Assembly: GCF_036365825.1 (NCBI RefSeq)
Contig: NZ_CP142675.1
Location: forward strand, 3,046,501 to 3,110,500
Length of the DNA stretch: 64,000 bases
Reading direction: 5' to 3'
DNA from: Qipengyuania sp. HL-TH1
GTDB lineage: Bacteria; Pseudomonadota; Alphaproteobacteria; Sphingomonadales; Sphingomonadaceae
Shown here piece after piece: positions 1 through 64,000 of the stretch. The notes under the pieces were generated by a model. The model was not told the DNA's origin. It was given only the letters and a program-made list of their open reading frames with translations, and made no database searches. Numbering within the stretch: position 1 is the stretch's first letter; each line of letters starts with the position of its first letter. The position numbers were made by a program, and so were the translations under genes.

Positions 1-632
1 AAGCCAGTGATGGTTTGATACCTCTTGCATTCTGTGATGCTGAGAAATCCAGCTTGTTCCATAAGCGGTACAAGCGCGCCGTCCGCGTTTGGCTGCGTGT
101 CTGAAACACCGTCGAGCTGCTGTATCGTTGCTCTGAACAGGACACGCATGAGGCGTGATTGCTGCTCGCCGTAGTCTGCTATGAACAGGCGTCCACCTGG
201 CTTAAGTGCTTCGTTTATGTCGCACAGCAAGCGGAGCTTCTCTTCATAAGGCACTTGATGGAGAACGAGGCAGAGTGTGGCGATGTTCGGCGCTGGCCAT
301 TTGGCAACAGTGGCCACCGAGAATAATCCATGTTTGAATTCAGCATCTATTCCAGCTCGCCCCGCTTTCTTTCGTGCGATCTGGATCGCATCTTCGTCTG
401 GATCGATCCCGAAGTACGTCGTGGCTGGGTTTTTCGTGGCCAGTAGTGGCGCCAGGCTGCCGGTACCCGCCCCAATGTCGAGCAGGACCTCGTTACACTT
501 GGGCTCAATCAGGTCCACAAGGTCTCTACGCCACCTTTTTTCGCGGGTCGAAAGTCGGACCCCGATATCGTAGAGTGGCGTGAGAATAGGATAACCGGCT
601 GGCGGCGTATAGACTGCATGTTGATCGGTCAT
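1..632 (-). CDS. Class I SAM-dependent methyltransferase (3' end cut by window edge)
   Basis: The frame reads from an ATG at 632 down to base 1 without a stop, so the C-terminus lies outside the window. It encodes a small class I methyltransferase: the SAM-binding motif LLDIGAGTGSLAP is near residue 50, followed by GIDPDE (motif II), LHQVP and ADYGEQQSRLMR. The start overlaps the stop of the upstream hydroxylase gene as ATGA (629-632), so the two are probably translationally coupled. It is clearly a paralogue of the methyltransferase at 54127-54834: both carry TPLYD, WRR, LHQVP, RAT-Q-LDG and DTQP-ADGA in the same order. The substrate is unknown. The neighbouring fatty-acid-type oxygenases suggest a lipid, but that is inference. 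Confidence 0.88.
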   Translation of the reverse strand, partial: MTDQHAVYTPPAGYPILTPLYDIGVRLSTREKRWRRDLVDLIEPKCNEVLLDIGAGTGSLAPLLATKNPATTYFGIDPDEDAIQIARKKAGRAGIDAEFKHGLFSVATVAKWPAPNIATLCLVLHQVPYEEKLRLLCDINEALKPGGRLFIADYGEQQSRLMRVLFRATIQQLDGVSDTQPNADGALVPLMEQAGFLSITECKRYQTITG

Positions 633-1528
633 GCCTGTCTCTCGCTTTGTGGGCCGAGCTCCGGCAGAGACTGTGCCTGCTTTCTAAATGGTTCGGCCAA
701 CTGTGCTAGATAGGCATCCGGATAATCTTCGATGCCAGCGAGGCCAATCGCCCCCGCTCTGATATGCTGGCTCGACCCAAAGCGCGCTGTACCAAGCAGA
801 ACATCCCAGAGCGTCAAGAAGAGACCGAAATTGACGTCGCCGTCCGTTTCGGATGCGAGGTGGTGGTGCCGATGGACTGGAGCGACGGCCCAGATATATG
901 CCAACGGCCCGACCCGCATGTCGACGTTCGAGTGCTGTAACTGGAGCTGTATCAGCACCGCAAAGGAAGCCACGGCGGCGACATCGAGAGGGATTCCCAG
1001 AAGAAGCCAGGGCAACGCACCGGCGGTAACCTCGATGAACTGGTGGACTGGATGCTTCAGTAGCCCGTTGAAGCCGTACATGCGGCGTACCGAATGATGC
1101 ACGGCGTGAAAACGCCAGAGAAACGAAACCCTGTGACTGGCGAAATGGGCAAGGGTAATCCCCACGTCGAGGAGTACAATAGCCATTGCTACATCGGCCC
1201 ATAAGGGCAGCGTCTTTGGCCAGGCTGATTCCCAAGGGACAAGGCTTGTGATGAGCGGAAGAAGCAGCACCATAGCCACAAGAGATCCTTCATTCACGAG
1301 GGCATGCAAAATGTCTCTACGGCCATCGCCATGGCTCGAGTTCCACTGGCTTTCGAAAGGCGCGATACGCTCGGCGGCGAGCGAGGACCCAATCGCGGCG
1401 ATGATCAGAACGAACAACCAGGCCGGCGAACTACCCGAGGACACGATCGCCGTAGCGCCCCCGACAAAGCCGAAAAAATAGAGCGGGCCATAGAGATAAC
1501 GAAAAACGGCCATTGCAGCCTCCATCAA
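629..1528 (-). CDS. Sterol desaturase / fatty acid hydroxylase superfamily membrane protein
   Basis: This 299-aa integral membrane protein has about five hydrophobic segments. It carries the histidine clusters of the di-iron fatty acid hydroxylase superfamily: HFASH near residue 130, HAVHH near 142, and HRHHH near 220 followed by NFG and a LWD-GT motif. Such enzymes hydroxylate or desaturate lipid chains in the membrane using O2. The ORF begins with several candidate Met residues, and the start at 1528 or at the MAVF Met a few codons on cannot be separated. It ends in an ATGA overlap with the methyltransferase gene. An AraC regulator and a CYP152-type P450 lie upstream on the same strand, which fits a lipid-modification cluster (inference). 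Confidence 0.87.
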   Translation of the reverse strand: MMEAAMAVFRYLYGPLYFFGFVGGATAIVSSGSSPAWLFVLIIAAIGSSLAAERIAPFESQWNSSHGDGRRDILHALVNEGSLVAMVLLLPLITSLVPWESAWPKTLPLWADVAMAIVLLDVGITLAHFASHRVSFLWRFHAVHHSVRRMYGFNGLLKHPVHQFIEVTAGALPWLLLGIPLDVAAVASFAVLIQLQLQHSNVDMRVGPLAYIWAVAPVHRHHHLASETDGDVNFGLFLTLWDVLLGTARFGSSQHIRAGAIGLAGIEDYPDAYLAQLAEPFRKQAQSLPELGPQSERQA

Positions 1529-1585
1529 ACGATGGTTCCGTCTACGCTCCCTTAGGGCCCCGGTATTGAACGTTTCGCTGGTGTC

Positions 1586-2278
1586 TTAACGCACGATGGT
1601 AATCTCGATTTTTGCGAGACCCTGTGATGGCGTCACGCCGAACCATTCGACCAAACGACGGGTAAAATGCGCTTGATCGGAAAACCCACCTGCGGCCGCG
1701 GCGGCAGCTAGACTATGAGACTGGTGGAAACCTTCGATGGCACGCTGAACTTGCAACCATTGCAGGAGCTTGGTCGTCGGCACTCCAAAATCTCGAATCG
1801 CAATTTCCCGCATCCGCGTGGTCGAAACACCGACGGCTTTGGCCAATTCCGAAGGTGTCGCCCCGGGTTCGATCCGTTGCAGCGTAGAGCGGAGGCGCGG
1901 GTCGATTTGGCTCGAACCCTTCCGGTTCAAAAAGCCTTCCATCCATTTGCGTGCCTCGTTCCCAGATCCAACCAGAGCCAATGCATTCGCTTCAGCGGTC
2001 GAAAGCCGTTCCAGTCCAACACTCTTGTTGAGGTCACGGGTTCCCATGAAAAACGGATCGACATACAGATTTCGCAGGATGGCACCGGATGGCGTCAAGC
2101 GGTGAACCGTGGTGGCAGGGATGAGAACAGCTTCACCGGGCGACAAGCGAAGATCTCGGTCAGCGTTAATGCTGCAAGAGTCGACCAGCGAAAGACTGAT
2201 CTGGTGTGCCAGATGACTGTGCGGACGGTTCTCTCCTGTTTGGGCGTCGAGAAGTGCCCAGCCAAATCCGAGCATCAT
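1586..2278 (-). CDS. AraC family transcriptional regulator
   Basis: The N-terminal half is a cupin-like sensor region with HSHLAHQISLSL and the pattern LSPGEAVLIPA. The C-terminal half is an AraC-type double helix-turn-helix: ELAKAVGVSTTRMREIAIRDFGVP, then AAAGGFSDQAHFTRR and a GVTP-Q ending. I chose the ATG at 2278 because a strong GGGAGGG Shine-Dalgarno lies 4 nt upstream, giving 230 aa. The frame also extends to a TTG at 2389 that would overlap the P450 stop, so a longer form cannot be excluded. It probably regulates the adjacent P450 and hydroxylase genes. The ligand is unknown. Confidence 0.88.
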   Translation of the reverse strand: MMLGFGWALLDAQTGENRPHSHLAHQISLSLVDSCSINADRDLRLSPGEAVLIPATTVHRLTPSGAILRNLYVDPFFMGTRDLNKSVGLERLSTAEANALALVGSGNEARKWMEGFLNRKGSSQIDPRLRSTLQRIEPGATPSELAKAVGVSTTRMREIAIRDFGVPTTKLLQWLQVQRAIEGFHQSHSLAAAAAAGGFSDQAHFTRRLVEWFGVTPSQGLAKIEITIVR

Positions 2279-2385
2279 GTTGCCCTCCCATGAGGCGTCG
2301 GTGCTTCTCAAAGAGCGATTTCGTCTTAGCTGCTGTGCAATCGGACGTTCCTTTCTGAGAGATCTCAACGCGTTCCCGGCTCTCC

Positions 2386-3672
2386 TCAAGTCTCTTTCAA
2401 AGACCGCTCACTGCGCCGGATATCCTCGAGAATGATCTTGCTGCCTGGCAGCGCCGGCATCCGGGAACGATCGATGCGCAGATCCTGCGGGGGAAGCCGA
2501 TATTCCATTTCGCAAAGAAGCATTCGCAACGCGCGCTCCATCACTTCGAGCACGACCGTCTCGCCGGGGCAGCGATGATTTTTCGGGACATCGCCGCCGC
2601 CCTGAGGGATCAATGCGAACGCGGAAATGCCTTCCTCGCGAAAGCGCTCCGGATTGAAGGTTTCCGGCTCGTTCCAGAGATGAGGATCAGTGTTGGTTGC
2701 GTGCAAGTCGAGCAGGAAACGTCGCCCGGCGGGAAAACGGACATTTCGCCACCGGAAGTCCTTTCGGCTTCTGGCAGCGACCGCAGGAAAGAAGGGATAG
2801 AACCGGCGCACTTCCTGGACGAAATAGCCCATCTCAGAGCGATCGGATGCAGGGGTCGGAGCCAAATCGGGAAACGAATGGAGAGCATGCGCCAGGAGAG
2901 TGATATAGACAGACGCTGCGACGGTTGGGCGCAGAACGTTCAGCAGTTCGACGGCGGCGATCTTGGGACTTAGCAGCGCGCCATTCTCATCCCGGTGCCC
3001 AGCGATCACAGCCAGCGCGGATTCAGCGTGTGGGACCAGACGGCTATCGCGCACATCCTTGATGATGCGAGCGAGCCACGCTTCGGACCGGCTGCGAGCG
3101 CGCCGGGCTTGAAAATGGCCCAAGCCGAGCGCGGCCGCGCGGTCGAAGAGTAGAACAAGGTCGCGAGTTCGCTTGATGCGCTCTTCAGCCGGTAGTGGCA
3201 CTCCGGCCCAGTCGCACACTGCTTCGGCCAATATGGGATGCAGCGCTTCGTAGAAGATTACCTGCGTTTCCCGGGTCCATGCCGGGAGCTGGGCCAACCA
3301 CATTTTTTCGAATTTCTCTCCCAGAGCCTCGACACGCTCTTGCGTCAGCAACGACACGAACATTTCCTTGCGCCGCAAATGCCGCTCGCCATCCAGACCC
3401 TGGACTCCGCCCTTGCCAGTCAAAGTCGCCCGAACCGGTTCCGGCATCGCGCCGTCGCGCGACATTCGCGCTTTATCGTAGAACATCTCGGCCGCAGCTT
3501 CGCCGCGCAGGCACACAGTCCGCCGGAGCAACAGGCGGGTTTCGAACATATCGCCACCGGTTCGCGAGCAGACCGTGCTTACGAAGTCATAGGGCCGCCT
3601 CAGGAAATGGAGTGTGCTGTCGACGGACCCTTGCGGTATGAGTTCTTCGCTCTGTTTTATGGAACGATTCAT
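2386..3672 (-). CDS. CYP152-type cytochrome P450 (fatty acid peroxygenase)
   Basis: About 428 aa, the normal size for the CYP152 family, which hydroxylates fatty acids at the alpha or beta carbon (or decarboxylates them) using H2O2 instead of a reductase. Visible P450 marks are the K-helix E-x-x-R (QEVRRF), PERF in the meander, and the heme-thiolate loop around HRCPGE. The loop is preceded by QGGGD, the spacing typical of CYP152 rather than the usual FxxGxxxC. No ferredoxin or reductase gene is adjacent, which fits a peroxygenase. I chose the ATG at 3672 (MNRSIKQ); the open frame extends 20 codons further without a better ribosome site. It ends 4 nt inside the longest version of the AraC frame. 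Confidence 0.86.
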   Translation of the reverse strand: MNRSIKQSEELIPQGSVDSTLHFLRRPYDFVSTVCSRTGGDMFETRLLLRRTVCLRGEAAAEMFYDKARMSRDGAMPEPVRATLTGKGGVQGLDGERHLRRKEMFVSLLTQERVEALGEKFEKMWLAQLPAWTRETQVIFYEALHPILAEAVCDWAGVPLPAEERIKRTRDLVLLFDRAAALGLGHFQARRARSRSEAWLARIIKDVRDSRLVPHAESALAVIAGHRDENGALLSPKIAAVELLNVLRPTVAASVYITLLAHALHSFPDLAPTPASDRSEMGYFVQEVRRFYPFFPAVAARSRKDFRWRNVRFPAGRRFLLDLHATNTDPHLWNEPETFNPERFREEGISAFALIPQGGGDVPKNHRCPGETVVLEVMERALRMLLCEMEYRLPPQDLRIDRSRMPALPGSKIILEDIRRSERSLKET

Positions 3673-3791
3673 AGACCAATACCGTCCTTTCGATTTGGCA
3701 TATCGGTGCCGAGCCAGCCACAGCGAAACCAACCGGCTCGCTTTTGACTATGCTCCCGCCGATAAGTCTCGCATTGCCCCTTTTGCCGCGA

Positions 3792-4427
3792 TCAATCCTG
3801 CGGCTGCGGTGTGACGCGCAGATAAGGTTTTACCGTCTCCCAGCCTTTGGGGAATTTCTCACGCGCTTCTTCATCGCTGAGCGAGGGCACGATGATGACG
3901 TCCTCGCCATGCTGCCAGTTCACAGGCGTGGCCACGCTGTAGTCGGCTGTCAGTTGCAGCGAATCGATGACCCGCAGGATCTCTTCGAAATTTCGACCCG
4001 TGCTCGCGGGATAGGTCAGCGTAAGTTTCACCTTTTTATCGGACCCGATTACGAAGACCGAGCGTACGGTAAGAGTGTCGTCGGCCTGTGGATGGATCAT
4101 TCCATAGAGATTGGCGATTTCACGATCCGGGTCCGCGATCAGCGGAAAGTTGAGAGCATGACCCTGGGTTTCGGCTATGTCGCCTGCCCAGGATCGGTGG
4201 TCTTCGAGTGGATCAACGCTGAGACCGATCACTTTAACGCCGCGTTTGTCGAATTCCGGTTTCAGGCGGGCAACCTCACCAAGTTCCGTTGTGCAAACAG
4301 GAGTGAAATCCGCAGGGTGCGAGAACAGCACCGCCCAGTCGTCACCCATCCATTCATGGAACTTGAGCGTGCCATCGGTTGTGTCGGCCTCGAAATCGGG
4401 TGCGGTGTCGCCAAGTTGAAGTGTCAT
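3792..4427 (-). CDS. 1-Cys peroxiredoxin (Prx6/AhpC-TSA family)
   Basis: The 211-aa protein has the thioredoxin-fold peroxidase core with the peroxidatic Cys in FSHPADFTPVCTTE (near residue 47), and a C-terminal 1-cysPrx domain with HGEDVIIVPSLSDEEA and FPKGWETVKPYLR. It reduces hydroperoxides in the cytoplasm. The length and the lack of a conserved C-terminal resolving Cys place it in the Prx6 group. The ATG at 4427 has an AGGAGA ribosome site 6 nt upstream. A perfect 7+1+7 palindrome of MerR-operator type lies about 60 nt upstream, so expression may respond to metal through a MerR protein (inference). Confidence 0.93.
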   Translation of the reverse strand: MTLQLGDTAPDFEADTTDGTLKFHEWMGDDWAVLFSHPADFTPVCTTELGEVARLKPEFDKRGVKVIGLSVDPLEDHRSWAGDIAETQGHALNFPLIADPDREIANLYGMIHPQADDTLTVRSVFVIGSDKKVKLTLTYPASTGRNFEEILRVIDSLQLTADYSVATPVNWQHGEDVIIVPSLSDEEAREKFPKGWETVKPYLRVTPQPQD

Positions 4428-4471
4428 TGAAAATCTCCTGTGGTGAGCGCTAACATAGCGTGTTCCATCAG

Positions 4472-4502
4472 CAGATGGGTGCTACAGTTACTGTAGGTGC
4501 AA
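4472..4502 (-). promoter_or_regulatory. MerR-type operator/promoter upstream of the peroxiredoxin gene
   Basis: On the minus strand TTGCAC (4497-4502) is followed by a 19-bp spacer and CATCTG. The spacer contains the perfect palindrome CTACAGT-T-ACTGTAG (4482-4496). A 19-bp spacer with the dyad between -35 and -10 is characteristic of MerR-activated promoters. The -10 box is poor, as expected for an activator-dependent promoter but also a reason for caution. The half-site CTACAGT recurs in the operator at 12459-12478 beside a merR gene, suggesting the same regulator. Confidence 0.55.
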
Positions 4503-4621
4503 GCGAGATCGCGACGGAGCGGCGTTCTGGCGCGACGGACGGCATCAGGAGCGCGCTGGTGTTTCGCTCGCCCGCGCTATGCGGAACCCTAGGCCCTTCC
4601 TTGCCTTACGCTATTTTTAAC

Positions 4622-5101
4622 TCAGTTCATGTCGGGGCGGTTTTCAGGCTGCTCTTCGCCCACCAGGACCAAAAGCCCCAGTCCCACTACGATCGCGACG
4701 TCGGCCAGATTGAATGATGGCCAATGAAGAGTATCCCAGTATAAATCGATGAAGTCTCTGACAGCACCGAACATCAGCCTGTCCGCAACGTTGCCGAGCG
4801 CTCCGCCAATCGCGAGGCTCAAGCCGAGCGCATGGATGGGCGATCGGGTTCTCATCAGCCAAATCCCGAGTAGTCCCGAAAGCAAAACGCCGATCGCGAT
4901 AAGGATAACCGGTGCTGCTTCACCAGCCAATCCGAATGCCACGCCGCTATTGGTGATGGCGACTAGATTGAAGCCCGGGAACACTGCGATCACGTTACCC
5001 GAACCAACGAAAGAATGCGCCCAGGTTTTCGACAATTGGTCGAGGCCGAAGCTGGCCAGAATCATAACGGGCGCAAGCCGTTTCGCCGCGCTCAAGGTCA
5101 T
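4622..5101 (-). CDS. lspA: Lipoprotein signal peptidase II
   Basis: The 159-aa protein has four membrane spans and the LspA signatures: FGLDQLSK near the N-terminus, NSGVAFG, GGALGNVADRL and FID-Y-----WPSFNLAD, which include the two catalytic aspartates. LspA removes the signal peptide from prolipoproteins in the inner membrane. The ATG at 5101 overlaps the stop of the aldehyde dehydrogenase gene (ATGA). LspA genes occur as accessory copies in several metal-resistance loci (for example pbr), and the window encodes several putative lipoproteins (38848, 48646, 63074). Whether this is the only lspA in the genome cannot be told here. Confidence 0.93.
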   Translation of the reverse strand: MTLSAAKRLAPVMILASFGLDQLSKTWAHSFVGSGNVIAVFPGFNLVAITNSGVAFGLAGEAAPVILIAIGVLLSGLLGIWLMRTRSPIHALGLSLAIGGALGNVADRLMFGAVRDFIDLYWDTLHWPSFNLADVAIVVGLGLLVLVGEEQPENRPDMN

Positions 5102-6492
5102 CGGACGCTGGATGGTGCATTTACGACCACCATCTTTTCTTCGCTCATATCGGCCATCGTGTAACCGATACCGCCTGTTCCGAGACCCGACTGACGGCGT
5201 CCTGCGAACGGCATCCAGTCGACGCGAAATGCGGTATGATCGTTGACCATTACGGCTGACGCGGCCAGCGTTTCGACGCAGTAATCGGCCCAGGACATTC
5301 GGTCGGTAAACACAGCCGCCTGAAAGGCGTAGGGAAGCGCGTTCGCTTGGCCGAACGCAGCATCGACGTCGTCGTATCCGTAAATGCAGACCACAGGGCC
5401 GAACACTTCCTTCTGCGATACATCGGCGTCGCACGGCGGATCGACAAGGACCGTGGGCTGGTAAAGGGTGGAACCCATGCGCTTACCCCCTGCGGCGAGC
5501 CTGGCGCCGCCCTGAACGGCTGCATCGACCCAGGATGCGACGCGGTCGACTTCGGCAGGACGAATGAGCGGACCGCATTGGGTTTCCGCTTTGGTCGGAT
5601 CGCCCACAGTCAGCGCTTCTGCTCCCTCAGCGAGCTCGGCAGCGAAGTCCGGCAGTTCGGCCCGCGGAACGAACACGCGCTGCACCGAGACGCAGACTTG
5701 TCCAGAATGATAAAAGCCGCCTTTCAGGAGAGGAGGAATTACCTTGCCGCTTGCGACGCCCTCATCGACGATGACCGGAGCCGCGCCACCGTGTTCCAGT
5801 GCCAGGCGGGTGCCCGGCGCCAGTTTGGAGCGGAGCATCCAGCCAACTCTGGCCGAACCGATGAAGGAGAAAAATGCCGTCCGCGAATCGATGACCATTT
5901 GTTCGGCGACATCGTTCGAACATGGCACAAAGCGGCACCAGCGTTCATCGAGTCCGGCTTCATAAAGGATTTCGACGAAGCTCTTGCAGGAAAGGGGCGT
6001 GTCCTTGGCCGGTTTCACCAGAACAGGGCATCCGCTTGCAACTGCCGGTCCCACCTGATGGGCGATCAGGTTCAGAGGATGATTGAAAGCGGAGATCGCC
6101 ACGACCGGCCCAATCGGCTCACGGAAGGTATAGGCTTTGCGTCCTGCTCCAGCCTGCGTCAGGTCCATCGGGATTTCGCGCCCGCCGCTGGCGAACAATT
6201 CGTGTATGCACAATTCGACGCTCTGAATGGCGCGACTGGTTTCCACGCGCGCGTCGACGATGGGTTTACCGCCCTCGAGCGCAATCTGCATTGCCAGTGT
6301 CTCCGCGCGCTCGCGCATCAGCCCGCTGGCGCGCTGCAGGATGGCGATGCGTTCATGCGCGGGGAGCCGCGCTTGTCGGTCTTCGTGCAGCGCGCGCGCC
6401 TCGTCGAGCCAACGATCGACTTGCGGCCAGTCGACCAGCTCAACGCTGCCAATGCATTCCTGGTCGTAGGGATTGAGGACCTGCCACGTCAT
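5098..6492 (-). CDS. NAD(P)-dependent aldehyde dehydrogenase family protein
   Basis: About 464 aa with the ALDH fold. It shows PIGPVVAISAFNHPLN in the cofactor-binding region, FIGSARVG, the general-base Glu in LALEHGGAAPVIV, and the catalytic Cys in HSGQVCVSVQRV. The C-terminus has VNDHTAFRVDWMPFAGRRQSG. It oxidises an aldehyde to the acid. The substrate is not evident; the succinate-semialdehyde or lactaldehyde type is possible. The start at 6492 is chosen because ATG there overlaps the stop of the upstream thiamine-diphosphate enzyme gene (ATGA), and the gene ends in another ATGA overlap with lspA, so the three genes form a tightly coupled unit. Confidence 0.9.
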   Translation of the reverse strand: MTWQVLNPYDQECIGSVELVDWPQVDRWLDEARALHEDRQARLPAHERIAILQRASGLMRERAETLAMQIALEGGKPIVDARVETSRAIQSVELCIHELFASGGREIPMDLTQAGAGRKAYTFREPIGPVVAISAFNHPLNLIAHQVGPAVASGCPVLVKPAKDTPLSCKSFVEILYEAGLDERWCRFVPCSNDVAEQMVIDSRTAFFSFIGSARVGWMLRSKLAPGTRLALEHGGAAPVIVDEGVASGKVIPPLLKGGFYHSGQVCVSVQRVFVPRAELPDFAAELAEGAEALTVGDPTKAETQCGPLIRPAEVDRVASWVDAAVQGGARLAAGGKRMGSTLYQPTVLVDPPCDADVSQKEVFGPVVCIYGYDDVDAAFGQANALPYAFQAAVFTDRMSWADYCVETLAASAVMVNDHTAFRVDWMPFAGRRQSGLGTGGIGYTMADMSEEKMVVVNAPSSVR

Positions 6493-8129
6493 TGGGGACA
6501 CTCCATCGCCTTGAGTTCATCGATCAGAACCTTGCGGTTCTCGGAGTAATCCACCGGCAAGTCGACGAGGTGAACGCCGCCGCTTTCAAACGCTTCATTC
6601 AAGGTCGGTACCAGTGCCTCGCTGCTTTCGATCCGGTGGCCCGTCGCACCATAACTCTTCGCATAGGTAACGAAGTCGGGGTTGGCGAAGCTCAGACCGT
6701 AATCGGGAAAGCCAAGTTCTTCCTGCTTCCACCGGATCATACCGTAAGCGGAATCATTGAGGATGAGTACGACGAGGTTGAGGCCGAGCCTGACCGCGGT
6801 TTCCACCTCCTGCGAATTCATCATGAACCCGCCATCGCCGCATACGGCGAGCACGCGGCGCTCGGGCGACAGCATCGCTGCCATCATCGCCGAGGGGAGA
6901 CCCGCTCCCATCGTCGCCAGCGCGTTGTCGAGCAGAATCGTGTTCGGCTCATGCGCGATATAGTTGCGGGCGAACCAGATCTTGTAGATGCCGTTGTCGA
7001 GTGCGACGATGTCGTCGCGGCCCATGACCGCCCGTACATCTGCAACGATGCCCTGGGGCACCATCGGAAAGCGGCCATCGTCGCTGCCTTGGCGGATGTG
7101 CGCCGCGATGTCCTCATGGACTTTGGCGTAGGCTGCCGGGTCACTAGGGTGTTTGCCGCGCAGCCGGTTTCCCAGTCGCTCGACAGATCCGGCAATATCG
7201 CCGATGACTTCCAGCTGCGGGAAATAGACCTGGTCGACCTCTGCGGCCTTGTAATTCACATGGATAACAGTGCGTCCGTCAGGCTCCATGAAAAAGGGCG
7301 GTTTCTCGACCACGTCATGGCCGATATTGACGATCAGATCGGCACGATCGATGGCGCAATGAACATAGTCATCCGATGATAGAGCCGCCGTTCCAAGATA
7401 CAGGGGGCTTGCCTCATCAAGCACTCCCTTGCCCATTTGCGTATTGAAAAACGGAAATTGGGTGTCGTCGACGAACTTTCGGAGAGCCTTACAGGCGCTA
7501 CGTCGGTTGGCCCCGGCACCAACCAGTAGCAGCGGGCGATCGGCGGCCAGAATACGCTCGGCGGCTTCGTCTAGCGCGGCATCTCCGGCGACCGCATATT
7601 GGCGAGGGTGGGGCGCCACGACCGGTTCGGAGGTTTCCTCCTCGGCAATATCTTCAGGCAGCTCCAGCAGAACTGCTCCGGGCCGCTCTTCCTGGGCCCT
7701 CCTGAAACCCTCTCGTACGAGCGAGGGAATCCGCTCTCCATTTACGATCTGCTTCGCCATCTTGCACAAGGGGGTAAAAAGCGAGACGACATCGACGATC
7801 TGGAACTGTGCTTGCTTCGAGACCTTGATGGGTTTCTGGCCGGTTATCATGACAAGCGGGAAAGCGCCCAGAGCGGCATAAGCCGCGGGCGTCGTGAGGT
7901 TTGTCGCCCCTGGCCCCAGCGTGGCAAGGCATACACCGGCGTTACCGGTAAGACGTCCATAGGTTGCCGCCATGAACCCTGCCCCTTGCTCGTGCCGGGT
8001 AACGATCAGACGGATCGACGAGGTCCGCAGTGACTCCAGAAGATCGAGGTTTTCTTCGCCCGGAACCGCGAAGATATACTCGACGCCTTCGGCTTCCAAC
8101 GCGGCGACAAGAAGATCGGATGCTTTCAT
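6489..8129 (-). CDS. Acetolactate synthase large subunit-type ThDP enzyme
   Basis: The 546-aa protein has the three domains of the acetohydroxyacid synthase family. The N-terminal PYR domain has the catalytic Glu in TRHEQGAGFMA and ATLGPGATNL. A central domain follows, and the C-terminal PP domain has the ThDP/Mg motif GDGGFMMNSQEVETA and NDSAYGMIRWKQ. It condenses two pyruvates or a related 2-oxoacid with an acceptor. There is no ilvN-like small subunit nearby, which favours a catabolic AlsS-like role over branched-chain amino acid synthesis. It is the first gene of the coupled unit with the aldehyde dehydrogenase and lspA. The product could feed the dehydrogenase, but this is inference. Confidence 0.88.
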   Translation of the reverse strand: MKASDLLVAALEAEGVEYIFAVPGEENLDLLESLRTSSIRLIVTRHEQGAGFMAATYGRLTGNAGVCLATLGPGATNLTTPAAYAALGAFPLVMITGQKPIKVSKQAQFQIVDVVSLFTPLCKMAKQIVNGERIPSLVREGFRRAQEERPGAVLLELPEDIAEEETSEPVVAPHPRQYAVAGDAALDEAAERILAADRPLLLVGAGANRRSACKALRKFVDDTQFPFFNTQMGKGVLDEASPLYLGTAALSSDDYVHCAIDRADLIVNIGHDVVEKPPFFMEPDGRTVIHVNYKAAEVDQVYFPQLEVIGDIAGSVERLGNRLRGKHPSDPAAYAKVHEDIAAHIRQGSDDGRFPMVPQGIVADVRAVMGRDDIVALDNGIYKIWFARNYIAHEPNTILLDNALATMGAGLPSAMMAAMLSPERRVLAVCGDGGFMMNSQEVETAVRLGLNLVVLILNDSAYGMIRWKQEELGFPDYGLSFANPDFVTYAKSYGATGHRIESSEALVPTLNEAFESGGVHLVDLPVDYSENRKVLIDELKAMECPQ

Positions 8130-8196
8130 GAAATGGTTCTCGCATTGGTGAGGGCCTGGAGGCCGTCGGTGGCAGGTCTTCTGCCCGGTTACTGAT

Positions 8197-9816
8197 TCAG
8201 GCTGTGACGGTGAATTGCCCCATCATGCCGGCGTCTTCGTGCTCGAGGATGTGGCAGTGATACATGTAAGGCAAATCCGGGTCGGTATAGTCCTCGAACC
8301 GCAAAAGGAGCCGCACGGCTTCGCCCGGATAGACGACAACCGTGTCCTTTAGCCCCTGTTCCGTCGCATCAGGGGCCCTGCCGTTCCGGTCGAGGATACG
8401 GAACTGCACATCGTGGATGTGGAACGGATGCGCCATCATCGAGGCATTCTCGACCTGCCAGATTTCGGTGGTATTGACCCGTACTGTCTCGTCGATACGC
8501 TGCATATCCATCGATTTGCCGTTGATGGTGAAACCACCTCCACGCATCATGCGCATTCCCATGCCCATATCGAGAACAAAACGGCGCGTGCGAACGGCAT
8601 TGCCCGGATCGACCTGAGGCAAAGTAGCGAGCTGGCGAGGCATAGCGATCGCCCGCCTGCGGCTCGCGGTCGGCTGGATATCCAGCACGATAAAGCGACG
8701 CCTTTCATCCATCATGCCGCCCATCATCCCATCGCGACGCTCCTCTTCGCCCATCATACCGCCACGGCCGCCTCGGTCGCCCATCATCCAATTGTCCGTC
8801 GGCCGGTCGGAATCGCCCACGGGTCCGGACCCTCTCATTCCCCGGCCCATATTTCCCATACCCATGATTTCGAGCCCGTCCGCAAGCAGCGAAACCGGCC
8901 TTCCATCGCTGACATCGACGATTACCTGCGCGCGTTCGCCGGGAGCGAGAACAACATTGTCGGTTGGCAGCGGCGCAGTGAGCAAACCGCCGTCGGTTCC
9001 GATCTGATGGAAGCTGCGGCCATCGTCGAACCCGAAACGGTAAAAGCGTGCGTTCGAGCCATTGACCAGACGCAGCCGAAGGCGATCAGACTTTGCTTCA
9101 AAGACGGGTTCGACGATGCCATTGACCAGCATCGTATCACCCATCATCCCCATCATGACATTGTGCATACGTGTGGAGTAAATGAGGCTTCCATCGCTCG
9201 CGAAAGCGCGGTCCTGAACGACCAGCGGTATATCATCGATGCCATAGTCGTTTGGAAGGTCGAGCGCCTCGCTCGCGCTGTCGCGGACGTAGATCATTCC
9301 GGCCAGACCCTGATAGACCTGTGGCCCAGAGCGACGGTGCGCATGCGAATGATACCAGAACATCGATGCGCGCTGGCGGACATCGAAACGCGCGGTCCAG
9401 CTGCCTCCTGGCTCGATCGGTTGATGCGGTCCGCCATCGGCGCGCGCAGGCAGATGAAAGCCGTGCCAGTGGACGGTCGCCGTTTCGGATAGATCGCTCG
9501 TGACATTCATCCGCACCGTATCGCCCGCGTTCAGTTCAAGCGTGGGGCCGAGATAGGGCTGGTTGATGCCGATGGTTGGCGTTTCGATCCCGTCAAAAAA
9601 TTGCGAGACGCCGTGGCGCAGATTGAGATCGAAAACCCTCTCGCCGCCTTCTCGTTCGCCTGAATAAAGAGGAGGAATGAGAAGTTGCGAGCGTGCCGTT
9701 CCCGAAGCAAGCGTTGCTTTCTTGCCTATCAATAGGTCGCGCCCGGCATATGCGGCTATCCCCAATGCACCTGCGCCAAGCATCGCACCGCCAAGAATGG
9801 AACGTCTGTCGATCAT
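8197..9816 (-). CDS. Multicopper oxidase, Tat-exported, probable ferroxidase partner of FTR1
   Basis: About 539 aa. The ATG at 9816 has an AGGA box 7 nt upstream and gives a twin-arginine signal (DRRSILGGAMLGAGALG), so export is folded, via Tat. Copper ligands are seen as HWHGFHLP, WYHSHAH, HPFHIHD and YHCHILEHEDAGMMGQF, giving the type 1, 2 and 3 copper centres. A Met/Gly-rich insertion (MGMGNMGRG, MMGDRGG, MMGGMM, near residues 310-370) resembles the Met-rich copper segment of CueO. It is the paralogue of the oxidase at 39287-40828. It lies 26 nt after the FTR1-type permease gene, an arrangement suggesting oxidation of Fe(II) for uptake as in Fet3/Ftr1. A cuprous oxidase role is equally possible. 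Confidence 0.92.
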   Translation of the reverse strand: MIDRRSILGGAMLGAGALGIAAYAGRDLLIGKKATLASGTARSQLLIPPLYSGEREGGERVFDLNLRHGVSQFFDGIETPTIGINQPYLGPTLELNAGDTVRMNVTSDLSETATVHWHGFHLPARADGGPHQPIEPGGSWTARFDVRQRASMFWYHSHAHRRSGPQVYQGLAGMIYVRDSASEALDLPNDYGIDDIPLVVQDRAFASDGSLIYSTRMHNVMMGMMGDTMLVNGIVEPVFEAKSDRLRLRLVNGSNARFYRFGFDDGRSFHQIGTDGGLLTAPLPTDNVVLAPGERAQVIVDVSDGRPVSLLADGLEIMGMGNMGRGMRGSGPVGDSDRPTDNWMMGDRGGRGGMMGEEERRDGMMGGMMDERRRFIVLDIQPTASRRRAIAMPRQLATLPQVDPGNAVRTRRFVLDMGMGMRMMRGGGFTINGKSMDMQRIDETVRVNTTEIWQVENASMMAHPFHIHDVQFRILDRNGRAPDATEQGLKDTVVVYPGEAVRLLLRFEDYTDPDLPYMYHCHILEHEDAGMMGQFTVTA

Positions 9817-9842
9817 ATCGCTTTCCTGCGACCGGAGCGCCG

Positions 9843-11783
9843 CTAGCCGGATTCGGCTTGCGGCGTCCGCACTTGCAGGCCTTTCGTTCTGTTGCGCCAA
9901 TAACCCAGCGTGATCAGGGCGAGTGTGAGGATTTGCGCTGCCACCGGCTCGAGTGCTGGTGCAATGCCCAGAATCGGAACGCGGGGCAGGTCCGGAAGCG
10001 GGGTGATGCCCAGCAGACCGGCTTCCTGGAGGCCCGAAATGCCCTTCCCGGCCAGAACGACGGCAAGAATGCCGATCAGGATCGAGCTGTACGCGAAGAA
10101 GGTTCCGATCGGCAGTCGGCGGCTGTAGCGCAGCATCGCCCAGGCGATTAGTCCGAGCAACACGACTGCGGAGGCGGCGCCGCCGAGAATTGCGTCGGCA
10201 TGCCCCTGAGTCCAGAGCGCCGCGAAGAAGAGAATCGTTTCAAAGACCTCCCGATAAACCACCAGAAACGCCAGCCCGAACAGAAACCATGCGGACCTGC
10301 GCGAGAGAGCGTGCTGCATGGTTTTCTGGATATAGCGTTGCCATTCGCCGGCCTGCGACTTGCCGTGCATCCAAATACCGACCGACAGCAGGACGAGCGC
10401 GGCAAAAAGCGATCCGAACCCCTCTACGAGTTCACGGCCTGCTCCACTTATGCCGATCAGGTAAGTCGCTGCCACCCAAGTCAGGCCACCGGCGACAAGG
10501 GCCGACAGCCATCCGCCATGGACGAAGGGCAGAACTTCCGTTCTCTCGGCCTTGCGCAGGAACGCGATCATCGCGATCACGATCAGCAATGCCTCGAGCC
10601 CTTCGCGCAACAGGATCGCAAAGGCTCCTGCGAATGCCGACGCCTCACTGGCATTGTCCGGGGCGAGGACCGTCTCGGCGCGGTAGAAAAGAACGTCGAG
10701 CGCATTCACCCTTTGGGCGACGGCGGCCAGCGGATCCCCGCGACCTATTGCCGCTCGAAGCTCCGCCATGCCGGTTTCGACAGATGCGAGCAGGTCTGCA
10801 TCGCGCGTGCTTAAAACGGCTTCCAATGGTTCGAAGCCATCCAGATAGGCCGAGAGTGCGAGTTCGCGCGCTTCGGCCTCATTACCCGCTTCGTAAGCGG
10901 CAAGACTTTGCTGCAAGCGTTTGCGTGCCAAAGCGAGTGAGCCGGTCGTATCGCTCGCCATGGCTTCGGGATGAGCCCGCAAATAGGCCATAACGGCATC
11001 GGCACGCTCGGTGCTGATCGCCTCGCCAAGGGTTGCCGGCGTAAGGCCGGATAGAGCGGCGAGGTCAGGAATACGCGCCCGGATTTCCGGATCGTCGTTC
11101 CAGATCCGTCTGCCGCGCTCCACATCCTCAAATGCGATCGACCCTGAATAGTAGGCCAGGCTCCAGCGATCTTCCGCCCCGAGATCGGAAAAGCCCGGCA
11201 TGGCCGTTCCCTCCAGACCCTGTCCAATGACCTGGTAGAGCGCGAAAGCGCTTCGCTCGCGGGCACGGACGACGTCGTCGAACGCGATTGGCGGGGGATC
11301 GAGTCCCTCTGCCGCGGGGCCGTCGCCTCCTCCGCTCACGCCATGACAGCTTGCGCAGTTCTGGGCGTACAGCGCGGCACCTCGCGCGAGGTCGGGTGCC
11401 GCCTCGGGAGCAAGCGGAACGGGAAACGCCGCGATCAGCTCGCTTGCCAATCTGCGCGCGTCTCGTGCGACGACAGCAGGCTCCACCTTCGTCGAGATTG
11501 ACTCGACGAGAGCCTCTGCCTCCGCAACCAGCTGGGCACGGTGCGCGTTTGCGGGCAGGGCAGCCATGCGTTCGGCTACCGAGGCAGAAAATTCCTGCAT
11601 TTCGGCATACTCCAGCTCGTTCGTGACTTCACCGCCTTCGACCGCTTCTATGTAATCCACCGCGATGTAGTCGAGCAGGCGCCAACTCGTTTGGACTTCC
11701 TCGTGCGTGTCTGCGGAAGCGGGCATTGCGACTGCCATCGCCAGAATAGCGATTAGCTGGCCGACAAAGGCGCGTAGCGTCAT
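9843..11783 (-). CDS. Cytochrome c - FTR1 family iron permease fusion
   Basis: The 646-aa protein starts with a signal peptide. A periplasmic helical region follows, then a cytochrome c domain with the heme motif CASCHG near residue 142 and an axial Met in AMPGF near 195, a linker, and a C-terminal seven-span FTR1 permease. The permease has both iron-transport motifs, REGLEALL near residue 390 and YREVFETILF near 510. FTR1 proteins move Fe(III) delivered by a ferroxidase, and the attached cytochrome could accept electrons from Fe(II) oxidation. The start ATG at 11783 overlaps the stop of the CDF-like gene (ATGA), and the multicopper oxidase follows 26 nt downstream. This fusion architecture is known in several Proteobacteria. 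Confidence 0.92.
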   Translation of the reverse strand: MTLRAFVGQLIAILAMAVAMPASADTHEEVQTSWRLLDYIAVDYIEAVEGGEVTNELEYAEMQEFSASVAERMAALPANAHRAQLVAEAEALVESISTKVEPAVVARDARRLASELIAAFPVPLAPEAAPDLARGAALYAQNCASCHGVSGGGDGPAAEGLDPPPIAFDDVVRARERSAFALYQVIGQGLEGTAMPGFSDLGAEDRWSLAYYSGSIAFEDVERGRRIWNDDPEIRARIPDLAALSGLTPATLGEAISTERADAVMAYLRAHPEAMASDTTGSLALARKRLQQSLAAYEAGNEAEARELALSAYLDGFEPLEAVLSTRDADLLASVETGMAELRAAIGRGDPLAAVAQRVNALDVLFYRAETVLAPDNASEASAFAGAFAILLREGLEALLIVIAMIAFLRKAERTEVLPFVHGGWLSALVAGGLTWVAATYLIGISGAGRELVEGFGSLFAALVLLSVGIWMHGKSQAGEWQRYIQKTMQHALSRRSAWFLFGLAFLVVYREVFETILFFAALWTQGHADAILGGAASAVVLLGLIAWAMLRYSRRLPIGTFFAYSSILIGILAVVLAGKGISGLQEAGLLGITPLPDLPRVPILGIAPALEPVAAQILTLALITLGYWRNRTKGLQVRTPQAESG

Positions 11784-12442
11784 TTGGAGACGACCCTTTC
11801 GAGAGCTGAAGCGTGTTGCGCGCGAAGTTCCTCGGTTGCGCGCCGGACGATGAGGTAAGCCGAATGCAGGAATATCAGCGCGATGATCGCCGCGACCAAA
11901 AGATCCGGCCAGGCTTGCCCGGTCCAGGCGACCAGCGCTGCAGCGATGATCACTCCGACATTGGCGATCGCGTCATTGCGGCTGAACAGCCAGATCGCGG
12001 ATACATGTGCGTCGCCTTCGCGAAACCGCATCAGCACAAGCGCCGCCGCGATGTTCACCACCAGTGCTGCAGCCGCGATACCGCCCATCAAACCGGCTTC
12101 AGGCGCAACTGCGTTTAGTGAGCGCCAGACTGCCAGACCGATTACTCCAAGGCCCAGTGCGCCCAGAAACAGGCCCTGTGCCAGCGCGACCCGGGCGCGC
12201 GTGCGGGCAGTCCACGCAAGAGCAAGGATGCCGATGAGCGTGATCGATCCATCGCCGATGAAGTCGAGAGCGTCGGCCTTGAGCGCTTGGCTGTCCGCCA
12301 GAAACCCGCCGAAGGCCTCGAAAACGCCAAAGCCCAGATTGAGCAATACGACGATCCAAAGGGCGCGGCGATAGGCGGGGTCTGCGCCTGCTCTTTGCGT
12401 ATCGCCTGTGCAGCCGCAATCCGATGTTTCGTTATTCGACAT
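11780..12442 (-). CDS. CDF-like cation transporter with non-canonical metal site
   Basis: The 220-aa membrane protein has six predicted spans and lacks the C-terminal cytoplasmic domain of typical CDF proteins. Its N-terminus has a CGC motif. At the positions where CDF exporters have H/DxxxD it shows ADALDFIGD in TM2 and FSRNDAIAN in TM5. It is closely similar to the 27631-28248 protein (shared DALDF, SRNDAI, WPDLVVAAI). Such short CDF relatives are usually found next to MerR genes in Proteobacteria, as here with the divergent merR at 12529. It probably exports a divalent metal; the specificity is unknown. It leads the operon that continues into the FTR1 permease and the multicopper oxidase. 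Confidence 0.82.
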   Translation of the reverse strand: MSNNETSDCGCTGDTQRAGADPAYRRALWIVVLLNLGFGVFEAFGGFLADSQALKADALDFIGDGSITLIGILALAWTARTRARVALAQGLFLGALGLGVIGLAVWRSLNAVAPEAGLMGGIAAAALVVNIAAALVLMRFREGDAHVSAIWLFSRNDAIANVGVIIAAALVAWTGQAWPDLLVAAIIALIFLHSAYLIVRRATEELRAQHASALERVVSK

Positions 12443-12449
12443 GAGGCAT

Positions 12450-12480
12450 TAGGTAACACCTCTAGCAACTGTAGGAGCAA
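12450..12480 (-). promoter_or_regulatory. MerR-type promoter for the CDF-FTR1-oxidase operon
   Basis: On the minus strand TTGCTC (12475-12480) and TACCTA (12450-12455) are separated by 19 bp. The spacer holds an imperfect dyad that reads CCTCTAGCAACTGTAGGAG on the plus strand (12459-12477). This is the overlong spacer architecture of MerR-family promoters, and the merR gene starts 49 bp away on the other strand. It shares the half-site CTACAGTT with the peroxiredoxin operator. Confidence 0.65.
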
Positions 12481-12528
12481 GCCAAAATTGCGAATGGTTC
12501 GCGGTTTCGGAGCTGGAGGAGTGAGTTC

Positions 12529-12942
12529 ATGCTTATCGGAGGTCTTTCGAAGGCGACGGGCACCAAGGTCAATACGATAAGGTTTTATGAGGATATCGGA
12601 CTGATGCCCGAAGCCGCGCGTACGGCAGCGGGGCAGCGAACCTACAAAGAGCAGGACGTCGAGCGCCTTTCCTTTATTCGGCATGCTCGAAAATTGGGGT
12701 TTTCGATCGATGAAACACGCTCGCTTTTAAGCGTGAAGGCGAGACCGGATCAGAGCTGTGACGAGGCGGGTGACATCGCTTTGCGGCACCTTCGAGCCGT
12801 GGACGAGCGCATCAGTCGGCTACAAGCGCTTCGTTCCGAACTGAGAAGTGTGGTCGCGGCCTGCACGGGCGGCGAGGTTTCCGAATGCAAAATCATCGAA
12901 ACGCTTTCTCGAAACCCAGCTGCCTCTTCCGCGGGTCGCTGA
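12529..12942 (+). CDS. MerR family metal-responsive regulator (divalent type)
   Basis: The 137-aa protein has the MerR winged-helix at the N-terminus (TKVNTIRFYEDIGLMP), a dimerisation helix and a C-terminal metal loop. Cys residues sit at 77, 112 and 120. Cys112 and Cys120 match the CueR metal loop numbering, while position 77, Ser in CueR, is Cys here, as in the ZntR/PbrR/CadR sensors of divalent ions. It therefore probably senses Zn, Cd, Pb or Co rather than Cu+. An SD (GGAGGAG) precedes the ATG. It is divergent from the CDF-FTR1-oxidase operon, whose promoter carries a MerR operator. Confidence 0.92.
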   Translation: MLIGGLSKATGTKVNTIRFYEDIGLMPEAARTAAGQRTYKEQDVERLSFIRHARKLGFSIDETRSLLSVKARPDQSCDEAGDIALRHLRAVDERISRLQALRSELRSVVAACTGGEVSECKIIETLSRNPAASSAGR

Positions 12943-13272
12943 CGCGAAAGCTATAATGGGACTATGGACACCGAACCCAGACAGCAAAAAAAGTGCTTGC
13001 ACCTCCAGTCGCTGGAAGCGTTATCATCGTGATAATCCAGATTCTGATGTCGTGATCTAGGATTGGATGGCTGATTATGACGGAACTTGGGTAATTTGAA
13101 TATTAATCAGCTTTCGCCTTATAAGAACGCTGCATTCATTCCATGGAATTTGGTCGAAAAAGAAACTACTCGAACAATATTCATTGTCCGGACGCTTCGT
13201 GACAATATCACATTACAGCAACCGAGAAGATTTTTGTTTCAACTTTCGTTTCATCTTGTTAGGGGCCAACCG
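12943..13272. other. AT-rich intergenic region upstream of the czc operon
   Basis: A 330-bp gap, markedly richer in A and T than its flanks, lies between merR and the first czc-operon gene. It contains a perfect 15-bp inverted repeat (TTATCA-TCG-TGATAA, 13021-13035). A TTG-initiated frame crosses the second half but shows no protein-like composition before the real start at 13273. The czc promoter is presumably here; I could not assign -35/-10 boxes with confidence. Confidence 0.5.
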
Positions 13273-13620
13273 ATGTTCGATCTGAACGCCTTGATTCCCG
13301 TCAGGATTGTAGCCGCACTTTTGGCGGTCGCAGCGCTGATGGCGTCTCCGGCGGTCGAATCAGCGCAATGTGCGGACGAGCTGTCAGAAATAGCCTATTC
13401 GGTCCAGATGTTCGACATTGATGCGGACGAGAGCCCGCAAAACGAAAGCCCGGAGCAGCAGGAATGCGCCCACGGGCATTGCCATCACGTCGCCGCAGCA
13501 CTGAAATCGAAGCTTTTAGACGACATGCCCGACCGGCTTAACATCACGGTTGGGTCGCATATGGCCGAAGAATTATTCGGCGATGCGAGCAATTTACCCA
13601 AACGCCCTCCTCGCGCCTGA
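13273..13620 (+). CDS. Small exported His/Cys-rich protein at head of czc operon
   Basis: 115 aa with a hydrophobic N-terminal signal (LIPVRIVAALLAVAALMASPAVESA), an acidic stretch, and a compact potential metal site ECAHGHCHH around residue 73. The ATG at 13273 follows AGGGG at proper distance; the upstream TTG extension lacks coding character. It sits 63 bp before czcC on the same strand. Small secreted His-rich proteins often precede RND metal-efflux genes, and a periplasmic metal-binding or sensing role (CzcI-like) is plausible but unproven. No named family was recognised. Confidence 0.75.
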   Translation: MFDLNALIPVRIVAALLAVAALMASPAVESAQCADELSEIAYSVQMFDIDADESPQNESPEQQECAHGHCHHVAAALKSKLLDDMPDRLNITVGSHMAEELFGDASNLPKRPPRA

Positions 13621-13683
13621 CGACCGTCACTGCGCTGCTTGACGCAGCGCATTTCGATTTGTCAGCAGAGAGAGTTTTGAAAA

Positions 13684-14937
13684 ATGCCAGCCATCAAATG
13701 GCGAGGGGCCCTGATAGCAGGGCTAACCCTCGCCGCAATTGTCACGCCTGTGGCAGCGCAGGAGCGGGAGCTTCTGACGCTCGACGAGGCGTTGGGCCGG
13801 ACAGGCGTGGTTGCCGCACCCGCTAACACCGAGTTAAACCCGCGCATCGTCGGTCCTCAAGCGGAAGCCGAGGCGGCGCAGGCTCTTGTCGGACAGGCGC
13901 GGTTGCGGCCCAACCCTGAAATATCGCTCGAGGTCGAGAACATCGCCGGGAGTGGGGCCTTCTCCGGGCTAAGCGCCACCGAATATACGCTTGCTGTCGG
14001 ACAGCGGCTCGAACTTGGAGGTAAACGCGGCACACGCGTCGAGGCTGCCCGGGCGCAGGCACAGCTGGCGGATCTGCGGGCTGACCTTGCGGGGGCCGAA
14101 CTCGGATTTCTTGTCCGTGAACGCTACGTAGCAGCGGCTGCAGCAGCCTCGCGCGTCGAACTGGCCCTCGATGTGGTTGAGCGAAACGAAGAGCTCGCCC
14201 GCATTGCCGGTCTCCTCGTAGAAGTCGGGCGCGAGCCCCCGCTCCGTGCTCTTCGGGCCGAAGCGGCCTTGGCGGAAGCGCAAGCCGAACTTCAGGCCGC
14301 CGAAGCGACAAGTCTTGCAGCCCGAACGGCCCTCGCCTCGCTATGGGGCGATCAGGGGGCGCCGCCGCTTGTTCCGAGCAGGTTCCCCGGGATCGAACCG
14401 CCCGGTGCTGTAATGGCGACAGCAAGCGGTCTGCAATTGCGAGTGGCGCGTGCGGAAAGCACCGCCGCCGCCGCCGAGATCGATCGTGAGCGCAGCTTGC
14501 GCATTCCCGATCCCGTCGTTTCCGCCGGTGTTCGACGCTTCGAGGAAAGCAATGACAGTGCCTTTCTTCTCGGTGTCTCGATCCCGCTTCCCTTCTTGAA
14601 TCGTAATCAGGGCAATATCGCTGCAGCCGAAGCAAGGCTGCGCGCCGCCAATGCTCGCGAGGCTGTAGCGTTGGCCGATTTCGAGCAAGCCGTGACGCGC
14701 GCACGATCGCAATATCTTGCTGCCGAAGCGCGCGTCGAGACGCTTTCCACGACATCACTCCCCCAGGCCGAGGAGGCTCTTCGGCTCGTCCGCATCGGTT
14801 ATCGCAATGGCCGTTTTCCGTTGATCGAAGTGTTGAGCGCAGCCGAAGCGCGCGATGCCATTCGCGAGGCGTTGATTGCTGCGCAAGAAGACCGGGGACA
14901 AGCTGCCGCCGAACTCATCAGGCTGGCCGCACAATGA
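13684..14937 (+). CDS. czcC: CzcC-type outer membrane efflux channel
   Basis: The 417-aa protein has a signal peptide (ALIAGLTLAAIVTPVAAQ) and two repeats of the outer-membrane efflux protein (TolC/OEP) family: long Ala/Glu/Arg-rich coiled-coil helices separated by short beta segments such as NPEISLEVEN and EYTLAVGQRLELGGKR. It forms the outer-membrane exit duct of the CzcCBA RND complex. The stop codon overlaps the first possible czcB ATG (14934-14937). czcC, czcB and czcA follow in the classical order. Confidence 0.92.
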   Translation: MPAIKWRGALIAGLTLAAIVTPVAAQERELLTLDEALGRTGVVAAPANTELNPRIVGPQAEAEAAQALVGQARLRPNPEISLEVENIAGSGAFSGLSATEYTLAVGQRLELGGKRGTRVEAARAQAQLADLRADLAGAELGFLVRERYVAAAAAASRVELALDVVERNEELARIAGLLVEVGREPPLRALRAEAALAEAQAELQAAEATSLAARTALASLWGDQGAPPLVPSRFPGIEPPGAVMATASGLQLRVARAESTAAAAEIDRERSLRIPDPVVSAGVRRFEESNDSAFLLGVSIPLPFLNRNQGNIAAAEARLRAANAREAVALADFEQAVTRARSQYLAAEARVETLSTTSLPQAEEALRLVRIGYRNGRFPLIEVLSAAEARDAIREALIAAQEDRGQAAAELIRLAAQ

Positions 14938-14948
14938 GGAATACCAAA

Positions 14949-16097
14949 ATGAACCGCAAAAGACTGGCGATCATCGCCGGAATTGTCATACTTGTTTCGG
15001 CCTTGATGCTGATGTTCTGGCCTGACAGCCAGGTCGACACCCACGCGGACGAAGAGGTCGCAGAGACAGAACTGCCCGAGGGGCTCGTGCTAATCGAGCA
15101 AGAGCAGATCCGCACCGCCGAGATCGAGGTCGCAGCGGTGCAAACGGGTGCCGCTGTCGAACTCGTATTTCCTGCAACGGTTGCGGCAAGTCCGACCGCC
15201 AGCGCACGCATCGATGCACGGGCTTCCGGTGTCGTGCGCAGCGTTGGCAAGACGCTTGGCGATTATGTCCGGCAGGGCGAGACCGTCGCTCGGATCGAAA
15301 GCGCCGATGCGGCTGCACTCGCTTCCCAGCTTAGTGCCGCCCGCGCCCGCGTAACCGAGCTTTCGGCGGCCTATGAACGGGAGCGCCGGCTATTCGAAGC
15401 CAACGTGACCGCACGCCAGGATCTCGAAGCGGCGCGCGCCAATCTTGACGTTGCCCGTTCCGAACTGAACCGGTCGCAGGCGGCCGTCGCCGCGGCAGGC
15501 GTGAGCGGCGATGGACGCTCGCTCGCTGTCACCAGTCCGCTTTCGGGCCGTGTGACCGCCGCTCCAATCGTGCTCGGCTCGTTCGTCGACGCCGGGGAGG
15601 AGCTTTACAGCGTGGTCAATCCCAGCGGCTTGCAGATCGAGGTTGCGCTGCCTTCCGAAGATGCTTCACGCATCCAGCCTGGCGACGAGGCTGCGTTGAT
15701 CCTCGGCGATGGAAGGGAGATCGGCGCTCGCGTCCGGTCGGTAACGCCTTCGCTCGATGCCGAGAGCCGTAGCGCGACAGCGGTTCTTACCTTGACGCGC
15801 GCCGTTCCCGGTCTGCAGCCCGGATCGTTCCTTCAGGCGCGTATTCGCCCCTCGGGCGAATTGGACCAGAGCCGTATCGCGGTACCCGAAGATGCTGTGC
15901 AGGTGCTCGAAGGACGCGATGTTGTTTTCGTGCGGACACGACGCGGATTTCAGGCTCGGGAGGTCGAGATCGGCAGCCGGTCTGCCGGAATGGTGACGAT
16001 CCTCTCCGGGCTCGAGCCCGGTCAGCGGATCGCGACTGCCAATGCCTTCCTGTTGAAGTCCGAGCTCGAAAAGGAGGGCGCAGAACATGGCCATTGA
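14949..16097 (+). CDS. czcB: CzcB-type RND periplasmic adaptor (membrane fusion protein)
   Basis: About 382 aa with a single N-terminal anchor (RLAIIAGIVILVSALMLMFWP), then the adaptor order: barrel-sandwich half, alpha-hairpin (LSAARARVTELSAAYERER...), second lipoyl half (SPLSGRVTAAPIVLGSFVDAGEELY), beta-barrel and membrane-proximal domain. I prefer the ATG at 14949, which has GAGGA 8 nt upstream, over the ATG at 14934 that overlaps the czcC stop. It links CzcA to CzcC in the periplasm. The last codons overlap the start of czcA by 11 nt. Confidence 0.92.
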   Translation: MNRKRLAIIAGIVILVSALMLMFWPDSQVDTHADEEVAETELPEGLVLIEQEQIRTAEIEVAAVQTGAAVELVFPATVAASPTASARIDARASGVVRSVGKTLGDYVRQGETVARIESADAAALASQLSAARARVTELSAAYERERRLFEANVTARQDLEAARANLDVARSELNRSQAAVAAAGVSGDGRSLAVTSPLSGRVTAAPIVLGSFVDAGEELYSVVNPSGLQIEVALPSEDASRIQPGDEAALILGDGREIGARVRSVTPSLDAESRSATAVLTLTRAVPGLQPGSFLQARIRPSGELDQSRIAVPEDAVQVLEGRDVVFVRTRRGFQAREVEIGSRSAGMVTILSGLEPGQRIATANAFLLKSELEKEGAEHGH

Positions 16098-19000
16098 TCA
16101 AACCACGGCATCTTCTCCCATGTCTTCGGACGAAGGTAGCCACCGTCACGGCCCGATCGGAGTCATCCTCGATGTCGCCGTTCGTTTCCGCTGGGCGATC
16201 ATCGTCCTGACCGTGTTCGCAGCGATCTACGGAGCGTTCAATCTGGTGCGCCTGCCGATCGACGCGGTTCCCGACATCACCAACACGCAGGTCCAGATCA
16301 ACACCAGCGCTGCCGCGCTCTCACCTTCGCAGGTCGAGACGCAGGTGACCTTCCCCATCGAAACCGGACTTGCCGGGATCGAAGGCCTGGAGATGACACG
16401 ATCGATTTCGCGCAACGGCTTCAGCCAGGTCACCGCGATTTTCGAGGAGGGCACCGACCTCTACTTCGCCCGGCAGCAGGTGAACGAACGGCTCGCGCCG
16501 ATTGGCGCTTCATTGCCCGAAGGAGCGGAGCCTACCATGGGGCCGATCTCCACCGGCCTTGGCGAAGTGCTGATGTATACGATCGAGTATGAGCATCCCG
16601 GTGGCAAGGGTGCGACCACTGGTGGCCGCACAGGCTGGCAGTCCGATGGCAGCTTCATCACCGAACGCGGCGACCGCCTCGAGAGTGAGGTGGCTAAGGC
16701 GGCCTATCTGCGCACTGTGCAGGATTGGGTGGTCGCGCCGTTGATGCGCTCGATCGACGGCGTGGCCGGCGTGGATTCGATTGGCGGGTTCGAAAAGCAA
16801 TTCCTTGTTCAGCCCGATCCGGCACGTCTCACCGGCTATGGCCTGTCATTCGACTCACTCATCGATGCTCTAGAAGCCGCCAATCTGGCGGCAGGCGCCA
16901 ATTTCGTCGATCGTGCCGACGAAGCCCTGCTTGTCCGCGTGGACGCGAGGCTGGGCAGCATTGCCGACATCGAAGAAGCCGTCATTGCGACCCGCGAGGG
17001 CGTGCCCATCCGCATCGGCGATGTGGCCGATGTGGAGATCGGCGGCGACCTGCGAACCGGTGCTGCTTCACTGAACGGTGAAGAGGCGGTGGTGGGAACC
17101 GTGTTGATGCGCGCGGGCGAGAACAGCCGGACCGTTGCGGCTGGTGCTGCCGAGAGACTTGAAGAGGTCCGCGCATCGCTTCCGGACGGAGTTGTCGCTG
17201 AGATTGTCTACAATCGTTCCTCACTAGTCGATGCGACGATCTCCACCGTCGAAAAGAACCTGCTCGAAGGCGCATTGCTCGTGATCGCCGTCCTGTTCCT
17301 CTTGCTCGGCAATATCCGCGCCGCCATAATCACCGCACTGGTCATTCCCGTTTCGATGCTGATGGCAGCGGTGGGGATGAACCGGCTTGGTGTCTCAGGT
17401 AATCTGATGAGCCTGGGCGCGCTCGACTTCGGGCTGATCGTCGATGGTGCGGTCATCATTGTCGAGAACAGCGTCGCCCGGCTTGCGGCCCGGCAACATC
17501 GCGAAGGACGCTTGCTTACCTTGGGTGAGCGGCTGACCGAAACGCGTCTCGCAGCGCAGGAAATGATCAAACCGACCGTCTACGGTCAGGCGATTATCTT
17601 CCTCGTCTTCGCGCCGCTGCTGACCTTTACCGGGGTCGAGGGCAAGACGTTCTCGCCCATGGCGATCACGATGATGCTCGCGCTGGCTTCGGCCTTCGTT
17701 CTTTCATTGACCTTCGTGCCAGCGATGATTGCGGTCCTGCTCAACAAGAAGCTGACCGAAAAGGAGGTGAAGCCCATTCGCTGGGCCAAAGAGCGCTACG
17801 GTCCCGCCGTGCGCAAGGTCATTGCGCGGCCCTGGCCGATGATTGGTGCCGGGGTTGGTCTCTTCACAGTAGCGGTTTTTGTGTTCGGCTTTCTGGGCAG
17901 CGAGTTCACCCCGCAGCTCGATGAACGCGACATCGCGGTGCAATCCTTGCGCATCCCCTCGACATCGCTCGAACGCTCGCTGGCGATGCAGCGGCGGGTC
18001 GAAGACCGGCTCGAAGAGTTTCCCCAAGTTGATCTTGTGTTCTCACGGACGGGCACGGCCGAAGTCGCCAGCGATCCAATGCCCCCCAATGCTTCGGACG
18101 CTTATGTCATCCTGAAGCCTCGCGACGAATGGCCCGATCCCGATTTGCCGAAAGATGAGCTTGTTGGTGAAATGGAAAGCGCGCTCGGAGGCCTCATCGG
18201 CAATCTCTACGAGTTCAGCCAGCCTATCGAGCTGCGCTTCAACGAGCTGATCGCCGGTGTGCGCGGCGATGTCGCGGTCAAGCTCTACGGCGATGACCTC
18301 ACTGCGCTCACCGAAGCTGCGGGCGAGGTCGCGGGCGTGCTTGGAGGTGTCGAAGGCGCCGCGGACGTGAAGGTGCAGCAGGTGACCGGCTTTCCTACGC
18401 TGGACATCGCCTTCGATCGCCCGACCATCGCGCGCTATGGTCTGACCGTCGAGGAAGTGGCACAGTCGGTTGCTATCGCGCTCGGCGGGCGGCCAGCAGG
18501 ACTGGTGTTCGAGGGCGATCGCCGTTTCGATGTTGTCGTGCGCCTCGAGGATGCTACGCGCGACGATTTCGACCAGCTCGGCGCGCTCCCGATCGTGCTT
18601 GAAAACGGGGTCACCGTTCCTTTGCGGACATTGGCCGATTTTCAGGTCGTCGATGGCCTTGCCGAGGTTCGGCGAGAGCAGGGCCGAAGGCTTGTGATCG
18701 TCTCGGCCAACGTACGCGAGCGCGATCTCGGCTCCTTTGTTGAGGAAGCGCAGGAAAGGGTTTCGACCGGCGTCGATATGCCGCCGGCCTCCTTCATCGA
18801 ATGGGGCGGACAGTATCAGAACCTGCAGGAAGCGCAGGCGCGGCTCACCATCGTCGTCCCGATTGCCTTCGCTCTGGTTCTCCTCTTGCTGTTCATGGCT
18901 TTGGGTGGATGGGTTCCAGCGCTTGCCGTGTTCAGTGCCATTCCCATGGCCTTGGCTGGCGGGGTGTTCGCTCTGGCGCTGCGAGGCTTGCCATTCTCGG

Positions 19001-19416
19001 TGTCGGCAGCGGTCGGCTTTATCGCGCTTTCCGGCGTGGCGGTGCTCAACGGTCTCGTCATGATGACCGCGATCCGGCAGCGACTCGACAGCGGGATGTC
19101 ACTGGATGAGGCGATTGCCGATGGCGCGCTGGCGCGACTGCGACCGGTGCTCATGACCGCGTTGGTGGCGTCGCTGGGTTTTGTGCCGATGGCGATTGCC
19201 ACAGGAACAGGTGCTGAGGTGCAACGTCCCTTGGCTACGGTGGTTATCGGCGGGCTGATCACAGCCACTGCGCTCACGCTGTTCGTTTTGCCAGCGATCG
19301 CTCGCCTGGTACTCGATGATGGCAAGGAGAAGCGAAGCTGGCGCCAAAGATGGTGGGACCGCCTGCGTCGCAACGTCACGCCTGAGGAACGTAAAGAACT
19401 TCGGGATGTTACTTGA
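16087..19416 (+). CDS. czcA: CzcA-type heavy-metal RND efflux pump
   Basis: At 1109 aa it has full length for an HME-RND transporter, with twelve spans and two large periplasmic loops. The N-terminus has VPDITNTQVQINT, typical of CzcA/CnrA. TM4 carries the proton-relay motif LDFGLIVDGAVIIVENS, with two Asp and one Glu, the signature of divalent-metal (Co/Zn/Cd or Ni/Co) pumps. The Cus-type periplasmic Met trio is absent. A region rich in Gly and Thr near residue 175 (HPGGKGATTGGRTG) is an insertion in the first porter loop. It drives proton-coupled export through CzcB and CzcC. Confidence 0.94.
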   Translation: MAIDQTTASSPMSSDEGSHRHGPIGVILDVAVRFRWAIIVLTVFAAIYGAFNLVRLPIDAVPDITNTQVQINTSAAALSPSQVETQVTFPIETGLAGIEGLEMTRSISRNGFSQVTAIFEEGTDLYFARQQVNERLAPIGASLPEGAEPTMGPISTGLGEVLMYTIEYEHPGGKGATTGGRTGWQSDGSFITERGDRLESEVAKAAYLRTVQDWVVAPLMRSIDGVAGVDSIGGFEKQFLVQPDPARLTGYGLSFDSLIDALEAANLAAGANFVDRADEALLVRVDARLGSIADIEEAVIATREGVPIRIGDVADVEIGGDLRTGAASLNGEEAVVGTVLMRAGENSRTVAAGAAERLEEVRASLPDGVVAEIVYNRSSLVDATISTVEKNLLEGALLVIAVLFLLLGNIRAAIITALVIPVSMLMAAVGMNRLGVSGNLMSLGALDFGLIVDGAVIIVENSVARLAARQHREGRLLTLGERLTETRLAAQEMIKPTVYGQAIIFLVFAPLLTFTGVEGKTFSPMAITMMLALASAFVLSLTFVPAMIAVLLNKKLTEKEVKPIRWAKERYGPAVRKVIARPWPMIGAGVGLFTVAVFVFGFLGSEFTPQLDERDIAVQSLRIPSTSLERSLAMQRRVEDRLEEFPQVDLVFSRTGTAEVASDPMPPNASDAYVILKPRDEWPDPDLPKDELVGEMESALGGLIGNLYEFSQPIELRFNELIAGVRGDVAVKLYGDDLTALTEAAGEVAGVLGGVEGAADVKVQQVTGFPTLDIAFDRPTIARYGLTVEEVAQSVAIALGGRPAGLVFEGDRRFDVVVRLEDATRDDFDQLGALPIVLENGVTVPLRTLADFQVVDGLAEVRREQGRRLVIVSANVRERDLGSFVEEAQERVSTGVDMPPASFIEWGGQYQNLQEAQARLTIVVPIAFALVLLLLFMALGGWVPALAVFSAIPMALAGGVFALALRGLPFSVSAAVGFIALSGVAVLNGLVMMTAIRQRLDSGMSLDEAIADGALARLRPVLMTALVASLGFVPMAIATGTGAEVQRPLATVVIGGLITATALTLFVLPAIARLVLDDGKEKRSWRQRWWDRLRRNVTPEERKELRDVT

Positions 19417-19449
19417 AGGGGAGGGCTAATTGAAGTTAGCTAGGTCAAT

Positions 19450-19856
19450 TTGTCTGCCTCAGATCGCTTCGGGACTGACAAGTCTCGAAGCGATCCGGTA
19501 TCGGACTCAATTGCGGGCGCGCGGAGCCTCGGCAGAACGCCCGGCTGCGATACGGGCACGGCGTGGGTGTTTTTCGCCGATGGCTTCTATGCAGAGGTGC
19601 AACCTTCGGACGGTGATCTGTCCGCTGTCGGCATCTGGCGCGATGAGGGTGAGGCCATCGCATATACCATGACCATAAGCCCTTCGAACGGCATGCGCGG
19701 CCAATGCAAGTGCGCCATCTTACGATCGAAGATTGTAGCCCGGGACGGCCCTTCACCTGCAACTATCGAGGTTTCGAGCGCATCTTTTACCGCTGTCCAG
19801 AGGACGCGCCAAAGCCGCTCGACGGTCGCGCGGAACATTCAAGAGGAGAAATCGCC
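19450..19856 (+). pseudogene. Probable frameshifted remnant of a small protein gene
   Basis: Between czcA and the STAS-like gene two frames show successive protein-like stretches. Frame 1 reads TAWVFFADGFYAEVQPSDG and GIWRDEGEAIAYT (about 19557-19665). The next frame then continues with HKPFERHARPMQVRHLTIED and TCNYRGFERIFYRCPED (about 19675-19820). A one-base shift near 19665 would join them into one plausible protein of about 100 residues, suggesting a decayed gene. No family was recognised. It could instead be chance coding-like composition. Confidence 0.4.
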
Positions 19857-20228
19857 ATGCTCACCGCAATCGAAGATAACGGTCTGTTGCTCATCAGGGC
19901 GGACGGAACGCTTTCCGATAGCGACTATGACCGCTTCGTTCCGTTTTTCGAGCGCGTCGCGGCGCGAGTTCCTGGGACGGTTCCGATGCTTATCGAACTT
20001 GCTCCCGACTTTTCTGGCTGGGATATGGGCGGTCTCTGGCGCGACCTGAAATTCGATGCGAAGCACAAGGACAGCTTCGGCCGGATCGCGATGGTCGGCG
20101 ATAGTAGTTGGGAAGAGTGGGGCACCAAGCTTTTCGATCCGCTATTCCGCGCGGAGATGAGGTTTTTCACACCTGTCGAGCGGGTTGCCGCCGAAAGCTG
20201 GGCGAGAGACGGAAGGAATGCGTCATGA
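19857..20228 (+). CDS. STAS/SpoIIAA-like small cytoplasmic protein
   Basis: 123 aa. The pattern of short strands and amphipathic helices (NGLLLIRADGTLSDSDYDRF, VPMLIELAPDFSGWDMGGLW, KDSFGRIAMVGDSSWEEWG, MRFFTPVERVAAESWA) matches the STAS-like SpoIIAA/DUF3478 family seen in many proteobacteria. These bind lipidic ligands in some cases; the function is mostly unknown. The ATG at 19857 has a good SD (AAGAGGAGAA). The stop overlaps the next start as ATGA (20225-20228), so it is coupled to the CDF gene. Confidence 0.78.
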   Translation: MLTAIEDNGLLLIRADGTLSDSDYDRFVPFFERVAARVPGTVPMLIELAPDFSGWDMGGLWRDLKFDAKHKDSFGRIAMVGDSSWEEWGTKLFDPLFRAEMRFFTPVERVAAESWARDGRNAS

Positions 20229-20854
20229 GCGGCGAAGGCGAACTCAACCTCGATTCGGCCGAAAAGCGCCGCACTCTCTGGATCGTTTTCTGGCTCAATG
20301 TGGCGATTGCGATAGGGTTTTTCATCACCGGGGTAATCGGCGATTCCAACGCGCTGATTGCCAATGGGCTCGACAATTCGTCGGACGCGATTGTCTATGC
20401 ATTGAGCCTGCTTGCGCTCACCCGCTCCCGGGTCTGGAAGCGCGGAGCCGCGCGTTTTTCCGGGGTCATGCTGCTTGTGTTCGCAGGCGGTGTGATTCTC
20501 GATGCCATCCGGCGCTTCATGGAGGGTTCGGATCCGATCGGCGGCGTCATGATGGTGATGGCGCTGGTTGCCGGTGCGGTGAACCTCTGGTGCCTTTACC
20601 TGCTGAAACGTTTGCAGAATAAGGATGTCAATTTACGTGCAGCCACCACGTTCAGTTTGAATGATTTCGTTTCGAACGGCGGGATTATCATAGCGGGTAT
20701 CGTAGTGTTTTTCACCGGATCGAATTGGCCCGATCTCGTCGTCGGGATCGGTGTGGCCTGCATAGCGATCTACGGCGGCATCGAGATCCTGCGCGATGCG
20801 CATATGGACATCCATGAGGAAGAGGGCACAGAGCACGAGGGCTGGCGCAAGTGA
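20225..20854 (+). CDS. CDF-like cation transporter (short form)
   Basis: 209 aa, six membrane spans, ending in a short acidic/His tail (HMDIHEEEGTEHEGWRK). In TM2 it has IANGLDNSSDA and in TM5 SLNDFVSNGG, where canonical CDF proteins have two HxxxD motifs, so the site is altered. It lacks the usual C-terminal dimerisation domain. It is translationally coupled on both sides: ATGA with the STAS-like gene, GTGA with the antiporter gene. A metal-efflux role is inferred from family and operon. Confidence 0.8.
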   Translation: MSGEGELNLDSAEKRRTLWIVFWLNVAIAIGFFITGVIGDSNALIANGLDNSSDAIVYALSLLALTRSRVWKRGAARFSGVMLLVFAGGVILDAIRRFMEGSDPIGGVMMVMALVAGAVNLWCLYLLKRLQNKDVNLRAATTFSLNDFVSNGGIIIAGIVVFFTGSNWPDLVVGIGVACIAIYGGIEILRDAHMDIHEEEGTEHEGWRK

Positions 20855-21873
20855 TCGCGGTCTGGGCAGCGGTTCTCCTCGCCGCCGTCTGGGCCGCTCA
20901 TTGGGGCGCGGAACGCCTGTCCGCACCGCTCAAGAAATTACGCAAGCAATGGGGGTTCTCCGTCGCGGCGGGGGGCTCCTTTTTAGGTCTAGCCGCCGCT
21001 TCGCCAGAGATGGGCATCAATGTGACGAGCGCTGCTCGTGATGTGTCCGATATCGGCCTTGGCGCCATGCTGGGTTCGACCGTTCTGGTGATTCCGGTGA
21101 TCGTGACGACCGCTTATCTGGCGACCCGTAAAGGGGCCCTTGAAGGTGCTGACAAGGAGCACAAGAAGCATCGTCGTGATCATTACGTCGCGGTCGATAA
21201 GGGGGCTCTTACCGTCCAGGCGCTGCCTTACCTGGCGATCCTCGCGGTCTTCGCTCTACTGACGCTTCCCGCCCCTTGGCGCGGGTTGCAGCCGATCGAT
21301 GGATGGCTGCTGCTGATCGCGTATCTCGCCTATCTCCTTCAGGCTCTCGTTCGGGGCCGAGAGAAGGGAGAGGAGGTAGAGTGGAGTCTAAAGGAGAAAT
21401 GGATGGCCATAGCGGGCGTCGGCGCCCTGGCGGTCGGGGCCTACTTCACCGTATTCTCGACCGAAAGGATCGTGAGCGCACTCGGCATCCCGAATATCGT
21501 CGGCGGTCTTTTCATCACTGCCGCCGTCGCATCGCTGCCCGAGGTGTTCACGACCTGGAGCGTCGCGCGCTCCGGTCAGGTGACCTCCGCCAGCACAAGC
21601 GTGATCGGCGACCATGTCGTGACCATGACGCTCGCCTTCATCCCGCTCACCATCATCGGAACGCCGATCGAGAATTTTCAACTCTTCTGGGTCAGTCTCG
21701 CGTTCGTCGTGCTGATGGCCGCGCTATACGCTCTCTTTCTTTCGTTGGGAGACGAAGAGAAAAGAGGCTTTGGTCGATGGCACATCTTCGCGTTCTGGGC
21801 AGCCAATGCGGCTTTTATTGCCGTAATATTCCTGTGGGTGAAGCCTTTGCAAGTCTCCGGAGGAGCCGGATGA
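20851..21873 (+). CDS. CaCA family sodium/calcium-type cation antiporter
   Basis: 340 aa with about ten spans in two inverted halves. Each half has the CaCA alpha-repeat: AASPEMGINVTSAARD followed by GAMLGSTVLVIPV, and AASLPEVFTTWSVARSGQVTSAS followed by IGDHVVTM, with the conserved acidic residues for cation exchange. It starts with GTG at 20851 overlapping the previous stop. A charged loop (EHKKHRRDH) joins the halves. It probably exchanges a divalent cation for Na+ or H+; in this operon a metal-efflux role is likely but the ion is unknown. Confidence 0.87.
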   Translation: MIAVWAAVLLAAVWAAHWGAERLSAPLKKLRKQWGFSVAAGGSFLGLAAASPEMGINVTSAARDVSDIGLGAMLGSTVLVIPVIVTTAYLATRKGALEGADKEHKKHRRDHYVAVDKGALTVQALPYLAILAVFALLTLPAPWRGLQPIDGWLLLIAYLAYLLQALVRGREKGEEVEWSLKEKWMAIAGVGALAVGAYFTVFSTERIVSALGIPNIVGGLFITAAVASLPEVFTTWSVARSGQVTSASTSVIGDHVVTMTLAFIPLTIIGTPIENFQLFWVSLAFVVLMAALYALFLSLGDEEKRGFGRWHIFAFWAANAAFIAVIFLWVKPLQVSGGAG

Positions 21874-22049
21874 GCAATGACAACCGAGATCAGGGTGAAC
21901 GGAGCGGCCATAGCCACCGCGAAGAGGATCATGACGATCAGCCCTTGCTTATGAGGACATCTCCCCGAAAAGATTTTGATGGAGATTTGCCTGTCGCGCG
22001 GAAGAAAGTCGCAGACGAACTTCCGGCGGTACGGGGTTTGAAAAGCTAA
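21870..22049 (+). CDS. 59-aa hydrophilic His/Asp-rich protein
   Basis: A short frame starts at an ATG overlapping the antiporter stop (ATGA, 21870-21873), with an AGGAG ribosome site just upstream. It ends at a TAA that shares its last base with the ATG of the next gene (22049). Such overlap at both ends is strong evidence of real translation. The product is soluble and charged, with SGHSHREEDHDDQ near the N-terminus, reminiscent of the His-rich cytoplasmic tails of CDF and ZIP transporters. No family was recognised; a small metal-binding accessory protein is plausible. Confidence 0.65.
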   Translation: MSNDNRDQGERSGHSHREEDHDDQPLLMRTSPRKDFDGDLPVARKKVADELPAVRGLKS

Positions 22050-22936
22050 TGAGCCTTTTCGACACTATCTTTGAGACACAAAGCCGATCGCATGTTTTGC
22101 TTCTTGCGATATTCGCAAGCACCGGCTTGGTCGTAGGGACGTTGTGGGTCGAACGTGTGGGGGCGGGATTGCGCCGGTCCGATCTGTTGTATCCTGCTGC
22201 TGCGGGCGTTCTGTTTGCGACCGCTGCGCTAGCGGTTACGCCGTTCGTCCAATCGGCAGTCGACAGCTGGGCCATCCCTGTGCTCTTTTTGCTCGGTGGA
22301 GGAGCCTATGTTCTTCTGTGCAAGGCAGCCGGCTATCTCAGAGGCCGTTTCGCGGACGGCAAAAGAAAGCAGCATGATCATGACGAGGATTTGTCCAATG
22401 TTGCTGTATCGTCGATCTTCTCCATCGTCGATCTGATCGGCTATGGTTTGACCCTCGGTATTGCAGCAGCCGCTTCCGTGACTTTGGCAATAGTCACCGC
22501 GGCAGGGTTGGCCATGGCGAATGTCTTGGTCAGTCGTCAGATTGGCTCCAGGTTCATAGCCGCTAGCTCAAGCCGAATGGACCGCATCGCGCTACAGGTC
22601 GGTCTCGCTCTGGCCTTCATCGGTTCTGCGCTGTTGGCATTCTGGATGGTACACAGTGTCGATAGTTTCGGGCTGCCTTGGCTCCTCACCGTCCTTGCAG
22701 GGTTGCTCCTGGCTGCGGCGGTAAGAGCTTTGCTTCTTCATCAAGCGGCACACACAGCGGGGCACTTCAAATCGCTTCTTGTTTTTCTCGTCGGGTTCGC
22801 CCTTCTCGCACTCATTTTCGCCGGGCTTGATGAATTATCAGACGCGGTGGATCTTCCGAATTCGGGTTTGGAGCATCCCGCAGAGCGACCGGCAGTCGCG
22901 TTTAGCATTGAACCCTTCACAATGGGACGCGAGTAA
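22049..22936 (+). CDS. Eight-span membrane protein, ZIP-like topology
   Basis: 295 aa with about eight hydrophobic spans and a His/Asp loop after the third (KRKQHDHDED), the layout of ZIP metal transporters. TM4 reads SIVDLIGYGLTLGIAAAAS, which resembles the ZIP TM4 pattern but lacks the conserved HN--D histidine, so I hesitate to assign transport. Starts and stops overlap neighbours by one base (TAATG at 22047-22051 and 22934-22938), placing it firmly within the czc-associated operon before the czcD-like gene. Confidence 0.65.
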   Translation: MSLFDTIFETQSRSHVLLLAIFASTGLVVGTLWVERVGAGLRRSDLLYPAAAGVLFATAALAVTPFVQSAVDSWAIPVLFLLGGGAYVLLCKAAGYLRGRFADGKRKQHDHDEDLSNVAVSSIFSIVDLIGYGLTLGIAAAASVTLAIVTAAGLAMANVLVSRQIGSRFIAASSSRMDRIALQVGLALAFIGSALLAFWMVHSVDSFGLPWLLTVLAGLLLAAAVRALLLHQAAHTAGHFKSLLVFLVGFALLALIFAGLDELSDAVDLPNSGLEHPAERPAVAFSIEPFTMGRE

Positions 22937-23895
22937 TGGAGCAATCCCACGGTCACGCCGGACATAGTCACGGCGAAGAAAATCTCAGCGATCGCCAGCT
23001 GATCTTTGCAGTGGCGATCAACGTTTTGCTTACAGTTGCCCAAATCATTGGCGGGATCGTCTCAGGGTCGCTCGCGCTCATAGCCGACGCCTTGCACAAT
23101 TTCAGCGATGCGGCTTCGCTTGGCCTGGCCTGGTTCGCGCGCAAAATCGGGCGGCGACCCGCCGACAAACTTATGACCTTCGGTTATGCGCAAGGCGAAG
23201 TCGTCGCCGCACTCATCAACCTCACGACGCTGCTTATCATCGGCTTCTACCTGTTGGTGGAGGCAATCAACCGGTTCGCCGATCCCCAACCGGTCGAGGG
23301 ATGGACCGTCATAGGCGTGGCGGGCATAGCGCTGGTCATCGATCTGGTGACTGCCTTCATCGTCTATCGCGGTTCGCATGACAGCATCAACATGAAGGCG
23401 GCCTTTCTGCACAACGTCTCCGATGCTCTCGCGTCGGTCGGTGTGATCGTTGCTGGCGCGCTGATCCTGCTATACGATCTCTACATCGCGGATCTGATCA
23501 TCACCCTGATCATCGCCGGTTATGTCATCTGGCAGGGGGTGACCCTGATGCCGCGGACAGTCCGGCTCTTGATGGGCGCGGTTCCCGACGAGCTGGAGTT
23601 TGATCGGATCGTTTTGGCACTCGAAAAGTTGGATGGGATCGACGGAGTACATCATGTTCATGTTTGGTCGATCGGCGAGCATCACCGGGCGCTGGAAACG
23701 CATGTAACCCCTGAAGGCGCTTCACTTGAGCAATTCGAGAAAGTGAAGGGCCGGGCTAGGTCGATGTTGAAAGAAGAATTTCAAATTGAGCATGCGACAT
23801 TCGAAGCGTGCTTTGAAACGGACTGCGAAGCCGATCTCGTTCCCGCGCATCAAACCGCACATCCGCATGAAGTTGGCGGACCCCATCAGCCTTAG
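22936..23895 (+). CDS. czcD: CzcD-type cation diffusion facilitator
   Basis: 319 aa, a canonical CDF exporter. It has a His-rich N-terminus (SHGHAGHSHGEE), six spans, the metal-binding motifs ALHNFSDAASLG in TM2 and FLHNVSDALASVG in TM5, and a full cytoplasmic C-terminal domain (GVHHVHVWSIGEHHRALETHV). It exchanges cytoplasmic Zn/Co/Cd for protons. It is the last gene of the 13.3-23.9 kb operon and the only CDF in the window with intact motifs and C-terminal domain. Confidence 0.94.
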   Translation: MEQSHGHAGHSHGEENLSDRQLIFAVAINVLLTVAQIIGGIVSGSLALIADALHNFSDAASLGLAWFARKIGRRPADKLMTFGYAQGEVVAALINLTTLLIIGFYLLVEAINRFADPQPVEGWTVIGVAGIALVIDLVTAFIVYRGSHDSINMKAAFLHNVSDALASVGVIVAGALILLYDLYIADLIITLIIAGYVIWQGVTLMPRTVRLLMGAVPDELEFDRIVLALEKLDGIDGVHHVHVWSIGEHHRALETHVTPEGASLEQFEKVKGRARSMLKEEFQIEHATFEACFETDCEADLVPAHQTAHPHEVGGPHQP

Positions 23896-24335
23896 ATTTG
23901 TGTGCGTATTCGATGACGTCTGCAGACCACGATAATTGCTGAAAAACCGGAAACCCGGGCCGTCAAAGCTCGGCCGCAAGGTTTGGGTGCGTACGAGTGT
24001 TCGTTGAACAACCCTAACTCAGGCTTGCGAGGATTGTCGGGCTTGCCATCGGCCTGGCCCTGCTCGTGCAAAAAGGACCGCGCTGCGCAAGGTGTTAAAA
24101 GCGTTGCAGTTGCTCGGTTACAAAGGAAAACAGCCGACCGCAGGCTTACTCTTTGAAGCTCAGGTAAATTACCACATCCTTGCCTCATCGGTGTCGCAAA
24201 TCCCCCGCGCTGCGCTGCACAGCTACCCGCACGAGCGCTGCCGAGAAGTTTTCCCAAAGCGTGTTTTTGCTCTTGCGAGGCAAGTGCAATAAGGTTAGGG
24301 CCCGGATTTCCACACTCGGAGAACAGGAAGTTTTT
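23896..24335. other. Intergenic region upstream of the FecA-type receptor
   Basis: 440 bp without a convincing gene. Frames across it are low in coding character. I looked for a cobalamin riboswitch (B12 box) and for Fur/Zur-like dyads, as often found before TonB receptors, and saw none I could defend. The receptor ribosome site (AGGAAG) is at its right end. Confidence 0.4.
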
Positions 24336-26588
24336 ATGTATCGTACTGCCGTCTCGTCCCTCGCAATCGCTTTGTCCGCACCGGCGGTGGCACAAGAGAC
24401 TACCGGGCCTGATGACGGAGAGGTGCGCGCCGAACAGATTGCAGACGAGCGCCGGGAGAACCCGGTGGATTCGATCATTGTGGTCGGCGGCCGGATCGAT
24501 CCCTACCGTATCGCGGGATCGGCCGATCTTATCGACAGCGAGGATCTGCGCCGGTTCGATCACGGGGATGTAAATCGCGTTCTGCGACAGGTCCCCGGCG
24601 TCAACACGCAGGAGGAAGACGGGTTCGGCTTATTCCCGAATATCGGTCTGCGCGGCAGCCCGGTCGAGCGTTCGAGCAACATCACGCTCATGGAAGACGG
24701 CGTGCTGATCGCGCCTGCTCCCTATGCCGCGCCGGCAGCGTATTATTTCCCGGCCATCGGGCGCATGCAGGCGGTCGAAGTCACGAAAGGGGCTGCCGCC
24801 ATTCGCTATGGGCCCCGTACGATCGGCGGGGCGGTCAATCTTCGGTCGACCGACATTCCGACCGACGGGCTGGCTGGCTACGCTTCCGGGCAATACGGGT
24901 CGCGCGACTATTATCAGGGACAGGCCTGGGTCGGTGGAGACACGGACTACGTCGGCGCGCTGCTTGAAACCTACCAGCAGGGCAGCGACGGCTTCAAGAC
25001 GATTGATGGGCTTCCCGACGCCGACACCGGTTTCGAGCGACAGGATTACCGTGGACGCTTGGCTGTTCACACAGCACCGGACGCGCCTGTCGAGGCGCGA
25101 CTGGAATTCGTCTATGGCCGATCGGACCTTGAAGCCAACGAGACGTACCTTGGACTTGCCGACACCGATTTCGCCGCGGAGCCCTATCGTCGCTATGCGG
25201 CAAGCCAGCGCGACGCTTTTTCCGGTGAGCACGATCAATATCGCGTTACCGGCAGCTTGGCATTTTCTGACGGAACGAGGATCACAGCTACGCTGTACCG
25301 GAACGACTTTGCCCGCAGCTGGTCCAAGCTCCAGGATATCGACTTCGACGGCGATGGCAGCTTCGATTCAATTAGCTCGGTTTTCGTTAATCCAGAGGAC
25401 AATGCCGGGGCGCTTAGCATCTTGCGCGGGGCGGATAGCTTCGAGGGCGCGGTTCGCATACGGAACAACAACCGCGTCTATCGCAGCGAAGGCGCTCAGA
25501 TTTCGCTTGAGCGCCCCTTCGAGATGGGCGGCGCGAGGCACAACCTTGCCGTATCTGTCCGCTACCACGAGGATGAGGAAGACAGGCTGCAAAACGAGGA
25601 ATTCTACTCACAGATCGGGGGTGATCTCGTCTTCGAACGGCAGACCGATCTTGGTCAGCAAGCCAACCGGGAAGCGAAAGCAAAGGCGATCGCGTTCTAT
25701 ATCGAGGACCGGATCGAGATCGGTGCCCTGACACTGACTCCCGGCTTGAGGTATGAAGGGATTGACCTGACCCGGCTCGACTATGCCGGGTCGGACCCGG
25801 ATCGCTCAAATGGGCCGACACGTGTCCGTCAGACCAATATCGATCAGTGGTTGCCAGGTCTTGGCGCCACCTACGAGTTGGGTGATGCCATATTGCTGGC
25901 AGGTGTGTCGCGCGGTTTCTCACCTCCCGGTCCAGGCAATCCTGATGCACGGGCCGAGGAAAGCTGGAACTACGAAGCCGGGGTCCGCTATCGGAGCGAC
26001 AAGGTCCAGGTCTCCGCGATCGGCTTCTACAACGACTACTCGAACCTTCTGGGCAACTGCACTCAATCCGTGGGCTGCAGCGTCGGTGATATTGGCGATC
26101 AGTTCAATGGCGGCGCGGTTACGGTCAAAGGGCTGGAACTGTCGGCGGCGGTTGAACCTCGCCTTTCCAATTCGGTCTCGTTCCCGCTCTCGCTTGCCTA
26201 CACGTTCACGGATGCAGAATTCGACAGCAGCTTCGACAGCGAATTTTTTGGCGACGTAAACGAAGGCGATGACCTGCCGTACATCGCGCGCCATCAGCTC
26301 TATGTCGAAGCGGGGGTAAACATGGGACGTGCGGCGGCTACCGTTGGCGCCAACTACGTTTCCGAGTTGCGCGACAATCCAGGAAGCGGAGCCGTTGCTG
26401 AAAACGAGAGGATCGATGATCGCATCGTCTTCGATATTGCGGGAAGTTACGCGCTGACTGACAAATTCTCCCTGTTTGCGCGCGTCGACAATGTTCTCGA
26501 CAATCAATACGCCGTGAGCAGGCGCCCGTTCGGTCTGCGACCAGGGGTTCCGCGGCGCATTGTGGGTGGTGCTCGGGTCAGTTTTTAA
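24336..26588 (+). CDS. FecA-type TonB-dependent outer membrane receptor
   Basis: About 750 aa with an N-terminal signal peptide (AVSSLAIALSAPAVAQ), a plug domain and a 22-strand barrel ending in the terminal Phe (GGARVSF). The plug has LRQVPGVNTQEEDGFG, PNIGLRG, the LMEDGVLIAPAPYAAPAAYYFP segment, and VEVTKGAAAIRYGP, a run strongly typical of the ferric dicitrate receptor FecA group. I chose the ATG at 24336 with AGGAAG upstream; the longer frame is not a signal sequence. It would import a ferric chelate or another metal complex with TonB energy. No FecI/FecR pair is adjacent. Confidence 0.9.
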   Translation: MYRTAVSSLAIALSAPAVAQETTGPDDGEVRAEQIADERRENPVDSIIVVGGRIDPYRIAGSADLIDSEDLRRFDHGDVNRVLRQVPGVNTQEEDGFGLFPNIGLRGSPVERSSNITLMEDGVLIAPAPYAAPAAYYFPAIGRMQAVEVTKGAAAIRYGPRTIGGAVNLRSTDIPTDGLAGYASGQYGSRDYYQGQAWVGGDTDYVGALLETYQQGSDGFKTIDGLPDADTGFERQDYRGRLAVHTAPDAPVEARLEFVYGRSDLEANETYLGLADTDFAAEPYRRYAASQRDAFSGEHDQYRVTGSLAFSDGTRITATLYRNDFARSWSKLQDIDFDGDGSFDSISSVFVNPEDNAGALSILRGADSFEGAVRIRNNNRVYRSEGAQISLERPFEMGGARHNLAVSVRYHEDEEDRLQNEEFYSQIGGDLVFERQTDLGQQANREAKAKAIAFYIEDRIEIGALTLTPGLRYEGIDLTRLDYAGSDPDRSNGPTRVRQTNIDQWLPGLGATYELGDAILLAGVSRGFSPPGPGNPDARAEESWNYEAGVRYRSDKVQVSAIGFYNDYSNLLGNCTQSVGCSVGDIGDQFNGGAVTVKGLELSAAVEPRLSNSVSFPLSLAYTFTDAEFDSSFDSEFFGDVNEGDDLPYIARHQLYVEAGVNMGRAAATVGANYVSELRDNPGSGAVAENERIDDRIVFDIAGSYALTDKFSLFARVDNVLDNQYAVSRRPFGLRPGVPRRIVGGARVSF

Positions 26589-26834
26589 ACTCCGCGTGAG
26601 GCTTTTGGCGTTGATGTTCGCGCCCCCTTCATTTTGCGTGCTTGGAGGCGAGAACTGAGATGAAAGCTGACCCTAGATCGAATGCCAGACGGGATTGGGC
26701 AGGGCGGAACTCCCCACCAAGACTGTTGCGGACGCCTGGGGGTGAGCTCGTCCGCGAATCCTGGTTCTCGAACGACAATCGTATCCCTGAAAAGTCGACC
26801 GGTGTTTTCAGTATCAGGGATTCGTCGCGATCTT

Positions 26835-27161
26835 TCAGGCCACGCGTGGCGCGAAAAGGATGACTGTGGCACCGCCGAGGCAGATCAATGCTCCTAGCAG
26901 ATCCCAGCGATCCGGCTGTGTATCTTCGACGAGCCAGAGCCAGCCAAGCGACGCGGTGATATAGACGCCGCCATAGGCGGCGAAGGCTCGCCCTGCAGCA
27001 TCCGCCTCAATGCGAGCAAGGAGATAGGCGAACAACACGAGCGCCAATACTCCGGGAAGGAGCCACCAGGCGCTCCTGTCCATTCTGAACCAGGCCCAGA
27101 ACGCAAAGCACCCCGCAATCTCGGCGAGCGCGGCAAGGGGATAGATCCATATCGCGTTCAC
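26835..27161 (-). CDS. YnfA family (UPF0060) small membrane protein
   Basis: 108 aa, four tightly packed spans, with the YnfA signatures [12 protein letters not shown] near the N-terminus, [12 protein letters not shown] in the middle and [17 protein letters not shown] at the end. YnfA proteins are related to small multidrug resistance transporters; their physiological substrate is unclear. The start overlaps the stop of the merR gene (ATGA, 27158-27161), so it is co-transcribed with that regulator. The 246 bp between it and the receptor gene show no clear gene. Confidence 0.92.
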
Positions 27162-27556
27162 GCTTCAGTCCCCTCGGCGAGCGCTTCAATGACCAGACAG
27201 GTGCCGACCGTTCCTTGCTCGCAGTTTTCCAGCATCCGGCGCAGTTCCCTTCGGAGAGCCTCCAGATCGGCAATCTTGCGGTTGACTTCGCCCAGGTGCG
27301 CTCGTGCCAGCGTGTCGACCGCATGGCAGGCCCGCGACCGGTCGTCGGCCAGTTCGAGAAGTTCGCGAATGCGCGTCATGGAAAACCCCAGGTCGCGCGC
27401 GCGGCGAATGAAATTCAGTCTCCGGGCGTGCTCGGGACCGTAGTCGCGATAGTTGGCCTGTGTGCGGGGCGGGGACGCGAGAACGCCCTCGCGTTCATAG
27501 TAACGGATGGTTTCCGCTTTTACGCCCGCCGCGCGGGCGAGTTCACCGATCCGCAT
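27158..27556 (-). CDS. MerR family metal-responsive regulator (divalent type)
   Basis: 132 aa. The N-terminal winged helix is [21 protein letters not shown], and Cys residues lie at 77, 112 and 120, the same ligand positions as the 12529 protein. Cys77 marks a divalent-ion sensor (ZntR/PbrR/CadR type). The ATG at 27556 is used; the frame continues upstream but crosses the promoter. The divergent CDF-like gene has a perfect MerR-type promoter (27574-27604). The gene is followed by ynfA in an ATGA overlap. Confidence 0.93.
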
Positions 27557-27573
27557 AGGCTTCCCTCGATCGC

Positions 27574-27604
27574 TTGACCTTGTAGCGACTACAAGGTGTA
27601 TAAA
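27574..27604 (+). promoter_or_regulatory. MerR-type promoter with perfect operator dyad
   Basis: TTGACC (27574-27579) and TATAAA (27599-27604) are separated by 19 bp. The spacer carries the perfect palindrome CCTTGTAG-CGA-CTACAAGG (27578-27596). This is the textbook form of a MerR-activated promoter, where metal-bound regulator untwists the overlong spacer. It drives the CDF-like gene at 27631 and lies next to the divergent merR gene. Confidence 0.88.
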
Positions 27605-27630
27605 TCGATTCGACACAAGGAGTCGAGCGA

Positions 27631-28248
27631 ATGGGAAAAAATTGCTGCGGTCCTGTCGAGGACGTCGAGGCGAATAATGATCCGCTGTGGCGCCGTATCC
27701 TGTGGATCGCTCTCATTCTCAATGCGGTTATGTTCAGCGTCGAAATCGTGGCGGGCCTTGCTGCTGATTCGCGTGCATTGCAGGCTGACGCACTCGATTT
27801 TCTGGGCGATGCGGCAAATTACGCCATAAGTCTCTGCGTTGCCGGAATGGCGCTTGCGTGGCGCGCTTGCGCAGCCATTGCCAAAGCAGCGACCATGCTG
27901 GCGTTCGGGCTATGGGTGCTTGGCTCCGCGATCTGGGGTTTCTTTGTCGGTGCCTCGCCGGACGCCGGGACCATGGGCATTATCGGAACCGTCGCGCTTG
28001 CGGTGAATCTCGCAGTTGCCGCGATGTTGTTCCGGTTTCGCACGGGTGATGCCAACATGCGCTCGGTGTGGATTTGCTCGCGCAACGACGCGATCGGCAA
28101 TGTAGCGGTTCTGGGCGCGGCGCTGGGTGTCTTCGGAACCGGGCGCGCGTGGCCCGACCTGGTCGTGGCCGCCATTATGGCCAGCCTAGCAATTTGGGGC
28201 AGTATTGAGGTATTCGGTCAAGCGCGCGGTGAGTTGCGCTCTGCTTGA
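27631..28248 (+). CDS. CDF-like cation transporter with Cys N-terminus
   Basis: 205 aa, six spans and no C-terminal domain. The N-terminus has NCCGP, a possible metal-capture site. TM2 reads ADALDFLGD and TM5 CSRNDAIGN in place of the canonical HxxxD motifs, as in the 11780 paralogue. It starts at an ATG with AAGGAG 9 nt upstream and is controlled by the adjacent MerR promoter. Probably a divalent-metal exporter induced by the metal sensed by the 27158 regulator. Confidence 0.85.
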   Translation: MGKNCCGPVEDVEANNDPLWRRILWIALILNAVMFSVEIVAGLAADSRALQADALDFLGDAANYAISLCVAGMALAWRACAAIAKAATMLAFGLWVLGSAIWGFFVGASPDAGTMGIIGTVALAVNLAVAAMLFRFRTGDANMRSVWICSRNDAIGNVAVLGAALGVFGTGRAWPDLVVAAIMASLAIWGSIEVFGQARGELRSA

Positions 28249-28272
28249 GAAGGGACTCCGACAGGCAGTTAC

Positions 28273-28532
28273 GTGATAGCACGACCTCTGCTGGCTTACG
28301 CTAACTTCCTTTCAAAGCCCATTGAAGGCCAACCGCTTTCAATTATTGCAGGTGACCGCATGAGTACTGGTCCATCAAAACCATCCTTGCGGTGGACTCC
28401 GGAGACGGTGATGTTTTCGGCGGCCGGGTAACGATTGTCTCTCCTGATGGTGACAGTCTTGATGCAATTCGTCGCGCTGCTCATCCCGGCGACCGCTGCT
28501 CATTAGGAATCACTTTCGCTCGCTTCGACTAG
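28273..28532 (+). pseudogene. Possible frameshifted remnant
   Basis: Two overlapping frames look protein-like in sequence. The first, from GTG at 28273, gives ARPLLAYANFLSKPIEGQP and SIIAGDRM and stops at 28431. The second (open 28356-28532) gives YWSIKTILAVDSGDG and VTIVSPDGDSLDAIRRAAH and ends at a TAG at 28532. A single shift near 28355-28365 would fuse them into one protein of about 85 residues. This 280-bp gap otherwise has no gene. The identity is unknown and the call is tentative. Confidence 0.3.
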
Positions 28533-29002
28533 GCTGACCCAAGTCCCATTTTTCGTGAGAGCCAAAGGGTCGCGGTCGGGACAAGAACCCACATGATTAT
28601 GGGAACGAGTCCGATCTTTGTCCCAGGGACTAGCGGCATAGTGGGACTGTAGGTCCAGCCCCAGGCAGCCCCAACGGCCAATATTTCGACCACGGATGTT
28701 ATCGCGAGACCGATGGCGAGATAGATAAGGAAGCGGGATATTGGCCAGTCGACAAGCCAAGGTGTTCGGCGGTTTCCCAACGAGGCGCCCAGATAGGCCG
28801 CCACCATGATACCCGCGTCACCGAACGATGCCAGACCACATCGGTATGCGGCTTCAACAGGACCAAGCCCGTCAGTGCTGTAGAACGGGAGCTGGAACAT
28901 TTCCCAGGCGAAGGCAATCAGTCCGCCGAAAATGGCGATCCACAGGGCGGGATGCGCGCCCCGCCACACTGCTTCGGGCCTACCCGTATTAATAGGCTCC
29001 AA
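28529..29002 (-). CDS. Small four-span membrane protein, paralogue of 60761-61234
   Basis: 157 aa, four hydrophobic spans. It shares with the protein at 60761-61234 the order LIAFAWE--Q-PF, a Glu before RCG-AS-GD, AAYLGA, W-Y-P--P and P-I-MWV-VP, at nearly the same length, so the two are paralogues. No named family was recognised. It is flanked by the divergent remnant at 28532 and the SDR-VKOR fusion; its own operon is monocistronic as far as visible. Confidence 0.75.
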   Translation of the reverse strand: MEPINTGRPEAVWRGAHPALWIAIFGGLIAFAWEMFQLPFYSTDGLGPVEAAYRCGLASFGDAGIMVAAYLGASLGNRRTPWLVDWPISRFLIYLAIGLAITSVVEILAVGAAWGWTYSPTMPLVPGTKIGLVPIIMWVLVPTATLWLSRKMGLGSA

Positions 29003-29049
29003 AGCTCACCATCCTATTGCATTGGCTCCGCCATCGCCATGCCGATCCG

Positions 29050-31590
29050 CTAAACAACGAACCGGTCCCAGCTTCCGTAATGTTCGTCGCTCCGATGCCC
29101 TCTTGGCAGGCTCAGTACAATCAGAAGCGCTCCGAGCATCGTACCGACAACGTTGCCAACAGTACTGGCGCCTCCGTCCATAAGCCACGGAGCCACGATG
29201 AGCCAGGCACCGAACGCGACGTTGAGAAAGCGCAATGGCCTTGCGACCTCCGCCATGGCAATTACCGATACCGTGATGACCAGCGCGCCGACCAGATGGT
29301 CGCTGTCAGCAAGAGGCGGTACATTCCCAAGAACGAGCCTGGAGAACATCAGGAAAGCACCGATCAGCACACTGATGGCCAATGTCCATGGGACCGTGAC
29401 CCCGCGCGCCGCCGAACCGCCGATCGCCGCGAGCGGAGCATCGAAACCGGGATGTGAGTCCTTGCTGCCGCCTGGCAGCGCGTCGCCGCGGAAGAACGAG
29501 CGCCAGAACGGTCGCCCGCGCCGCGTGTTGAGAACCAGGAACTGGCCCATCGCGACCAGCTCGTCGAGCGAATAGGGGATCATGATCAGCATCGCGGCCG
29601 CCGCCATGAGGCAGATCGTGCAATAGGTGCCGATCATGATCGGCTGGATGATGATGAAGTAGATGCTGATCACGCCGAGGGGCACGACGACGATGCCGAA
29701 CAGTGTCACCATCCAGGGCATGGTCCGCCAGCGGGCCCTGCCGCCCATGACGCCCATCAGGATCTCGAACATGTAGCTCATCGCACCGATGCCGCCATCG
29801 GCCACCGGCCAGGCCTTGGAGACATCGGAGGTAATGATGTATTCGGTCCCGTTGAGCGCGCTTGGCGAAGCGAAGAACGGCTCCCACACGCCGTCGATAT
29901 GGCCGAGCTGATATGCCGTGAGGATACGTGAAAGAAAGAAACCGACGGCGCCGAGAATAATGATCGGCATGCGCTGGACATAGGTCGAGGGCGAATAGGT
30001 CCAACCCGGCGGCACGTCGCTGTCGTCCATCATGCCTTCCGGAGCCATGCCCGGCATCATGGGCACCAGGATGGTGAAAGCGATCACCAGTGCGCCGATG
30101 AAAGTGTCGTTGGCATAGACGGCAGCATCGGGCGTCCAGAACAGCAACGGGGCGCCGAGCAGCCAGATGCCGATACAGGTGTTCGCCCATTGCGCCCAGC
30201 CTCCGCGCGGCGAAAGGGAAATGGCCGCGAAGATCATGATCAGCACGCCGCTCACCAAATCGTTCCAGGCTGTCAGCCAGCTTCGTAGCGCGGGATCCCA
30301 GAGATCGCGATCCTCGGTTATGCGCGTGACTGCAGCGGTAAATTCGCTCTGGTCGAAGGTCCCGAAGACAAACGGTGTGGTCGCGAGCCATAGGCCGAGC
30401 AACATCGTAAACCAATGAACCCAGAGCATGTTGAAATGCATCTTGCGCATGTGACCGGCGTGGTCCGCCAGAGCATCTTCGCTTAGCGGGGCAGGCTCTG
30501 CCTCATCGGCTTCATCGAAATTGCTGCCGGCCACCCGCGCGGCATTGAGCTTGTTCTCAGCGTACCAGGCCGAAGGATCGGCTTTCAGACCTTCGACGAT
30601 CCGCGGGAGGGCGGTCCTCAGCCTGTGCTGCGGCGTCCAGTCCAGCCTTTCCCGCGCATTGCTGAGATCGAGTTCGTAGTGGTCGTCCGAAATGTCCACC
30701 ATCCACGGCCGGATGAAAGTCTCTTCGCCAAGCACTTCGTTTTCGACCCAGGCGCCGGTCTTGGCGAGGCCCTTCGGCACCGTGCGCGTCGTCCAGTCCT
30801 CATCGTGGATCAGGCGTCCAAGCGACTTTTGCAGTTCGCCATAGGACATCACGTCATCTTCGCCGAGAAGAACCGGCCATTCACTGGGAAGCTCGCTCCG
30901 CCGGTCGACGATTCGCTCGATCCCGTCGAGCAAATCCTCAAGGTGCAAATATGGCTGTCCGGTGTCGAGGTCACCGGGATAGACGCGGGCGCTCGGCCGC
31001 TTCTCGTAAATTCGCGCGACCTGCTGTGCCAGAAACGCCGAATGGCCTTCATCGTCGTATACGCCCGCAGGCCGCACGAAGACCGCATCGATGTCGCCGC
31101 GCTTCTCGCGGATCAACTGCTCGGTGCGGACCTTCGATTCGCGGTAGGGCAGATCCGTGTCCAGCGGCGAGGTCTCGTCGATCAGCCCGCCGCCCTTGAT
31201 GGGGGCATGGGCCAGCATCGTGCTCACGAACACGAACTGGTCGATTTCGAAATCCTGAAGTGCGTCGAGCAATCGACCGGTTCCCTTGACCGTCACCGCG
31301 TCATATTTGGGGTTCGGTTCACCGGTAAGATCGAAATAGGCAGCAAGGTGGACGAAGGAGGCGATCCTTTTGCCATAGGCGGTTCGAACGCGTTCGAAGG
31401 CGGCATCGATGCTCGCCTGGTCGGTGACATCGACACAGACGCATTCGGCCTCTGCCGGGGGATGGGGAGCGGCGTCGCGGTCGAATCCGATCACGCGGTA
31501 TCTCGCTGCAAGCTTCTTTACGATGGCTGAGCCGATATAGCCGCTCGAGCCAGTAACGATCACGACAGGTTTATCGGAGTTGTCAGTCAA
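29050..31590 (-). CDS. SDR - SPW - VKOR - SPW multidomain membrane protein
   Basis: 846 aa. Residues 1-340 form an extended short-chain dehydrogenase: NAD-binding TGSSGYIGSA near residue 14, a YRESK active-site pair near 146, and C-terminal DWTPQHRLRTALPRIVEGLK. Residues 390-500 contain SPW-type membrane repeats (WFTMLLGLWLATTPFVFG, WANTCIGIWLLGAPLLFW). Residues 540-700 resemble a vitamin K epoxide reductase domain with the redox CxxC in GTYCTICLMAAAAML. A final SPW unit (FLNVAFGAWLIVAPWLMDGG) ends near 835. The VKOR part could form disulfides or quinone-linked redox at the membrane, but the role of the whole fusion is unknown. It is transcribed alone, divergent from the CBS gene. Confidence 0.83.
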   Translation of the reverse strand: MTDNSDKPVVIVTGSSGYIGSAIVKKLAARYRVIGFDRDAAPHPPAEAECVCVDVTDQASIDAAFERVRTAYGKRIASFVHLAAYFDLTGEPNPKYDAVTVKGTGRLLDALQDFEIDQFVFVSTMLAHAPIKGGGLIDETSPLDTDLPYRESKVRTEQLIREKRGDIDAVFVRPAGVYDDEGHSAFLAQQVARIYEKRPSARVYPGDLDTGQPYLHLEDLLDGIERIVDRRSELPSEWPVLLGEDDVMSYGELQKSLGRLIHDEDWTTRTVPKGLAKTGAWVENEVLGEETFIRPWMVDISDDHYELDLSNARERLDWTPQHRLRTALPRIVEGLKADPSAWYAENKLNAARVAGSNFDEADEAEPAPLSEDALADHAGHMRKMHFNMLWVHWFTMLLGLWLATTPFVFGTFDQSEFTAAVTRITEDRDLWDPALRSWLTAWNDLVSGVLIMIFAAISLSPRGGWAQWANTCIGIWLLGAPLLFWTPDAAVYANDTFIGALVIAFTILVPMMPGMAPEGMMDDSDVPPGWTYSPSTYVQRMPIIILGAVGFFLSRILTAYQLGHIDGVWEPFFASPSALNGTEYIITSDVSKAWPVADGGIGAMSYMFEILMGVMGGRARWRTMPWMVTLFGIVVVPLGVISIYFIIIQPIMIGTYCTICLMAAAAMLIMIPYSLDELVAMGQFLVLNTRRGRPFWRSFFRGDALPGGSKDSHPGFDAPLAAIGGSAARGVTVPWTLAISVLIGAFLMFSRLVLGNVPPLADSDHLVGALVITVSVIAMAEVARPLRFLNVAFGAWLIVAPWLMDGGASTVGNVVGTMLGALLIVLSLPRGHRSDEHYGSWDRFVV

Positions 31591-31936
31591 GATATGATCC
31601 TTGCTTCGACTTTGAACGACCTCACGACCCTTGAGCGGTGCCTAAAAACCTCAATCTAACAGAGTTTCCAACCCGAAAGCGTGCGGGAAAACGCAGTCCT
31701 TCTCCCTGTTACGAAATAACGATCGATTTCCCTCACATCGAGAGCAATTTCCGCAGCGAGCGGGCATTGGATTTAACTAACGGCACCCTTCCTGCCGAGC
31801 CTCGGGTTTCCTCGGCAGCCGATAATACGGACCAGCGCGAAAGACCAACGAGTCGGCTTTGAAATAGGAACACATGGTAAGGGGAGACCGTAGTTCTGTC
31901 ATATCAAACTACAATTTTCGAAGAGTAGGAGGCGAC
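31591..31936. other. Divergent intergenic region between the SDR-VKOR and CBS genes
   Basis: 346 bp holding promoters for two divergent genes. It is more A/T-rich near the CBS start (for example around 31895-31920). Short frames cross it, but none has a ribosome site or protein-like composition. No operator or defined promoter could be assigned. Confidence 0.4.
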
Positions 31937-32380
31937 ATGAAGGCCCAAGACGTAATGACATCGAACCCCGCATGCTGCAATCCATCGAGCACCGTGCAAG
32001 AGGCAGCTTTACTGATGGTCGATAATGATTGCGGCCAAATCCCCGTTGTCGATGATTCCGGTGCGTTGGTGGGCGTGGTGACCGACAGGGACATCGCCTG
32101 CCGCTGTGTTGCCAAAGGCAATTCCTCCGACCAACGCGTTGAGGAGGTGATGACATCATCACCTGTTACTGTCACCGCCGATGCAAGCGTCGACGAATGC
32201 TGCACCAAGATGGAAGACAATCAGGTTCGGCGGCTTCCGGTGGTCGATGACGAAGGCAAATGCTGCGGCATCGTTGCGCAGGCCGATATCGCCAGAAGCG
32301 CAGCTGAGAAGGAAACCGGCGACCTCGTGCGCGAGGTATCGGAGGCCAGTTCGGAGCCAGCTTCGGCGGGATGCTGCTAG
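31937..32380 (+). CDS. CBS domain-pair protein with Cys-rich tail
   Basis: 147 aa, a stand-alone Bateman module: CBS1 (KAQDVMTSNPACCNPSSTVQEAA ... VVTDRDIACR) and CBS2 (VEEVMTSSPVTVTADASVDE ... GIVAQADIARS). Such proteins bind adenosine nucleotides. Unusually many Cys occur (ACC near residue 13, ECC, CC in GKCCG, and a terminal CC), suggesting metal or thiol chemistry. The ATG at 31937 has AGGAGG 6 nt upstream. A stable hairpin follows the gene. Confidence 0.9.
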   Translation: MKAQDVMTSNPACCNPSSTVQEAALLMVDNDCGQIPVVDDSGALVGVVTDRDIACRCVAKGNSSDQRVEEVMTSSPVTVTADASVDECCTKMEDNQVRRLPVVDDEGKCCGIVAQADIARSAAEKETGDLVREVSEASSEPASAGCC

Positions 32381-32412
32381 TCGCACAAGACTATTGATTT
32401 TACGCGGATAAA

Positions 32413-32445
32413 GCGGACGGGGCGATCTGATCGGTCCCCGTCCGC
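32413..32445 (+). terminator. Strong hairpin after the CBS gene
   Basis: GCGGACGGGG (32413-32422) pairs perfectly with CCCCGTCCGC (32436-32445) across a 13-nt loop, 33 bp after the CBS stop. There is no U-run behind it, so intrinsic termination is likely but may need help. It also separates the CBS gene from the copper operon. Confidence 0.6.
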
Positions 32446-32493
32446 AATCGCTCGTTACTTGTCAATCGCCTCGCCCCCGACTATCTCGGGCCG

Positions 32494-32844
32494 GTGAAGT
32501 TCATTCGTACCTTGACCTTGATCCTTTTTGGCTTCGGACTCTTTGTCCAGGTTGGAGCGAATGCGGCAGCCCTTCCTCAGATCGAGGCGGCGGAGATGAG
32601 CGACTGTGCCGAGATGGCCGATAACGATACATCCACCGATCCGGCAGGACCATGTTCCAGCATGACGCTCGATTGCGTGATTGCCATGAATTGCTTGCCG
32701 CCTTTGGCTCTGTCGAATGCGACTGAAATGGAGGGTGCGCCCCTTCGTTTGGTACCGAGCTACCTTGTTTCTGCGGCCCCGTGGTTTGAAACAGATCCAC
32801 CGCGACCGGAATCGCCTCCTCCAAAACCAATCCTCACCGTCTAG
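32494..32844 (+). CDS. Small exported Cys-containing protein at head of cus operon
   Basis: 116 aa starting at GTG 32494, with a clear signal sequence (TLTLILFGFGLFVQVGANAA). The mature part has four Cys in a pattern (DCAEM, PCSSM, DCVIAMNC), with Met residues beside them and a Pro-rich end. Similar small periplasmic Cys/Met proteins often stand before copper efflux operons (DUF2946-like), but I cannot assign the family surely. A candidate -35/-10 pair (TTGTCA, N17, TATCTC) lies immediately upstream. Confidence 0.6.
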   Translation: MKFIRTLTLILFGFGLFVQVGANAAALPQIEAAEMSDCAEMADNDTSTDPAGPCSSMTLDCVIAMNCLPPLALSNATEMEGAPLRLVPSYLVSAAPWFETDPPRPESPPPKPILTV

Positions 32845-32961
32845 TTTTCCCTGAAGGCGCGTTGCGACTTTTGCGAGACTGACGAACGATGCAGCCGCAC
32901 GAACCGGTCTTCGCCGGTGCGGCATGTTATGTCGTCAGCTCGCTCTGCACGAGTGAGATTT

Positions 32962-34197
32962 ATGAACTGGCGAATTGGTTGGGTGCCGTTTTCGGCCCTG
33001 CTGGTCGCGCAGGCTGCCCAAGCGCAGTCGGTCGGCTATGAAGAAACCCTTGCGGCGGCGCGGGCGGAACAGCCCATGCTTGAAGCGGGCGCTTTGCGTG
33101 TACAGGCGAGGCGCGATGCTGCGGACGCAGCGGACGAATTGCCCGATCCACGCGTTCGTGCAGGCGTGATGAACTTGCCGGTCACCGGACCCGCTGCATT
33201 TAATCCGTATGCGCAATTGCCGACGCAGCTCGCGGTGGGCATCGAGCAGGAAATTCCCAATCTTGCCAGGCGGCGAGCACGATACGGCCTTGCCGGATCC
33301 GAAATCGGTATTGCCGAAGCCCGTCTTGGCTTGTCCGAACGTTCCATCCTCGCCGAGGCCGGGACGGCTTGGATTGGCCTGTATTATGCTCAGCAGCGCC
33401 TCGCTCTTGCGCGCGACTCTCTGGACAGCTTAAGGGACTTCGTTCCGGTCGCAGTCAGTGCCGTCGCTTCGGGATCGGCCAGACCTGCCGAAAGCCTTGC
33501 GATCCGGCGCGAGCTTCTCGAAATCGAGGATGCCATTACCCGGATCGAGGCCGCGCGCGCAGCCGCGCGTGCCCGGCTGCAGCGATATATCGCCGGAAGC
33601 GAGCCCGTCGCTGCGGGGGGCGCTCCCCAAGTTACCGTGGACCCGGAAGAGCTTCGGTTCGCGTTGGAGGCCAATCCGGAATTGCGTCTGGCGGATGCCG
33701 AGCAGCGACGTGCCGAAGCTGCAGCCGATCTGGCACGCGCTGAAAAGCGACCTGATTTCGGTGTCAGCGTGACTTATGGCCACCGTAATCCCGATTTCGG
33801 CAGTGCCGTATCGGTCATGGGATCGGTCACTTTACCCATCTTCACCGACAGGCGGCAGAACCCGCGCATCGCGGCAGCCGAAGCAGACGCCGCTGCCGCC
33901 TCGGCCGAGCGCGTCGATCGCCTGAGAGTGATCAGGGCCCGGTTCGAAGCCGATCTGGCTGCGTGGCGCAGCGCACTGCAGCAGTGGGAACGTGCGCGTG
34001 ATCAGCTTCTTCCGCTCGCGCGCGACCGTGCCGAGCTCGAGACCGCCAGCTTCGCTGCTGGCCGTGCAGACCTCGTCGATGTGATCGCGGCCAAATCTGC
34101 GCTGGCATTGCTCGAACTCGAGATCCTTGAACGCGAACAGATGGCTGTCGAAGCCGCTGCAACTCTACGTCTTACATATGGGGAGGACAGGCCATGA
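32962..34197 (+). CDS. cusC: CusC-like outer membrane efflux channel
   Basis: About 411 aa with a signal peptide (WVPFSALLVAQAAQAQS) and the TolC/OEP helical repeats, including ELPDPRVRAGVMNLPV and RRPDF-like EKRPDFGVSVTYGHRNPDFG followed by LPIFTDRRQNPRI. It provides the outer-membrane duct of the downstream CusBA pump. I chose the ATG at 32962 (MNWRIG); other ATG codons lie up to 45 nt upstream. The stop overlaps the cusB start as ATGA. Confidence 0.88.
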   Translation: MNWRIGWVPFSALLVAQAAQAQSVGYEETLAAARAEQPMLEAGALRVQARRDAADAADELPDPRVRAGVMNLPVTGPAAFNPYAQLPTQLAVGIEQEIPNLARRRARYGLAGSEIGIAEARLGLSERSILAEAGTAWIGLYYAQQRLALARDSLDSLRDFVPVAVSAVASGSARPAESLAIRRELLEIEDAITRIEAARAAARARLQRYIAGSEPVAAGGAPQVTVDPEELRFALEANPELRLADAEQRRAEAAADLARAEKRPDFGVSVTYGHRNPDFGSAVSVMGSVTLPIFTDRRQNPRIAAAEADAAAASAERVDRLRVIRARFEADLAAWRSALQQWERARDQLLPLARDRAELETASFAAGRADLVDVIAAKSALALLELEILEREQMAVEAAATLRLTYGEDRP

Positions 34198-35705
34198 ACG
34201 CCGCTTTCGAACGTTTTACGCCGCGCCAGCGCACTTATGCGACCGCCGCAGCCATCGCCCTTGTCAGTCTGGCGACCGGATACGGCTTGTCGATGCTCGG
34301 CGGAGATAGCAGCGGCGAAGAGCTCGGTGCCGACACCGGCTGCGACGAAGTGCTTTACTGGTACGACCCGATGGTGCCCGACCAGCGCTTCGATGAGCCG
34401 GGCAAATCTCCGTTCATGGATATGCAACTGGTCCCAAAATGTGCCGGAGGCGGAGCGCAGGCGGGCGAGGGCGTCAGTATCAGCTCGACCCAAGTGCAGA
34501 ATTTCGGAATTCGCACTGCCGAGGCCGAATACGGCGTGTTGGAACCGGATGTGAGTGTGACTGGCACGCTCGCCTATAACGGTAGCGAAGTAGCGATCGT
34601 GCAGCCGCGCGCGGGCGGCTTTGTGCAGCGGACATATGGTCACGCGCCGCAAGACCTGATTACAAGAGGTGCACCGATCGTCGATCTGCTGATCCCCGAA
34701 TGGGGCGGTGCCCAGCAGGAATTCCTTGCCGTAGCGGCAACAGGAGACGCGGCGCTTACCAATGCTGCCCGCCAACGGTTGCGACTGCTCGGTATGCCGG
34801 AAGGCGTGATCTCCTCAGTCGCTCGAAGCGGCAGACCTCAATCGACGATTACCGTCACCGCGCCGCAATCGGGCGCAATCACATCGCTCGGTATAAGGCC
34901 GGGCATGACCGTCATGGCAGGCCAAAGCCTTGCCGAAATTAGCGGCTACAGCCCGATCTGGCTCGAAGCCGCTGTACCCGAGGCATTGGCCGGAAGCGCC
35001 CGCGTCGGGCAGCCGGTCAGCGCGACGCTCACAGCTTTTCCTGGCGAGCGATTTGCTGGACGGATCATCGCCATCCTGCCGAGCGCGCAGGACACAAGCA
35101 GGACGATTACCGTGCGGGCCGCCATGCTTAATCTAGGGCTTCGGCTCAAACCGGGCATGTTCGCGCAAGTCACATTGGCACCTGAGCGACGTGAGACGTT
35201 GCTGGTTCCTTCGGAAGCGGTCATTCGCACTGGCGAGCGGACTCTTGTGATGATTGCACAGGAAAGCGGCGGCTATCGCCCCGCAGAAATTCGCATCGGC
35301 CGCGAAGCGAACGGGCGCACCGAAGTCCTTGCTGGCCTTGCTGCGGGCGAGCAGGTCGTTACTTCGGGCCAGTTCCTGCTCGACTCCGAAGCCAGTCTTA
35401 CCGGTATCGATGTGCGTCCTGTCGATCAGGCCCCATCGGCGGCGACCCGAGACCAGACGTCAAGCGAGGCCGACGAGCCGCAAACCTATAGGGCAACCGG
35501 TACAATTGAGCGTATCACCTCAAGCAGTGTGACCCTGCGGCACGGCCCGGTGCCTGCACTCGAATGGCCAGCGATGACCATGCCTTTCGCCACCGAGGGG
35601 CCAGAGCAACTGCGCGGTTTCGCGCGCGGTGACCGGGTTTCCTTCACATTTGCGCAGGCCGACACCGGGCCCCGCATTGTCTCGATCCGAAAGACCGGCC
35701 AATGA
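34194..35705 (+). CDS. cusB: CusB-type RND adaptor with HMBD and CusF domains
   Basis: 503 aa. After an N-terminal anchor comes a heavy-metal-binding segment ([20 protein letters not shown] followed by [10 protein letters not shown]), then the adaptor lipoyl, barrel and membrane-proximal domains ([21 protein letters not shown]). At residues 430-500 there is a CusF-like beta-barrel ([31 protein letters not shown]) with the copper-binding W and M-x-M. In E. coli CusF is a separate chaperone that hands Cu+/Ag+ to CusB; here it is attached and a separate cusF also exists. Both ends overlap neighbouring genes (ATGA at 34194 and 35702). Confidence 0.93.
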
Positions 35706-38700
35706 TTGCGCGCATTATCGATAGCTCGATTGCCAATCGCTTCTTCGTGGTGTTGGCGGCGATCGGGCTGGCATTGGCCGGTTTCTGGGCTGTGAGGACA
35801 ACACCGGTCGATGCATTGCCCGATCTGTCCGACGTGCAGGTGGTGATCCGCTCGAACTATCCGGGACAAGCTCCCCGAATTGTCGAGGATCAGGTGACCT
35901 ACCCGATGGCCACAACCATGCTGTCGGTCCCCGGCGCCGAAACAGTGCGCGGCTATTCCTTCTTCGGCGACAGCTATGTCTATGTCATCTTCGAAGACGG
36001 AACCGATCTTTACTGGGCGCGCTCGCGGGTTCTCGAATATCTCAACCAGGTCCAGAATCGGCTGCCCGAAGTAGTTCAGAGTACGCTCGGGCCCGATGCC
36101 ACCGGGGTCGGCTGGATCTACGAATATGCACTGGTGGACCGTAGCGGCGGACACGACCTTGCCGGGCTGCGCAGCTTGCAGGACTGGTTCCTGCGCTACG
36201 AGTTGCAGACCATACCCGGGATCGCCGAGGTCGCCAGCGTTGGCGGCATGGTCAAACAATACCAGATCGTTCTCGATCCCTACCGTATGGCCTCGCTGGG
36301 TGTGACGCATGCGCAGGTTGTCAGGGCAGTTCAGGCGGGCAATCAGGAAACTGGCGGCTCAATTGTCGAGATGGGCGAAGCGGAATATATGGTCCGTGCA
36401 TCGGGTTATCTCGGAACTCTGGCGGATTTCCGCAGCATTCCGCTGCGCGCCGAAGCGGGCGGCGTGCCGGTCACGCTCGGCGATGTCGCGAATGTCCAGA
36501 TCGGTCCGGAACTGCGGCGCGGCATCGCCGAGCTGAACGGTGAAGGCGAGGTTGCAGGCGGTATCGTCATCCTGCGGCAGGGAGCCGACGCGCGGAGCGC
36601 GATTACGGCAGTGGAAGCCAAACTCGAACAATTGCAGGCGAGCCTTCCCGAAGGGGTGGAGATTGTCACCACCTATGACCGCTCGCAACTGATCGACGCA
36701 TCGGTCGAAAACCTGACCACCAAGCTGATCGAGGAATTTATCGTCGTGGCCTTGGTGTGCCTTTTGTTCCTGTGGCACGCGCGCTCGGCTCTGGTCGCGG
36801 TCGTGACGCTGCCTATGGGTGTGCTCGCGGCCTTCCTCGTAATGCGCTTTCAGGGAGTGAACGCCAATATCATGTCGCTCGGCGGTATAGCCATCGCGAT
36901 CGGGGCGATGGTCGATGCGGCGGTGGTCATGATCGAGAATGCCCATAAACACATCGAACGGTGGACTGAGGAAAATCCCGATGCGGTTCTGTCCGTCAAC
37001 GAGCGATGGCGTATCGTCACCGATGCCTCGAAGGAAGTCGGCCCGGCGTTGTTCTTCAGCCTGCTGATCATCACCTTGTCGTTCCTGCCGGTATTTACCC
37101 TGCAGGCGCAGGAAGGACGGCTCTTCGCGCCGCTCGCCTTCACCAAGACCTATGCCATGGCTGCTGCCGCGATCCTTTCAATCACTCTGGTTCCAGTACT
37201 GATGGGTTGGCTGATCCGGGGTAAGATCCCTGCAGAGGACAGCAATCCGGTTAACCGCGTGCTGACCCGCGCTTACCGACCCGGTCTCGACTGGGTTATG
37301 CGCCGCCCCAAGACCACGCTGGCCATCGCCGGTCTGATCTTCTTGACGACGCTTGTTCCCTTTTCCCGGCTCGGCGGTGAGTTTCTCCCACCGCTCGATG
37401 AAGGCGACCTTCTCTACATGCCCAGCGCCCTGCCCGGACTGTCACCCGGCGAGGCGTCGGCGCTGCTCCAGCGCACCGACCGGCTGATCATGACCGTACC
37501 GGAAGTCGAAACCGTGTTCGGCAAGGCCGGCCGTGCCGACACCGCCACCGACCCCGCCCCGCTCACCATGTTCGAGACAACCATCCGCTTCAAACCGCGC
37601 GAGGAATGGCGCGAGGGCATGACGCCCGACATGCTGGTCGAGGAACTGGATCGTGCCGTGCAGGTGCCCGGCCTCGCCAATGTCTGGGTCCCGCCAATTC
37701 GCAACCGGATCGACATGCTCGCTACAGGGATCAAGAGCCCGATAGGGATCAAGGTTTCCGGAGAAGACCTGGGCGAGCTCGAACGAGTTGCGCTCCAGGT
37801 CGAACAAGCCGCCAAGAACGTTCCGGGCGTGAGCTCTGCACTGGCCGAACGGCTATCGGGAGGCCGCTATGTCGATGTCGATATCGACCGGCTGGAAGCA
37901 GCCCGCTACGGCCTCAACATCGCCGACGTCCAGCAGATCGTATCTGGCGCAATCGGCGGTGCAAACGTGGCCCGCAGCGTGGAGGGGCTGGCGCGATATC
38001 CGATCAACGTGCGGTATCCGCGCGAAATTCGTGACAGCGTGGACGAGCTGCGTAACCTGCCGGTTCTCACCCCGTCGGGTCAGCAGATTACGCTTGGCAC
38101 CGTGGCTGCTGTCAGCGTGACCAGCGGCCCGCCCATGCTCAAGAGCGAGCAGGGCCGACCGACAAGCTATGTCTACATTGATGTGCGCGGACGCGATCTT
38201 ACCTCGGTGGTTGGCGATTTGCAGGAAGTCATCGCCGCAGAAGTCGATCTGCCAGCGGGTGTCAGCCTGTCCTATGCCGGGCAATTCGAATATCTCACAC
38301 GTGCCTATGAACGCCTGCAGATTGTCGTCCCGGCGACGCTCGCAATCATATTTCTGCTGCTCTATCTGATCTTCCGCCGGTTCGACGAGGCGCTGCTCAT
38401 CATGGGCACGTTGCCATTCGCGCTGACCGGTGGCTTCTGGCTGCTTTACCTGATGGGGTACAACCAGTCCGTCGCAACCGCTGTCGGCTTTATTGCGCTG
38501 GCCGGTGTGTCTGCGGAATTCGGCGTCATCATGCTGATCTACCTGAAAGCCGCGTTGGACCGGCGCGGCGAGAATGCAGATGCAGAGGAAGTCTCTGCCG
38601 CCATCCGCGAAGGCGCCTTGCTGCGAGTGAGGCCCAAGGCGATGACCGTGGCGGTTCTCTTGGCCGGTCTGTTCCCGATCCTGATCGGCACTGGGGCTGG

Positions 38701-38869
38701 CTCCGAAGTGATGAGCCGAATCGTCGCGCCGATGATCGGCGGAATGATCACAGCTCCGCTTTTGTCCATGTTTGTACTTCCCGCCGCATATCTGTTGTTG
38801 CGGCGTCCCCGGCCAGATCGGCCAAACCACTCCGAAGGAGAAGAAAAATGCGTACCACAACCCTCTTGA
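35702..38869 (+). CDS. cusA: CusA-type Cu+/Ag+ RND efflux pump
   Basis: 1055 aa, a full-length HME-RND protein. The three methionines that bind copper in E. coli CusA have counterparts in [26 protein letters not shown] and [21 protein letters not shown]4 has [23 protein letters not shown], the Cu/Ag form of the relay motif, distinct from the CzcA form in this window. It exports Cu+ or Ag+ across the envelope with CusB and CusC. Its end overlaps the cusF start by 22 nt. Confidence 0.95.
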
Positions 38870-39231
38870 CCTCATTGGCCGCCCCGCTGGCGCTGGCAGC
38901 CTGTGATTCCGGCCAGGATATGGCTGAGATGAACGATATGCCGATGGCTGAAGATGGCATGATGATGGATGATCAGGACATGTCGGCAATGGACCCTGGT
39001 GACATGATGCAGACCGCCAGCGCTGAGGGAACCGTCACCGCCATCGATGGCGAAGCTGGCACGATCACCGTCGAGCATGGCCCGGTCGCCGCAATTGACT
39101 GGCCGGCAATGACGATGGCGTTCGAGGCAGACGAGCAACTGCGGAGTGATGTCAGCGTCGGTGAGGGAATTTCCTTCGAGTTTCGTACTGGTCCTGAAGG
39201 CAGTGTGATCACGTCGATCACGAAGCAGTGA
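38848..39231 (+). CDS. cusF: CusF-like copper chaperone, Met-rich lipoprotein
   Basis: 127 aa. The signal peptide ends in a lipobox (LALAAC), indicating membrane anchoring. A Met/Asp-rich linker ([15 protein letters not shown]...) leads to the CusF beta-barrel: [20 protein letters not shown], then [12 protein letters not shown] with the Trp and M-x-M copper ligands. It presumably carries periplasmic Cu+ to the pump. The gene starts within the cusA 3' end and is followed 55 nt later by the multicopper oxidase. Confidence 0.92.
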
Positions 39232-39286
39232 AACGATGGGGCGGCGTCGGACAAATCCGGTGTCGCCCTCGAGGAGCAACGCTATC

Positions 39287-40828
39287 ATGAACCGCAAAGG
39301 CCAGGTATTCCCCATCGAGCGTCGTGCATTGCTGAAGCACGCGGGCCTGGCCGCAGCGGGATTTGCGGTCATGCCGCTTGCAGCGTGCGAGGCACCCAAC
39401 AAGCTTTTGCAGGGCAGCACTGGCGGTTCCAACCCGCTCGCCATACCGCCGTTGCAGGTGGGCCGGATCGAACAGGGCGAGCGTGTTTTTCGCCTCTCCT
39501 TGACCTCGGGCCAGAAGGAATTCGTGGCTGGCGTCGCCTCACCCACGATCGGCATTGACGCACCCTATCTCGGGCCGACACTGGAAATGCGCCGCGGCGA
39601 ACGGGTGCGCTTCCACATCGACAATAATCTGGCCGAAGGCGCCACGGTCCATTGGCACGGGTTCGAACTCCCCGCCTCTGCCGATGGCGGACCGCATCAA
39701 CTGATCTGCCCAGGCGAGAGGTGGAGCCCGTCTTTCGAAGTGCGCCAGCGCGCCTCGCTCTACTGGTATCATTCGCATCTGCACCGCAGAGCCGGGTCGC
39801 AGGTTTATGCCGGACTTGCCGCGCCGATCTATGTGCGCGACGATCAAGAAGAGCGCCTCGGTCTGCCGAGCGAATATGGCATCGACGACATTCCGCTGAT
39901 CGTCCAGGACCGGATGATCGATGGGTCCGGTCAACTGATTTACCCAAGCGGAATGCAAGCGCGCATGATGGGCGTTCGTGGCAACCGGATTTACGTCAAC
40001 GGCACCGAAGACGCTGTCTTTGACGCAGCGACCGGACAGCTCCGTCTGCGCCTTCTCAACGGATCGAACGCACGGTTCTATGATTTCTCGCTTGAGGGCG
40101 GTGCACCGATGCAGCTTATTGCGAGCGACGGCGGCTTGCTTGATCGACCCCATCCTGTCCGGTCGCTCAGGCTTGCGCCGGGGGAGCGGGCGCAGATCAT
40201 CCTTGATCTCGCCGAAGGACGCCCGCTGCGCCTTGTCGCCAGCAGCCCGGACAACATGATGGGCATGATGGGCGGACAGGGCCGCGGCATGATGGGCGGA
40301 GGGATGATGGGCCGTGGAAATGACGGTGATCCTTCCGGCGGGGTATTTCGCATTCTCGACATCAGGCCCGCAGATACGGCTCGGTCTGTCAGGCTGCCGG
40401 CCGAACTTGCTCCGCTTGGTGTGCCCGATCCATCGCTCGCCGTGCGAACCCGCCGGTTTGTGATCGATATGGGTATGATGGGCGGGGGAATGTCGATCAA
40501 TGACGCGGCGATGGACATGGATGTCATCAACGAACGCGTGCCGGTCGGACAATGGGAAATATGGGAGATCGCCAACGCTTCGATGATGGCGCACCCCTTC
40601 CATATCCATAATACGCAGTTTCGCGTGATCGAGCGCAATGGCCGCGCGCCGCCGCCGCTGGAAACGGGATACAAGGACACCGTGGTGGTGAACCCGCGCG
40701 AACAGGTGCGCGTACTGGTCCGCTTCGAGGAAAACACCGACCCGGACCTGCCCTACATGTACCATTGCCACATCCTCGAGCACGAGGATGCAGGTATGAT
40801 GGGGCAATTCGTCGTCATGAACAGCTAG
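39287..40828 (+). CDS. Multicopper oxidase (CueO/CopA-like), Met-rich
   Basis: About 513 aa. The ATG at 39287 has GAGGAG upstream and gives a signal with twin Arg (IERRALLKHAGLAAAGFAVM) followed by a lipobox-like LAAC, so it may be a Tat-exported lipoprotein. Copper motifs are HWHGFELP, WYHSHLH, HPFHIHN and YHCHILEHEDAGMMGQF. A Met/Gly segment (MMGMMGGQGRGMMGGGMMG, near residue 330) resembles the Cu+-binding insert of CueO. It probably oxidises Cu+ to the less harmful Cu2+ in the periplasm. The 8197-9816 protein is a close paralogue. Confidence 0.93.
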   Translation: MNRKGQVFPIERRALLKHAGLAAAGFAVMPLAACEAPNKLLQGSTGGSNPLAIPPLQVGRIEQGERVFRLSLTSGQKEFVAGVASPTIGIDAPYLGPTLEMRRGERVRFHIDNNLAEGATVHWHGFELPASADGGPHQLICPGERWSPSFEVRQRASLYWYHSHLHRRAGSQVYAGLAAPIYVRDDQEERLGLPSEYGIDDIPLIVQDRMIDGSGQLIYPSGMQARMMGVRGNRIYVNGTEDAVFDAATGQLRLRLLNGSNARFYDFSLEGGAPMQLIASDGGLLDRPHPVRSLRLAPGERAQIILDLAEGRPLRLVASSPDNMMGMMGGQGRGMMGGGMMGRGNDGDPSGGVFRILDIRPADTARSVRLPAELAPLGVPDPSLAVRTRRFVIDMGMMGGGMSINDAAMDMDVINERVPVGQWEIWEIANASMMAHPFHIHNTQFRVIERNGRAPPPLETGYKDTVVVNPREQVRVLVRFEENTDPDLPYMYHCHILEHEDAGMMGQFVVMNS

Positions 40829-40840
40829 GAAGGAAATGTT

Positions 40841-43171
40841 GTGAGCAAGGATGAAAGCGTAATCGAGGGCACTGCCATCGACCCGGTATGCGGCATGAGC
40901 GTTGCGATCGACGGCGCGAAGCACATTGCGCCGTATGAAGGCGCCGAGCACTATTTCTGTTCTTCGCGCTGCCACGACAAGTTCCTTGCTGATCCCGAAC
41001 TCTACCTGTCGGGCGCGCACCTCAATGCGGTCGAAGAGGTGCCTGAGGGGACGATTTATACTTGCCCAATGCACCCTGAAATCCGGCAGCCCGGCCCCGG
41101 TTCGTGCCCGATTTGCGGAATGGCGCTCGAACCGGAGATGGTCTCGCTCGACGATGGACCAGACCCTGAACTGATCGATATGCGTCGCCGCTTTTGGTGG
41201 AGCGCGCTCCTGACGCTGCCATTGTTCGTCTATGCAATGGGCGACATGGTTCCCTGGATCAGTTTCGACCAGCTTATCGAATCTGCCTATGCACAATGGG
41301 CGCAGTTCGCTCTCGCTACCCCCGTCGTTCTGTGGGGAGCCTGGCCGTTTTTCACCCGCGCCGTCGAGTCGCTGAAGACGCGCAATCTCAACATGTTCAC
41401 GCTGATCGGGTTCGGCGTGGCGATCGCCTACATTTTCAGCGTGGTGGCAACGATTGCACCGCATATTTTCCCGCCCGCGTTTCATGACCATTCGGGGCGG
41501 GTCGGGGTCTACTTTGAGGCCGCGGCTGTCATCACGACGTTGGTCTTGCTGGGGCAGGTCCTCGAGCTCAAGGCAAGGGGCTCGACCTCCAGCGCATTGC
41601 GCGCGCTGCTCGAACTGGCTCCGCCAAGCGCGGTCAAAATCTTCGGGTCCGGCGACGAGCGCGAGGTGCCGCTCGATCAGCTGGCCACCGGTGATCGTCT
41701 GCGCGTCCGTCCCGGCGACAAAGTGCCCGTCGATGGCGAGATTGAGGAGGGTTCGAGCGCAATCGATGAATCCATGATCAGTGGTGAACCGCTGCCCGTC
41801 GCCAAGAAAACCGGCGACACAGTTATAGGCGGGACAGTCAATCAGACCGGCGGCTTTGTCATGCGCGCCACCGGTGTAGGCAAGGACACGATGCTGTCCA
41901 AGATCGTCCAGATGGTAGCCGAAGCGCAGCGCAGCCGCGCACCGATCCAGCGCTTGGCGGATCAGGTGGCGGGCTGGTTCGTGCCCGCCGTGGTGGTGAT
42001 CGCCATCGTCACGTTCATAGTCTGGGCTATCTGGGGCCCCGCGCCCGCGCTGGCCTATGCGCTGGTCAATGCCATCGCAGTCTTGATCATCGCCTGTCCG
42101 TGCGCGCTTGGGCTTGCCACGCCGATGTCGATCATGACCGGTACCGGTAAGGGCGCGCAGCATGGCATTCTGATCCGTAACGCCGAGGCGCTCGAAACAT
42201 TGGAGAAGATCGATACGCTGGTGGTCGACAAGACAGGCACGCTGACGATGGGCAAACCCGACCTGGTGGCAGTGACACCTGCAAACGGAATTGACGAAAC
42301 CGAATTCCTGGCCGCGGTCGCGGGTGTCGAGATGGGAAGCGAGCATCCGCTGGCCCATGCGATCGTCGAAGGCGCAAAAGCGCGCGGCGTATCGCCGGCC
42401 GAGGCCACAGACCTCGCCTCGACCACCGGCGAAGGTGTCGAGGCCAGCGTGCAGGACCGCCGCGTTGCTATCGGCAATGAGAAGATGATGCGACGTGTCG
42501 GTATCGACGATGACGTCTGGCTTGGCTCGGCGGAGGGCGGTCGCAAGCAGGGCCAGACAGTTATGTTCGTCGCGTTCGATGGCCGTCCGGCAGGTCTCAT
42601 TGCGGTAGCCGATCCGATCAAGCCGACCAGCGCTGCGGCGATTGCGGCGCTTCATTCGCGCGACATCCGGGTGGTGATGCTCACCGGCGATAGCCGTGGC
42701 ACAGCCGAAGCGGTGGCGCGCGAAATGGGGATCGACGAGGTGCATGCCAATGTCTCTCCGGAAGACAAGCACAGCAAGATTGAGGAGCTGAAGGCACAAG
42801 GCCGCCGCGTCGGTATGGCCGGAGACGGCATCAACGATGCCCCCGCGCTGGCCGCTGCAGATGTCGGAATCGCCATGGGTACCGGCACCGATGTGGCGAT
42901 TGAGAGCGCAGGCGTGACTCTGGTGCGCGGTGATTTGACAGGGGTAGTCCAGGCCATCGTGCTGTCGCGCTCAACGATGCGCAACATCCGGCAGAACCTG
43001 TTCTTCGCGTTTGGTTATAACACGCTTGGCATTCCGGTCGCCGCAGGCGTGCTGTTTCCGTTCTTCGGATTGCTGCTGAGTCCCATGATCGCGGCGGCGG
43101 CCATGAGCCTCTCTTCTGTATCGGTGATCGCGAATGCGCTGCGGCTGCGGAGCCTGCGCCTGGACACATGA
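40841..43171 (+). CDS. copA: Cu+-exporting P1B-type ATPase
   Basis: 776 aa from a GTG start. The N-terminus has a YHS domain (DPVCGMSV ... [10 protein letters not shown]) and a heavy-metal-binding domain ([21 protein letters not shown]) instead of the usual CxxC HMA domain. Eight spans follow, with [13 protein letters not shown] in TM6, the phosphorylated Asp in DKTGTLTMG, the SEHPLAHA motif, the [10 protein letters not shown] hinge, and YN plus [15 protein letters not shown] in TM7/8, which mark Cu+ specificity. It pumps cytoplasmic Cu+ to the periplasm, where the preceding oxidase and CusCBA act. Confidence 0.95.
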
Positions 43172-43187
43172 CGCCGAATGGCGGCGA

Positions 43188-43988
43188 TCACAACAAAGCC
43201 GTCGTTACCCATTCGCCGGTGACGAACACACCGACAAGGATCACGACTGCAGAGAAAATGTATGTTAGCGTCCGCTTGCGCGCCGCGAGGCTGTGCGAGG
43301 CCCAGGTTCCCAGCCAGCCCCCCATCGCGCCTCCGCCAATGAAGAACCCGGCGATCGGCCAATTGATCAGCCCGTCCAATGCGTAATTGGCGGCCGTGGT
43401 GGCGCCGAAAGCGGTTACGGAGACTAGCGAAGAGCCGATCGCATTGAGGATCGGCATGGCCGTCGCGGCAACCAGGCCCGGCACCACCAGGAACCCGCCG
43501 CCGATACCGAAAAAGCCGGACAGTGCGCCGACAACAAACCCACCGGCCGCCAGCCGCGGGGTCAACCGCAATGCGGTCGCTGCGGTAAGGCGGACATCCG
43601 GGTCGGACCCACCCGATTTTTCGCGTATCATCGACAGGCCGACAATGATCATCACCAAGCCGAACAGGCCCAGCAGGAGATCGCCCTGTGTCATCTTCCC
43701 CATAGTCGATCCCGCCGCTGCACCGATAATACCGAATGCCGCGAAAAGACTTGCGCAACGCCATTTCACACTGCCGCCACGGGCATGTAACAGCAGGTTG
43801 GCCAAGGCGCTCGCGGCCACGGCGGCAGCGGATGTGGCGATTGCGACATGTGTGTCGCGAACGCCGACAACATAGATCAATAGCGGCACGGCGAGGATCG
43901 ATCCCCCGCCGCCGATCAAACCCAGCGAGAACCCCACGAGGAGCCCTGAGGCTAGCGACAATGACGCCTGAACAAGACCGATATCCAT
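43188..43988 (-). CDS. TauE/SafE family sulfite-type exporter
   Basis: 266 aa with eight spans in two repeats: LASGLLVGFSLGLIGGGGSILAVPLL and GGFVVGALSGFFGIGGGFLVVP. This is the standard signature of TauE/SafE permeases that export sulfite or related sulfur anions. I chose the ATG at 43988; the frame continues upstream but into the regulator gene. It lies 19 nt after the bigR-like gene on the same strand and is the natural exit route for sulfite made by the persulfide dioxygenase at 44935. Confidence 0.92.
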   Translation of the reverse strand: MDIGLVQASLSLASGLLVGFSLGLIGGGGSILAVPLLIYVVGVRDTHVAIATSAAAVAASALANLLLHARGGSVKWRCASLFAAFGIIGAAAGSTMGKMTQGDLLLGLFGLVMIIVGLSMIREKSGGSDPDVRLTAATALRLTPRLAAGGFVVGALSGFFGIGGGFLVVPGLVAATAMPILNAIGSSLVSVTAFGATTAANYALDGLINWPIAGFFIGGGAMGGWLGTWASHSLAARKRTLTYIFSAVVILVGVFVTGEWVTTALL

Positions 43989-44007
43989 CAGGCGGGCGCA
44001 GCCGTCA

Positions 44008-44340
44008 TTAACTTGTCTCGCCGGGCCTGCTGCCGGCTTCGCCGTCCGGACTGCAATAGATGGCGTAAAGCGTTTCCAGCACACGCCGTGTCGCATCGCC
44101 GGACAGGGAATAGTGGATTGAGCGACCGTCTCGCCGCGCTGCGACCAAACCGTCCTTGCGCATCAGCGAAAGATGCTGCGAGACGACGGTTTCACCGATC
44201 TCCAGCAAATTGGCCAGCTCGCCCACGCTGCGCTCGCCCTCCACAAGCTGGCAGGCGATCATCAGGCGGTTGTGGCTGCCCAATGCCTTGAGCAGGGTCA
44301 CCGCCTTTTCGGCTTGTTTGCGAATATCTTCGGCTTGCAT
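44008..44340 (-). CDS. bigR: ArsR/SmtB repressor of the BigR/SqrR persulfide-sensing type
   Basis: 110 aa winged-helix repressor (LGSHNRLMIACQLVEGERSV, VVSQHLSLMRKDGLV, RDGRSIHYSL). It has exactly two Cys, at residues 30 and 96, 66 residues apart, which equals the spacing of Cys42 and Cys108 in BigR that form the persulfide-sensing bond. It therefore probably derepresses sulfide-oxidation genes on reactive sulfur. The ATG at 44340 is used. It is divergent from the phosphatase-like/dioxygenase genes, and a palindromic AT-rich operator lies between. Confidence 0.9.
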   Translation of the reverse strand: MQAEDIRKQAEKAVTLLKALGSHNRLMIACQLVEGERSVGELANLLEIGETVVSQHLSLMRKDGLVAARRDGRSIHYSLSGDATRRVLETLYAIYCSPDGEAGSRPGETS

Positions 44341-44341
44341 A

Positions 44342-44373
44342 CTTGCATATATGCGAAGGTGTGCATATAAAGT
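44342..44373. promoter_or_regulatory. Candidate BigR/ArsR operator
   Basis: The dyad CTTGCATATATGCGAAG (44342-44358) has a perfect 10-bp core GCATATATGC. It is followed by a second half-site GTGCATATAA (44361-44370), directly before the bigR ATG and within the divergent intergenic region. AT-rich dyads overlapping the promoter are typical of ArsR/BigR repressors. Binding would control both the bigR-tauE and the phosphatase-dioxygenase transcripts. Confidence 0.55.
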
Positions 44374-44438
44374 CAATCGTAATCTGCCCCCGCGCTATTG
44401 CGGGCCGGGAGCTTTGAGCCAGATCCAGGATATTCCTT

Positions 44439-44891
44439 ATGACCCACATCAAGACCCTCAACGACAGTTTCGCTGTCTCGGCTGCTCCGCCTTCCGAGGG
44501 CGACCTGCGCGCCTTGGCGGAGGATGGTTACAAAGCCGTCGTCAACCTGCGCTGCCAGGATGAGGCGGATCAGCCAATCGCCCCGGACCGGGAAGGTGAA
44601 GTTGTGGCATCGCTTGGCCTCGAATATCGTCACCTGCCGGTGGCGGGCGGCGCCATGTCGGATGAACTCGTCGATGAATTCAGGGCCAGCGTCGAAGCGC
44701 TCCCGAAGCCGGTGCTGGTCCATTGCGCTTCGGGCAAGCGCGCAGGGGCCTTCACAATGATGCATCTGGCGGCGCAACAGGGAATGGGCGGCGACGCGAC
44801 GCTGCAGCAAGCGGCGGATATGGGCTTCGTTTGCGATGAACCGGCGCTGGAAGATTTTGTCCGTAATTACGTCGACCGAGCGCAGGACTGA
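44439..44891 (+). CDS. Phosphatase-like domain protein of the BigR/Blh cluster
   Basis: 150 aa with a dual-specificity-phosphatase-like fold (COG3453/DUF442 family) and the P-loop HCASGKRAG (HCx5R) near residue 95. In Xylella and Agrobacterium this domain is fused to the Blh persulfide dioxygenase; here it is encoded separately, 43 nt before the dioxygenase gene. The P-loop Cys may act on sulfur or phosphate; the real substrate is not established. It is the first gene of the divergent transcript controlled by the BigR-type operator. Confidence 0.85.
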   Translation: MTHIKTLNDSFAVSAAPPSEGDLRALAEDGYKAVVNLRCQDEADQPIAPDREGEVVASLGLEYRHLPVAGGAMSDELVDEFRASVEALPKPVLVHCASGKRAGAFTMMHLAAQQGMGGDATLQQAADMGFVCDEPALEDFVRNYVDRAQD

Positions 44892-44934
44892 TCACTCCGA
44901 CCCGCCTTCAACCTGCATACAAAAAGAGCTTTCG

Positions 44935-45843
44935 ATGAAACCTGACGTAGAGGCATTTTTCGACACAAATACCAATACGGTGACCTATGTCGTGTCCGAT
45001 CCCGCGGCCAAGGTGTGCGCGGTGATCGATCCGGTGCTCGATTTCGATGCCGCAGCGGCACGAACCGCGACAAAGTCCGCCGATAAGGTGATCGATTTCG
45101 TCCGGGAGAAGGGTTTCAAATGTGAGTGGATACTGGAAACCCATGTCCATGCCGATCACCTGTCCGCCGCACCTTACATTCGCAGCGCGCTAGGCGGCAG
45201 ACTCGCTATCGGCAGCCAGATCACCGTCACGCAGAATACCTTCGGTCCGATCTTCAATGCCGGGGTGGACCTGCCGCGCGATGGGCGCCAGTTCGACCAT
45301 TTGTTTGCCGATAATGACAGCTTCGACCTGGGCACCATATCGGCTCGGGCACTCCATACGCCGGGACATACGCCCGCGTGCTTGACTTATGTTATCGGCG
45401 ATGCCGCCTTTGTCGGCGATACGCTGTTCATGCCCGATTACGGCACGGCGCGCGCCGACTTTCCCGGCGGCGATGCACGTACGCTCTATCGCTCTATTCG
45501 CCGGATCTTCGAGCTACCAGGCGAGACGCGGCTGTTTATGTGTCACGACTACCTACCGGAAGGCCGCTCGGAGCATCGGTGGGAAACTACGGTACAAGAC
45601 CAAAAGCACAGCAACATCCATGTCCACGCCGGGATCGGCGAGGATGCATTTGTGGCCATGCGAGAGGAGCGCGACGAACAGCTGGGTATGCCACGTCTCA
45701 TCCTGCCATCAATCCAGATCAACATTCGTGGTGGGAACATGCCTGGCGCAGAAGAAAACGGCACGATCTATCTGAAACTGCCGGTCAACGTTTTGGGTGA
45801 ACCGCAAACACCGCCCGAAGAAACAGGTCCACGCACCCAGTAA
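44935..45843 (+). CDS. Persulfide dioxygenase-like metallo-beta-lactamase protein (Blh/ETHE1 type)
   Basis: 302 aa MBL-fold protein with the metal motif THVHADHLSAA near residue 70, HTPGHTPA near 140, GDTLFMPDYG with the second-sphere Asp, and CHDYLPEGR. These features fit the Blh/ETHE1 group, where a single iron oxidises glutathione persulfide to sulfite. The C-terminal LPSIQINIRGGNMP is typical of Blh. The ATG at 44935 has AAGAG upstream. Sulfite produced would leave through the TauE-type exporter. Confidence 0.92.
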   Translation: MKPDVEAFFDTNTNTVTYVVSDPAAKVCAVIDPVLDFDAAAARTATKSADKVIDFVREKGFKCEWILETHVHADHLSAAPYIRSALGGRLAIGSQITVTQNTFGPIFNAGVDLPRDGRQFDHLFADNDSFDLGTISARALHTPGHTPACLTYVIGDAAFVGDTLFMPDYGTARADFPGGDARTLYRSIRRIFELPGETRLFMCHDYLPEGRSEHRWETTVQDQKHSNIHVHAGIGEDAFVAMREERDEQLGMPRLILPSIQINIRGGNMPGAEENGTIYLKLPVNVLGEPQTPPEETGPRTQ

Positions 45844-45884
45844 GTTTGCCGTCGATGCATCAACCTGAGGGTGGAGGGTACATT

Positions 45885-46331
45885 ATGATCCGGAATGTCG
45901 AAAACAACCTAGCGACATGGGCCACAAAAGTGCGATTGATCGATCCGGTCTTCCGCCTCTCTTTGAGCCTCATATTCGTCATCGGCGGAGTGGGGCATTT
46001 TCTTGCGCATGAATATATGCTCGACCGGATGGCATTGTCGCCATGGAAAGATCATGTTGTTTTAATTGGTGATGCGTCCATCCTTTTGTGGCTGTCTGGC
46101 TTGGTGTTCATCGGTGCAGGCACATCGCTGGCCTTGGGGTGGATGACTCGGCTCTCATGCACCGCGCTATTTCTCACTCTCGTTCCGATAACTTTCGCGA
46201 TCCATATCGCCCCTGGCCACACAGGCCCGCTACTCAAGAATATCGCTATCCTGGGGGCGCTGGCATTTGTCTTCGTTCGCGGACCAGGAAGTCATTCAAT
46301 GGATACGGCGCTCGGTCGCGCCGCTAGTTGA
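45885..46331 (+). CDS. DoxX-like four-span membrane protein
   Basis: 148 aa, four spans with a DoxX-like layout (SLSLIFVIGGVGHFLAHEYM, DASILLWLSGLVFIGAGTS, GHTGPLLKNIAILGALAFVF). DoxX-type proteins are associated with quinone or thiosulfate redox at the membrane, which would suit this sulfur cluster. I chose the ATG at 45885 because GGAGGG lies 8 nt upstream; the longer frame begins within the spacer. It is the third gene of the BigR-linked transcript. Confidence 0.72.
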   Translation: MIRNVENNLATWATKVRLIDPVFRLSLSLIFVIGGVGHFLAHEYMLDRMALSPWKDHVVLIGDASILLWLSGLVFIGAGTSLALGWMTRLSCTALFLTLVPITFAIHIAPGHTGPLLKNIAILGALAFVFVRGPGSHSMDTALGRAAS

Positions 46332-46363
46332 GCGACGAGCACGCTGACCCGCCACATACGAGC

Positions 46364-46383
46364 AAAATCTCGCAAAAGATTTT
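46364..46383. terminator. Weak hairpin between convergent genes
   Basis: AAAATCT (46364-46370) pairs with AGATTTT (46377-46383) over a 6-nt loop, between the convergent DoxX-like and MBL-rhodanese genes. The flanking A and T tracts would suit bidirectional termination, but the stem is short and AT-only. Confidence 0.3.
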
Positions 46384-46423
46384 GACGTGCTTTGCAAGAG
46401 TTTCGCGCTTCAAGCTACGCGCT

Positions 46424-47776
46424 TCAGCCGGACGCGTTCTTCCACGCCCCCATGGAACCAAGATAGATGTCGAGGTGCTCGAAACCCTTGCTGGCCAGCC
46501 AGCCCGCAGCAACGCTCGCGCGCATCCCGCTGGCGCACATCAGCGTGTAGTGATGATCCTGCTTTAGCTCTTTCCAGCGGGTATTCAGCTCGCCGACGTA
46601 GATATGTTCTGAGCCATCGATACTGGTTTGCTGGCGCTCCTCGAGATCACGCACATCGAGCAAGGTCCATTGGCCGCCGTTCTGGTCGAGTCTTTGCGCG
46701 ACTTCATCGGTGTTGATCATGGGAACGCTGCGCATCGCCGCGCCCTGTGCAGCTGCAGGAACGACGCCCACGTAACCACCAATGATGTTGTCAAAACCGA
46801 TGCGCACCAGATGCGCCATCGCCTCGGCAAGCTGGTCTTCTTCGGAGGCGACCAGCGCTATCGTCTCGCCCTCGGTGATGAACCACCCGGCGAAAGCCGG
46901 GATCATTCCCACCGGAAGGCACATCGCGCCCGGCAGGTGGCCGCCGGCATAGCCAAGCGGTTCACGAACGTCGATCAGGTGGTCAGCGCCGCTCTTGGTA
47001 ATTTGCTGGAGCCCCATCCGGCGGGGGCGCATGATGCGCGGCGCAGCATCTGCGCCCTCCAGATTAAGCCGCTCCATCAACCGGAAATACGGCGGCTGGT
47101 AATGGTGCTCTGCAATTTTCGCCTGAATGAACTCGTCGCGATCAAAGATGCGCAGGCGCGGATTGTTGCGGCGCTCGTGGCCGACCGTGGAGAATTCCCG
47201 GTCCGCCATACCCGATCCGCAGACCGAACCCGCGCCATGCGCCGGGTAAATGATTGCCTGGTCTCCGAGACGGCAAATCTTTTGCAGGGAATCGTACAGC
47301 AGCCCGGCAACTTCCTCCTTGCGTTCGGGATAGAAATCGGTTCGCCCGACATCGCCGACAAACAGCGCATCGCCGGTGAAGACGCCAACCGGTCCTTCGG
47401 AATATTCGCTGTCATGGATAACAAAGGCGAGATGGTCGTCAGTGTGACCGGGCGTTTCGAGCACTTCGATTCTCAGTTGTCCCAGTTCAAAGCAATCGCC
47501 TTCGCGCGCAGTCTCGGCAAACACGACTTCGCCTGCTGGATTGGGCCCGTGATAGACCCTCGCGCCGGTCATTTCGGAAAGGATCGGCGATCCGCTGATG
47601 AGGTCCTCATTGCGATGGGTCTCGAAGATATGGGTGATCTCCAGTCCTTCGGCGCGGGCCTTGTCGACATAGACTTCGCAGTCTCGGCGCGGATCTATGA
47701 CCGCAGCCTGCCCGCCGGCACCGATAATGTAGGAAAGTTGCGAAAGACCCGGGGTCTTGATCGTCTCGAAATACAT
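46424..47776 (-). CDS. MBL-fold hydrolase fused to two rhodanese domains
   Basis: 450 aa. The N-terminal MBL domain has HTDDHLAF and GDALFVGDVGR but reads THRNEDLISGS where active enzymes have HxHxDH, so two metal-binding positions are changed. Two rhodanese domains follow: the first (near residue 270-340) has no catalytic Cys (ALVASEED), the second has CASGMRAS near residue 415. MBL-rhodanese fusions (CstB-like) act on persulfides and thiosulfate. It is convergent with the BigR-linked genes and fits the same sulfur-detoxification role. Confidence 0.85.
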   Translation of the reverse strand: MYFETIKTPGLSQLSYIIGAGGQAAVIDPRRDCEVYVDKARAEGLEITHIFETHRNEDLISGSPILSEMTGARVYHGPNPAGEVVFAETAREGDCFELGQLRIEVLETPGHTDDHLAFVIHDSEYSEGPVGVFTGDALFVGDVGRTDFYPERKEEVAGLLYDSLQKICRLGDQAIIYPAHGAGSVCGSGMADREFSTVGHERRNNPRLRIFDRDEFIQAKIAEHHYQPPYFRLMERLNLEGADAAPRIMRPRRMGLQQITKSGADHLIDVREPLGYAGGHLPGAMCLPVGMIPAFAGWFITEGETIALVASEEDQLAEAMAHLVRIGFDNIIGGYVGVVPAAAQGAAMRSVPMINTDEVAQRLDQNGGQWTLLDVRDLEERQQTSIDGSEHIYVGELNTRWKELKQDHHYTLMCASGMRASVAAGWLASKGFEHLDIYLGSMGAWKNASG

Positions 47777-47846
47777 ACGGCTTCCTTGTGTCCTACTCGA
47801 AATTTGTGATGTTCAGTCCGATTCGCCTCAATCGTTGGTACCAGGC

Positions 47847-48551
47847 TTAATCGATCCCCAGCTCGGCTTTGATGGCGGCAGGGCTCTCCAAGCTCTCGTT
47901 TTCGGGCCGACCGATGGCAGGCTTTGCGTTGATCCAGGTGTCTTCGAGTACAAACTCGAGAAGGCTTGCTGCAAGATCCGCATGACGGCATCTAAAGCAA
48001 CCATCTGCCAGACGTTCGTCGGTAATCACCGCTTCGCCGGTATAGGGTTCGTCAAGCAACCAGCCGGGCCGCGCAGCAGTCCATCTGACATCCGGAGCGT
48101 CACTCAGCATCGCCTCCATTGCACGCATCTGTTCCAGGATGTTGAACAGTGCAGGCTTGGCCGTCAGCTCAAACCAGGCAGGAACGCTCGACTGGTGTTC
48201 CACGAACGCTGCGGAGATCACGGCAATTCGGTCTATGTCGGTTTGCTTCATCGCTTCGAGCAGATTCCGCGTTCCTTCGGTATAAAGCGGTGGCGGATCA
48301 ATGGCATTGCTTGGACCAAACCCGACACCGAGAGTGGAAATCACCGCGCGGCATCCATCGAGCTGCTGTGCGAAATCATCCGACAGAACATCGCAGTCGA
48401 TATATTCGAACTCGCCTATACGCTCGCTCGGCTCGGGCAGATTGTGTTCAAAGGCGCGGATCGGTACGTCACGGCCAAAGGCATGCTTCAAAAGCTCGGT
48501 GCCTGCTTTACCGCCGGCACCGAAGACAGCAATCGGCCTGGTATCGGGCAT
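47847..48551 (-). CDS. NAD(P)-binding atypical SDR (NmrA-like)
   Basis: 234 aa single-domain Rossmann protein. The start region reads AVFGAGGKAGTELLKHA with the glycine-rich loop, and TAARPGWLLDEP lies at the C-terminal half. It lacks the YxxxK catalytic pair, placing it with the atypical SDR/NmrA-like oxidoreductases. I chose the ATG at 48551 with AAGGAG 8 nt before it. Substrate unknown. It sits alone between the persulfide module and the terminator at 48602. Confidence 0.85.
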   Translation of the reverse strand: MPDTRPIAVFGAGGKAGTELLKHAFGRDVPIRAFEHNLPEPSERIGEFEYIDCDVLSDDFAQQLDGCRAVISTLGVGFGPSNAIDPPPLYTEGTRNLLEAMKQTDIDRIAVISAAFVEHQSSVPAWFELTAKPALFNILEQMRAMEAMLSDAPDVRWTAARPGWLLDEPYTGEAVITDERLADGCFRCRHADLAASLLEFVLEDTWINAKPAIGRPENESLESPAAIKAELGID

Positions 48552-48601
48552 GGGATCGCTCCTTTTCAGAAATGATGTCTGCAAGAAAAATCAGCTTGAG
48601 C

Positions 48602-48637
48602 GGGCGGACGGGCGAGCCATCGCTCGCCCGTCCGCCC
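48602..48637 (-). terminator. 15-bp GC-rich hairpin ending the 52.3-48.6 kb operon
   Basis: GGGCGGACGGGCGAG (48602-48616) pairs perfectly with CTCGCCCGTCCGCCC (48623-48637) around a 6-nt loop. It lies 8 bp after the stop of the lipoprotein gene at 48646. The stem shares GCGGACGGG with the hairpin at 32413. No U-run follows, but stability is very high. Confidence 0.7.
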
Positions 48638-48645
48638 TGCTTCAA

Positions 48646-49134
48646 TCAGGTTCCGCCGCCGGGACAGGTGGTATAGCCCCAGAAGCCGAATTCATCCTTG
48701 GCTCTCGGCGCAGCCACGATCATCTCCTGCATCTGCAGGCCCGCATCGCCTTCATCATCCAGCATGCGCGTCCTGATGCGAAGCTCGCCGTTCGAATAGC
48801 TGTCCGGGCCATCGGCAGTGACCGGAATAAGGGTACCGTTGATCTTGACCGCACCCTGGCCGCTATCGTCGTAGACGAAGGACGGGAAAGCAATTTCGGT
48901 CAGACGAAACTGACAGGAATTCTCCGCGCCCAGCGCAGCGATATCTGCGCCATTCATGGTTTCGGGAAGCATTAGGCCGGGGCTGACATTTGCCAGCGCA
49001 CTGGCTGCATTCTTAATGGGGGCCGCAATTGCGGGCGGATCTAGCTGTGCCTCGCGGTCATTGCCTGGGGCCGTGTTGGAATTGCAGGCGGCGAGCGGCA
49101 ATGCGATGGCCGCTATAAGCGCGAAGTTTTTCAT
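48646..49134 (-). CDS. Putative lipoprotein of unknown function
   Basis: 162 aa with a lipoprotein signal (FALIAAIALPLAAC). The mature part is hydrophilic with two further Cys (ENSCQF, TTCPGGG), perhaps a disulfide, and a VKINGTLIPVTADG segment suggesting beta structure. No family was recognised. Its ATG overlaps the stop of the DUF305 gene (ATGA, 49131-49134), and it is the last gene before the strong hairpin. Confidence 0.75.
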   Translation of the reverse strand: MKNFALIAAIALPLAACNSNTAPGNDREAQLDPPAIAAPIKNAASALANVSPGLMLPETMNGADIAALGAENSCQFRLTEIAFPSFVYDDSGQGAVKINGTLIPVTADGPDSYSNGELRIRTRMLDDEGDAGLQMQEMIVAAPRAKDEFGFWGYTTCPGGGT

Positions 49135-49658
49135 TGCTGCATCTCCTCTGGCAGGCGTTCTTCGGTCCGCGGGCCGTTCTGCTCGATATCGTTGATCAGA
49201 TATTTCATCTCGGCGATTTCGCGGCGCTGGGCGACGATGATGGCCTGTGCGAGTTCGCGCACTCTAGGATCCTTCAGGCTTGCGCGTTCGCTGGTCATGA
49301 TCGCGATCGAGTGATGCGGGATCATCGCTGCCATATATTCGGTGTCGTCGACGGTGGTCTGACTGCGCACCAACCACAGAGCGAGGGCGAACACGACGGC
49401 ACCGACGCCAAGAATGATGAAGTTCTTAGTCCGGTCCTTGTACATGCCCCACATAAAAAGGAGCATCACGATCATCATCATTCCGCCCATGACGAACATC
49501 ATCCAGAACCGGGTTTCGCTCCAGAAGATATCGTCAACGGTGAAGGTGTTGGCATACATCAGGAAGAACATGATCACGGTTGAGGTCGAAACCATGGCCA
49601 TGAACCGCCAGTAGCTGCCTCCCCCTCCCTTGTCCGAGTGGCGCGTCTTCTCAGTCAT
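49131..49658 (-). CDS. DUF305 membrane-anchored protein
   Basis: 175 aa with three N-terminal spans, Met-rich (MFVMGGMMMIVMLLFMWGM), and a C-terminal DUF305 helical region with the hallmark AAMIPHHSIAIMTS near residue 110. DUF305 proteins are common in copper and other metal-resistance loci and are thought to bind metal through the M--HH motif. It is coupled by 4-nt overlaps to the channel gene upstream and the lipoprotein gene downstream. Confidence 0.88.
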   Translation of the reverse strand: MTEKTRHSDKGGGGSYWRFMAMVSTSTVIMFFLMYANTFTVDDIFWSETRFWMMFVMGGMMMIVMLLFMWGMYKDRTKNFIILGVGAVVFALALWLVRSQTTVDDTEYMAAMIPHHSIAIMTSERASLKDPRVRELAQAIIVAQRREIAEMKYLINDIEQNGPRTEERLPEEMQQ

Positions 49659-50068
49659 GCTTTTTCTCCTTCATGCATCATGGTCCAGAATAGCTGCGCC
49701 GAGCAGCTGATGAGTGCGAAGCCTGTCAGGGCTTCGATGCCGGCGAGCACCCTCAGGTGGTCGGTCGGATAGATGTCGCCCAGACCAAGCGTGGTCACGT
49801 TGATGAGCGAGAAATAAAAGTAGTCCATCCAGTCCATTGTCGGGGCCTTGTCGAACCCTCCAAGATCCCATTCCGCGCCCAGCCAGAAGCCGACCGCGAA
49901 AAGGATTGCGACCAGAAAATGCGAACTGAGGACGAGCAGCGAGACGCCAAGTTTGGCCAGCGTGTCTCGCCTGCGACCAAGGAGGCGGTGGCCGACACCA
50001 AGGATCGCGAGGTGTGAGGCGATAGCCAAGAGGAACAGAGCGACGGCAAGGATGAGCGCAATGATCAT
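49655..50068 (-). CDS. Small two-pore-helix ion channel-like protein
   Basis: 137 aa with three spans and a potassium-channel selectivity-filter-like sequence VTTLGLGDIYP between the last two (Ion_trans_2 type). The filter TLGLGD departs from the K+-selective TVGYGD, so selectivity is uncertain. The ATG at 50068 overlaps the stop of the glutaredoxin-MauE gene (ATGA), and its stop overlaps the DUF305 start. It may adjust membrane potential or cation flux during envelope stress (inference). Confidence 0.85.
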   Translation of the reverse strand: MIIALILAVALFLLAIASHLAILGVGHRLLGRRRDTLAKLGVSLLVLSSHFLVAILFAVGFWLGAEWDLGGFDKAPTMDWMDYFYFSLINVTTLGLGDIYPTDHLRVLAGIEALTGFALISCSAQLFWTMMHEGEKA

Positions 50069-50814
50069 AGGAAGACCTTTGCGCCCATCCACAGACCCAT
50101 GCCCATCATGAACATGTTCTCGGTCAATGAGACGAAGCCAAGCGGCACGTTGCTGCTGCCACCGACGCAGGCGCATTTGAGCTCGCGCTTATCGATATAG
50201 ACCGCCTTGAATACGCTGACAGCGCCGATAGTCCCGATAAACAGTGCTAGCGGAGCAGAAAGCCAGGTCAGTGCGCCAGCGGTCATGAGAATACCTGCGG
50301 CGGCTTCACCGAACGGATAGACGAAGCCATAGGGGACCCAGCGTTTGGCCAGCAGATCGTAGTTGAGGAACATGGTCGAGAAGCTGCGCACGTCTTGCAG
50401 CTTCTGGACAGCCAGCAAGGTCATCGACAGGCTCACGAACCATTCTGCCGCGCGCACGGTAAAGAGATTGTCGAAGAACGCCCAGCTCAGCCCGAGCGCG
50501 AGCAGCAGAGCTACCGCGAAAATCGCGATGACCGGCTGATAGCTGGTTTCGCCCTCCTTGGGCTGCGAGCGGCTCTTGCCGAAGAATTCGCGCACATCGT
50601 CATAGCCACCGATGCGCCTGTCTTCGATAAAGGTTTGGGGCGTGGTCTCGACCTCGTGCTTGTCTTTAAACGCGTCGGTCTCTTCCCTGCTTGTCAGGTG
50701 ATTGTCGTCGATCTCGAATCCCTGTCGCTTGAGGAGATCGATCGTCTTGAGACCATAGGGGCAAACGTGATCCTCCATCACCATGCGGTAAACCGTCGCT
50801 GTTCGGGTCGTCAT
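50065..50814 (-). CDS. Glutaredoxin - MauE-type membrane fusion
   Basis: 249 aa. Residues 5-80 are a glutaredoxin domain with the active site CPYG (near residue 18) and the cis-Pro segment TPQTFIEDRRIGGYDD. After a linker, residues 95-245 hold four to five spans resembling the MauE/DoxX family, with a conserved Cys pair (LKCACVGG) near residue 214. A cytosolic Grx joined to a MauE unit could pass thiol electrons across the membrane. It heads a tightly overlapped set ending at 48646. Confidence 0.85.
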   Translation of the reverse strand: MTTRTATVYRMVMEDHVCPYGLKTIDLLKRQGFEIDDNHLTSREETDAFKDKHEVETTPQTFIEDRRIGGYDDVREFFGKSRSQPKEGETSYQPVIAIFAVALLLALGLSWAFFDNLFTVRAAEWFVSLSMTLLAVQKLQDVRSFSTMFLNYDLLAKRWVPYGFVYPFGEAAAGILMTAGALTWLSAPLALFIGTIGAVSVFKAVYIDKRELKCACVGGSSNVPLGFVSLTENMFMMGMGLWMGAKVFL

Positions 50815-50926
50815 AATTCGCTCCGTTTGTTTTTCGTGATGGCGCTACTGGGCAATGCGCAAGCCGGGCACGGTTGTGCAGTGGAGCCCGCCTCGAGAGC
50901 TTCCCACCTGGAAAGGAAGTGCATGG

Positions 50927-52279
50927 TCAACTCGCCTCTCCCGTTCCATCGTTCTCGGGCGATGCTGGTGCGCCGGGATTGCGCGAGAGGTAGAACCATT
51001 GGCCAAGAAAAACGGCGGCGATCCCGATCACGGCGTAGGCCACGACGGCAGGATCGCTGCGCAATTTCGCGACAGTGAAAGCTGCCAGGACCACGCCATC
51101 GGCTGCGAGTGCAGCGAGAAGCACCGAGGCGCGTGCGCCGACTTTTCCGCGCAGGTGGCGCAGGACGCCCCAGTGAACCAGCATGTCCATGACGAGATAG
51201 AAGAAGGCGCCCAGCGATGCGATACGGGAAAGATCGAACAATACGGCCAGCGTTCCGGCAACGACAACCGTATAGACCAGCATGTGGCTGCGGATCCCGC
51301 CGCTCATGCCGAAATGGCTATGCGGGATCATCTTCATATCGGTCAGCATCGTCAGCATCCGCGACACCGCAAAAACACTCGCGATGACGCCCGACGTGGT
51401 GGCAGCGATCGCGATCGCGACGGTGAAATAGAAACCGAGATCGCCAAGTGCCGGGCGCGCCGCCGCCGCCAGTGAATAATCGCGTGCTTCGATAATCTCG
51501 GAGATGCTGAGGCTTGAGCCCACCGCAACAGCGACGAGCAGATAGACCACGATGCAGATGCCAATCGAGATCATGATCGTGCGGCCTACATTCTTGTGCG
51601 GATCGACGATTTCGCCGCCACTATTGGTGATCGTGGTAAAGCCCTTGAAAGCGAGAATCGAAAAGGCAACCGAGGCGACCAGGGCTTCTGCGTTGGTCAG
51701 CGCTACAGGCTGCGAGAATGCTCCTGATGAAAAACCGCTCACCCAGATCGCAGCTACTGCAAATAGCGCAATGCCGCCGATCTTGATCGCCGACATGATA
51801 AGTGAAAACCCGCTAACCGACTTGTTGCCCGCTGCATTGACGAAATAGGCAAAGATAATGAGAGCGAGCGCTACCAGAGAAACGAGCCATCCGCTGCTCT
51901 CGAGATCGAACGGACGCAGCGCATATGTTGCGAAGGTCCTTGCCACGAGACTTTCGTTGATGACCATAGACAGCGCCATCAGCAGCGAGGCTGATGCGGC
52001 GATGACGCCGGGCCCGTATGCTTTTTGCAAAATCATCGCGATGCCGCCCGATGAGGGCCATTTGTTCGACATCTTGATGTAGCTGTGGGCCGACAATGAA
52101 GTGACCAGCGCCCCGGCGATAAAGGATAGCGGAAAGAGGGGGCCGGCAAGTTCGGCGATCTGCCCGGTGAGTGCGAAGATGCCTGCACCGATCATAACGC
52201 CGGTGCCCATGGCGATGCCGCCCAGCAGCGTTATGGAGCCTGCGGTATTGCCCGTTCGATCGTGACCATGGTCTTGCAA
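50927..52279 (-). CDS. APC family amino acid/amine permease
   Basis: 450 aa with twelve spans. The N-terminal GIAMGTGVMIGAGIFALTGQIAELAGP is the standard APC signature. The start is a TTG at 52279 with AGGGGA upstream; no ATG near the N-terminus is in frame. An ECF-type promoter (GAGGGG-N15-CGTA) lies about 50 nt upstream, so it probably belongs to the sigma regulon described at 55698. The substrate is unknown; amino acid or polyamine uptake during metal stress is possible. Confidence 0.87.
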   Translation of the reverse strand: MQDHGHDRTGNTAGSITLLGGIAMGTGVMIGAGIFALTGQIAELAGPLFPLSFIAGALVTSLSAHSYIKMSNKWPSSGGIAMILQKAYGPGVIAASASLLMALSMVINESLVARTFATYALRPFDLESSGWLVSLVALALIIFAYFVNAAGNKSVSGFSLIMSAIKIGGIALFAVAAIWVSGFSSGAFSQPVALTNAEALVASVAFSILAFKGFTTITNSGGEIVDPHKNVGRTIMISIGICIVVYLLVAVAVGSSLSISEIIEARDYSLAAAARPALGDLGFYFTVAIAIAATTSGVIASVFAVSRMLTMLTDMKMIPHSHFGMSGGIRSHMLVYTVVVAGTLAVLFDLSRIASLGAFFYLVMDMLVHWGVLRHLRGKVGARASVLLAALAADGVVLAAFTVAKLRSDPAVVAYAVIGIAAVFLGQWFYLSRNPGAPASPENDGTGEAS

Positions 52280-52330
52280 TACATTCCCCTATGGATGTCC
52301 TCCCGTTCGAGAAACATCATTGCCGAACAG

Positions 52331-52355
52331 TACGTTCGGCAGGGCTTCACCCCTC
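52331..52355 (-). promoter_or_regulatory. ECF-type promoter site upstream of the APC permease operon
   Basis: Minus strand: TTTTTTGAGGGG (-35, GAGGGG at 52350-52355), a 15-bp spacer, CGTA (-10, 52331-52334). This is one of six sites with the same boxes and spacing in the 52-62.4 kb region. The -10 sits inside an inverted repeat GCCGAAC-AGTAC-GTTCGGC (52322-52340). Confidence 0.72.
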
Positions 52356-52404
52356 AAAAAAGATTCTGCGAGACTCCAGGCGCCTGTGTGCGACCGGGTT
52401 ATAG

Positions 52405-53217
52405 TTACATCGGCCCGGCTTCTCTTCGTTGAAGGTGCGCCTGAGCTTCGCGAACATCCAGCTCCCGGGTACTGTTTCCGGTGCGCAGCATGAGATGAGC
52501 GACACCCCCTTCGGTGTAGTAGACCGGATGCACGCTTTTCTCGACGATCACCCTGCAAACGGTCAGCCCGCCAAGCCCATGGAAACGACTATGGACCAGG
52601 GCACAAGCATCCCCGCCCAGGGCGTCTCTTGCAGTGTCCATCAAAAGTCGTTCGAATCCATCCTGGTTCGCGTGCTTGAGCGTTCGCATATCCGCTTCAA
52701 TGCCCGCAACAGTCCCGTCATCTTCCACGCCGATCAAGAGCGTGCCACCTTCATGGTTGAGAAAACCCGCTATTGTCTTCACGACAACCTGCTGCAGGCG
52801 CCGGTTTACGCGCTCTTCGCGTCTGTCCCAACGCATAGACGACTTGAACTCGACATGCTCTCCTTCGCCCCGGGCAATGAGCAAAGGTAGCTCTTCTTCA
52901 AGCTCGCGTTCGAGGAAACGAACTTTCGAGCGTTCATCCAAAAGGCGGCTGTGATAAATACCAAACCCCAGCCCGATCGCAGCGCCCAACGCCACATACA
53001 CAGCGCTCATCGTTAGCATTTCAAACGCGAATGCCGAAGACAGACGGTCAAGCAGAAAAGCGAGCGCGTTGCTTTGGGCGGCAATATTCGAGGCACCGAA
53101 TTCATACCAGTAGACAAGTGTCGTCACCGGATGAAGGATCGCGAAACCCATGACTGCGCCTATGGCGGTGTGCAGGAGCAGACCCCGTCTATCGTCGCTG
53201 GATCGATATCGCGAAAT
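52405..53217 (-). CDS. Membrane-anchored AlbA_2 (Schlafen-type) protein, probable ATT start
   Basis: The C-terminal 170 residues form an AlbA_2/AAA_4-type domain: GEGEHVEFKSSMRWD, KTIAGFLNHEGGTLLIGVEDDG. The N-terminus has two spans (LLLHTAIGAVMGFAILHPV and FAFEMLTMSAVYVALGAAIG) and a coiled linker. The first ATG (53151) falls inside the first span. The frame upstream is open to 53235 and has an excellent AGGAGA box (53224-53229) 6 nt before an ATT at 53217, which would give a complete N-terminus of 270 aa. ATT is a rare start, so 53151 remains the conservative alternative. The role is unknown; DNA or RNA binding at the membrane is possible. Confidence 0.7.
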   Translation of the reverse strand: MSRYRSSDDRRGLLLHTAIGAVMGFAILHPVTTLVYWYEFGASNIAAQSNALAFLLDRLSSAFAFEMLTMSAVYVALGAAIGLGFGIYHSRLLDERSKVRFLERELEEELPLLIARGEGEHVEFKSSMRWDRREERVNRRLQQVVVKTIAGFLNHEGGTLLIGVEDDGTVAGIEADMRTLKHANQDGFERLLMDTARDALGGDACALVHSRFHGLGGLTVCRVIVEKSVHPVYYTEGGVAHLMLRTGNSTRELDVREAQAHLQRREAGPM

Positions 53218-53352
53218 TGTTCGTCTCCTGTCGAGGCGTCATTCTGATTGGTGTCGCCAGCCTTCTTTTGTCGCATCCGACACCCGCGTGGAACCAAGTG
53301 CTTGTTCCGATCGATAGAGCGCCGTTTCAAGCCAGTCTGATTTCCTCAAGCG

Positions 53353-53616
53353 TTATCTGAAGTACCGGTATAACGGCACCACGATCACCGCGATGTACCA
53401 CCCATATAAGAAGCTGCCGATTGCGCCTGCGAGAAATCCAGGCAGAGTCAGCCATTCGTATCCGGGAAGCAGCGGTTCCCAGGCCTCATGCATATGGAAC
53501 CGTTCGGGCGCGAGCAGGCCGAAAGCTATGCAGATCAAATAGCTGACGAGCAGAAACAGGCTGAGTGTCCAGCCCCAGGCGATGATCGAGGATTTGAGCG
53601 AACGCTCTGACATCAT
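53353..53616 (-). CDS. DUF5676-like two-span membrane protein
   Basis: 87 aa with two long spans (WGWTLSLFLLVSYLICIAFGLL and WLTLPGFLAGAIGSFLYGWYIAVIVV) and the pattern HEAWEPLLPGYEWLT between them, which I associate with DUF5676. The start ATGATG at 53616 follows AGGAGAACC. It lies 41 nt after the DUF411 gene on the same strand, downstream of an ECF-type promoter. Confidence 0.75.
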   Translation of the reverse strand: MMSERSLKSSIIAWGWTLSLFLLVSYLICIAFGLLAPERFHMHEAWEPLLPGYEWLTLPGFLAGAIGSFLYGWYIAVIVVPLYRYFR

Positions 53617-53657
53617 GGTTCTCCTGTTGAATTACCGTCATCTGGGCTGGTCGGCGT

Positions 53658-54125
53658 TTACGGATAGGATGCGAAGACTTTCTGGCCGTCCGGACCGAAA
53701 GCGATGACCTCATAGGGCTGCACTCGATCGCCCATTTCCATGCCGGGGGAGCCTAGCGGCATTCCGGGAACGGCGAGGCCGGTCACGCCCTCGGGCCTTT
53801 CGCGCAGGAGCCGCGCGATCGCTTCGGCGGGCACATGACCTTCGATGATGTAGCCCTCGACTTCCATTGTGTGGCACGACCACATATCCTGCGGTACGCC
53901 CTTGGCTGCCTTGAGCGCACTCATATCGTCAGTATCGACCGAAGCCACTTCTGCTTCCATGCCGCCCTCGACATGTCCTGCCCAGCTCAGGCAGCAACCA
54001 CATCCCGGGTCCCTGAACATCGTGTAGGTGGCGGCCTGTGCGGCATTCGAGCAGGCCGCAAGCGTGAGAAGAACCGATGCCGTCAGCGAACGCCGCAGCG
54101 GCTTCGATGGATTGTCTTTGATCAT
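53658..54125 (-). CDS. DUF411 periplasmic metal-binding protein
   Basis: 155 aa, lipobox-like signal (VLLTLAAC) and the DUF411 core: RDPGCGCCLSWAGH near residue 40, WSCHTMEVEGYIIEGHVPA, GLAVPGMPLGSPGME. The CGCC and the CHT/H and Met residues are candidate copper ligands, and DUF411 genes usually occur with copper-resistance genes. The ATG is 1 nt after the methyltransferase stop, so they are in one operon. Confidence 0.9.
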   Translation of the reverse strand: MIKDNPSKPLRRSLTASVLLTLAACSNAAQAATYTMFRDPGCGCCLSWAGHVEGGMEAEVASVDTDDMSALKAAKGVPQDMWSCHTMEVEGYIIEGHVPAEAIARLLRERPEGVTGLAVPGMPLGSPGMEMGDRVQPYEVIAFGPDGQKVFASYP

Positions 54126-54126
54126 G

Positions 54127-54834
54127 TTACATGCCTTTCTTGGAGCCGCGCCAGAGCGAAATGGTTCCGGTTGCGGTATGGATCTGAGCGAGCAGCTCTG
54201 CGCTTGCGAAAATTTCGCCTAGCAATTTCTCGACTGCTCCGTCAGCGCTCGGCTGGGTGTCTGGTAAACCGTCGAGAAGCTGAACGGTCGCGCGGAACAT
54301 TGCGCGCATGAGCGGATGGTCCTGGCGCATGTAATCAGCGATCAGCACCATGCCGCCAGGAGCTAGCAAGGCCTCCATTTGCTCGAGGATCGCGCGCTTC
54401 TGCGACACGGGAACCTGGTGCAAAACAAGCGAGCTGACGATCGTATCGGGTCGCCGATCACCCGAAAGGTCGAGACTGTCGAGAAATCCGTTGTGCCATC
54501 GAACGAGGCCCGCAGCAGGACCAAGCTTGCGCCGTGCGATCGCAAGCGCTGCCGGATCGGGTTCTACGCCTAATAAATCTGCTTGGGGGCAGCTGGTCAT
54601 GAAGGCTCGCAACAACGTCCCCGTGCCGCAACCTACATCCATGACCTTGTCGCCAGGTTTTACTCGAGCCTGTTTGACGATCTCCCGGCGCCATTTCGCC
54701 TCGCGCGTGAAAACGCCAATCGCACGATCGTAGAGCGGTGTGAGCCAGCTGTGGCCAAGCAGAGGAGTGAACTCCCGTTCCACTTTTGTGAGGCGTGCAT
54801 TTTTCACCACATAATTTCCGATCTGTTCAAACAA
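54127..54834 (-). CDS. Class I SAM-dependent methyltransferase (paralogue of the 1-632 gene)
   Basis: 235 aa. The SAM motif is KVMDVGCGTGTLLRAF near residue 64, then LGVEPDPAALAIA, SLVLHQVPVSQK and LIADYMRQDHPLMRAMFRAT. It shares blocks all along its length with the truncated protein at the left edge of the window. An ECF-type promoter lies about 30 nt upstream, back to back with the sigma operon promoter, and the DUF411 gene follows directly. The substrate is unknown, possibly a lipid or small thiol. Confidence 0.92.
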   Translation of the reverse strand: MFEQIGNYVVKNARLTKVEREFTPLLGHSWLTPLYDRAIGVFTREAKWRREIVKQARVKPGDKVMDVGCGTGTLLRAFMTSCPQADLLGVEPDPAALAIARRKLGPAAGLVRWHNGFLDSLDLSGDRRPDTIVSSLVLHQVPVSQKRAILEQMEALLAPGGMVLIADYMRQDHPLMRAMFRATVQLLDGLPDTQPSADGAVEKLLGEIFASAELLAQIHTATGTISLWRGSKKGM

Positions 54835-54863
54835 CCTTCGCTATTGTTCGTTGCACGTTCTGA

Positions 54864-54888
54864 TACGCACAGCCGGGCCGCAGCCCTC
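54864..54888 (-). promoter_or_regulatory. ECF-type promoter site upstream of the methyltransferase-DUF411 operon
   Basis: Minus strand: TTTTTTGAGGGC (GAGGGC at 54883-54888), a 15-bp spacer, CGTA (54864-54867). It matches the other sites except for the last -35 base. It is only 14 bp from the outward-facing site at 54902, so one bound region can serve both directions. Confidence 0.7.
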
Positions 54889-54901
54889 AAAAAAGAAACT
54901 T

Positions 54902-54926
54902 AAGGGTTCGGGTATTCTATCGCGTA
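54902..54926 (+). promoter_or_regulatory. ECF-type promoter site upstream of the anti-sigma/sensor/sigma operon
   Basis: Plus strand: TTAAGGGT (AAGGGT at 54902-54907), a 15-bp spacer, CGTATA (54923-54928), about 30 nt before the first ATG (54957). It is the weakest -35 match of the set but keeps spacing and -10 exactly, consistent with autoregulation of the sigma operon. Confidence 0.62.
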
Positions 54927-54956
54927 TAGGAAGCGGGCAACCGACAGGAGCAATGG

Positions 54957-55253
54957 ATGCGTAACAATCAGACACTCGATGCGATGCTTGGGACGCTGGG
55001 CACACAGGACTCCTTCAAAGTTCCGGACGATTTCATGACCGGCGTGTGGCAACGGGCAGGCCAGCTTGGCGAAATCGTTGAAAGACGCCGCAGGATGGCC
55101 TTGTTCGCGGGCCTGTTCGTCGTCGGCCTGGGAGCCGGTGCAGGCACCAGCGGGTGGCCTGCACAATTTGCTGGTTCCCAACCTGGCATAGCAGATAGCA
55201 TCATTGTCGGAGAGCGGCTCTCGCCCTCCGAGCTGCTGCATGTGGAGCGCTAG
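54957..55253 (+). CDS. CnrY-like short anti-sigma protein
   Basis: 98 aa. A cytoplasmic N-terminus of about 45 residues ends in a basic ERRRR stop-transfer, followed by one span (MALFAGLFVVGLGAGAG) and a short periplasmic tail. This is the layout of CnrY, which holds its sigma factor with the N-terminal segment. Sequence alone is too short for firm homology, so the call rests on topology and on its position before a CnrX-like sensor and an ECF sigma gene. The ATG at 54957 has AGGAG 6 nt upstream. Confidence 0.72.
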   Translation: MRNNQTLDAMLGTLGTQDSFKVPDDFMTGVWQRAGQLGEIVERRRRMALFAGLFVVGLGAGAGTSGWPAQFAGSQPGIADSIIVGERLSPSELLHVER

Positions 55254-55256
55254 ACA

Positions 55257-55691
55257 TTGAAGAAATTGCATATTGCCCTCGCGGTGCTGCTCGCGGCGCT
55301 CGCCGGTTGTCTCGGTGCGCTCGCCGCAGATCGCTGGGCCAATCACGATGCTGATACGGGCCTACATGCGTTCGTGCATGATGAACTCACACTAACAAAC
55401 GAGCAGAAGCAACGCCTTGAGACACTCGAAGCGCGCTTCGCTGTGGAACGGGCCAGGCTCGAGGCCTCTGCGCGCGCTGCCAACGCCCAACTCGCGCAGG
55501 CGATGGAAGCCGAACACGAATACGGACCCAGGGTGGGGGCGGCCATCGACGAGGTTCATGCACGCATGGGCGATCTCCAAAAAGCAACGGTCCGCCATGT
55601 CTTCGACATGCGTGAAATTCTCGACCCCGATCAGCAAAGACGATTTGACCAGCAAGTGTCCAAAGCTCTCACCGACAGCCCGCGCAGCTGA
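55257..55691 (+). CDS. CnrX-like periplasmic metal sensor
   Basis: 144 aa, TTG start. An N-terminal span (ALAVLLAALAGCLGALAA) anchors a four-helix, periplasmic Spy/CnrX-type domain. H37, H41 (HAFVH), E58, H114 and M118 (HVFDM) correspond to CnrX metal ligands H42, H46, E63, H119 and M123 at one constant offset of five residues. CnrX passes Ni/Co binding to CnrY, freeing the sigma factor. It is 4 nt after the anti-sigma gene and 6 nt before the sigma gene, the CnrY-X-H order. The metal sensed here may differ. Confidence 0.85.
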   Translation: MKKLHIALAVLLAALAGCLGALAADRWANHDADTGLHAFVHDELTLTNEQKQRLETLEARFAVERARLEASARAANAQLAQAMEAEHEYGPRVGAAIDEVHARMGDLQKATVRHVFDMREILDPDQQRRFDQQVSKALTDSPRS

Positions 55692-55697
55692 CCCCGC

Positions 55698-56273
55698 ATG
55701 CCGGTAAAAAAGGGGGGCAATTCAGAACAAATACTTGTCGCGCAGGTCGTGGCCGGCAGCAGGCAGGCGTTTTCGTCTCTTGTCGAAGCCCACATCGCGC
55801 GGCTGATTGCGCTGGCGACGCGCATGCTGGGGTCTTCCTCCTCCGCTCAGGACGTGGTCCAGGATAGCCTCGCATCGGTCTGGCTCACCCGGCATCGTCT
55901 CGATGCCTCCAAGCCCGTCGGCCCTTATCTTACAACAATTGTCCTGAACCGGTGTCGCGACCGACTTCGCCGAAGGAAGGTCGTCGGTTTCTTCGGTTTT
56001 CCGAGTTCCGACGAGGTACAGGCGGTGGCCGACGACACGCCCGATCCCGAAAACCTTGCAGCGAGCCGTGAGCAACTCAGGCTCGTCGAGGCGGAGATCG
56101 GGCGGTTGCCCATACGCCTGCGCGAAGCGCTTGTGCTCGTAAGTGTCGAAGGCCGAAGCCAGGCCGAAGCCGCCGCGTTGCTCGGCACGACCGAGAAGGC
56201 GATCGAGACGCGCATATATCGTGCGCGCAACCGGCTGAGAGAACGGGTCAAAAACTTTGAGGGGTACAGCTGA
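55698..56273 (+). CDS. ECF RNA polymerase sigma factor (CnrH-like)
   Basis: 191 aa with sigma region 2 (AFSSLVEAHIARLIALATRMLG, AQDVVQDSLASVWLTRH, PYLTTIVLNRCRDRLRRRK) and region 4 (LPIRLREALVLVSVEGRSQAEAAALLGTTEKAIETRIYRARNRLRER). Position after an anti-sigma and a CnrX-like sensor indicates release from the membrane on metal binding. Six promoter-like sites of one pattern lie in its surroundings, one before its own operon. The last codons contain the -35 box of the copA promoter (56259-56264). Confidence 0.93.
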   Translation: MPVKKGGNSEQILVAQVVAGSRQAFSSLVEAHIARLIALATRMLGSSSSAQDVVQDSLASVWLTRHRLDASKPVGPYLTTIVLNRCRDRLRRRKVVGFFGFPSSDEVQAVADDTPDPENLAASREQLRLVEAEIGRLPIRLREALVLVSVEGRSQAEAAALLGTTEKAIETRIYRARNRLRERVKNFEGYS

Positions 56274-56283
56274 CAGGCGCGTA
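56259..56283 (+). promoter_or_regulatory. ECF-type promoter site upstream of the copAB operon
   Basis: CTTTGAGGGG (GAGGGG at 56259-56264), a 15-bp spacer, CGTA (56280-56283), 36 nt before the copA ATG. The -35 and part of the spacer are inside the sigma gene's last codons (Phe-Glu-Gly-Tyr-Ser-stop), so the promoter is embedded in coding sequence. Confidence 0.75.
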
Positions 56284-56318
56284 AGGGTGGGTGTATGTCA
56301 CATCAGGAGCCGCATTCA

Positions 56319-58136
56319 ATGATTTCCGTAAATCGACGCAAATTCCTTGGTACGGGAGCAGGCGGGATGGGCCTGCTTGGCCTTGCCGGAGCAATGCCGG
56401 CCTGGGCGCGCGGCGGTGACCTCCTGGCGGGAAATGCCCGTAAGGGACTGGACGAGGTGGCGGGGCCGAATATCGACCTCACCGTAGCCCGGTCCGCCTT
56501 CGCAAGCGGCAACAGGCGCGGCGGCGCGATCGCTGTCAATGGCAGTATTCCAGGACCTCTCCTGCGCCTGCAGGAAGGAACGACGGTCCGGCTAAACGTG
56601 CATAACCAGCTTGAGGAAGATACGTCCATTCACTGGCACGGGCTTCTCGTACCATTTGAGCTCGATGGCGTTCCGGGAGTGAGCTTCCCCGGCGTCAAGC
56701 CGGGTGAGACCTTCACCGCCGAATTTCCCGTGCGGCAATCGGGAACTTACTGGTGGCATTCGCACAGCGGCCTTCAGGAACAGGCGGGCCACTATGGCGC
56801 GATCGTGGTCGATCCCGCAGGTCCCGATCCGGTGCAGGCCGACCGCGAATATATCGTGGTGCTGAGCGAATTCAGCGACATGTCGCCGCACGCGATCTTC
56901 GACAAGCTCAAGAAGGGCGAAGGCTACTTCAACTACAACCAGAACACCTGGACTGATGATTATCCGCTGTCGGGTGAAGACCGCCGGATGTGGGCGAAGA
57001 TGCGCATGATGCCGACTGACATCCTCGACGTATCGAGCGCGGCCTATACCTATCTTCTGAATGGCCATGGCCCGCTGGACAATCTGGAGTATCTGTTCCG
57101 GCCGGGTGAGCGGGTGCGCCTTCGCTTTGTTAATGCCGGCGCGATGACTTTCTTCAATATACGCATCCCCGGCCTACCCATGACAGTGGTTCAGGCTGAT
57201 GGACAGAATGTCGAACCGGTCGAGGTCGATGAGCTGCAGATCGGTGTCGCCGAAACCTACGACGTTGTCGTCACCCCGCGCGAGGAACCGGCCTACACGC
57301 TGGTGGCGGAGTCGATGGACCGCTCTGGCATGGGCATCGCGACGCTGGCGAGCAGGCCCGGCGCGCGCGCAGCTATACCTCCGCTGCGCGATCCGCCGCT
57401 GCTCACCATGGCCGACATGGGCATGAGCGGTATGGACCACGGTGCAGGCACTGGTGGTGACATGTCAGGGATGGATCATGGAACCGATGGTGCCATGGCG
57501 GGCATGGATCATGGTTCGAGCGGAGCGCCGAACGGCGACGCAATGGCGGGGATGGCAGGCATGTCTGGCATGCAGATGCGCGATACGTCGCGCCTTCCGC
57601 CTGACGTGAAGGTCGGCCCGGGCCTCGACATGGTATCGATGAACCCGGTCGATCGCATGGGCGATCCGGGCATTGGCCTTGCCGATGTGCCCCATCGCAC
57701 GCTCGATTATCGCAAGCTTCGCGCGCTGAGGCCGCACGAGGAAGGCAGAACTCCGTCCCGGCGGATGGAAATCCATCTGACCGGCAATATGGAGCGCTAC
57801 ATGTGGTCGTTCGACGGCAAGAAGTTTTCCGCCGTCTCCGACGAACCGATCCGCTTTGCCTATGACGAGCGGGTACGGGTCAAGCTCATCAACGACACGA
57901 TGATGGCGCATCCGATCCATCTCCACGGTCATTTCTTCGAACTGGTCAATGGTGCCCCTGCGGATCGCCAGCCCTTGAAGCACACGGTAATCCTGCAGCC
58001 AGGCGGCAGCGCCCAATTCGACCTGACTGCCGACGAGCCGGGTGACTGGGCCTTTCACTGTCATCTTCTTTACCACATGCACGCCGGGATGTTTCAGATC
58101 GTCACGGTCGCCAATCCGGACGGGAGCGAAGCATGA
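56319..58136 (+). CDS. copA: CopA/PcoA-type copper-resistance multicopper oxidase
   Basis: About 605 aa. A Tat signal (NRRKFLGTGAGGMGLLGLAG) precedes three cupredoxin domains. Copper motifs are IHWHGLLVP, WWHSHSG, HPIHLHGHFFE and FHCHLLYHMHAGM. A Met/His-rich insertion (residues about 370-420, several MDHG and MAGM units) binds extra copper in the PcoA family. I chose the ATG at 56319 with AGGAG 9 nt upstream. This is the plasmid-type CopA oxidase, distinct from the P-type ATPase also called copA at 40841. It overlaps copB by ATGA. Confidence 0.95.
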   Translation: MISVNRRKFLGTGAGGMGLLGLAGAMPAWARGGDLLAGNARKGLDEVAGPNIDLTVARSAFASGNRRGGAIAVNGSIPGPLLRLQEGTTVRLNVHNQLEEDTSIHWHGLLVPFELDGVPGVSFPGVKPGETFTAEFPVRQSGTYWWHSHSGLQEQAGHYGAIVVDPAGPDPVQADREYIVVLSEFSDMSPHAIFDKLKKGEGYFNYNQNTWTDDYPLSGEDRRMWAKMRMMPTDILDVSSAAYTYLLNGHGPLDNLEYLFRPGERVRLRFVNAGAMTFFNIRIPGLPMTVVQADGQNVEPVEVDELQIGVAETYDVVVTPREEPAYTLVAESMDRSGMGIATLASRPGARAAIPPLRDPPLLTMADMGMSGMDHGAGTGGDMSGMDHGTDGAMAGMDHGSSGAPNGDAMAGMAGMSGMQMRDTSRLPPDVKVGPGLDMVSMNPVDRMGDPGIGLADVPHRTLDYRKLRALRPHEEGRTPSRRMEIHLTGNMERYMWSFDGKKFSAVSDEPIRFAYDERVRVKLINDTMMAHPIHLHGHFFELVNGAPADRQPLKHTVILQPGGSAQFDLTADEPGDWAFHCHLLYHMHAGMFQIVTVANPDGSEA

Positions 58137-59410
58137 AGACTTTTCTAGCAAGCCTGCTTGCCTCGCTCGCTGCCGGAACGATGCTGTCGGCACCGGCTTC
58201 GGCACAGCATGCCGGGCATGACACCAGTCAACCCCAGCCCGGGGCTCAGCCGGTCACGGGCCAGGATGCTGCGGACAGGTGTGCGCAGGAAGCGCAGCGC
58301 CATCGGGACATGGGCCATGCCGTTGCGGACGGCGCTTGCGAGCCGACCGCCAGCGACCAACCGGCGATGGATCACGGAACCATGGATCATTCGCAGATGA
58401 GCCAAGGGGCGATGGCCGAAGGTGAAGAAAGTTCGGGCATGGAGATGCCCATGGCGCAGTCCGGTCAGGAATCCATGGAAATGGATCACAGCCAGATGAA
58501 TCATGGCGATATGCCTCAAGGCCAGGCGAGCCAGAGCGAGATGGACCACAGCCAGATGGACCACAGCCAGATGGACCACAGTCAGATGGGCCAGGTTTCC
58601 GCGCCGTCACCAGCCATGCAGGGAATGGATCATTCCGCAATGCAAGGGTCTGCCGACGATATGATCCCGCTCCTCCCGCCTCCGCCCGAAGCTGGCAGCG
58701 GCCCCGCGCGCGCCGGTATTGCAATTTGGGGCGAGGAAGCCATGAACGAAGCCCGGCAGGAGCTGGTCCGCGAAACCGATGGCGGCATGCGGCTATGGAT
58801 ACAGGGCGACCGCGTGGAATACCGGGCGCGCGAAGGCGCGGACGGCTATCTTTGGGACGTTCAGGGTTATTACGGCGGCGATATCAATAAGTTCTGGTTC
58901 AAATCGGAAGGCGAGGGCAGCTTCGGCGAACCGATCGAAGGGGCCGAGGTGCAGGCTCTGTGGAGCCGCGCCATCGCACCCTTTTTCGACTTCCAGGCTG
59001 GTGTCCGACAAGACTTGACCGGACCTGAACGCACCCATGCGGTGATCGGCATCCAGGGTATTGCCCCTTACAAGTTCGAAGTCGATGCTGCGGCGTTTAT
59101 TTCCAGCAAGGGCGATGTGACGGCCCGCATCGAGGGCGAACTTGACCAGCGCATCACCCAGCGGTTGATCCTTCAGCCGCGCGCGGAACTTGCACTTTCG
59201 GCTCAGGATATTCCGGAGCTGGGAGTTGGCGCGGGGATCGACCGAATCGAAGCAGGCCTTCGCCTGCGCTATGAATTCGCACGCGAATTCGCGCCGTATA
59301 TCGGCGTCTCTCAGGAATGGCGGATAGGCGATAGTGCCGCCTATGCCCGTGCGGCCGGCGAAGACCCGAGCGTGACGAACTATGTCGTCGGTGTCCGGTT
59401 CTGGTTCTAA
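58133..59410 (+). CDS. copB: CopB-type outer membrane copper-resistance protein
   Basis: 425 aa. A signal peptide leads to a long Met/His-rich domain (residues 25-175) with repeated MDHSQM and MDHG units, followed by a C-terminal beta-barrel of the CopB family (GEEAMNEARQELVRETDGGM, RLWIQGDRVEYRA ... VGVRFWF). The N-terminal domain likely captures periplasmic copper. The gene begins in an ATGA overlap with copA. Three exact or near-exact 15-bp copies at 58541-58585 encode MDHSQ in tandem. Confidence 0.95.
   Translation: MKTFLASLLASLAAGTMLSAPASAQHAGHDTSQPQPGAQPVTGQDAADRCAQEAQRHRDMGHAVADGACEPTASDQPAMDHGTMDHSQMSQGAMAEGEESSGMEMPMAQSGQESMEMDHSQMNHGDMPQGQASQSEMDHSQMDHSQMDHSQMGQVSAPSPAMQGMDHSAMQGSADDMIPLLPPPPEAGSGPARAGIAIWGEEAMNEARQELVRETDGGMRLWIQGDRVEYRAREGADGYLWDVQGYYGGDINKFWFKSEGEGSFGEPIEGAEVQALWSRAIAPFFDFQAGVRQDLTGPERTHAVIGIQGIAPYKFEVDAAAFISSKGDVTARIEGELDQRITQRLILQPRAELALSAQDIPELGVGAGIDRIEAGLRLRYEFAREFAPYIGVSQEWRIGDSAAYARAAGEDPSVTNYVVGVRFWF
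58541..58585 (+). repeat. Tandem 15-bp repeat encoding MDHSQ in copB
   Basis: Three consecutive units of ATGGACCACAGCCAG occupy 58541-58555, 58556-58570 and 58571-58585 (the last with one silent change, C to T). They lie in the Met/His-rich metal-binding region and may expand or contract by slippage. Confidence 0.9.
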
Positions 59411-59425
59411 AAAAAGGAAAGACTA

Positions 59426-59989
59426 ATGAAGAATTCGATGATCATTCAAGGTTTGATGGCTTCGGCCCTCGCAGTTTCCGCAGTACCGGCGATGGCGCAG
59501 ACCATGGATCATTCGGCGCATCAGGAACAAGCTGAAGCGATGGAGATGGACCATTCGGCGCAAGGCATGAACCATGCCGATCACATGGCGGCCATGAACG
59601 ACGATGTCGCCGGTGCAGAAGCGGCTCTGGTCGCCTACCGTGAGGCCTTGGTTGCCCGCGACGGTGACGCAATGGACGCTCTTTTTGCCGACGAATCTTT
59701 CGTTTACGAGAACGGCAAGGACGAAGGTAGCTTCACGCATTACATGGAGCATCATCTCGGGCCCGAACTGGATGCAATTGCAAGTTTCACCTTCGGTGAT
59801 CCGACCGTCGCGGTCACCCGCATGGGACATCTCGCTTACGGGCGCGAAACCTACACCTACCGGATCGAACTGACGGATGGTCGGGTTATCGAGCGCGAGG
59901 GCGTGGCCACATCCGTACTTGCCCATGACGCCGATGGCTGGAAGATCGTGCAATATCATTCCTCGTCGCGCGCGCCGCGCAACCGCTGA
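59426..59989 (+). CDS. Exported SnoaL/DUF4440-like protein with Met/His N-terminus
   Basis: 187 aa. A signal peptide (MASALAVSAVPAMAQ) is followed by a metal-binding-like stretch (MDHSAHQEQAEAMEMDHSAQ) resembling the copB N-terminus. A C-terminal alpha+beta cone domain of the SnoaL/DUF4440 type follows (AYREALVARDGDAMDALFADE ... DADGWKIVQYHSSSR). It is 15 nt downstream of copB. A periplasmic copper-binding or catalytic role is possible but undefined. Confidence 0.82.
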   Translation: MKNSMIIQGLMASALAVSAVPAMAQTMDHSAHQEQAEAMEMDHSAQGMNHADHMAAMNDDVAGAEAALVAYREALVARDGDAMDALFADESFVYENGKDEGSFTHYMEHHLGPELDAIASFTFGDPTVAVTRMGHLAYGRETYTYRIELTDGRVIEREGVATSVLAHDADGWKIVQYHSSSRAPRNR

Positions 59990-60012
59990 TCGGAGTGCGA
60001 GGGGGCAACCGA

Positions 60013-60747
60013 GTGGCGAAACGCTCGTTCAAGCTGCGCCTGCATGTCCTGGGCAGCAAGCTGCACAAATGGCTGGCGATCTTCGTCGGCCTCCAGGTGC
60101 TTTTGTGGATGGGCACCGGAGCTTTGATGTCCTTTCTCGATCTGGAGGAAGTGCGATCCGAGCATGTCATCTCGCGCGCAGCACAGACGCTTCCCGACGA
60201 TGCCGCCATCCCGCGATGGCTGTCCGACAGCGATGACATTACCGCAATCACGACCCGGGTTCTTGATGGCAAGACTGTTACTGAGGTGCGGCGAGCCGAT
60301 GGCGCGGTGAGCCTGCATGAGCCACAAAGCGGTCGGATATTATCTCCCATTCCCGCAGCCACGGCACGTTCAATTGCGCGGCGCGCCTGGGTCGGTCCGC
60401 AAACATCCATCCATGCGGCGCGCCTGGTCGACGAAAGCGTTGGCACCGAATTCAGGGGCCCGTTTCCTGCATGGCAAATCACCTATAATGACGTGGCTAA
60501 CACGCGCGTCTATGTCGATGCATCGAGCGGTGCGGTCCTCTCCGCGCGAAGCGACACGTGGCGGTTCTTCGATTTCATCTGGGGGCTGCACATCATGGAC
60601 TGGACGCAGCGCGACCGGATCAACAGCTGGTGGCTTTTGCTGTTCGGCATCGGCGGGACAATTATCGCGATCTCGGGCTTCGTCTTGCTGGCCAACAGGT
60701 TCCCGAGGACTAAGCGCCGGGCGAGACATGGCCAAGTCGCTCGTTGA
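60013..60747 (+). CDS. PepSY-domain membrane protein
   Basis: 244 aa. It has an N-terminal span (WLAIFVGLQVLLWMGTGALMSFL), a periplasmic PepSY-like region, and a C-terminal pair of spans with DFIWGLHIMDWTQRDRIN and LLFGIGGTIIAISGFVLL, the layout of PepSY-associated TM proteins linked to iron or copper reductases. I chose the GTG at 60013 because GAGGGGG stands 8 nt before it; a GTG six codons upstream is possible. It is the last gene of the copAB operon. Confidence 0.82.
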   Translation: MAKRSFKLRLHVLGSKLHKWLAIFVGLQVLLWMGTGALMSFLDLEEVRSEHVISRAAQTLPDDAAIPRWLSDSDDITAITTRVLDGKTVTEVRRADGAVSLHEPQSGRILSPIPAATARSIARRAWVGPQTSIHAARLVDESVGTEFRGPFPAWQITYNDVANTRVYVDASSGAVLSARSDTWRFFDFIWGLHIMDWTQRDRINSWWLLLFGIGGTIIAISGFVLLANRFPRTKRRARHGQVAR

Positions 60748-60760
60748 GACTGCTTTCAGT

Positions 60761-61234
60761 TCAGTTGCGCTCGGTTTGAGCAAACCGAACCAGAAGGATC
60801 GTCAGCGCAGGCACGATCGTCCACATCGCGATCGGGATCAGAGCCATGCCGGTCAATGGTTCATGGGGCATCAGATCGCTATAGCGCCAGCTCAGCAGGC
60901 TGTCTGACGGTAGCGACGTCGCCATGATTTCGACAGCGATTGCAACGACAAGGCCGAAACCGAAGTATATTGCATAAGATATCCTGGCGCCTTGGCGAAA
61001 CCAGGCGCGCCCGCCCTTCATGGCTGCGAGCGTGTACGCTGCGAGCAGGATAAGTCCATCGCCCAGGCTCGCAATGCCGCAACGAATGGTCTGTTCATAG
61101 GGTTCGAGATTGCCCGGAACGAAAAACGGCATCTGGTAGATTTCCCAGACGAACGCGATCAAGCTGCCGCAAATATAGACTAGCCAATGGGTTCTGGTCA
61201 CCTTGCCATGATTCCACAGATATGTGCATCGCAA
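60761..61234 (-). CDS. Small four-span membrane protein, paralogue of 28529-29002
   Basis: 157 aa, TTG start at 61234 with AGGAG 5 nt upstream. Four spans carry the same sequence blocks as the 28529-29002 protein: LIAFVWE--Q-PF, a Glu then RCGIASLGD, AAYTLA, W-Y-DLMPHEPLTG and L-PI-MW. The family is unrecognised. It converges on the PepSY gene. Confidence 0.7.
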   Translation of the reverse strand: MRCTYLWNHGKVTRTHWLVYICGSLIAFVWEIYQMPFFVPGNLEPYEQTIRCGIASLGDGLILLAAYTLAAMKGGRAWFRQGARISYAIYFGFGLVVAIAVEIMATSLPSDSLLSWRYSDLMPHEPLTGMALIPIAMWTIVPALTILLVRFAQTERN

Positions 61235-61285
61235 AGCCGCTCCTGGCCTGCATTTTCGGTCCTCGATCGCGTTTGCATTGCCGGA

Positions 61286-61573
61286 TTACTCAGCCTCTCC
61301 ATGATCCGCGTTGTCGGTAAGCCGAGCAGCACGGTCAAGAAATTTGCGCATGTCATTTGCTGCCAGTTCGGTAAGAGGGTGCCTGCTCGCCTCGGGACGC
61401 GGTTCAATCATGTCCGCGCGCTTTCTGATCTGTTCGATCTGCTCACTGCTCGCTCCGGACAGCAGGCCAAGAACGATGTTTTCGAGCGTGATGAGCCGAA
61501 TGCGCATCTGCACCAGTTCGGCCTTGTCCGGTTCCGGGACTTCCCAGCTGCCGTCTTCGTTGACCGCGCTCAT
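61286..61573 (-). CDS. 95-aa soluble protein of unknown function
   Basis: 95 aa, acidic N-terminus and alpha-helical in character (AELVQMRIRLITLENIVLGLL ... SSEQIEQIRKRADM ... ELAANDMRKFLDRAARL). No membrane span or metal motif. It is preceded by, and overlaps in ATGA, a short frame with a very strong ribosome site (61570-61605), which suggests translational coupling. It lies 51 nt before the 61234 gene and may share its transcript. Confidence 0.65.
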   Translation of the reverse strand: MSAVNEDGSWEVPEPDKAELVQMRIRLITLENIVLGLLSGASSEQIEQIRKRADMIEPRPEASRHPLTELAANDMRKFLDRAARLTDNADHGEAE

Positions 61574-61605
61574 CGCAGCATTCCCGGCGGCTTTTCTGAT
61601 ACCAT
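61570..61605 (-). CDS. 11-residue leader peptide frame
   Basis: ATG at 61605 follows AAGGAG with a 6-nt spacer, a stronger site than that of the 61573 gene. The frame encodes MVSEKPPGMLR and ends in a TGA that overlaps the 61573 ATG (ATGA). It looks like a leader that couples translation to the downstream gene. Alternatively it marks the original N-terminus of that gene after a small frameshift. Confidence 0.45.
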   Translation of the reverse strand: MVSEKPPGMLR

Positions 61606-61723
61606 GACCGTCTCCTTCTTTTCTCTTGGCTTGTGCCGGAAACGTGGCTGAAAATCAGTAATGCTGCAACCGGCTCGGCTGTTGGCCTGCCCTTCGCCGC
61701 CACCATCTCTTGCGTGATTGTTT

Positions 61724-61748
61724 GAGGGGGAGCGACGTTCGCTGCGTA
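61724..61748 (+). promoter_or_regulatory. ECF-type promoter site upstream of the 61803 gene
   Basis: GTTTGAGGGG (GAGGGG at 61724-61729), a 15-bp spacer, CGTA (61745-61748), about 55 nt before the ATG at 61803. It has the full -35 and -10 match. Confidence 0.75.
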
Positions 61749-61802
61749 AAGGTGATGAATGCACAAGGCATCCACCACCTGACCAAAGAAGGGAATTCGA
61801 CC

Positions 61803-62192
61803 ATGAACCGCACAGCCTTGGCCCTCTTGCTCGCCACTGGCCTGACAGCCTCCCCGGTAATGGCACAGCAGCAGCATGACCATGCAAATCAAGCTGTAGC
61901 ACAGCAGCAGGATCACAGTGGCCACATGATGCAGGATTCCGAGGCCATGACAGCCCATCGTGAGAAGATGGCTGAAATGCGCGCGCTGATGCAGCAGGCC
62001 CGCGCCGCGAGCGATCCCGCCGAACGCCAAAGGCTGACGGCCGAGCACCGCGAAAAGATGCAGGAGCACATGGCGGGCATGATGCAGGGGGGCAACGCCG
62101 ATATGATGGCGGCCTGTCACCAGCGCATGACGATGATGCACGATATGATGGAGCAGATGGCTGCCCAGCAGGATATGGCGCAGCAAGACTAG
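61803..62192 (+). CDS. Exported Met/His/Gln-rich Spy-like protein
   Basis: 129 aa, signal peptide (TALALLLATGLTASPVMAQ), then Gln/His-rich start (QQQHDHANQ) and a long helical Met-rich region (HREKMAEMRALMQQARA, AGMMQGGNADMMAACHQRMTMMHDMMEQM). Composition and helices resemble Spy/CpxP-type periplasmic proteins, here loaded with Met and His for copper. It sits about 55 nt after an ECF-type promoter, so it is probably induced with copAB. Confidence 0.82.
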   Translation: MNRTALALLLATGLTASPVMAQQQHDHANQAVAQQQDHSGHMMQDSEAMTAHREKMAEMRALMQQARAASDPAERQRLTAEHREKMQEHMAGMMQGGNADMMAACHQRMTMMHDMMEQMAAQQDMAQQD

Positions 62193-62332
62193 GAACCGGC
62201 GGCCCGGATCGGTGCTGACGCTCCCCCGGGCTTCGCTCGCTGCAATGGGTCGCAATTCGGACAGACGTGCAATCGCCCGAGCACACAAAATCGCATAACT
62301 CCTGCGCTGGCCCACCCTCAGAAAACTGTTTT

Positions 62333-62357
62333 GAGGGGTGAGATCTCCAGATGCGTA
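62333..62357 (+). promoter_or_regulatory. ECF-type promoter site upstream of the DUF2231 operon
   Basis: TTTTGAGGGG (GAGGGG at 62333-62338), a 15-bp spacer, CGTA (62354-62357), about 50 nt before the ATG at 62406. Full match to the pattern. Confidence 0.75.
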
Positions 62358-62405
62358 ACAATCTGTAGGGCAGCGGAAAGCCGCCTAGAAAGGGCACTCG
62401 TCAAT

Positions 62406-63062
62406 ATGAAGCCAATCCAACTGTTGGCGCTTGTTTGCGCAAGTCTTCTTTGGGTCAGCCCGGTCCACGCGCATGGCGACGAAGCGCATGGCGGGGCCGA
62501 GAGCGCAGCTGCGCCTGCGACAGCCAGTCCAGTGAACAATTCCGGTGAAGCCCAGGAATTATCGAATGGCGCTTCGGGTGACGCTCATGCTTCCGGCGGG
62601 CACGACGAAGCATCGGGAGAGACCGCCAATGTGAACGAGGAGGGCTTCGTCGGTGTGCTCAAGAGATTGCATCCCGCCACGGTACATTTCCCAATTGCCC
62701 TGTTTCTGATGGCCGCGCTGGCCGAGCTCTTCGTCGGTAAGCGAAGAGAAGCCAGCTTGGAGCCTGCGGTACGCGTGCTCATTTACGGCGGTGCGGGCGG
62801 CGCTGTCATCGCGGCCATATTCGGGTGGATACATACCGGACTGTGGTTTGGCGGGGATACGGCAATGCAGCTCCATCGCTGGAACGGCATGCTCATTGCC
62901 GTTCTGGGTCTTGTGCTCGCCGCGCTCGCGTACCGCCGCCCGGAGAGCCGGACAATGCTGCGCATTGCGCTTGTATCGATGGCTGTGCTCATTTTGGCCC
63001 AGGGGTTCTTGGGCGGCGAACTGGCGCACGGCCAGAACCATCTCGGCATTTCCTGGCTGTAG
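62406..63062 (+). CDS. DUF2231 membrane protein
   Basis: 218 aa. A signal (LLALVCASLLWVSPVHA) and His/Ala/Ser-rich periplasmic linker (HGDEAHGG ... SGGHDEASG) precede the DUF2231 membrane domain: KRLHPATVHFPIALFLMAALAEL, an IFGWIHTGLW span, LHRWNGMLIAVLGLVLAAL. DUF2231 proteins are found in copper loci; H in LHPATVHFP and LHRW could bind heme or metal. I chose the ATG at 62406; the upstream frame overlaps the promoter. Confidence 0.85.
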   Translation: MKPIQLLALVCASLLWVSPVHAHGDEAHGGAESAAAPATASPVNNSGEAQELSNGASGDAHASGGHDEASGETANVNEEGFVGVLKRLHPATVHFPIALFLMAALAELFVGKRREASLEPAVRVLIYGGAGGAVIAAIFGWIHTGLWFGGDTAMQLHRWNGMLIAVLGLVLAALAYRRPESRTMLRIALVSMAVLILAQGFLGGELAHGQNHLGISWL

Positions 63063-63073
63063 GGAGAAGCCTG

Positions 63074-63478
63074 ATGCCCAAAAGCAAATCGAAGATGACA
63101 GCCACCGGTCCCGCTCAAGTCGTGGCTGCTCTGTTTTTCCTCGCCGGGTGTGACGAAGCGCAGGTTTCGGCGCCTGACGCGCAGACGCCAATGGCCATAG
63201 GAGCTGCGCCATCGGCTGCCACAGCTTCCCCCGGTGTTGATGGCACGGAAAATTCCTCGGATGCTTACGGCGAGGCGCAGCCGGTGACTGCAGGAACTTC
63301 CCCTGAGAGCATGGACGAGGTCTCAAACAGGCCGCGCTCCGGCAGTTCGCGAGCAGCACCCGTGCCGCCGATTCAGCCGGCAGATGCCAGCGCAGTCACG
63401 CCAACAGCCGAGCCCGCGGACCCGCATGCGGGTCACGATATGCAGTCGATGCCGGATCACGATATGAAAGACATGTGA
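63074..63478 (+). CDS. Putative lipoprotein with His/Met-rich C-terminus
   Basis: 134 aa. A short basic N-terminus and hydrophobic stretch end in a lipobox (FFLAGC). The mature part is low-complexity, rich in Ala, Ser and Pro, and ends in HAGHDMQSMPDHDMKDM, a metal-binding tail like those of CopB and the 59426 protein. It is 11 nt after the DUF2231 gene and followed by a hairpin terminator. Confidence 0.72.
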   Translation: MPKSKSKMTATGPAQVVAALFFLAGCDEAQVSAPDAQTPMAIGAAPSAATASPGVDGTENSSDAYGEAQPVTAGTSPESMDEVSNRPRSGSSRAAPVPPIQPADASAVTPTAEPADPHAGHDMQSMPDHDMKDM

Positions 63479-64000
63479 CGAGAGCGGGCAAGACCTCGAG
63501 TCTCTCTTGCCTGGCCCATCGAACAGGCGGTCCCGACGTCCCCCCGGAGCCCTGCGGGTCGCAGGTGCAATTGGGCCGCTTTGAAACCCCGCGTATGATA
63601 CGCTCATGCGCGGGGTTTCTTCTGCACGAGGCAATTTTCAGGAGAGCCGCGATCTGAAAGAATATTGTGTCGTGCAAGTGTCATCCCCCTCCCGAACGGG
63701 CGACCGGAACAGTGCTATCGGAGCTATGATAATACTGGTGCTGTAGACGCTCGGCCTCTGCCCGGTGCGATGATTGACTGCTGCGTCGCCGCTTCAATTT
63801 GGAGAATTCCACATGGTGATCGAGAAGAAGGATAAAGACCTTTTGCGATGAGAAGAAGAAGGCGGCGCGCTGCCTTGTGGACCGCAAGAAGCTGTGGAAG
63901 CTGCATGTGACAAACGCGATAGTTCCGAACGCTCTGATGCAAGCAACGTAACGCCTGATAGCGCAGAAATGAAAAAAGCTAGCCTGTCACGATGAATCCC
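63479..64000. other. Right-edge region without an assigned gene
   Basis: About 520 bp follow the last lipoprotein gene. They contain the terminator at 63584 and short frames only. A frame near 63845-63950 reads CDEKKKAARCLVDRKKLWKLH and ends at TAA, but without a start or ribosome site I do not call it. No tRNA or repeat was seen. Confidence 0.35.
63584..63618 (+). terminator. Hairpin terminator after the 63074 gene
   Basis: AAACCCCGCG (63584-63593) pairs perfectly with CGCGGGGTTT (63609-63618) across a 15-nt loop, followed by CTTCT. The A-tract before and T-tract after the GC stem fit a Rho-independent terminator, possibly working in both directions. Confidence 0.72.

Follow-up and report, generated by a model that had tools for sequence, protein, structure and literature searches.

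Which regulator reads the six promoter-like sites clustered within 10 kb around an ECF sigma gene of Qipengyuania sp. HL-TH1, and to which signal would it respond? The window, meaning the whole stretch of DNA that was analysed here, comprises 64,000 nt of the forward strand (GCF_036365825.1, NZ_CP142675.1, positions 3,046,501-3,110,500). A first-pass annotation of this DNA had proposed that the six sites, sharing a GAGGGG-like -35 box, a CGTA -10 box and an exact 15-bp spacer, form a local regulon of the sigma factor, and it had named a genome-wide scan, a comparison with shuffled sequence and an alignment of related loci as suitable checks. We consider it highly probable that all six sites are promoters of a CnrH-type ECF sigma factor (55698-56273, + strand), which would be released by a CnrY/CnrX-like pair upon the sensing of a periplasmic metal, most likely copper.

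The six sites in the window and in the genome

All six sites are present with the N15 spacer and CGTA, and inspection of the sequence bears out the claimed variation of the -35 box. Four sites have the full GAGGGG, located before the APC permease unit (52331-52355, -), copAB (56259-56283, +), the gene of a small Met/His-rich exported protein (61724-61748, +), and the genes of a DUF2231 protein and a putative lipoprotein (62333-62357, +). The site of the methyltransferase-DUF411-DUF5676 unit reads GAGGGC (54864-54888, -) and that of the sigma operon reads AAGGGT (54902-54926, +). A scan of the 3.33 Mb genome for GAGGGG-N15-CGTA (hereafter exact sites) gave four matches, all of which are inside the 10 kb cluster and none outside it, while the control, the motif read backwards, gave five. 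In the window, the four exact matches compare with an average of 0.08 over 100 shuffled sequences. A scan with TTGAGGGG again gave four exact matches, all in the cluster. With one mismatch allowed, the genome holds three matches to it, of which one is in the cluster (54864). With up to two mismatches, there are 86 genome matches in all versus 138 for the reversed control; the pattern count was therefore not used as support, and the degenerate pattern by itself is no genome-wide signal.

Pattern counts do not separate the AAGGGT site at 54902 from chance. A weight matrix derived solely from other genomes (70 distinct sites) does recover it, with a score of 21.4 compared to 14.4 for the largest score among 40 Markov-random windows of 64 kb. 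In the window, this matrix ranks the six claimed sites, and no others, at the top, with scores from 33.7 to 21.4, and the next score is 13.6. A chance likeness of GC-rich hexamers, for which the two-mismatch pattern being no commoner than its reversed control could be cited, has a practically negligible probability given the confinement of all four exact sites to 10 kb, the cross-genome matrix ranking and the conservation in relatives described below.

The sigma operon and its likeness to CnrYXH

The operon begins with a gene for a CnrY-like anti-sigma factor of 98 aa (54957-55253, +), followed by a CnrX-like periplasmic metal sensor of 144 aa with a TTG start (55257-55691, +; PF13801, 1.2e-17) and by the CnrH-like sigma factor of 191 aa with Sigma70_r2 and r4_2 domains. 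The best solved relative of the sigma factor is CnrH (4cxf, 8.8e-27), the top hit among the 15 different solved sequences retrieved at E 0.001. For the sensor, the best solved relatives are NccX (4clv, 6.3e-19) and CnrX (3zg1, 7e-17), and its predicted structure matches the CnrX structures. The sensor keeps five CnrX metal-ligand positions, as H37, H41, E58, H114, and M118. The three His residues among these stand at what we take to be ligand positions of CnrX. The CnrX ligand E63 is named in a PDB title, and M123 is named in the available part of PMC7689651. The first protein of the operon has no match in Pfam or NCBIfam and shows 10-11% identity to Cupriavidus CnrY, with a C-terminal S/A-P-x-x-L-L motif common to both and a probable single membrane helix, as judged by eye. 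Its place, size and short motif suggest that it is probably a CnrY, and its binding to the sigma factor is predicted. The local ECF regulon of the first-pass annotation is supported; that annotation had left out the CnrX-type sensor, the probable CnrY-type anti-sigma factor and the spacer of 16, rather than 15, in the CnrH promoters. In public annotation, such parts appear only as 'periplasmic heavy metal sensor', 'hypothetical protein' and 'RNA polymerase sigma factor'.

The gene order Y-X-H is shared with the CnrYXH (pMOL28, Cupriavidus metallidurans) and NccYXH systems, as are the homologous sensor and sigma factor and the five ligand positions (His, His, Glu, His, and Met) of the membrane-anchored CnrX-fold sensor. 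Moreover, GAGGGG-like and CGTA boxes precede both the Y gene and the first gene after H in CnrYXH, and here sigma-type boxes precede cnrY and copA, the arrangement expected of a CnrYXH-type system. The mapped CnrH promoters cnrYp and cnrCp carry the same boxes, and the -35 box of cnrYp is AAGGGG. Their start points are given in the available part of PMC9045368, where the one before cnrY apparently stands in an RpoD column, yet the text calls cnrYp CnrH-dependent; the accessible portion of PMC11647585 marks a start point before cnrY as RpoD.

The locus also differs from a cnr/ncc nickel-cobalt determinant. In Cupriavidus, such switches drive cobalt/nickel efflux, and in cnr the sigma gene is followed by the CnrCBA Ni/Co pump, whereas copAB and other copper-linked genes follow it here, and no cnrCBA-like RND genes stand directly after it. 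Six promoters are predicted around the present locus, compared to two such boxes found before cnr genes. All six sites here have a spacer of 15, whereas in two Cupriavidus loci both promoters have 16. The length of the spacer may track the lineage instead of the metal, because in Caulobacter sp. FWC26 spacer-16 boxes precede copper genes. By sequence comparison, the locus carries a new form of the CnrYXH-type switch, predicted to be wired to copper defence in Sphingomonadales. Among the matches listed in open-licence literature, no title or abstract opening names a CnrH-type copper sigma factor in Sphingomonadales.

Comparison with related loci

The assignment of the sites to the local sigma factor is supported by comparative evidence from 249 genomes of the family, from 24 related loci, and from the CnrH boxes. 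Among the 117 exact sites in the 249 genomes, 98 lie within 15 kb of a homologue of the sigma gene (hereafter a listed relative) and 19 are not near one. At least one exact site is found in 66 of the 105 genomes with a listed relative, the other 39 having none, versus 8 of the 144 genomes without a listed relative. The 98 near sites comprise 43 at the 3' end of the sigma gene in the same direction as sigma, 26 at 790-878 nt 5' of its start, and 29 elsewhere. A spacer of 15 occurs at 79 sites in the 24 loci, compared to 0-4 for each other spacer tried, and at 267 sites in a set of 80 loci. An enrichment of spacer 12 in the 80 loci (21 sites) was set aside, since a single 22-mer, repeated identically, accounts for 18 of these, which points to relatedness. 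In the 24 loci, boxes with a matrix score of at least 15 recur before the heads of transcription units, and precede none of 13 other genes tested; the kinship of the genomes inflates all such counts.

The same comparison bears on whether another regulator reads the boxes. Another ECF factor or a DNA-binding regulator with operators at these positions could be responsible, the proximity of the sigma gene merely reflecting a shared metal-resistance island, and the eight genomes with an exact site and without a listed relative would fit such a case, as would the four other ECF-like matches that the genome carries. Each of these four scores 56 bits or less against 396 bits for the sigma factor, the sole close homologue found in the genome; the sites track the sigma gene across genera and the boxes equal those of the mapped CnrH promoters. 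Furthermore, the sites keep their orientation and distance to start codons while the spacer sequence varies, unlike a palindromic operator. We regard this explanation as very improbable, and reading by the local sigma factor is retained.

Counted in the same way, the individual boxes are kept to different degrees. The box upstream of copA is present in 21 of 23 relatives and that upstream of cnrY in 20 of 21. The Met/His-rich protein gene has a box in all five relatives where the gene was found (gap 54-55 nt), DUF2231 in 12 of 17, the methyltransferase gene in 8 of 12 (gap 27-30 nt), and the permease gene in 9 of 17, all nine at 50-51 nt from the start; a box upstream of DUF411 is found in only 5 of 22. 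It could be supposed that only the strong boxes, those of copA, the permease, the Met/His-rich protein and DUF2231, work, with the sigma-operon and methyltransferase boxes decayed and self-regulation lost. AAGGGT does score lowest of the six, and of the 37 distinct forms of the self-promoter box, 25 are imperfect compared to 11 of 47 for the copA promoter, a contrast whose Fisher values should be discounted for kinship. Against this stand the retention of the box before cnrY and the AAGGGG box of the mapped cnrYp; a self-promoter of the form AAGGG[ACGT] is found in 30 of 79 loci. Decay of the two boxes appears improbable, and six working promoters are the preferred reading.

The distance of about 30-55 nt to a start codon, claimed for every site, holds at five of them (51, 29, 30, 54, and 48 nt from CGTA, in order of position) and fails at the copA site, where only 11 nt separate CGTA from the first ATG of the open reading frame at 56295. 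The -35 box of this site overlaps the last codons of the sigma gene. An alternative ATG at 56319 is 35 nt away, and copA is probably translated from there because an AGGAG Shine-Dalgarno sequence lies at 56305-56309.

Predicted target genes, metal signal and neighbouring matches

Sigma release, start points and promoter strength are predicted as follows. The CnrY-like protein would hold the sigma factor at the membrane until an excess of metal in the periplasm, most likely of copper, is bound by the CnrX-like sensor, whereupon CnrY would free the sigma factor. RNA polymerase with the freed sigma factor would start approximately 9 nt after each CGTA, for instance near 54935 for the sigma operon, which would also induce itself, probably more weakly, and near 56292 for copAB. 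The unit induced there would comprise the multicopper oxidase copA (56295-58136, +, or probably from 56319; TIGR01480, 777.8 bits at a cut-off of 479) and the outer-membrane copper resistance protein copB (58133-59410, +; PF05275, 2.2e-85). It probably includes genes for a SnoaL/NTF2-like exported protein (59426-59989, +; PF13474, 1.9e-12) and a PepSY membrane protein (59995-60747, +; PF03929, 1.7e-11), neither of which has a box of its own in 14 relatives. A second copA of the genome has no box upstream.

On the opposite strand, the induced units would be those of a class I methyltransferase with a TTG start (54127-54834, -; PF08242, 3.1e-16), a DUF411 protein (53658-54125, -; PF04214, 1e-26) and a DUF5676-like 2TM protein (53353-53616, -; PF18926, 9.2e-06, just under its cut-off), and of the APC-superfamily permease, also with a TTG start (50927-52279, -; PF13520, 7.7e-27). 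The glutaredoxin/MauE, ion channel, DUF305 and DUF6692 genes (48646-50814, -), overlapping or close on one strand and having no box of their own in relatives, are probably the remainder of the permease unit. The other predicted targets are the 129-aa Met/His-rich exported protein (61803-62192, +), the DUF2231 membrane protein (62406-63062, +; PF09990, 9.1e-11) and, 3' of it, an open reading frame for a putative lipoprotein without a family match (63074-63478, +). The Met/His-rich protein had been labelled 'Spy-like', a name that is not sustained, as searches at E 0.05 matched the protein to no Pfam or NCBIfam family.

We infer copper as the signal from the company of these genes alone, and the ligand set of the sensor is that of a Ni/Co sensor. 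In an alternative reading, the sigma factor and promoters are the same, but the sensor responds to nickel or cobalt, or to several divalent metals, and these induce the copper genes in what would be a general alarm for metal in the periplasm. Of 80 distinct sensor sequences, nearly all retain the full set of five CnrX ligand positions, CnrX in Cupriavidus is driven by Co and Ni (PMC7689651, available part), and copA, copB and copC of Sphingobium sp. ba1 are up in nickel-rich medium according to the accessible text of PMC5557971. The gene neighbourhoods point the other way: copA is the next gene after sigma in 75 of 80 related loci, copA and copB are the next two genes in all eight named Sphingomonadales plasmid loci inspected, and only 3 of the 80 loci contain cnrA-like matches, always on the opposite strand and towards the locus edge. 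In gene order, the nickel-induced operon of Sphingobium corresponds to an S. chlorophenolicum operon whose sole box found precedes DUF411; no box was found in the 147 nt before its first gene or in the opening 1500 bases of the circular record. In addition, nearly all copper-linked sensors have H101 and M104, and most have H87, whereas both Cupriavidus CnrX proteins lack them, with P, E and A in place of H87, H101 and M104. A nickel, cobalt or multi-metal signal is rather unlikely on this evidence, and copper remains the preferred signal.

These residues raise the tentative idea, to which we give somewhat less than an even chance, that a CnrX-type sensor was retuned from Ni/Co to copper in Alphaproteobacteria and, together with its sigma factor, forms a common, unnamed periplasmic copper switch of Sphingomonadales. 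If true, the retuned switch does there what CopRS/CusRS two-component systems do elsewhere. The analysis itself names a likely regulator of copper defence for a broad range of marine and other environmental bacteria and yields a promoter motif of sufficient accuracy for listing the regulon in their genomes. It ties genes of unknown function (DUF411, DUF5676, DUF2231, DUF305, DUF6692, the APC permease) to this response, and one sensor fold with perhaps two metals offers a natural comparison for periplasmic metal choice.

Other ECF factors linked to copper resemble this system in part. CorE of Myxococcus xanthus likewise serves in copper defence and counts a multicopper oxidase among its targets, but its C terminus carries a Cys-rich extension and it functions with no anti-sigma factor (PMC10141476, available part), whereas the present sigma factor has a single Cys, ends in LRERVKNFEGYS and belongs to an operon with a probable anti-sigma factor and a sensor. 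In SigAb-AabA-AabB of Acinetobacter baumannii, the sigma factor is copper-responsive and its anti-sigma factor is modelled like CnrY on CnrH; its direct targets are sigAb, relA and a small RNA, and it is called Acinetobacter-specific (PMC12153292, in the text available, from which the word CnrX is absent). SigF-NrsF of Caulobacter crescentus is also an alphaproteobacterial, copper-induced ECF system with a different anti-sigma factor, NrsF; the available text of PMC8224329 lists DUF2282, DUF692, DoxX and sulfoxide reductase genes among its targets and holds no mention of CnrX.

A tRNA search of the 64 kb window found none. Two further matches in the window, both GAGGGA-N15-CGTA, were left uncounted. 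The one at 31710-31734 (-), with a score of 13.6 within the random-window range, lies 119 nt 5' of the start of an epimerase-like open reading frame. The other, at 39163-39187 (+) and with a score of 7.6, falls within the 3' portion of the open reading frame 38848-39231, which directly precedes a multicopper oxidase open reading frame (39236-40828).

Counts and matrix scores of the predicted promoter boxes

The six sites of the first-pass annotation, at 52331-52355 (-), 54864-54888 (-), 54902-54926 (+), 56259-56283 (+), 61724-61748 (+), and 62333-62357 (+), are all present in the sequence as written, and the exact GAGGGG-N15-CGTA occurs four times in the window versus 0.08 expected. A genome-wide scan, a check of the kind the annotation had proposed, gave the same four matches in 3,325,063 bases, all of them in the cluster, and five for the pattern read backwards. 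With the last hexamer base left free (TGAGGG-N16-CGTA), nine matches were found in the host genome, five in the cluster, two in the rest of the window, and two in the rest of the genome, compared to two for the control. The TTGAGGGG pattern with two mismatches is not commoner in the host genome than its control (86 versus 138).

We compared 24 loci: 20 regions surrounding sigma-gene relatives and four annotated Sphingomonadales plasmid loci. A weight matrix was built from 70 distinct GAGGG-N16-CGTA sites in 23 of them, leaving out L065, which is near-identical to the window. Its top six scores in the window (33.7, 33.5, 33.2, 30.2, 29.2, and 21.4) fall exactly on the six sites and the seventh is 13.6; in 40 random windows the mean maximum was 8.4 and the largest 14.4. 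Across the 24 loci, T is the most common base at each of the four positions preceding the -35 element, whose sixth position is G in 44 of 72 sites, and G stands immediately 5′ of CGTA in 53 of 72. The spacer after GAGGGN measures 15 nt in 79 cases, with zero to four for each other length tried from 8 to 24; in 80 loci, 267 spacers have this length, and every other length between 10 and 21 apart from 12 has zero to nine. The 21 cases at 12 nt were discounted, 18 being one identical stretch.

Two further candidates were seen in the window. GAGGGA-N15-CGTA at 31710-31734 (-), the 13.6 match within the random range, lies 119 nt 5′ of an 846-aa epimerase-like ORF (29050-31590, -) and is a weak possible extra box. 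A weaker one at 39163-39187 (+), scoring 7.6, is located within the 3′ part of an ORF for a small Met-rich exported protein (38848-39231), directly 5′ of a multicopper oxidase ORF (39236-40828), a layout resembling the copA promoter within the end of the sigma gene.

Placement of the boxes in related genomes

Positions were examined with the matrix rebuilt without the tested locus, accepting scores of at least 15 no more than 200 nt upstream. The conservation in relatives that the annotation had suggested checking is evident, with boxes kept before the putative anti-sigma gene cnrY (54957-55253, +) in 20 of 21 loci and before copA in 21 of 23, counts inflated by kinship. Boxes also precede the genes for the methyltransferase (8 of 12), DUF411 (5 of 22), APC permease (9 of 17, at 50-51 nt in all nine), small exported protein (5 of 5, at 54-55 nt), and DUF2231 (12 of 17). 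None was found upstream of 13 other genes, including cnrX (55257-55691, +; 24 loci), cnrH (55698-56273, +; 24), copB (23), and the NTF2-like and PepSY genes (14 each). The first ATG of the copA ORF, at 56295, is 11 nt past the promoter -10; translation more likely begins at the ATG at 56319, preceded by AGGAG at 56305-56309.

Among 249 genomes of the family, the exact TTGAGGGG-N15-CGTA occurs 117 times and its reversed control 17 times. Of the 117 sites, 98 are no more than 15 kb from a listed sigma-gene relative (122 in total): 43 at the sigma 3′ end in the direction of the sigma gene, 26 at 790-878 nt before it, and 29 elsewhere. Of the 105 genomes that have a listed relative, 66 contain an exact site, compared to 8 of the 144 that have none. 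Such a site lies within 15 kb of 39 of 46 sigma genes of at least 150 bits, and of 27 of 76 at 90-150 bits. Collectively, the matrix, the positions, and the 249 genomes lend good comparative support to the predicted assignment of the six sites to the local sigma factor.

Identity of the switch and its probable signal

The gene preceding the sigma gene encodes a CnrX relative (PF13801; NccX, 6.3e-19; CnrX, 7e-17). In its structure model from 43 sequences (mean pLDDT 86.3), all 15 structure matches at E ≤0.001 are CnrX and NccX, including chains of an entry titled apo and copper-bound CnrX. The best solved relative of the sigma factor is CnrH (8.8e-27), and the putative anti-sigma factor is small and divergent. 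Beyond the annotation, the switch is of the CnrYXH type, attached to copper defence, and widespread in Sphingomonadales. Among 296 genomes from this order, 101 have the sensor. The ligand positions are kept in 80 distinct sensors as H37 (80), H41, E58, H114, and M118 (79 each). In the same set, H101 and M104 occur in 77 each and H87 in 74; both Cupriavidus CnrX proteins have E, A, and P at H101, M104, and H87, respectively. The Asticcacaulis sensor also has P in place of H87.

The Cupriavidus promoters differ in spacer length, 16 nt rather than 15. From the start points listed in PMC9045368 and the pMOL28 sequence, cnrYp is AAGGGG-N16-CGTA and cnrCp is GAGGGG-N16-CGTA, and in both an 8-nt gap separates CGTA from the start point. 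At a second Cupriavidus locus, the box upstream of cnrY is GAGGGT-N16-CGTA and that upstream of the first gene past sigma is GAGGGG-N16-CGTA. The single spacer-15 match in the pMOL28 stretch is inside cnrB. In PMC9045368 the cnrY start stands in what appears to be the RpoD column and that of cnrC in a different one, whereas the text of this paper names both promoters CnrH-dependent; the later PMC11647585 marks the cnrY start RpoD. Self-promoters depart further from consensus than output promoters: among 79 loci that include a sigma gene, perfect boxes make up 36 of the 47 distinct forms seen at copA and 12 of the 37 at cnrY.

The gene directly 3′ of sigma is copA in 75 of 80 loci; of the exceptions, stretches L143 and L148 end before the copA position, and L125, L159, and L167 have no copA in the DNA compared. 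In all eight named Sphingomonadales plasmid loci viewed (Novosphingobium, Aurantiacibacter, Croceicoccus, Sphingobium, and Polymorphobacter), the operon is followed by multicopper oxidase and copB, and copCD, cueR, or a P-type ATPase is often nearby. Asticcacaulis has copAB on the opposite side, and there both copA and the gene for a copper-binding protein are preceded by boxes. On Caulobacter sp. FWC26 plasmid p1, the gene that comes next after the CnrYXH-like operon encodes a type II restriction endonuclease, and spacer-16 boxes precede the genes for a P-type ATPase and a copper-binding protein. Because the cargo consists of copper genes, we infer copper as the signal, to which nickel or cobalt is a serious rival.

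A separate observation concerns S. chlorophenolicum pSPHCH01, whose operon runs ALDH-AdhP-copA-copB-MFS-DUF411, with a box found only before DUF411; this order is that of the nickel-induced operon described for Sphingobium sp. ba1 in PMC5557971.

Other copA-like genes and probable transfer of the cluster

A second copA of the host genome (G000:C2:2745830-2747494, 691 bits) has no box in its stretch, where the best matrix scores are -8.1 on its own strand and 11.5 on the other. Upstream, a palindromic ATACCCC/GGGGTAT stretch, read by eye, is presumably CsoR-like, and the gene is therefore probably under another regulator. At ~8.2-9.6 kb of the window, a 680-codon open frame has TIGR01480 multicopper oxidase matches below cut-off and no box in the 3.3 kb examined.

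The sensor has no match in nine listed congeners. The cluster (46066-63058) matches a locus of G051, a genome from a different genus group, at 91% identity across 17 kb, and an uncultured Sphingomonadaceae contig at 98% across 14 kb; it has therefore probably moved between species.
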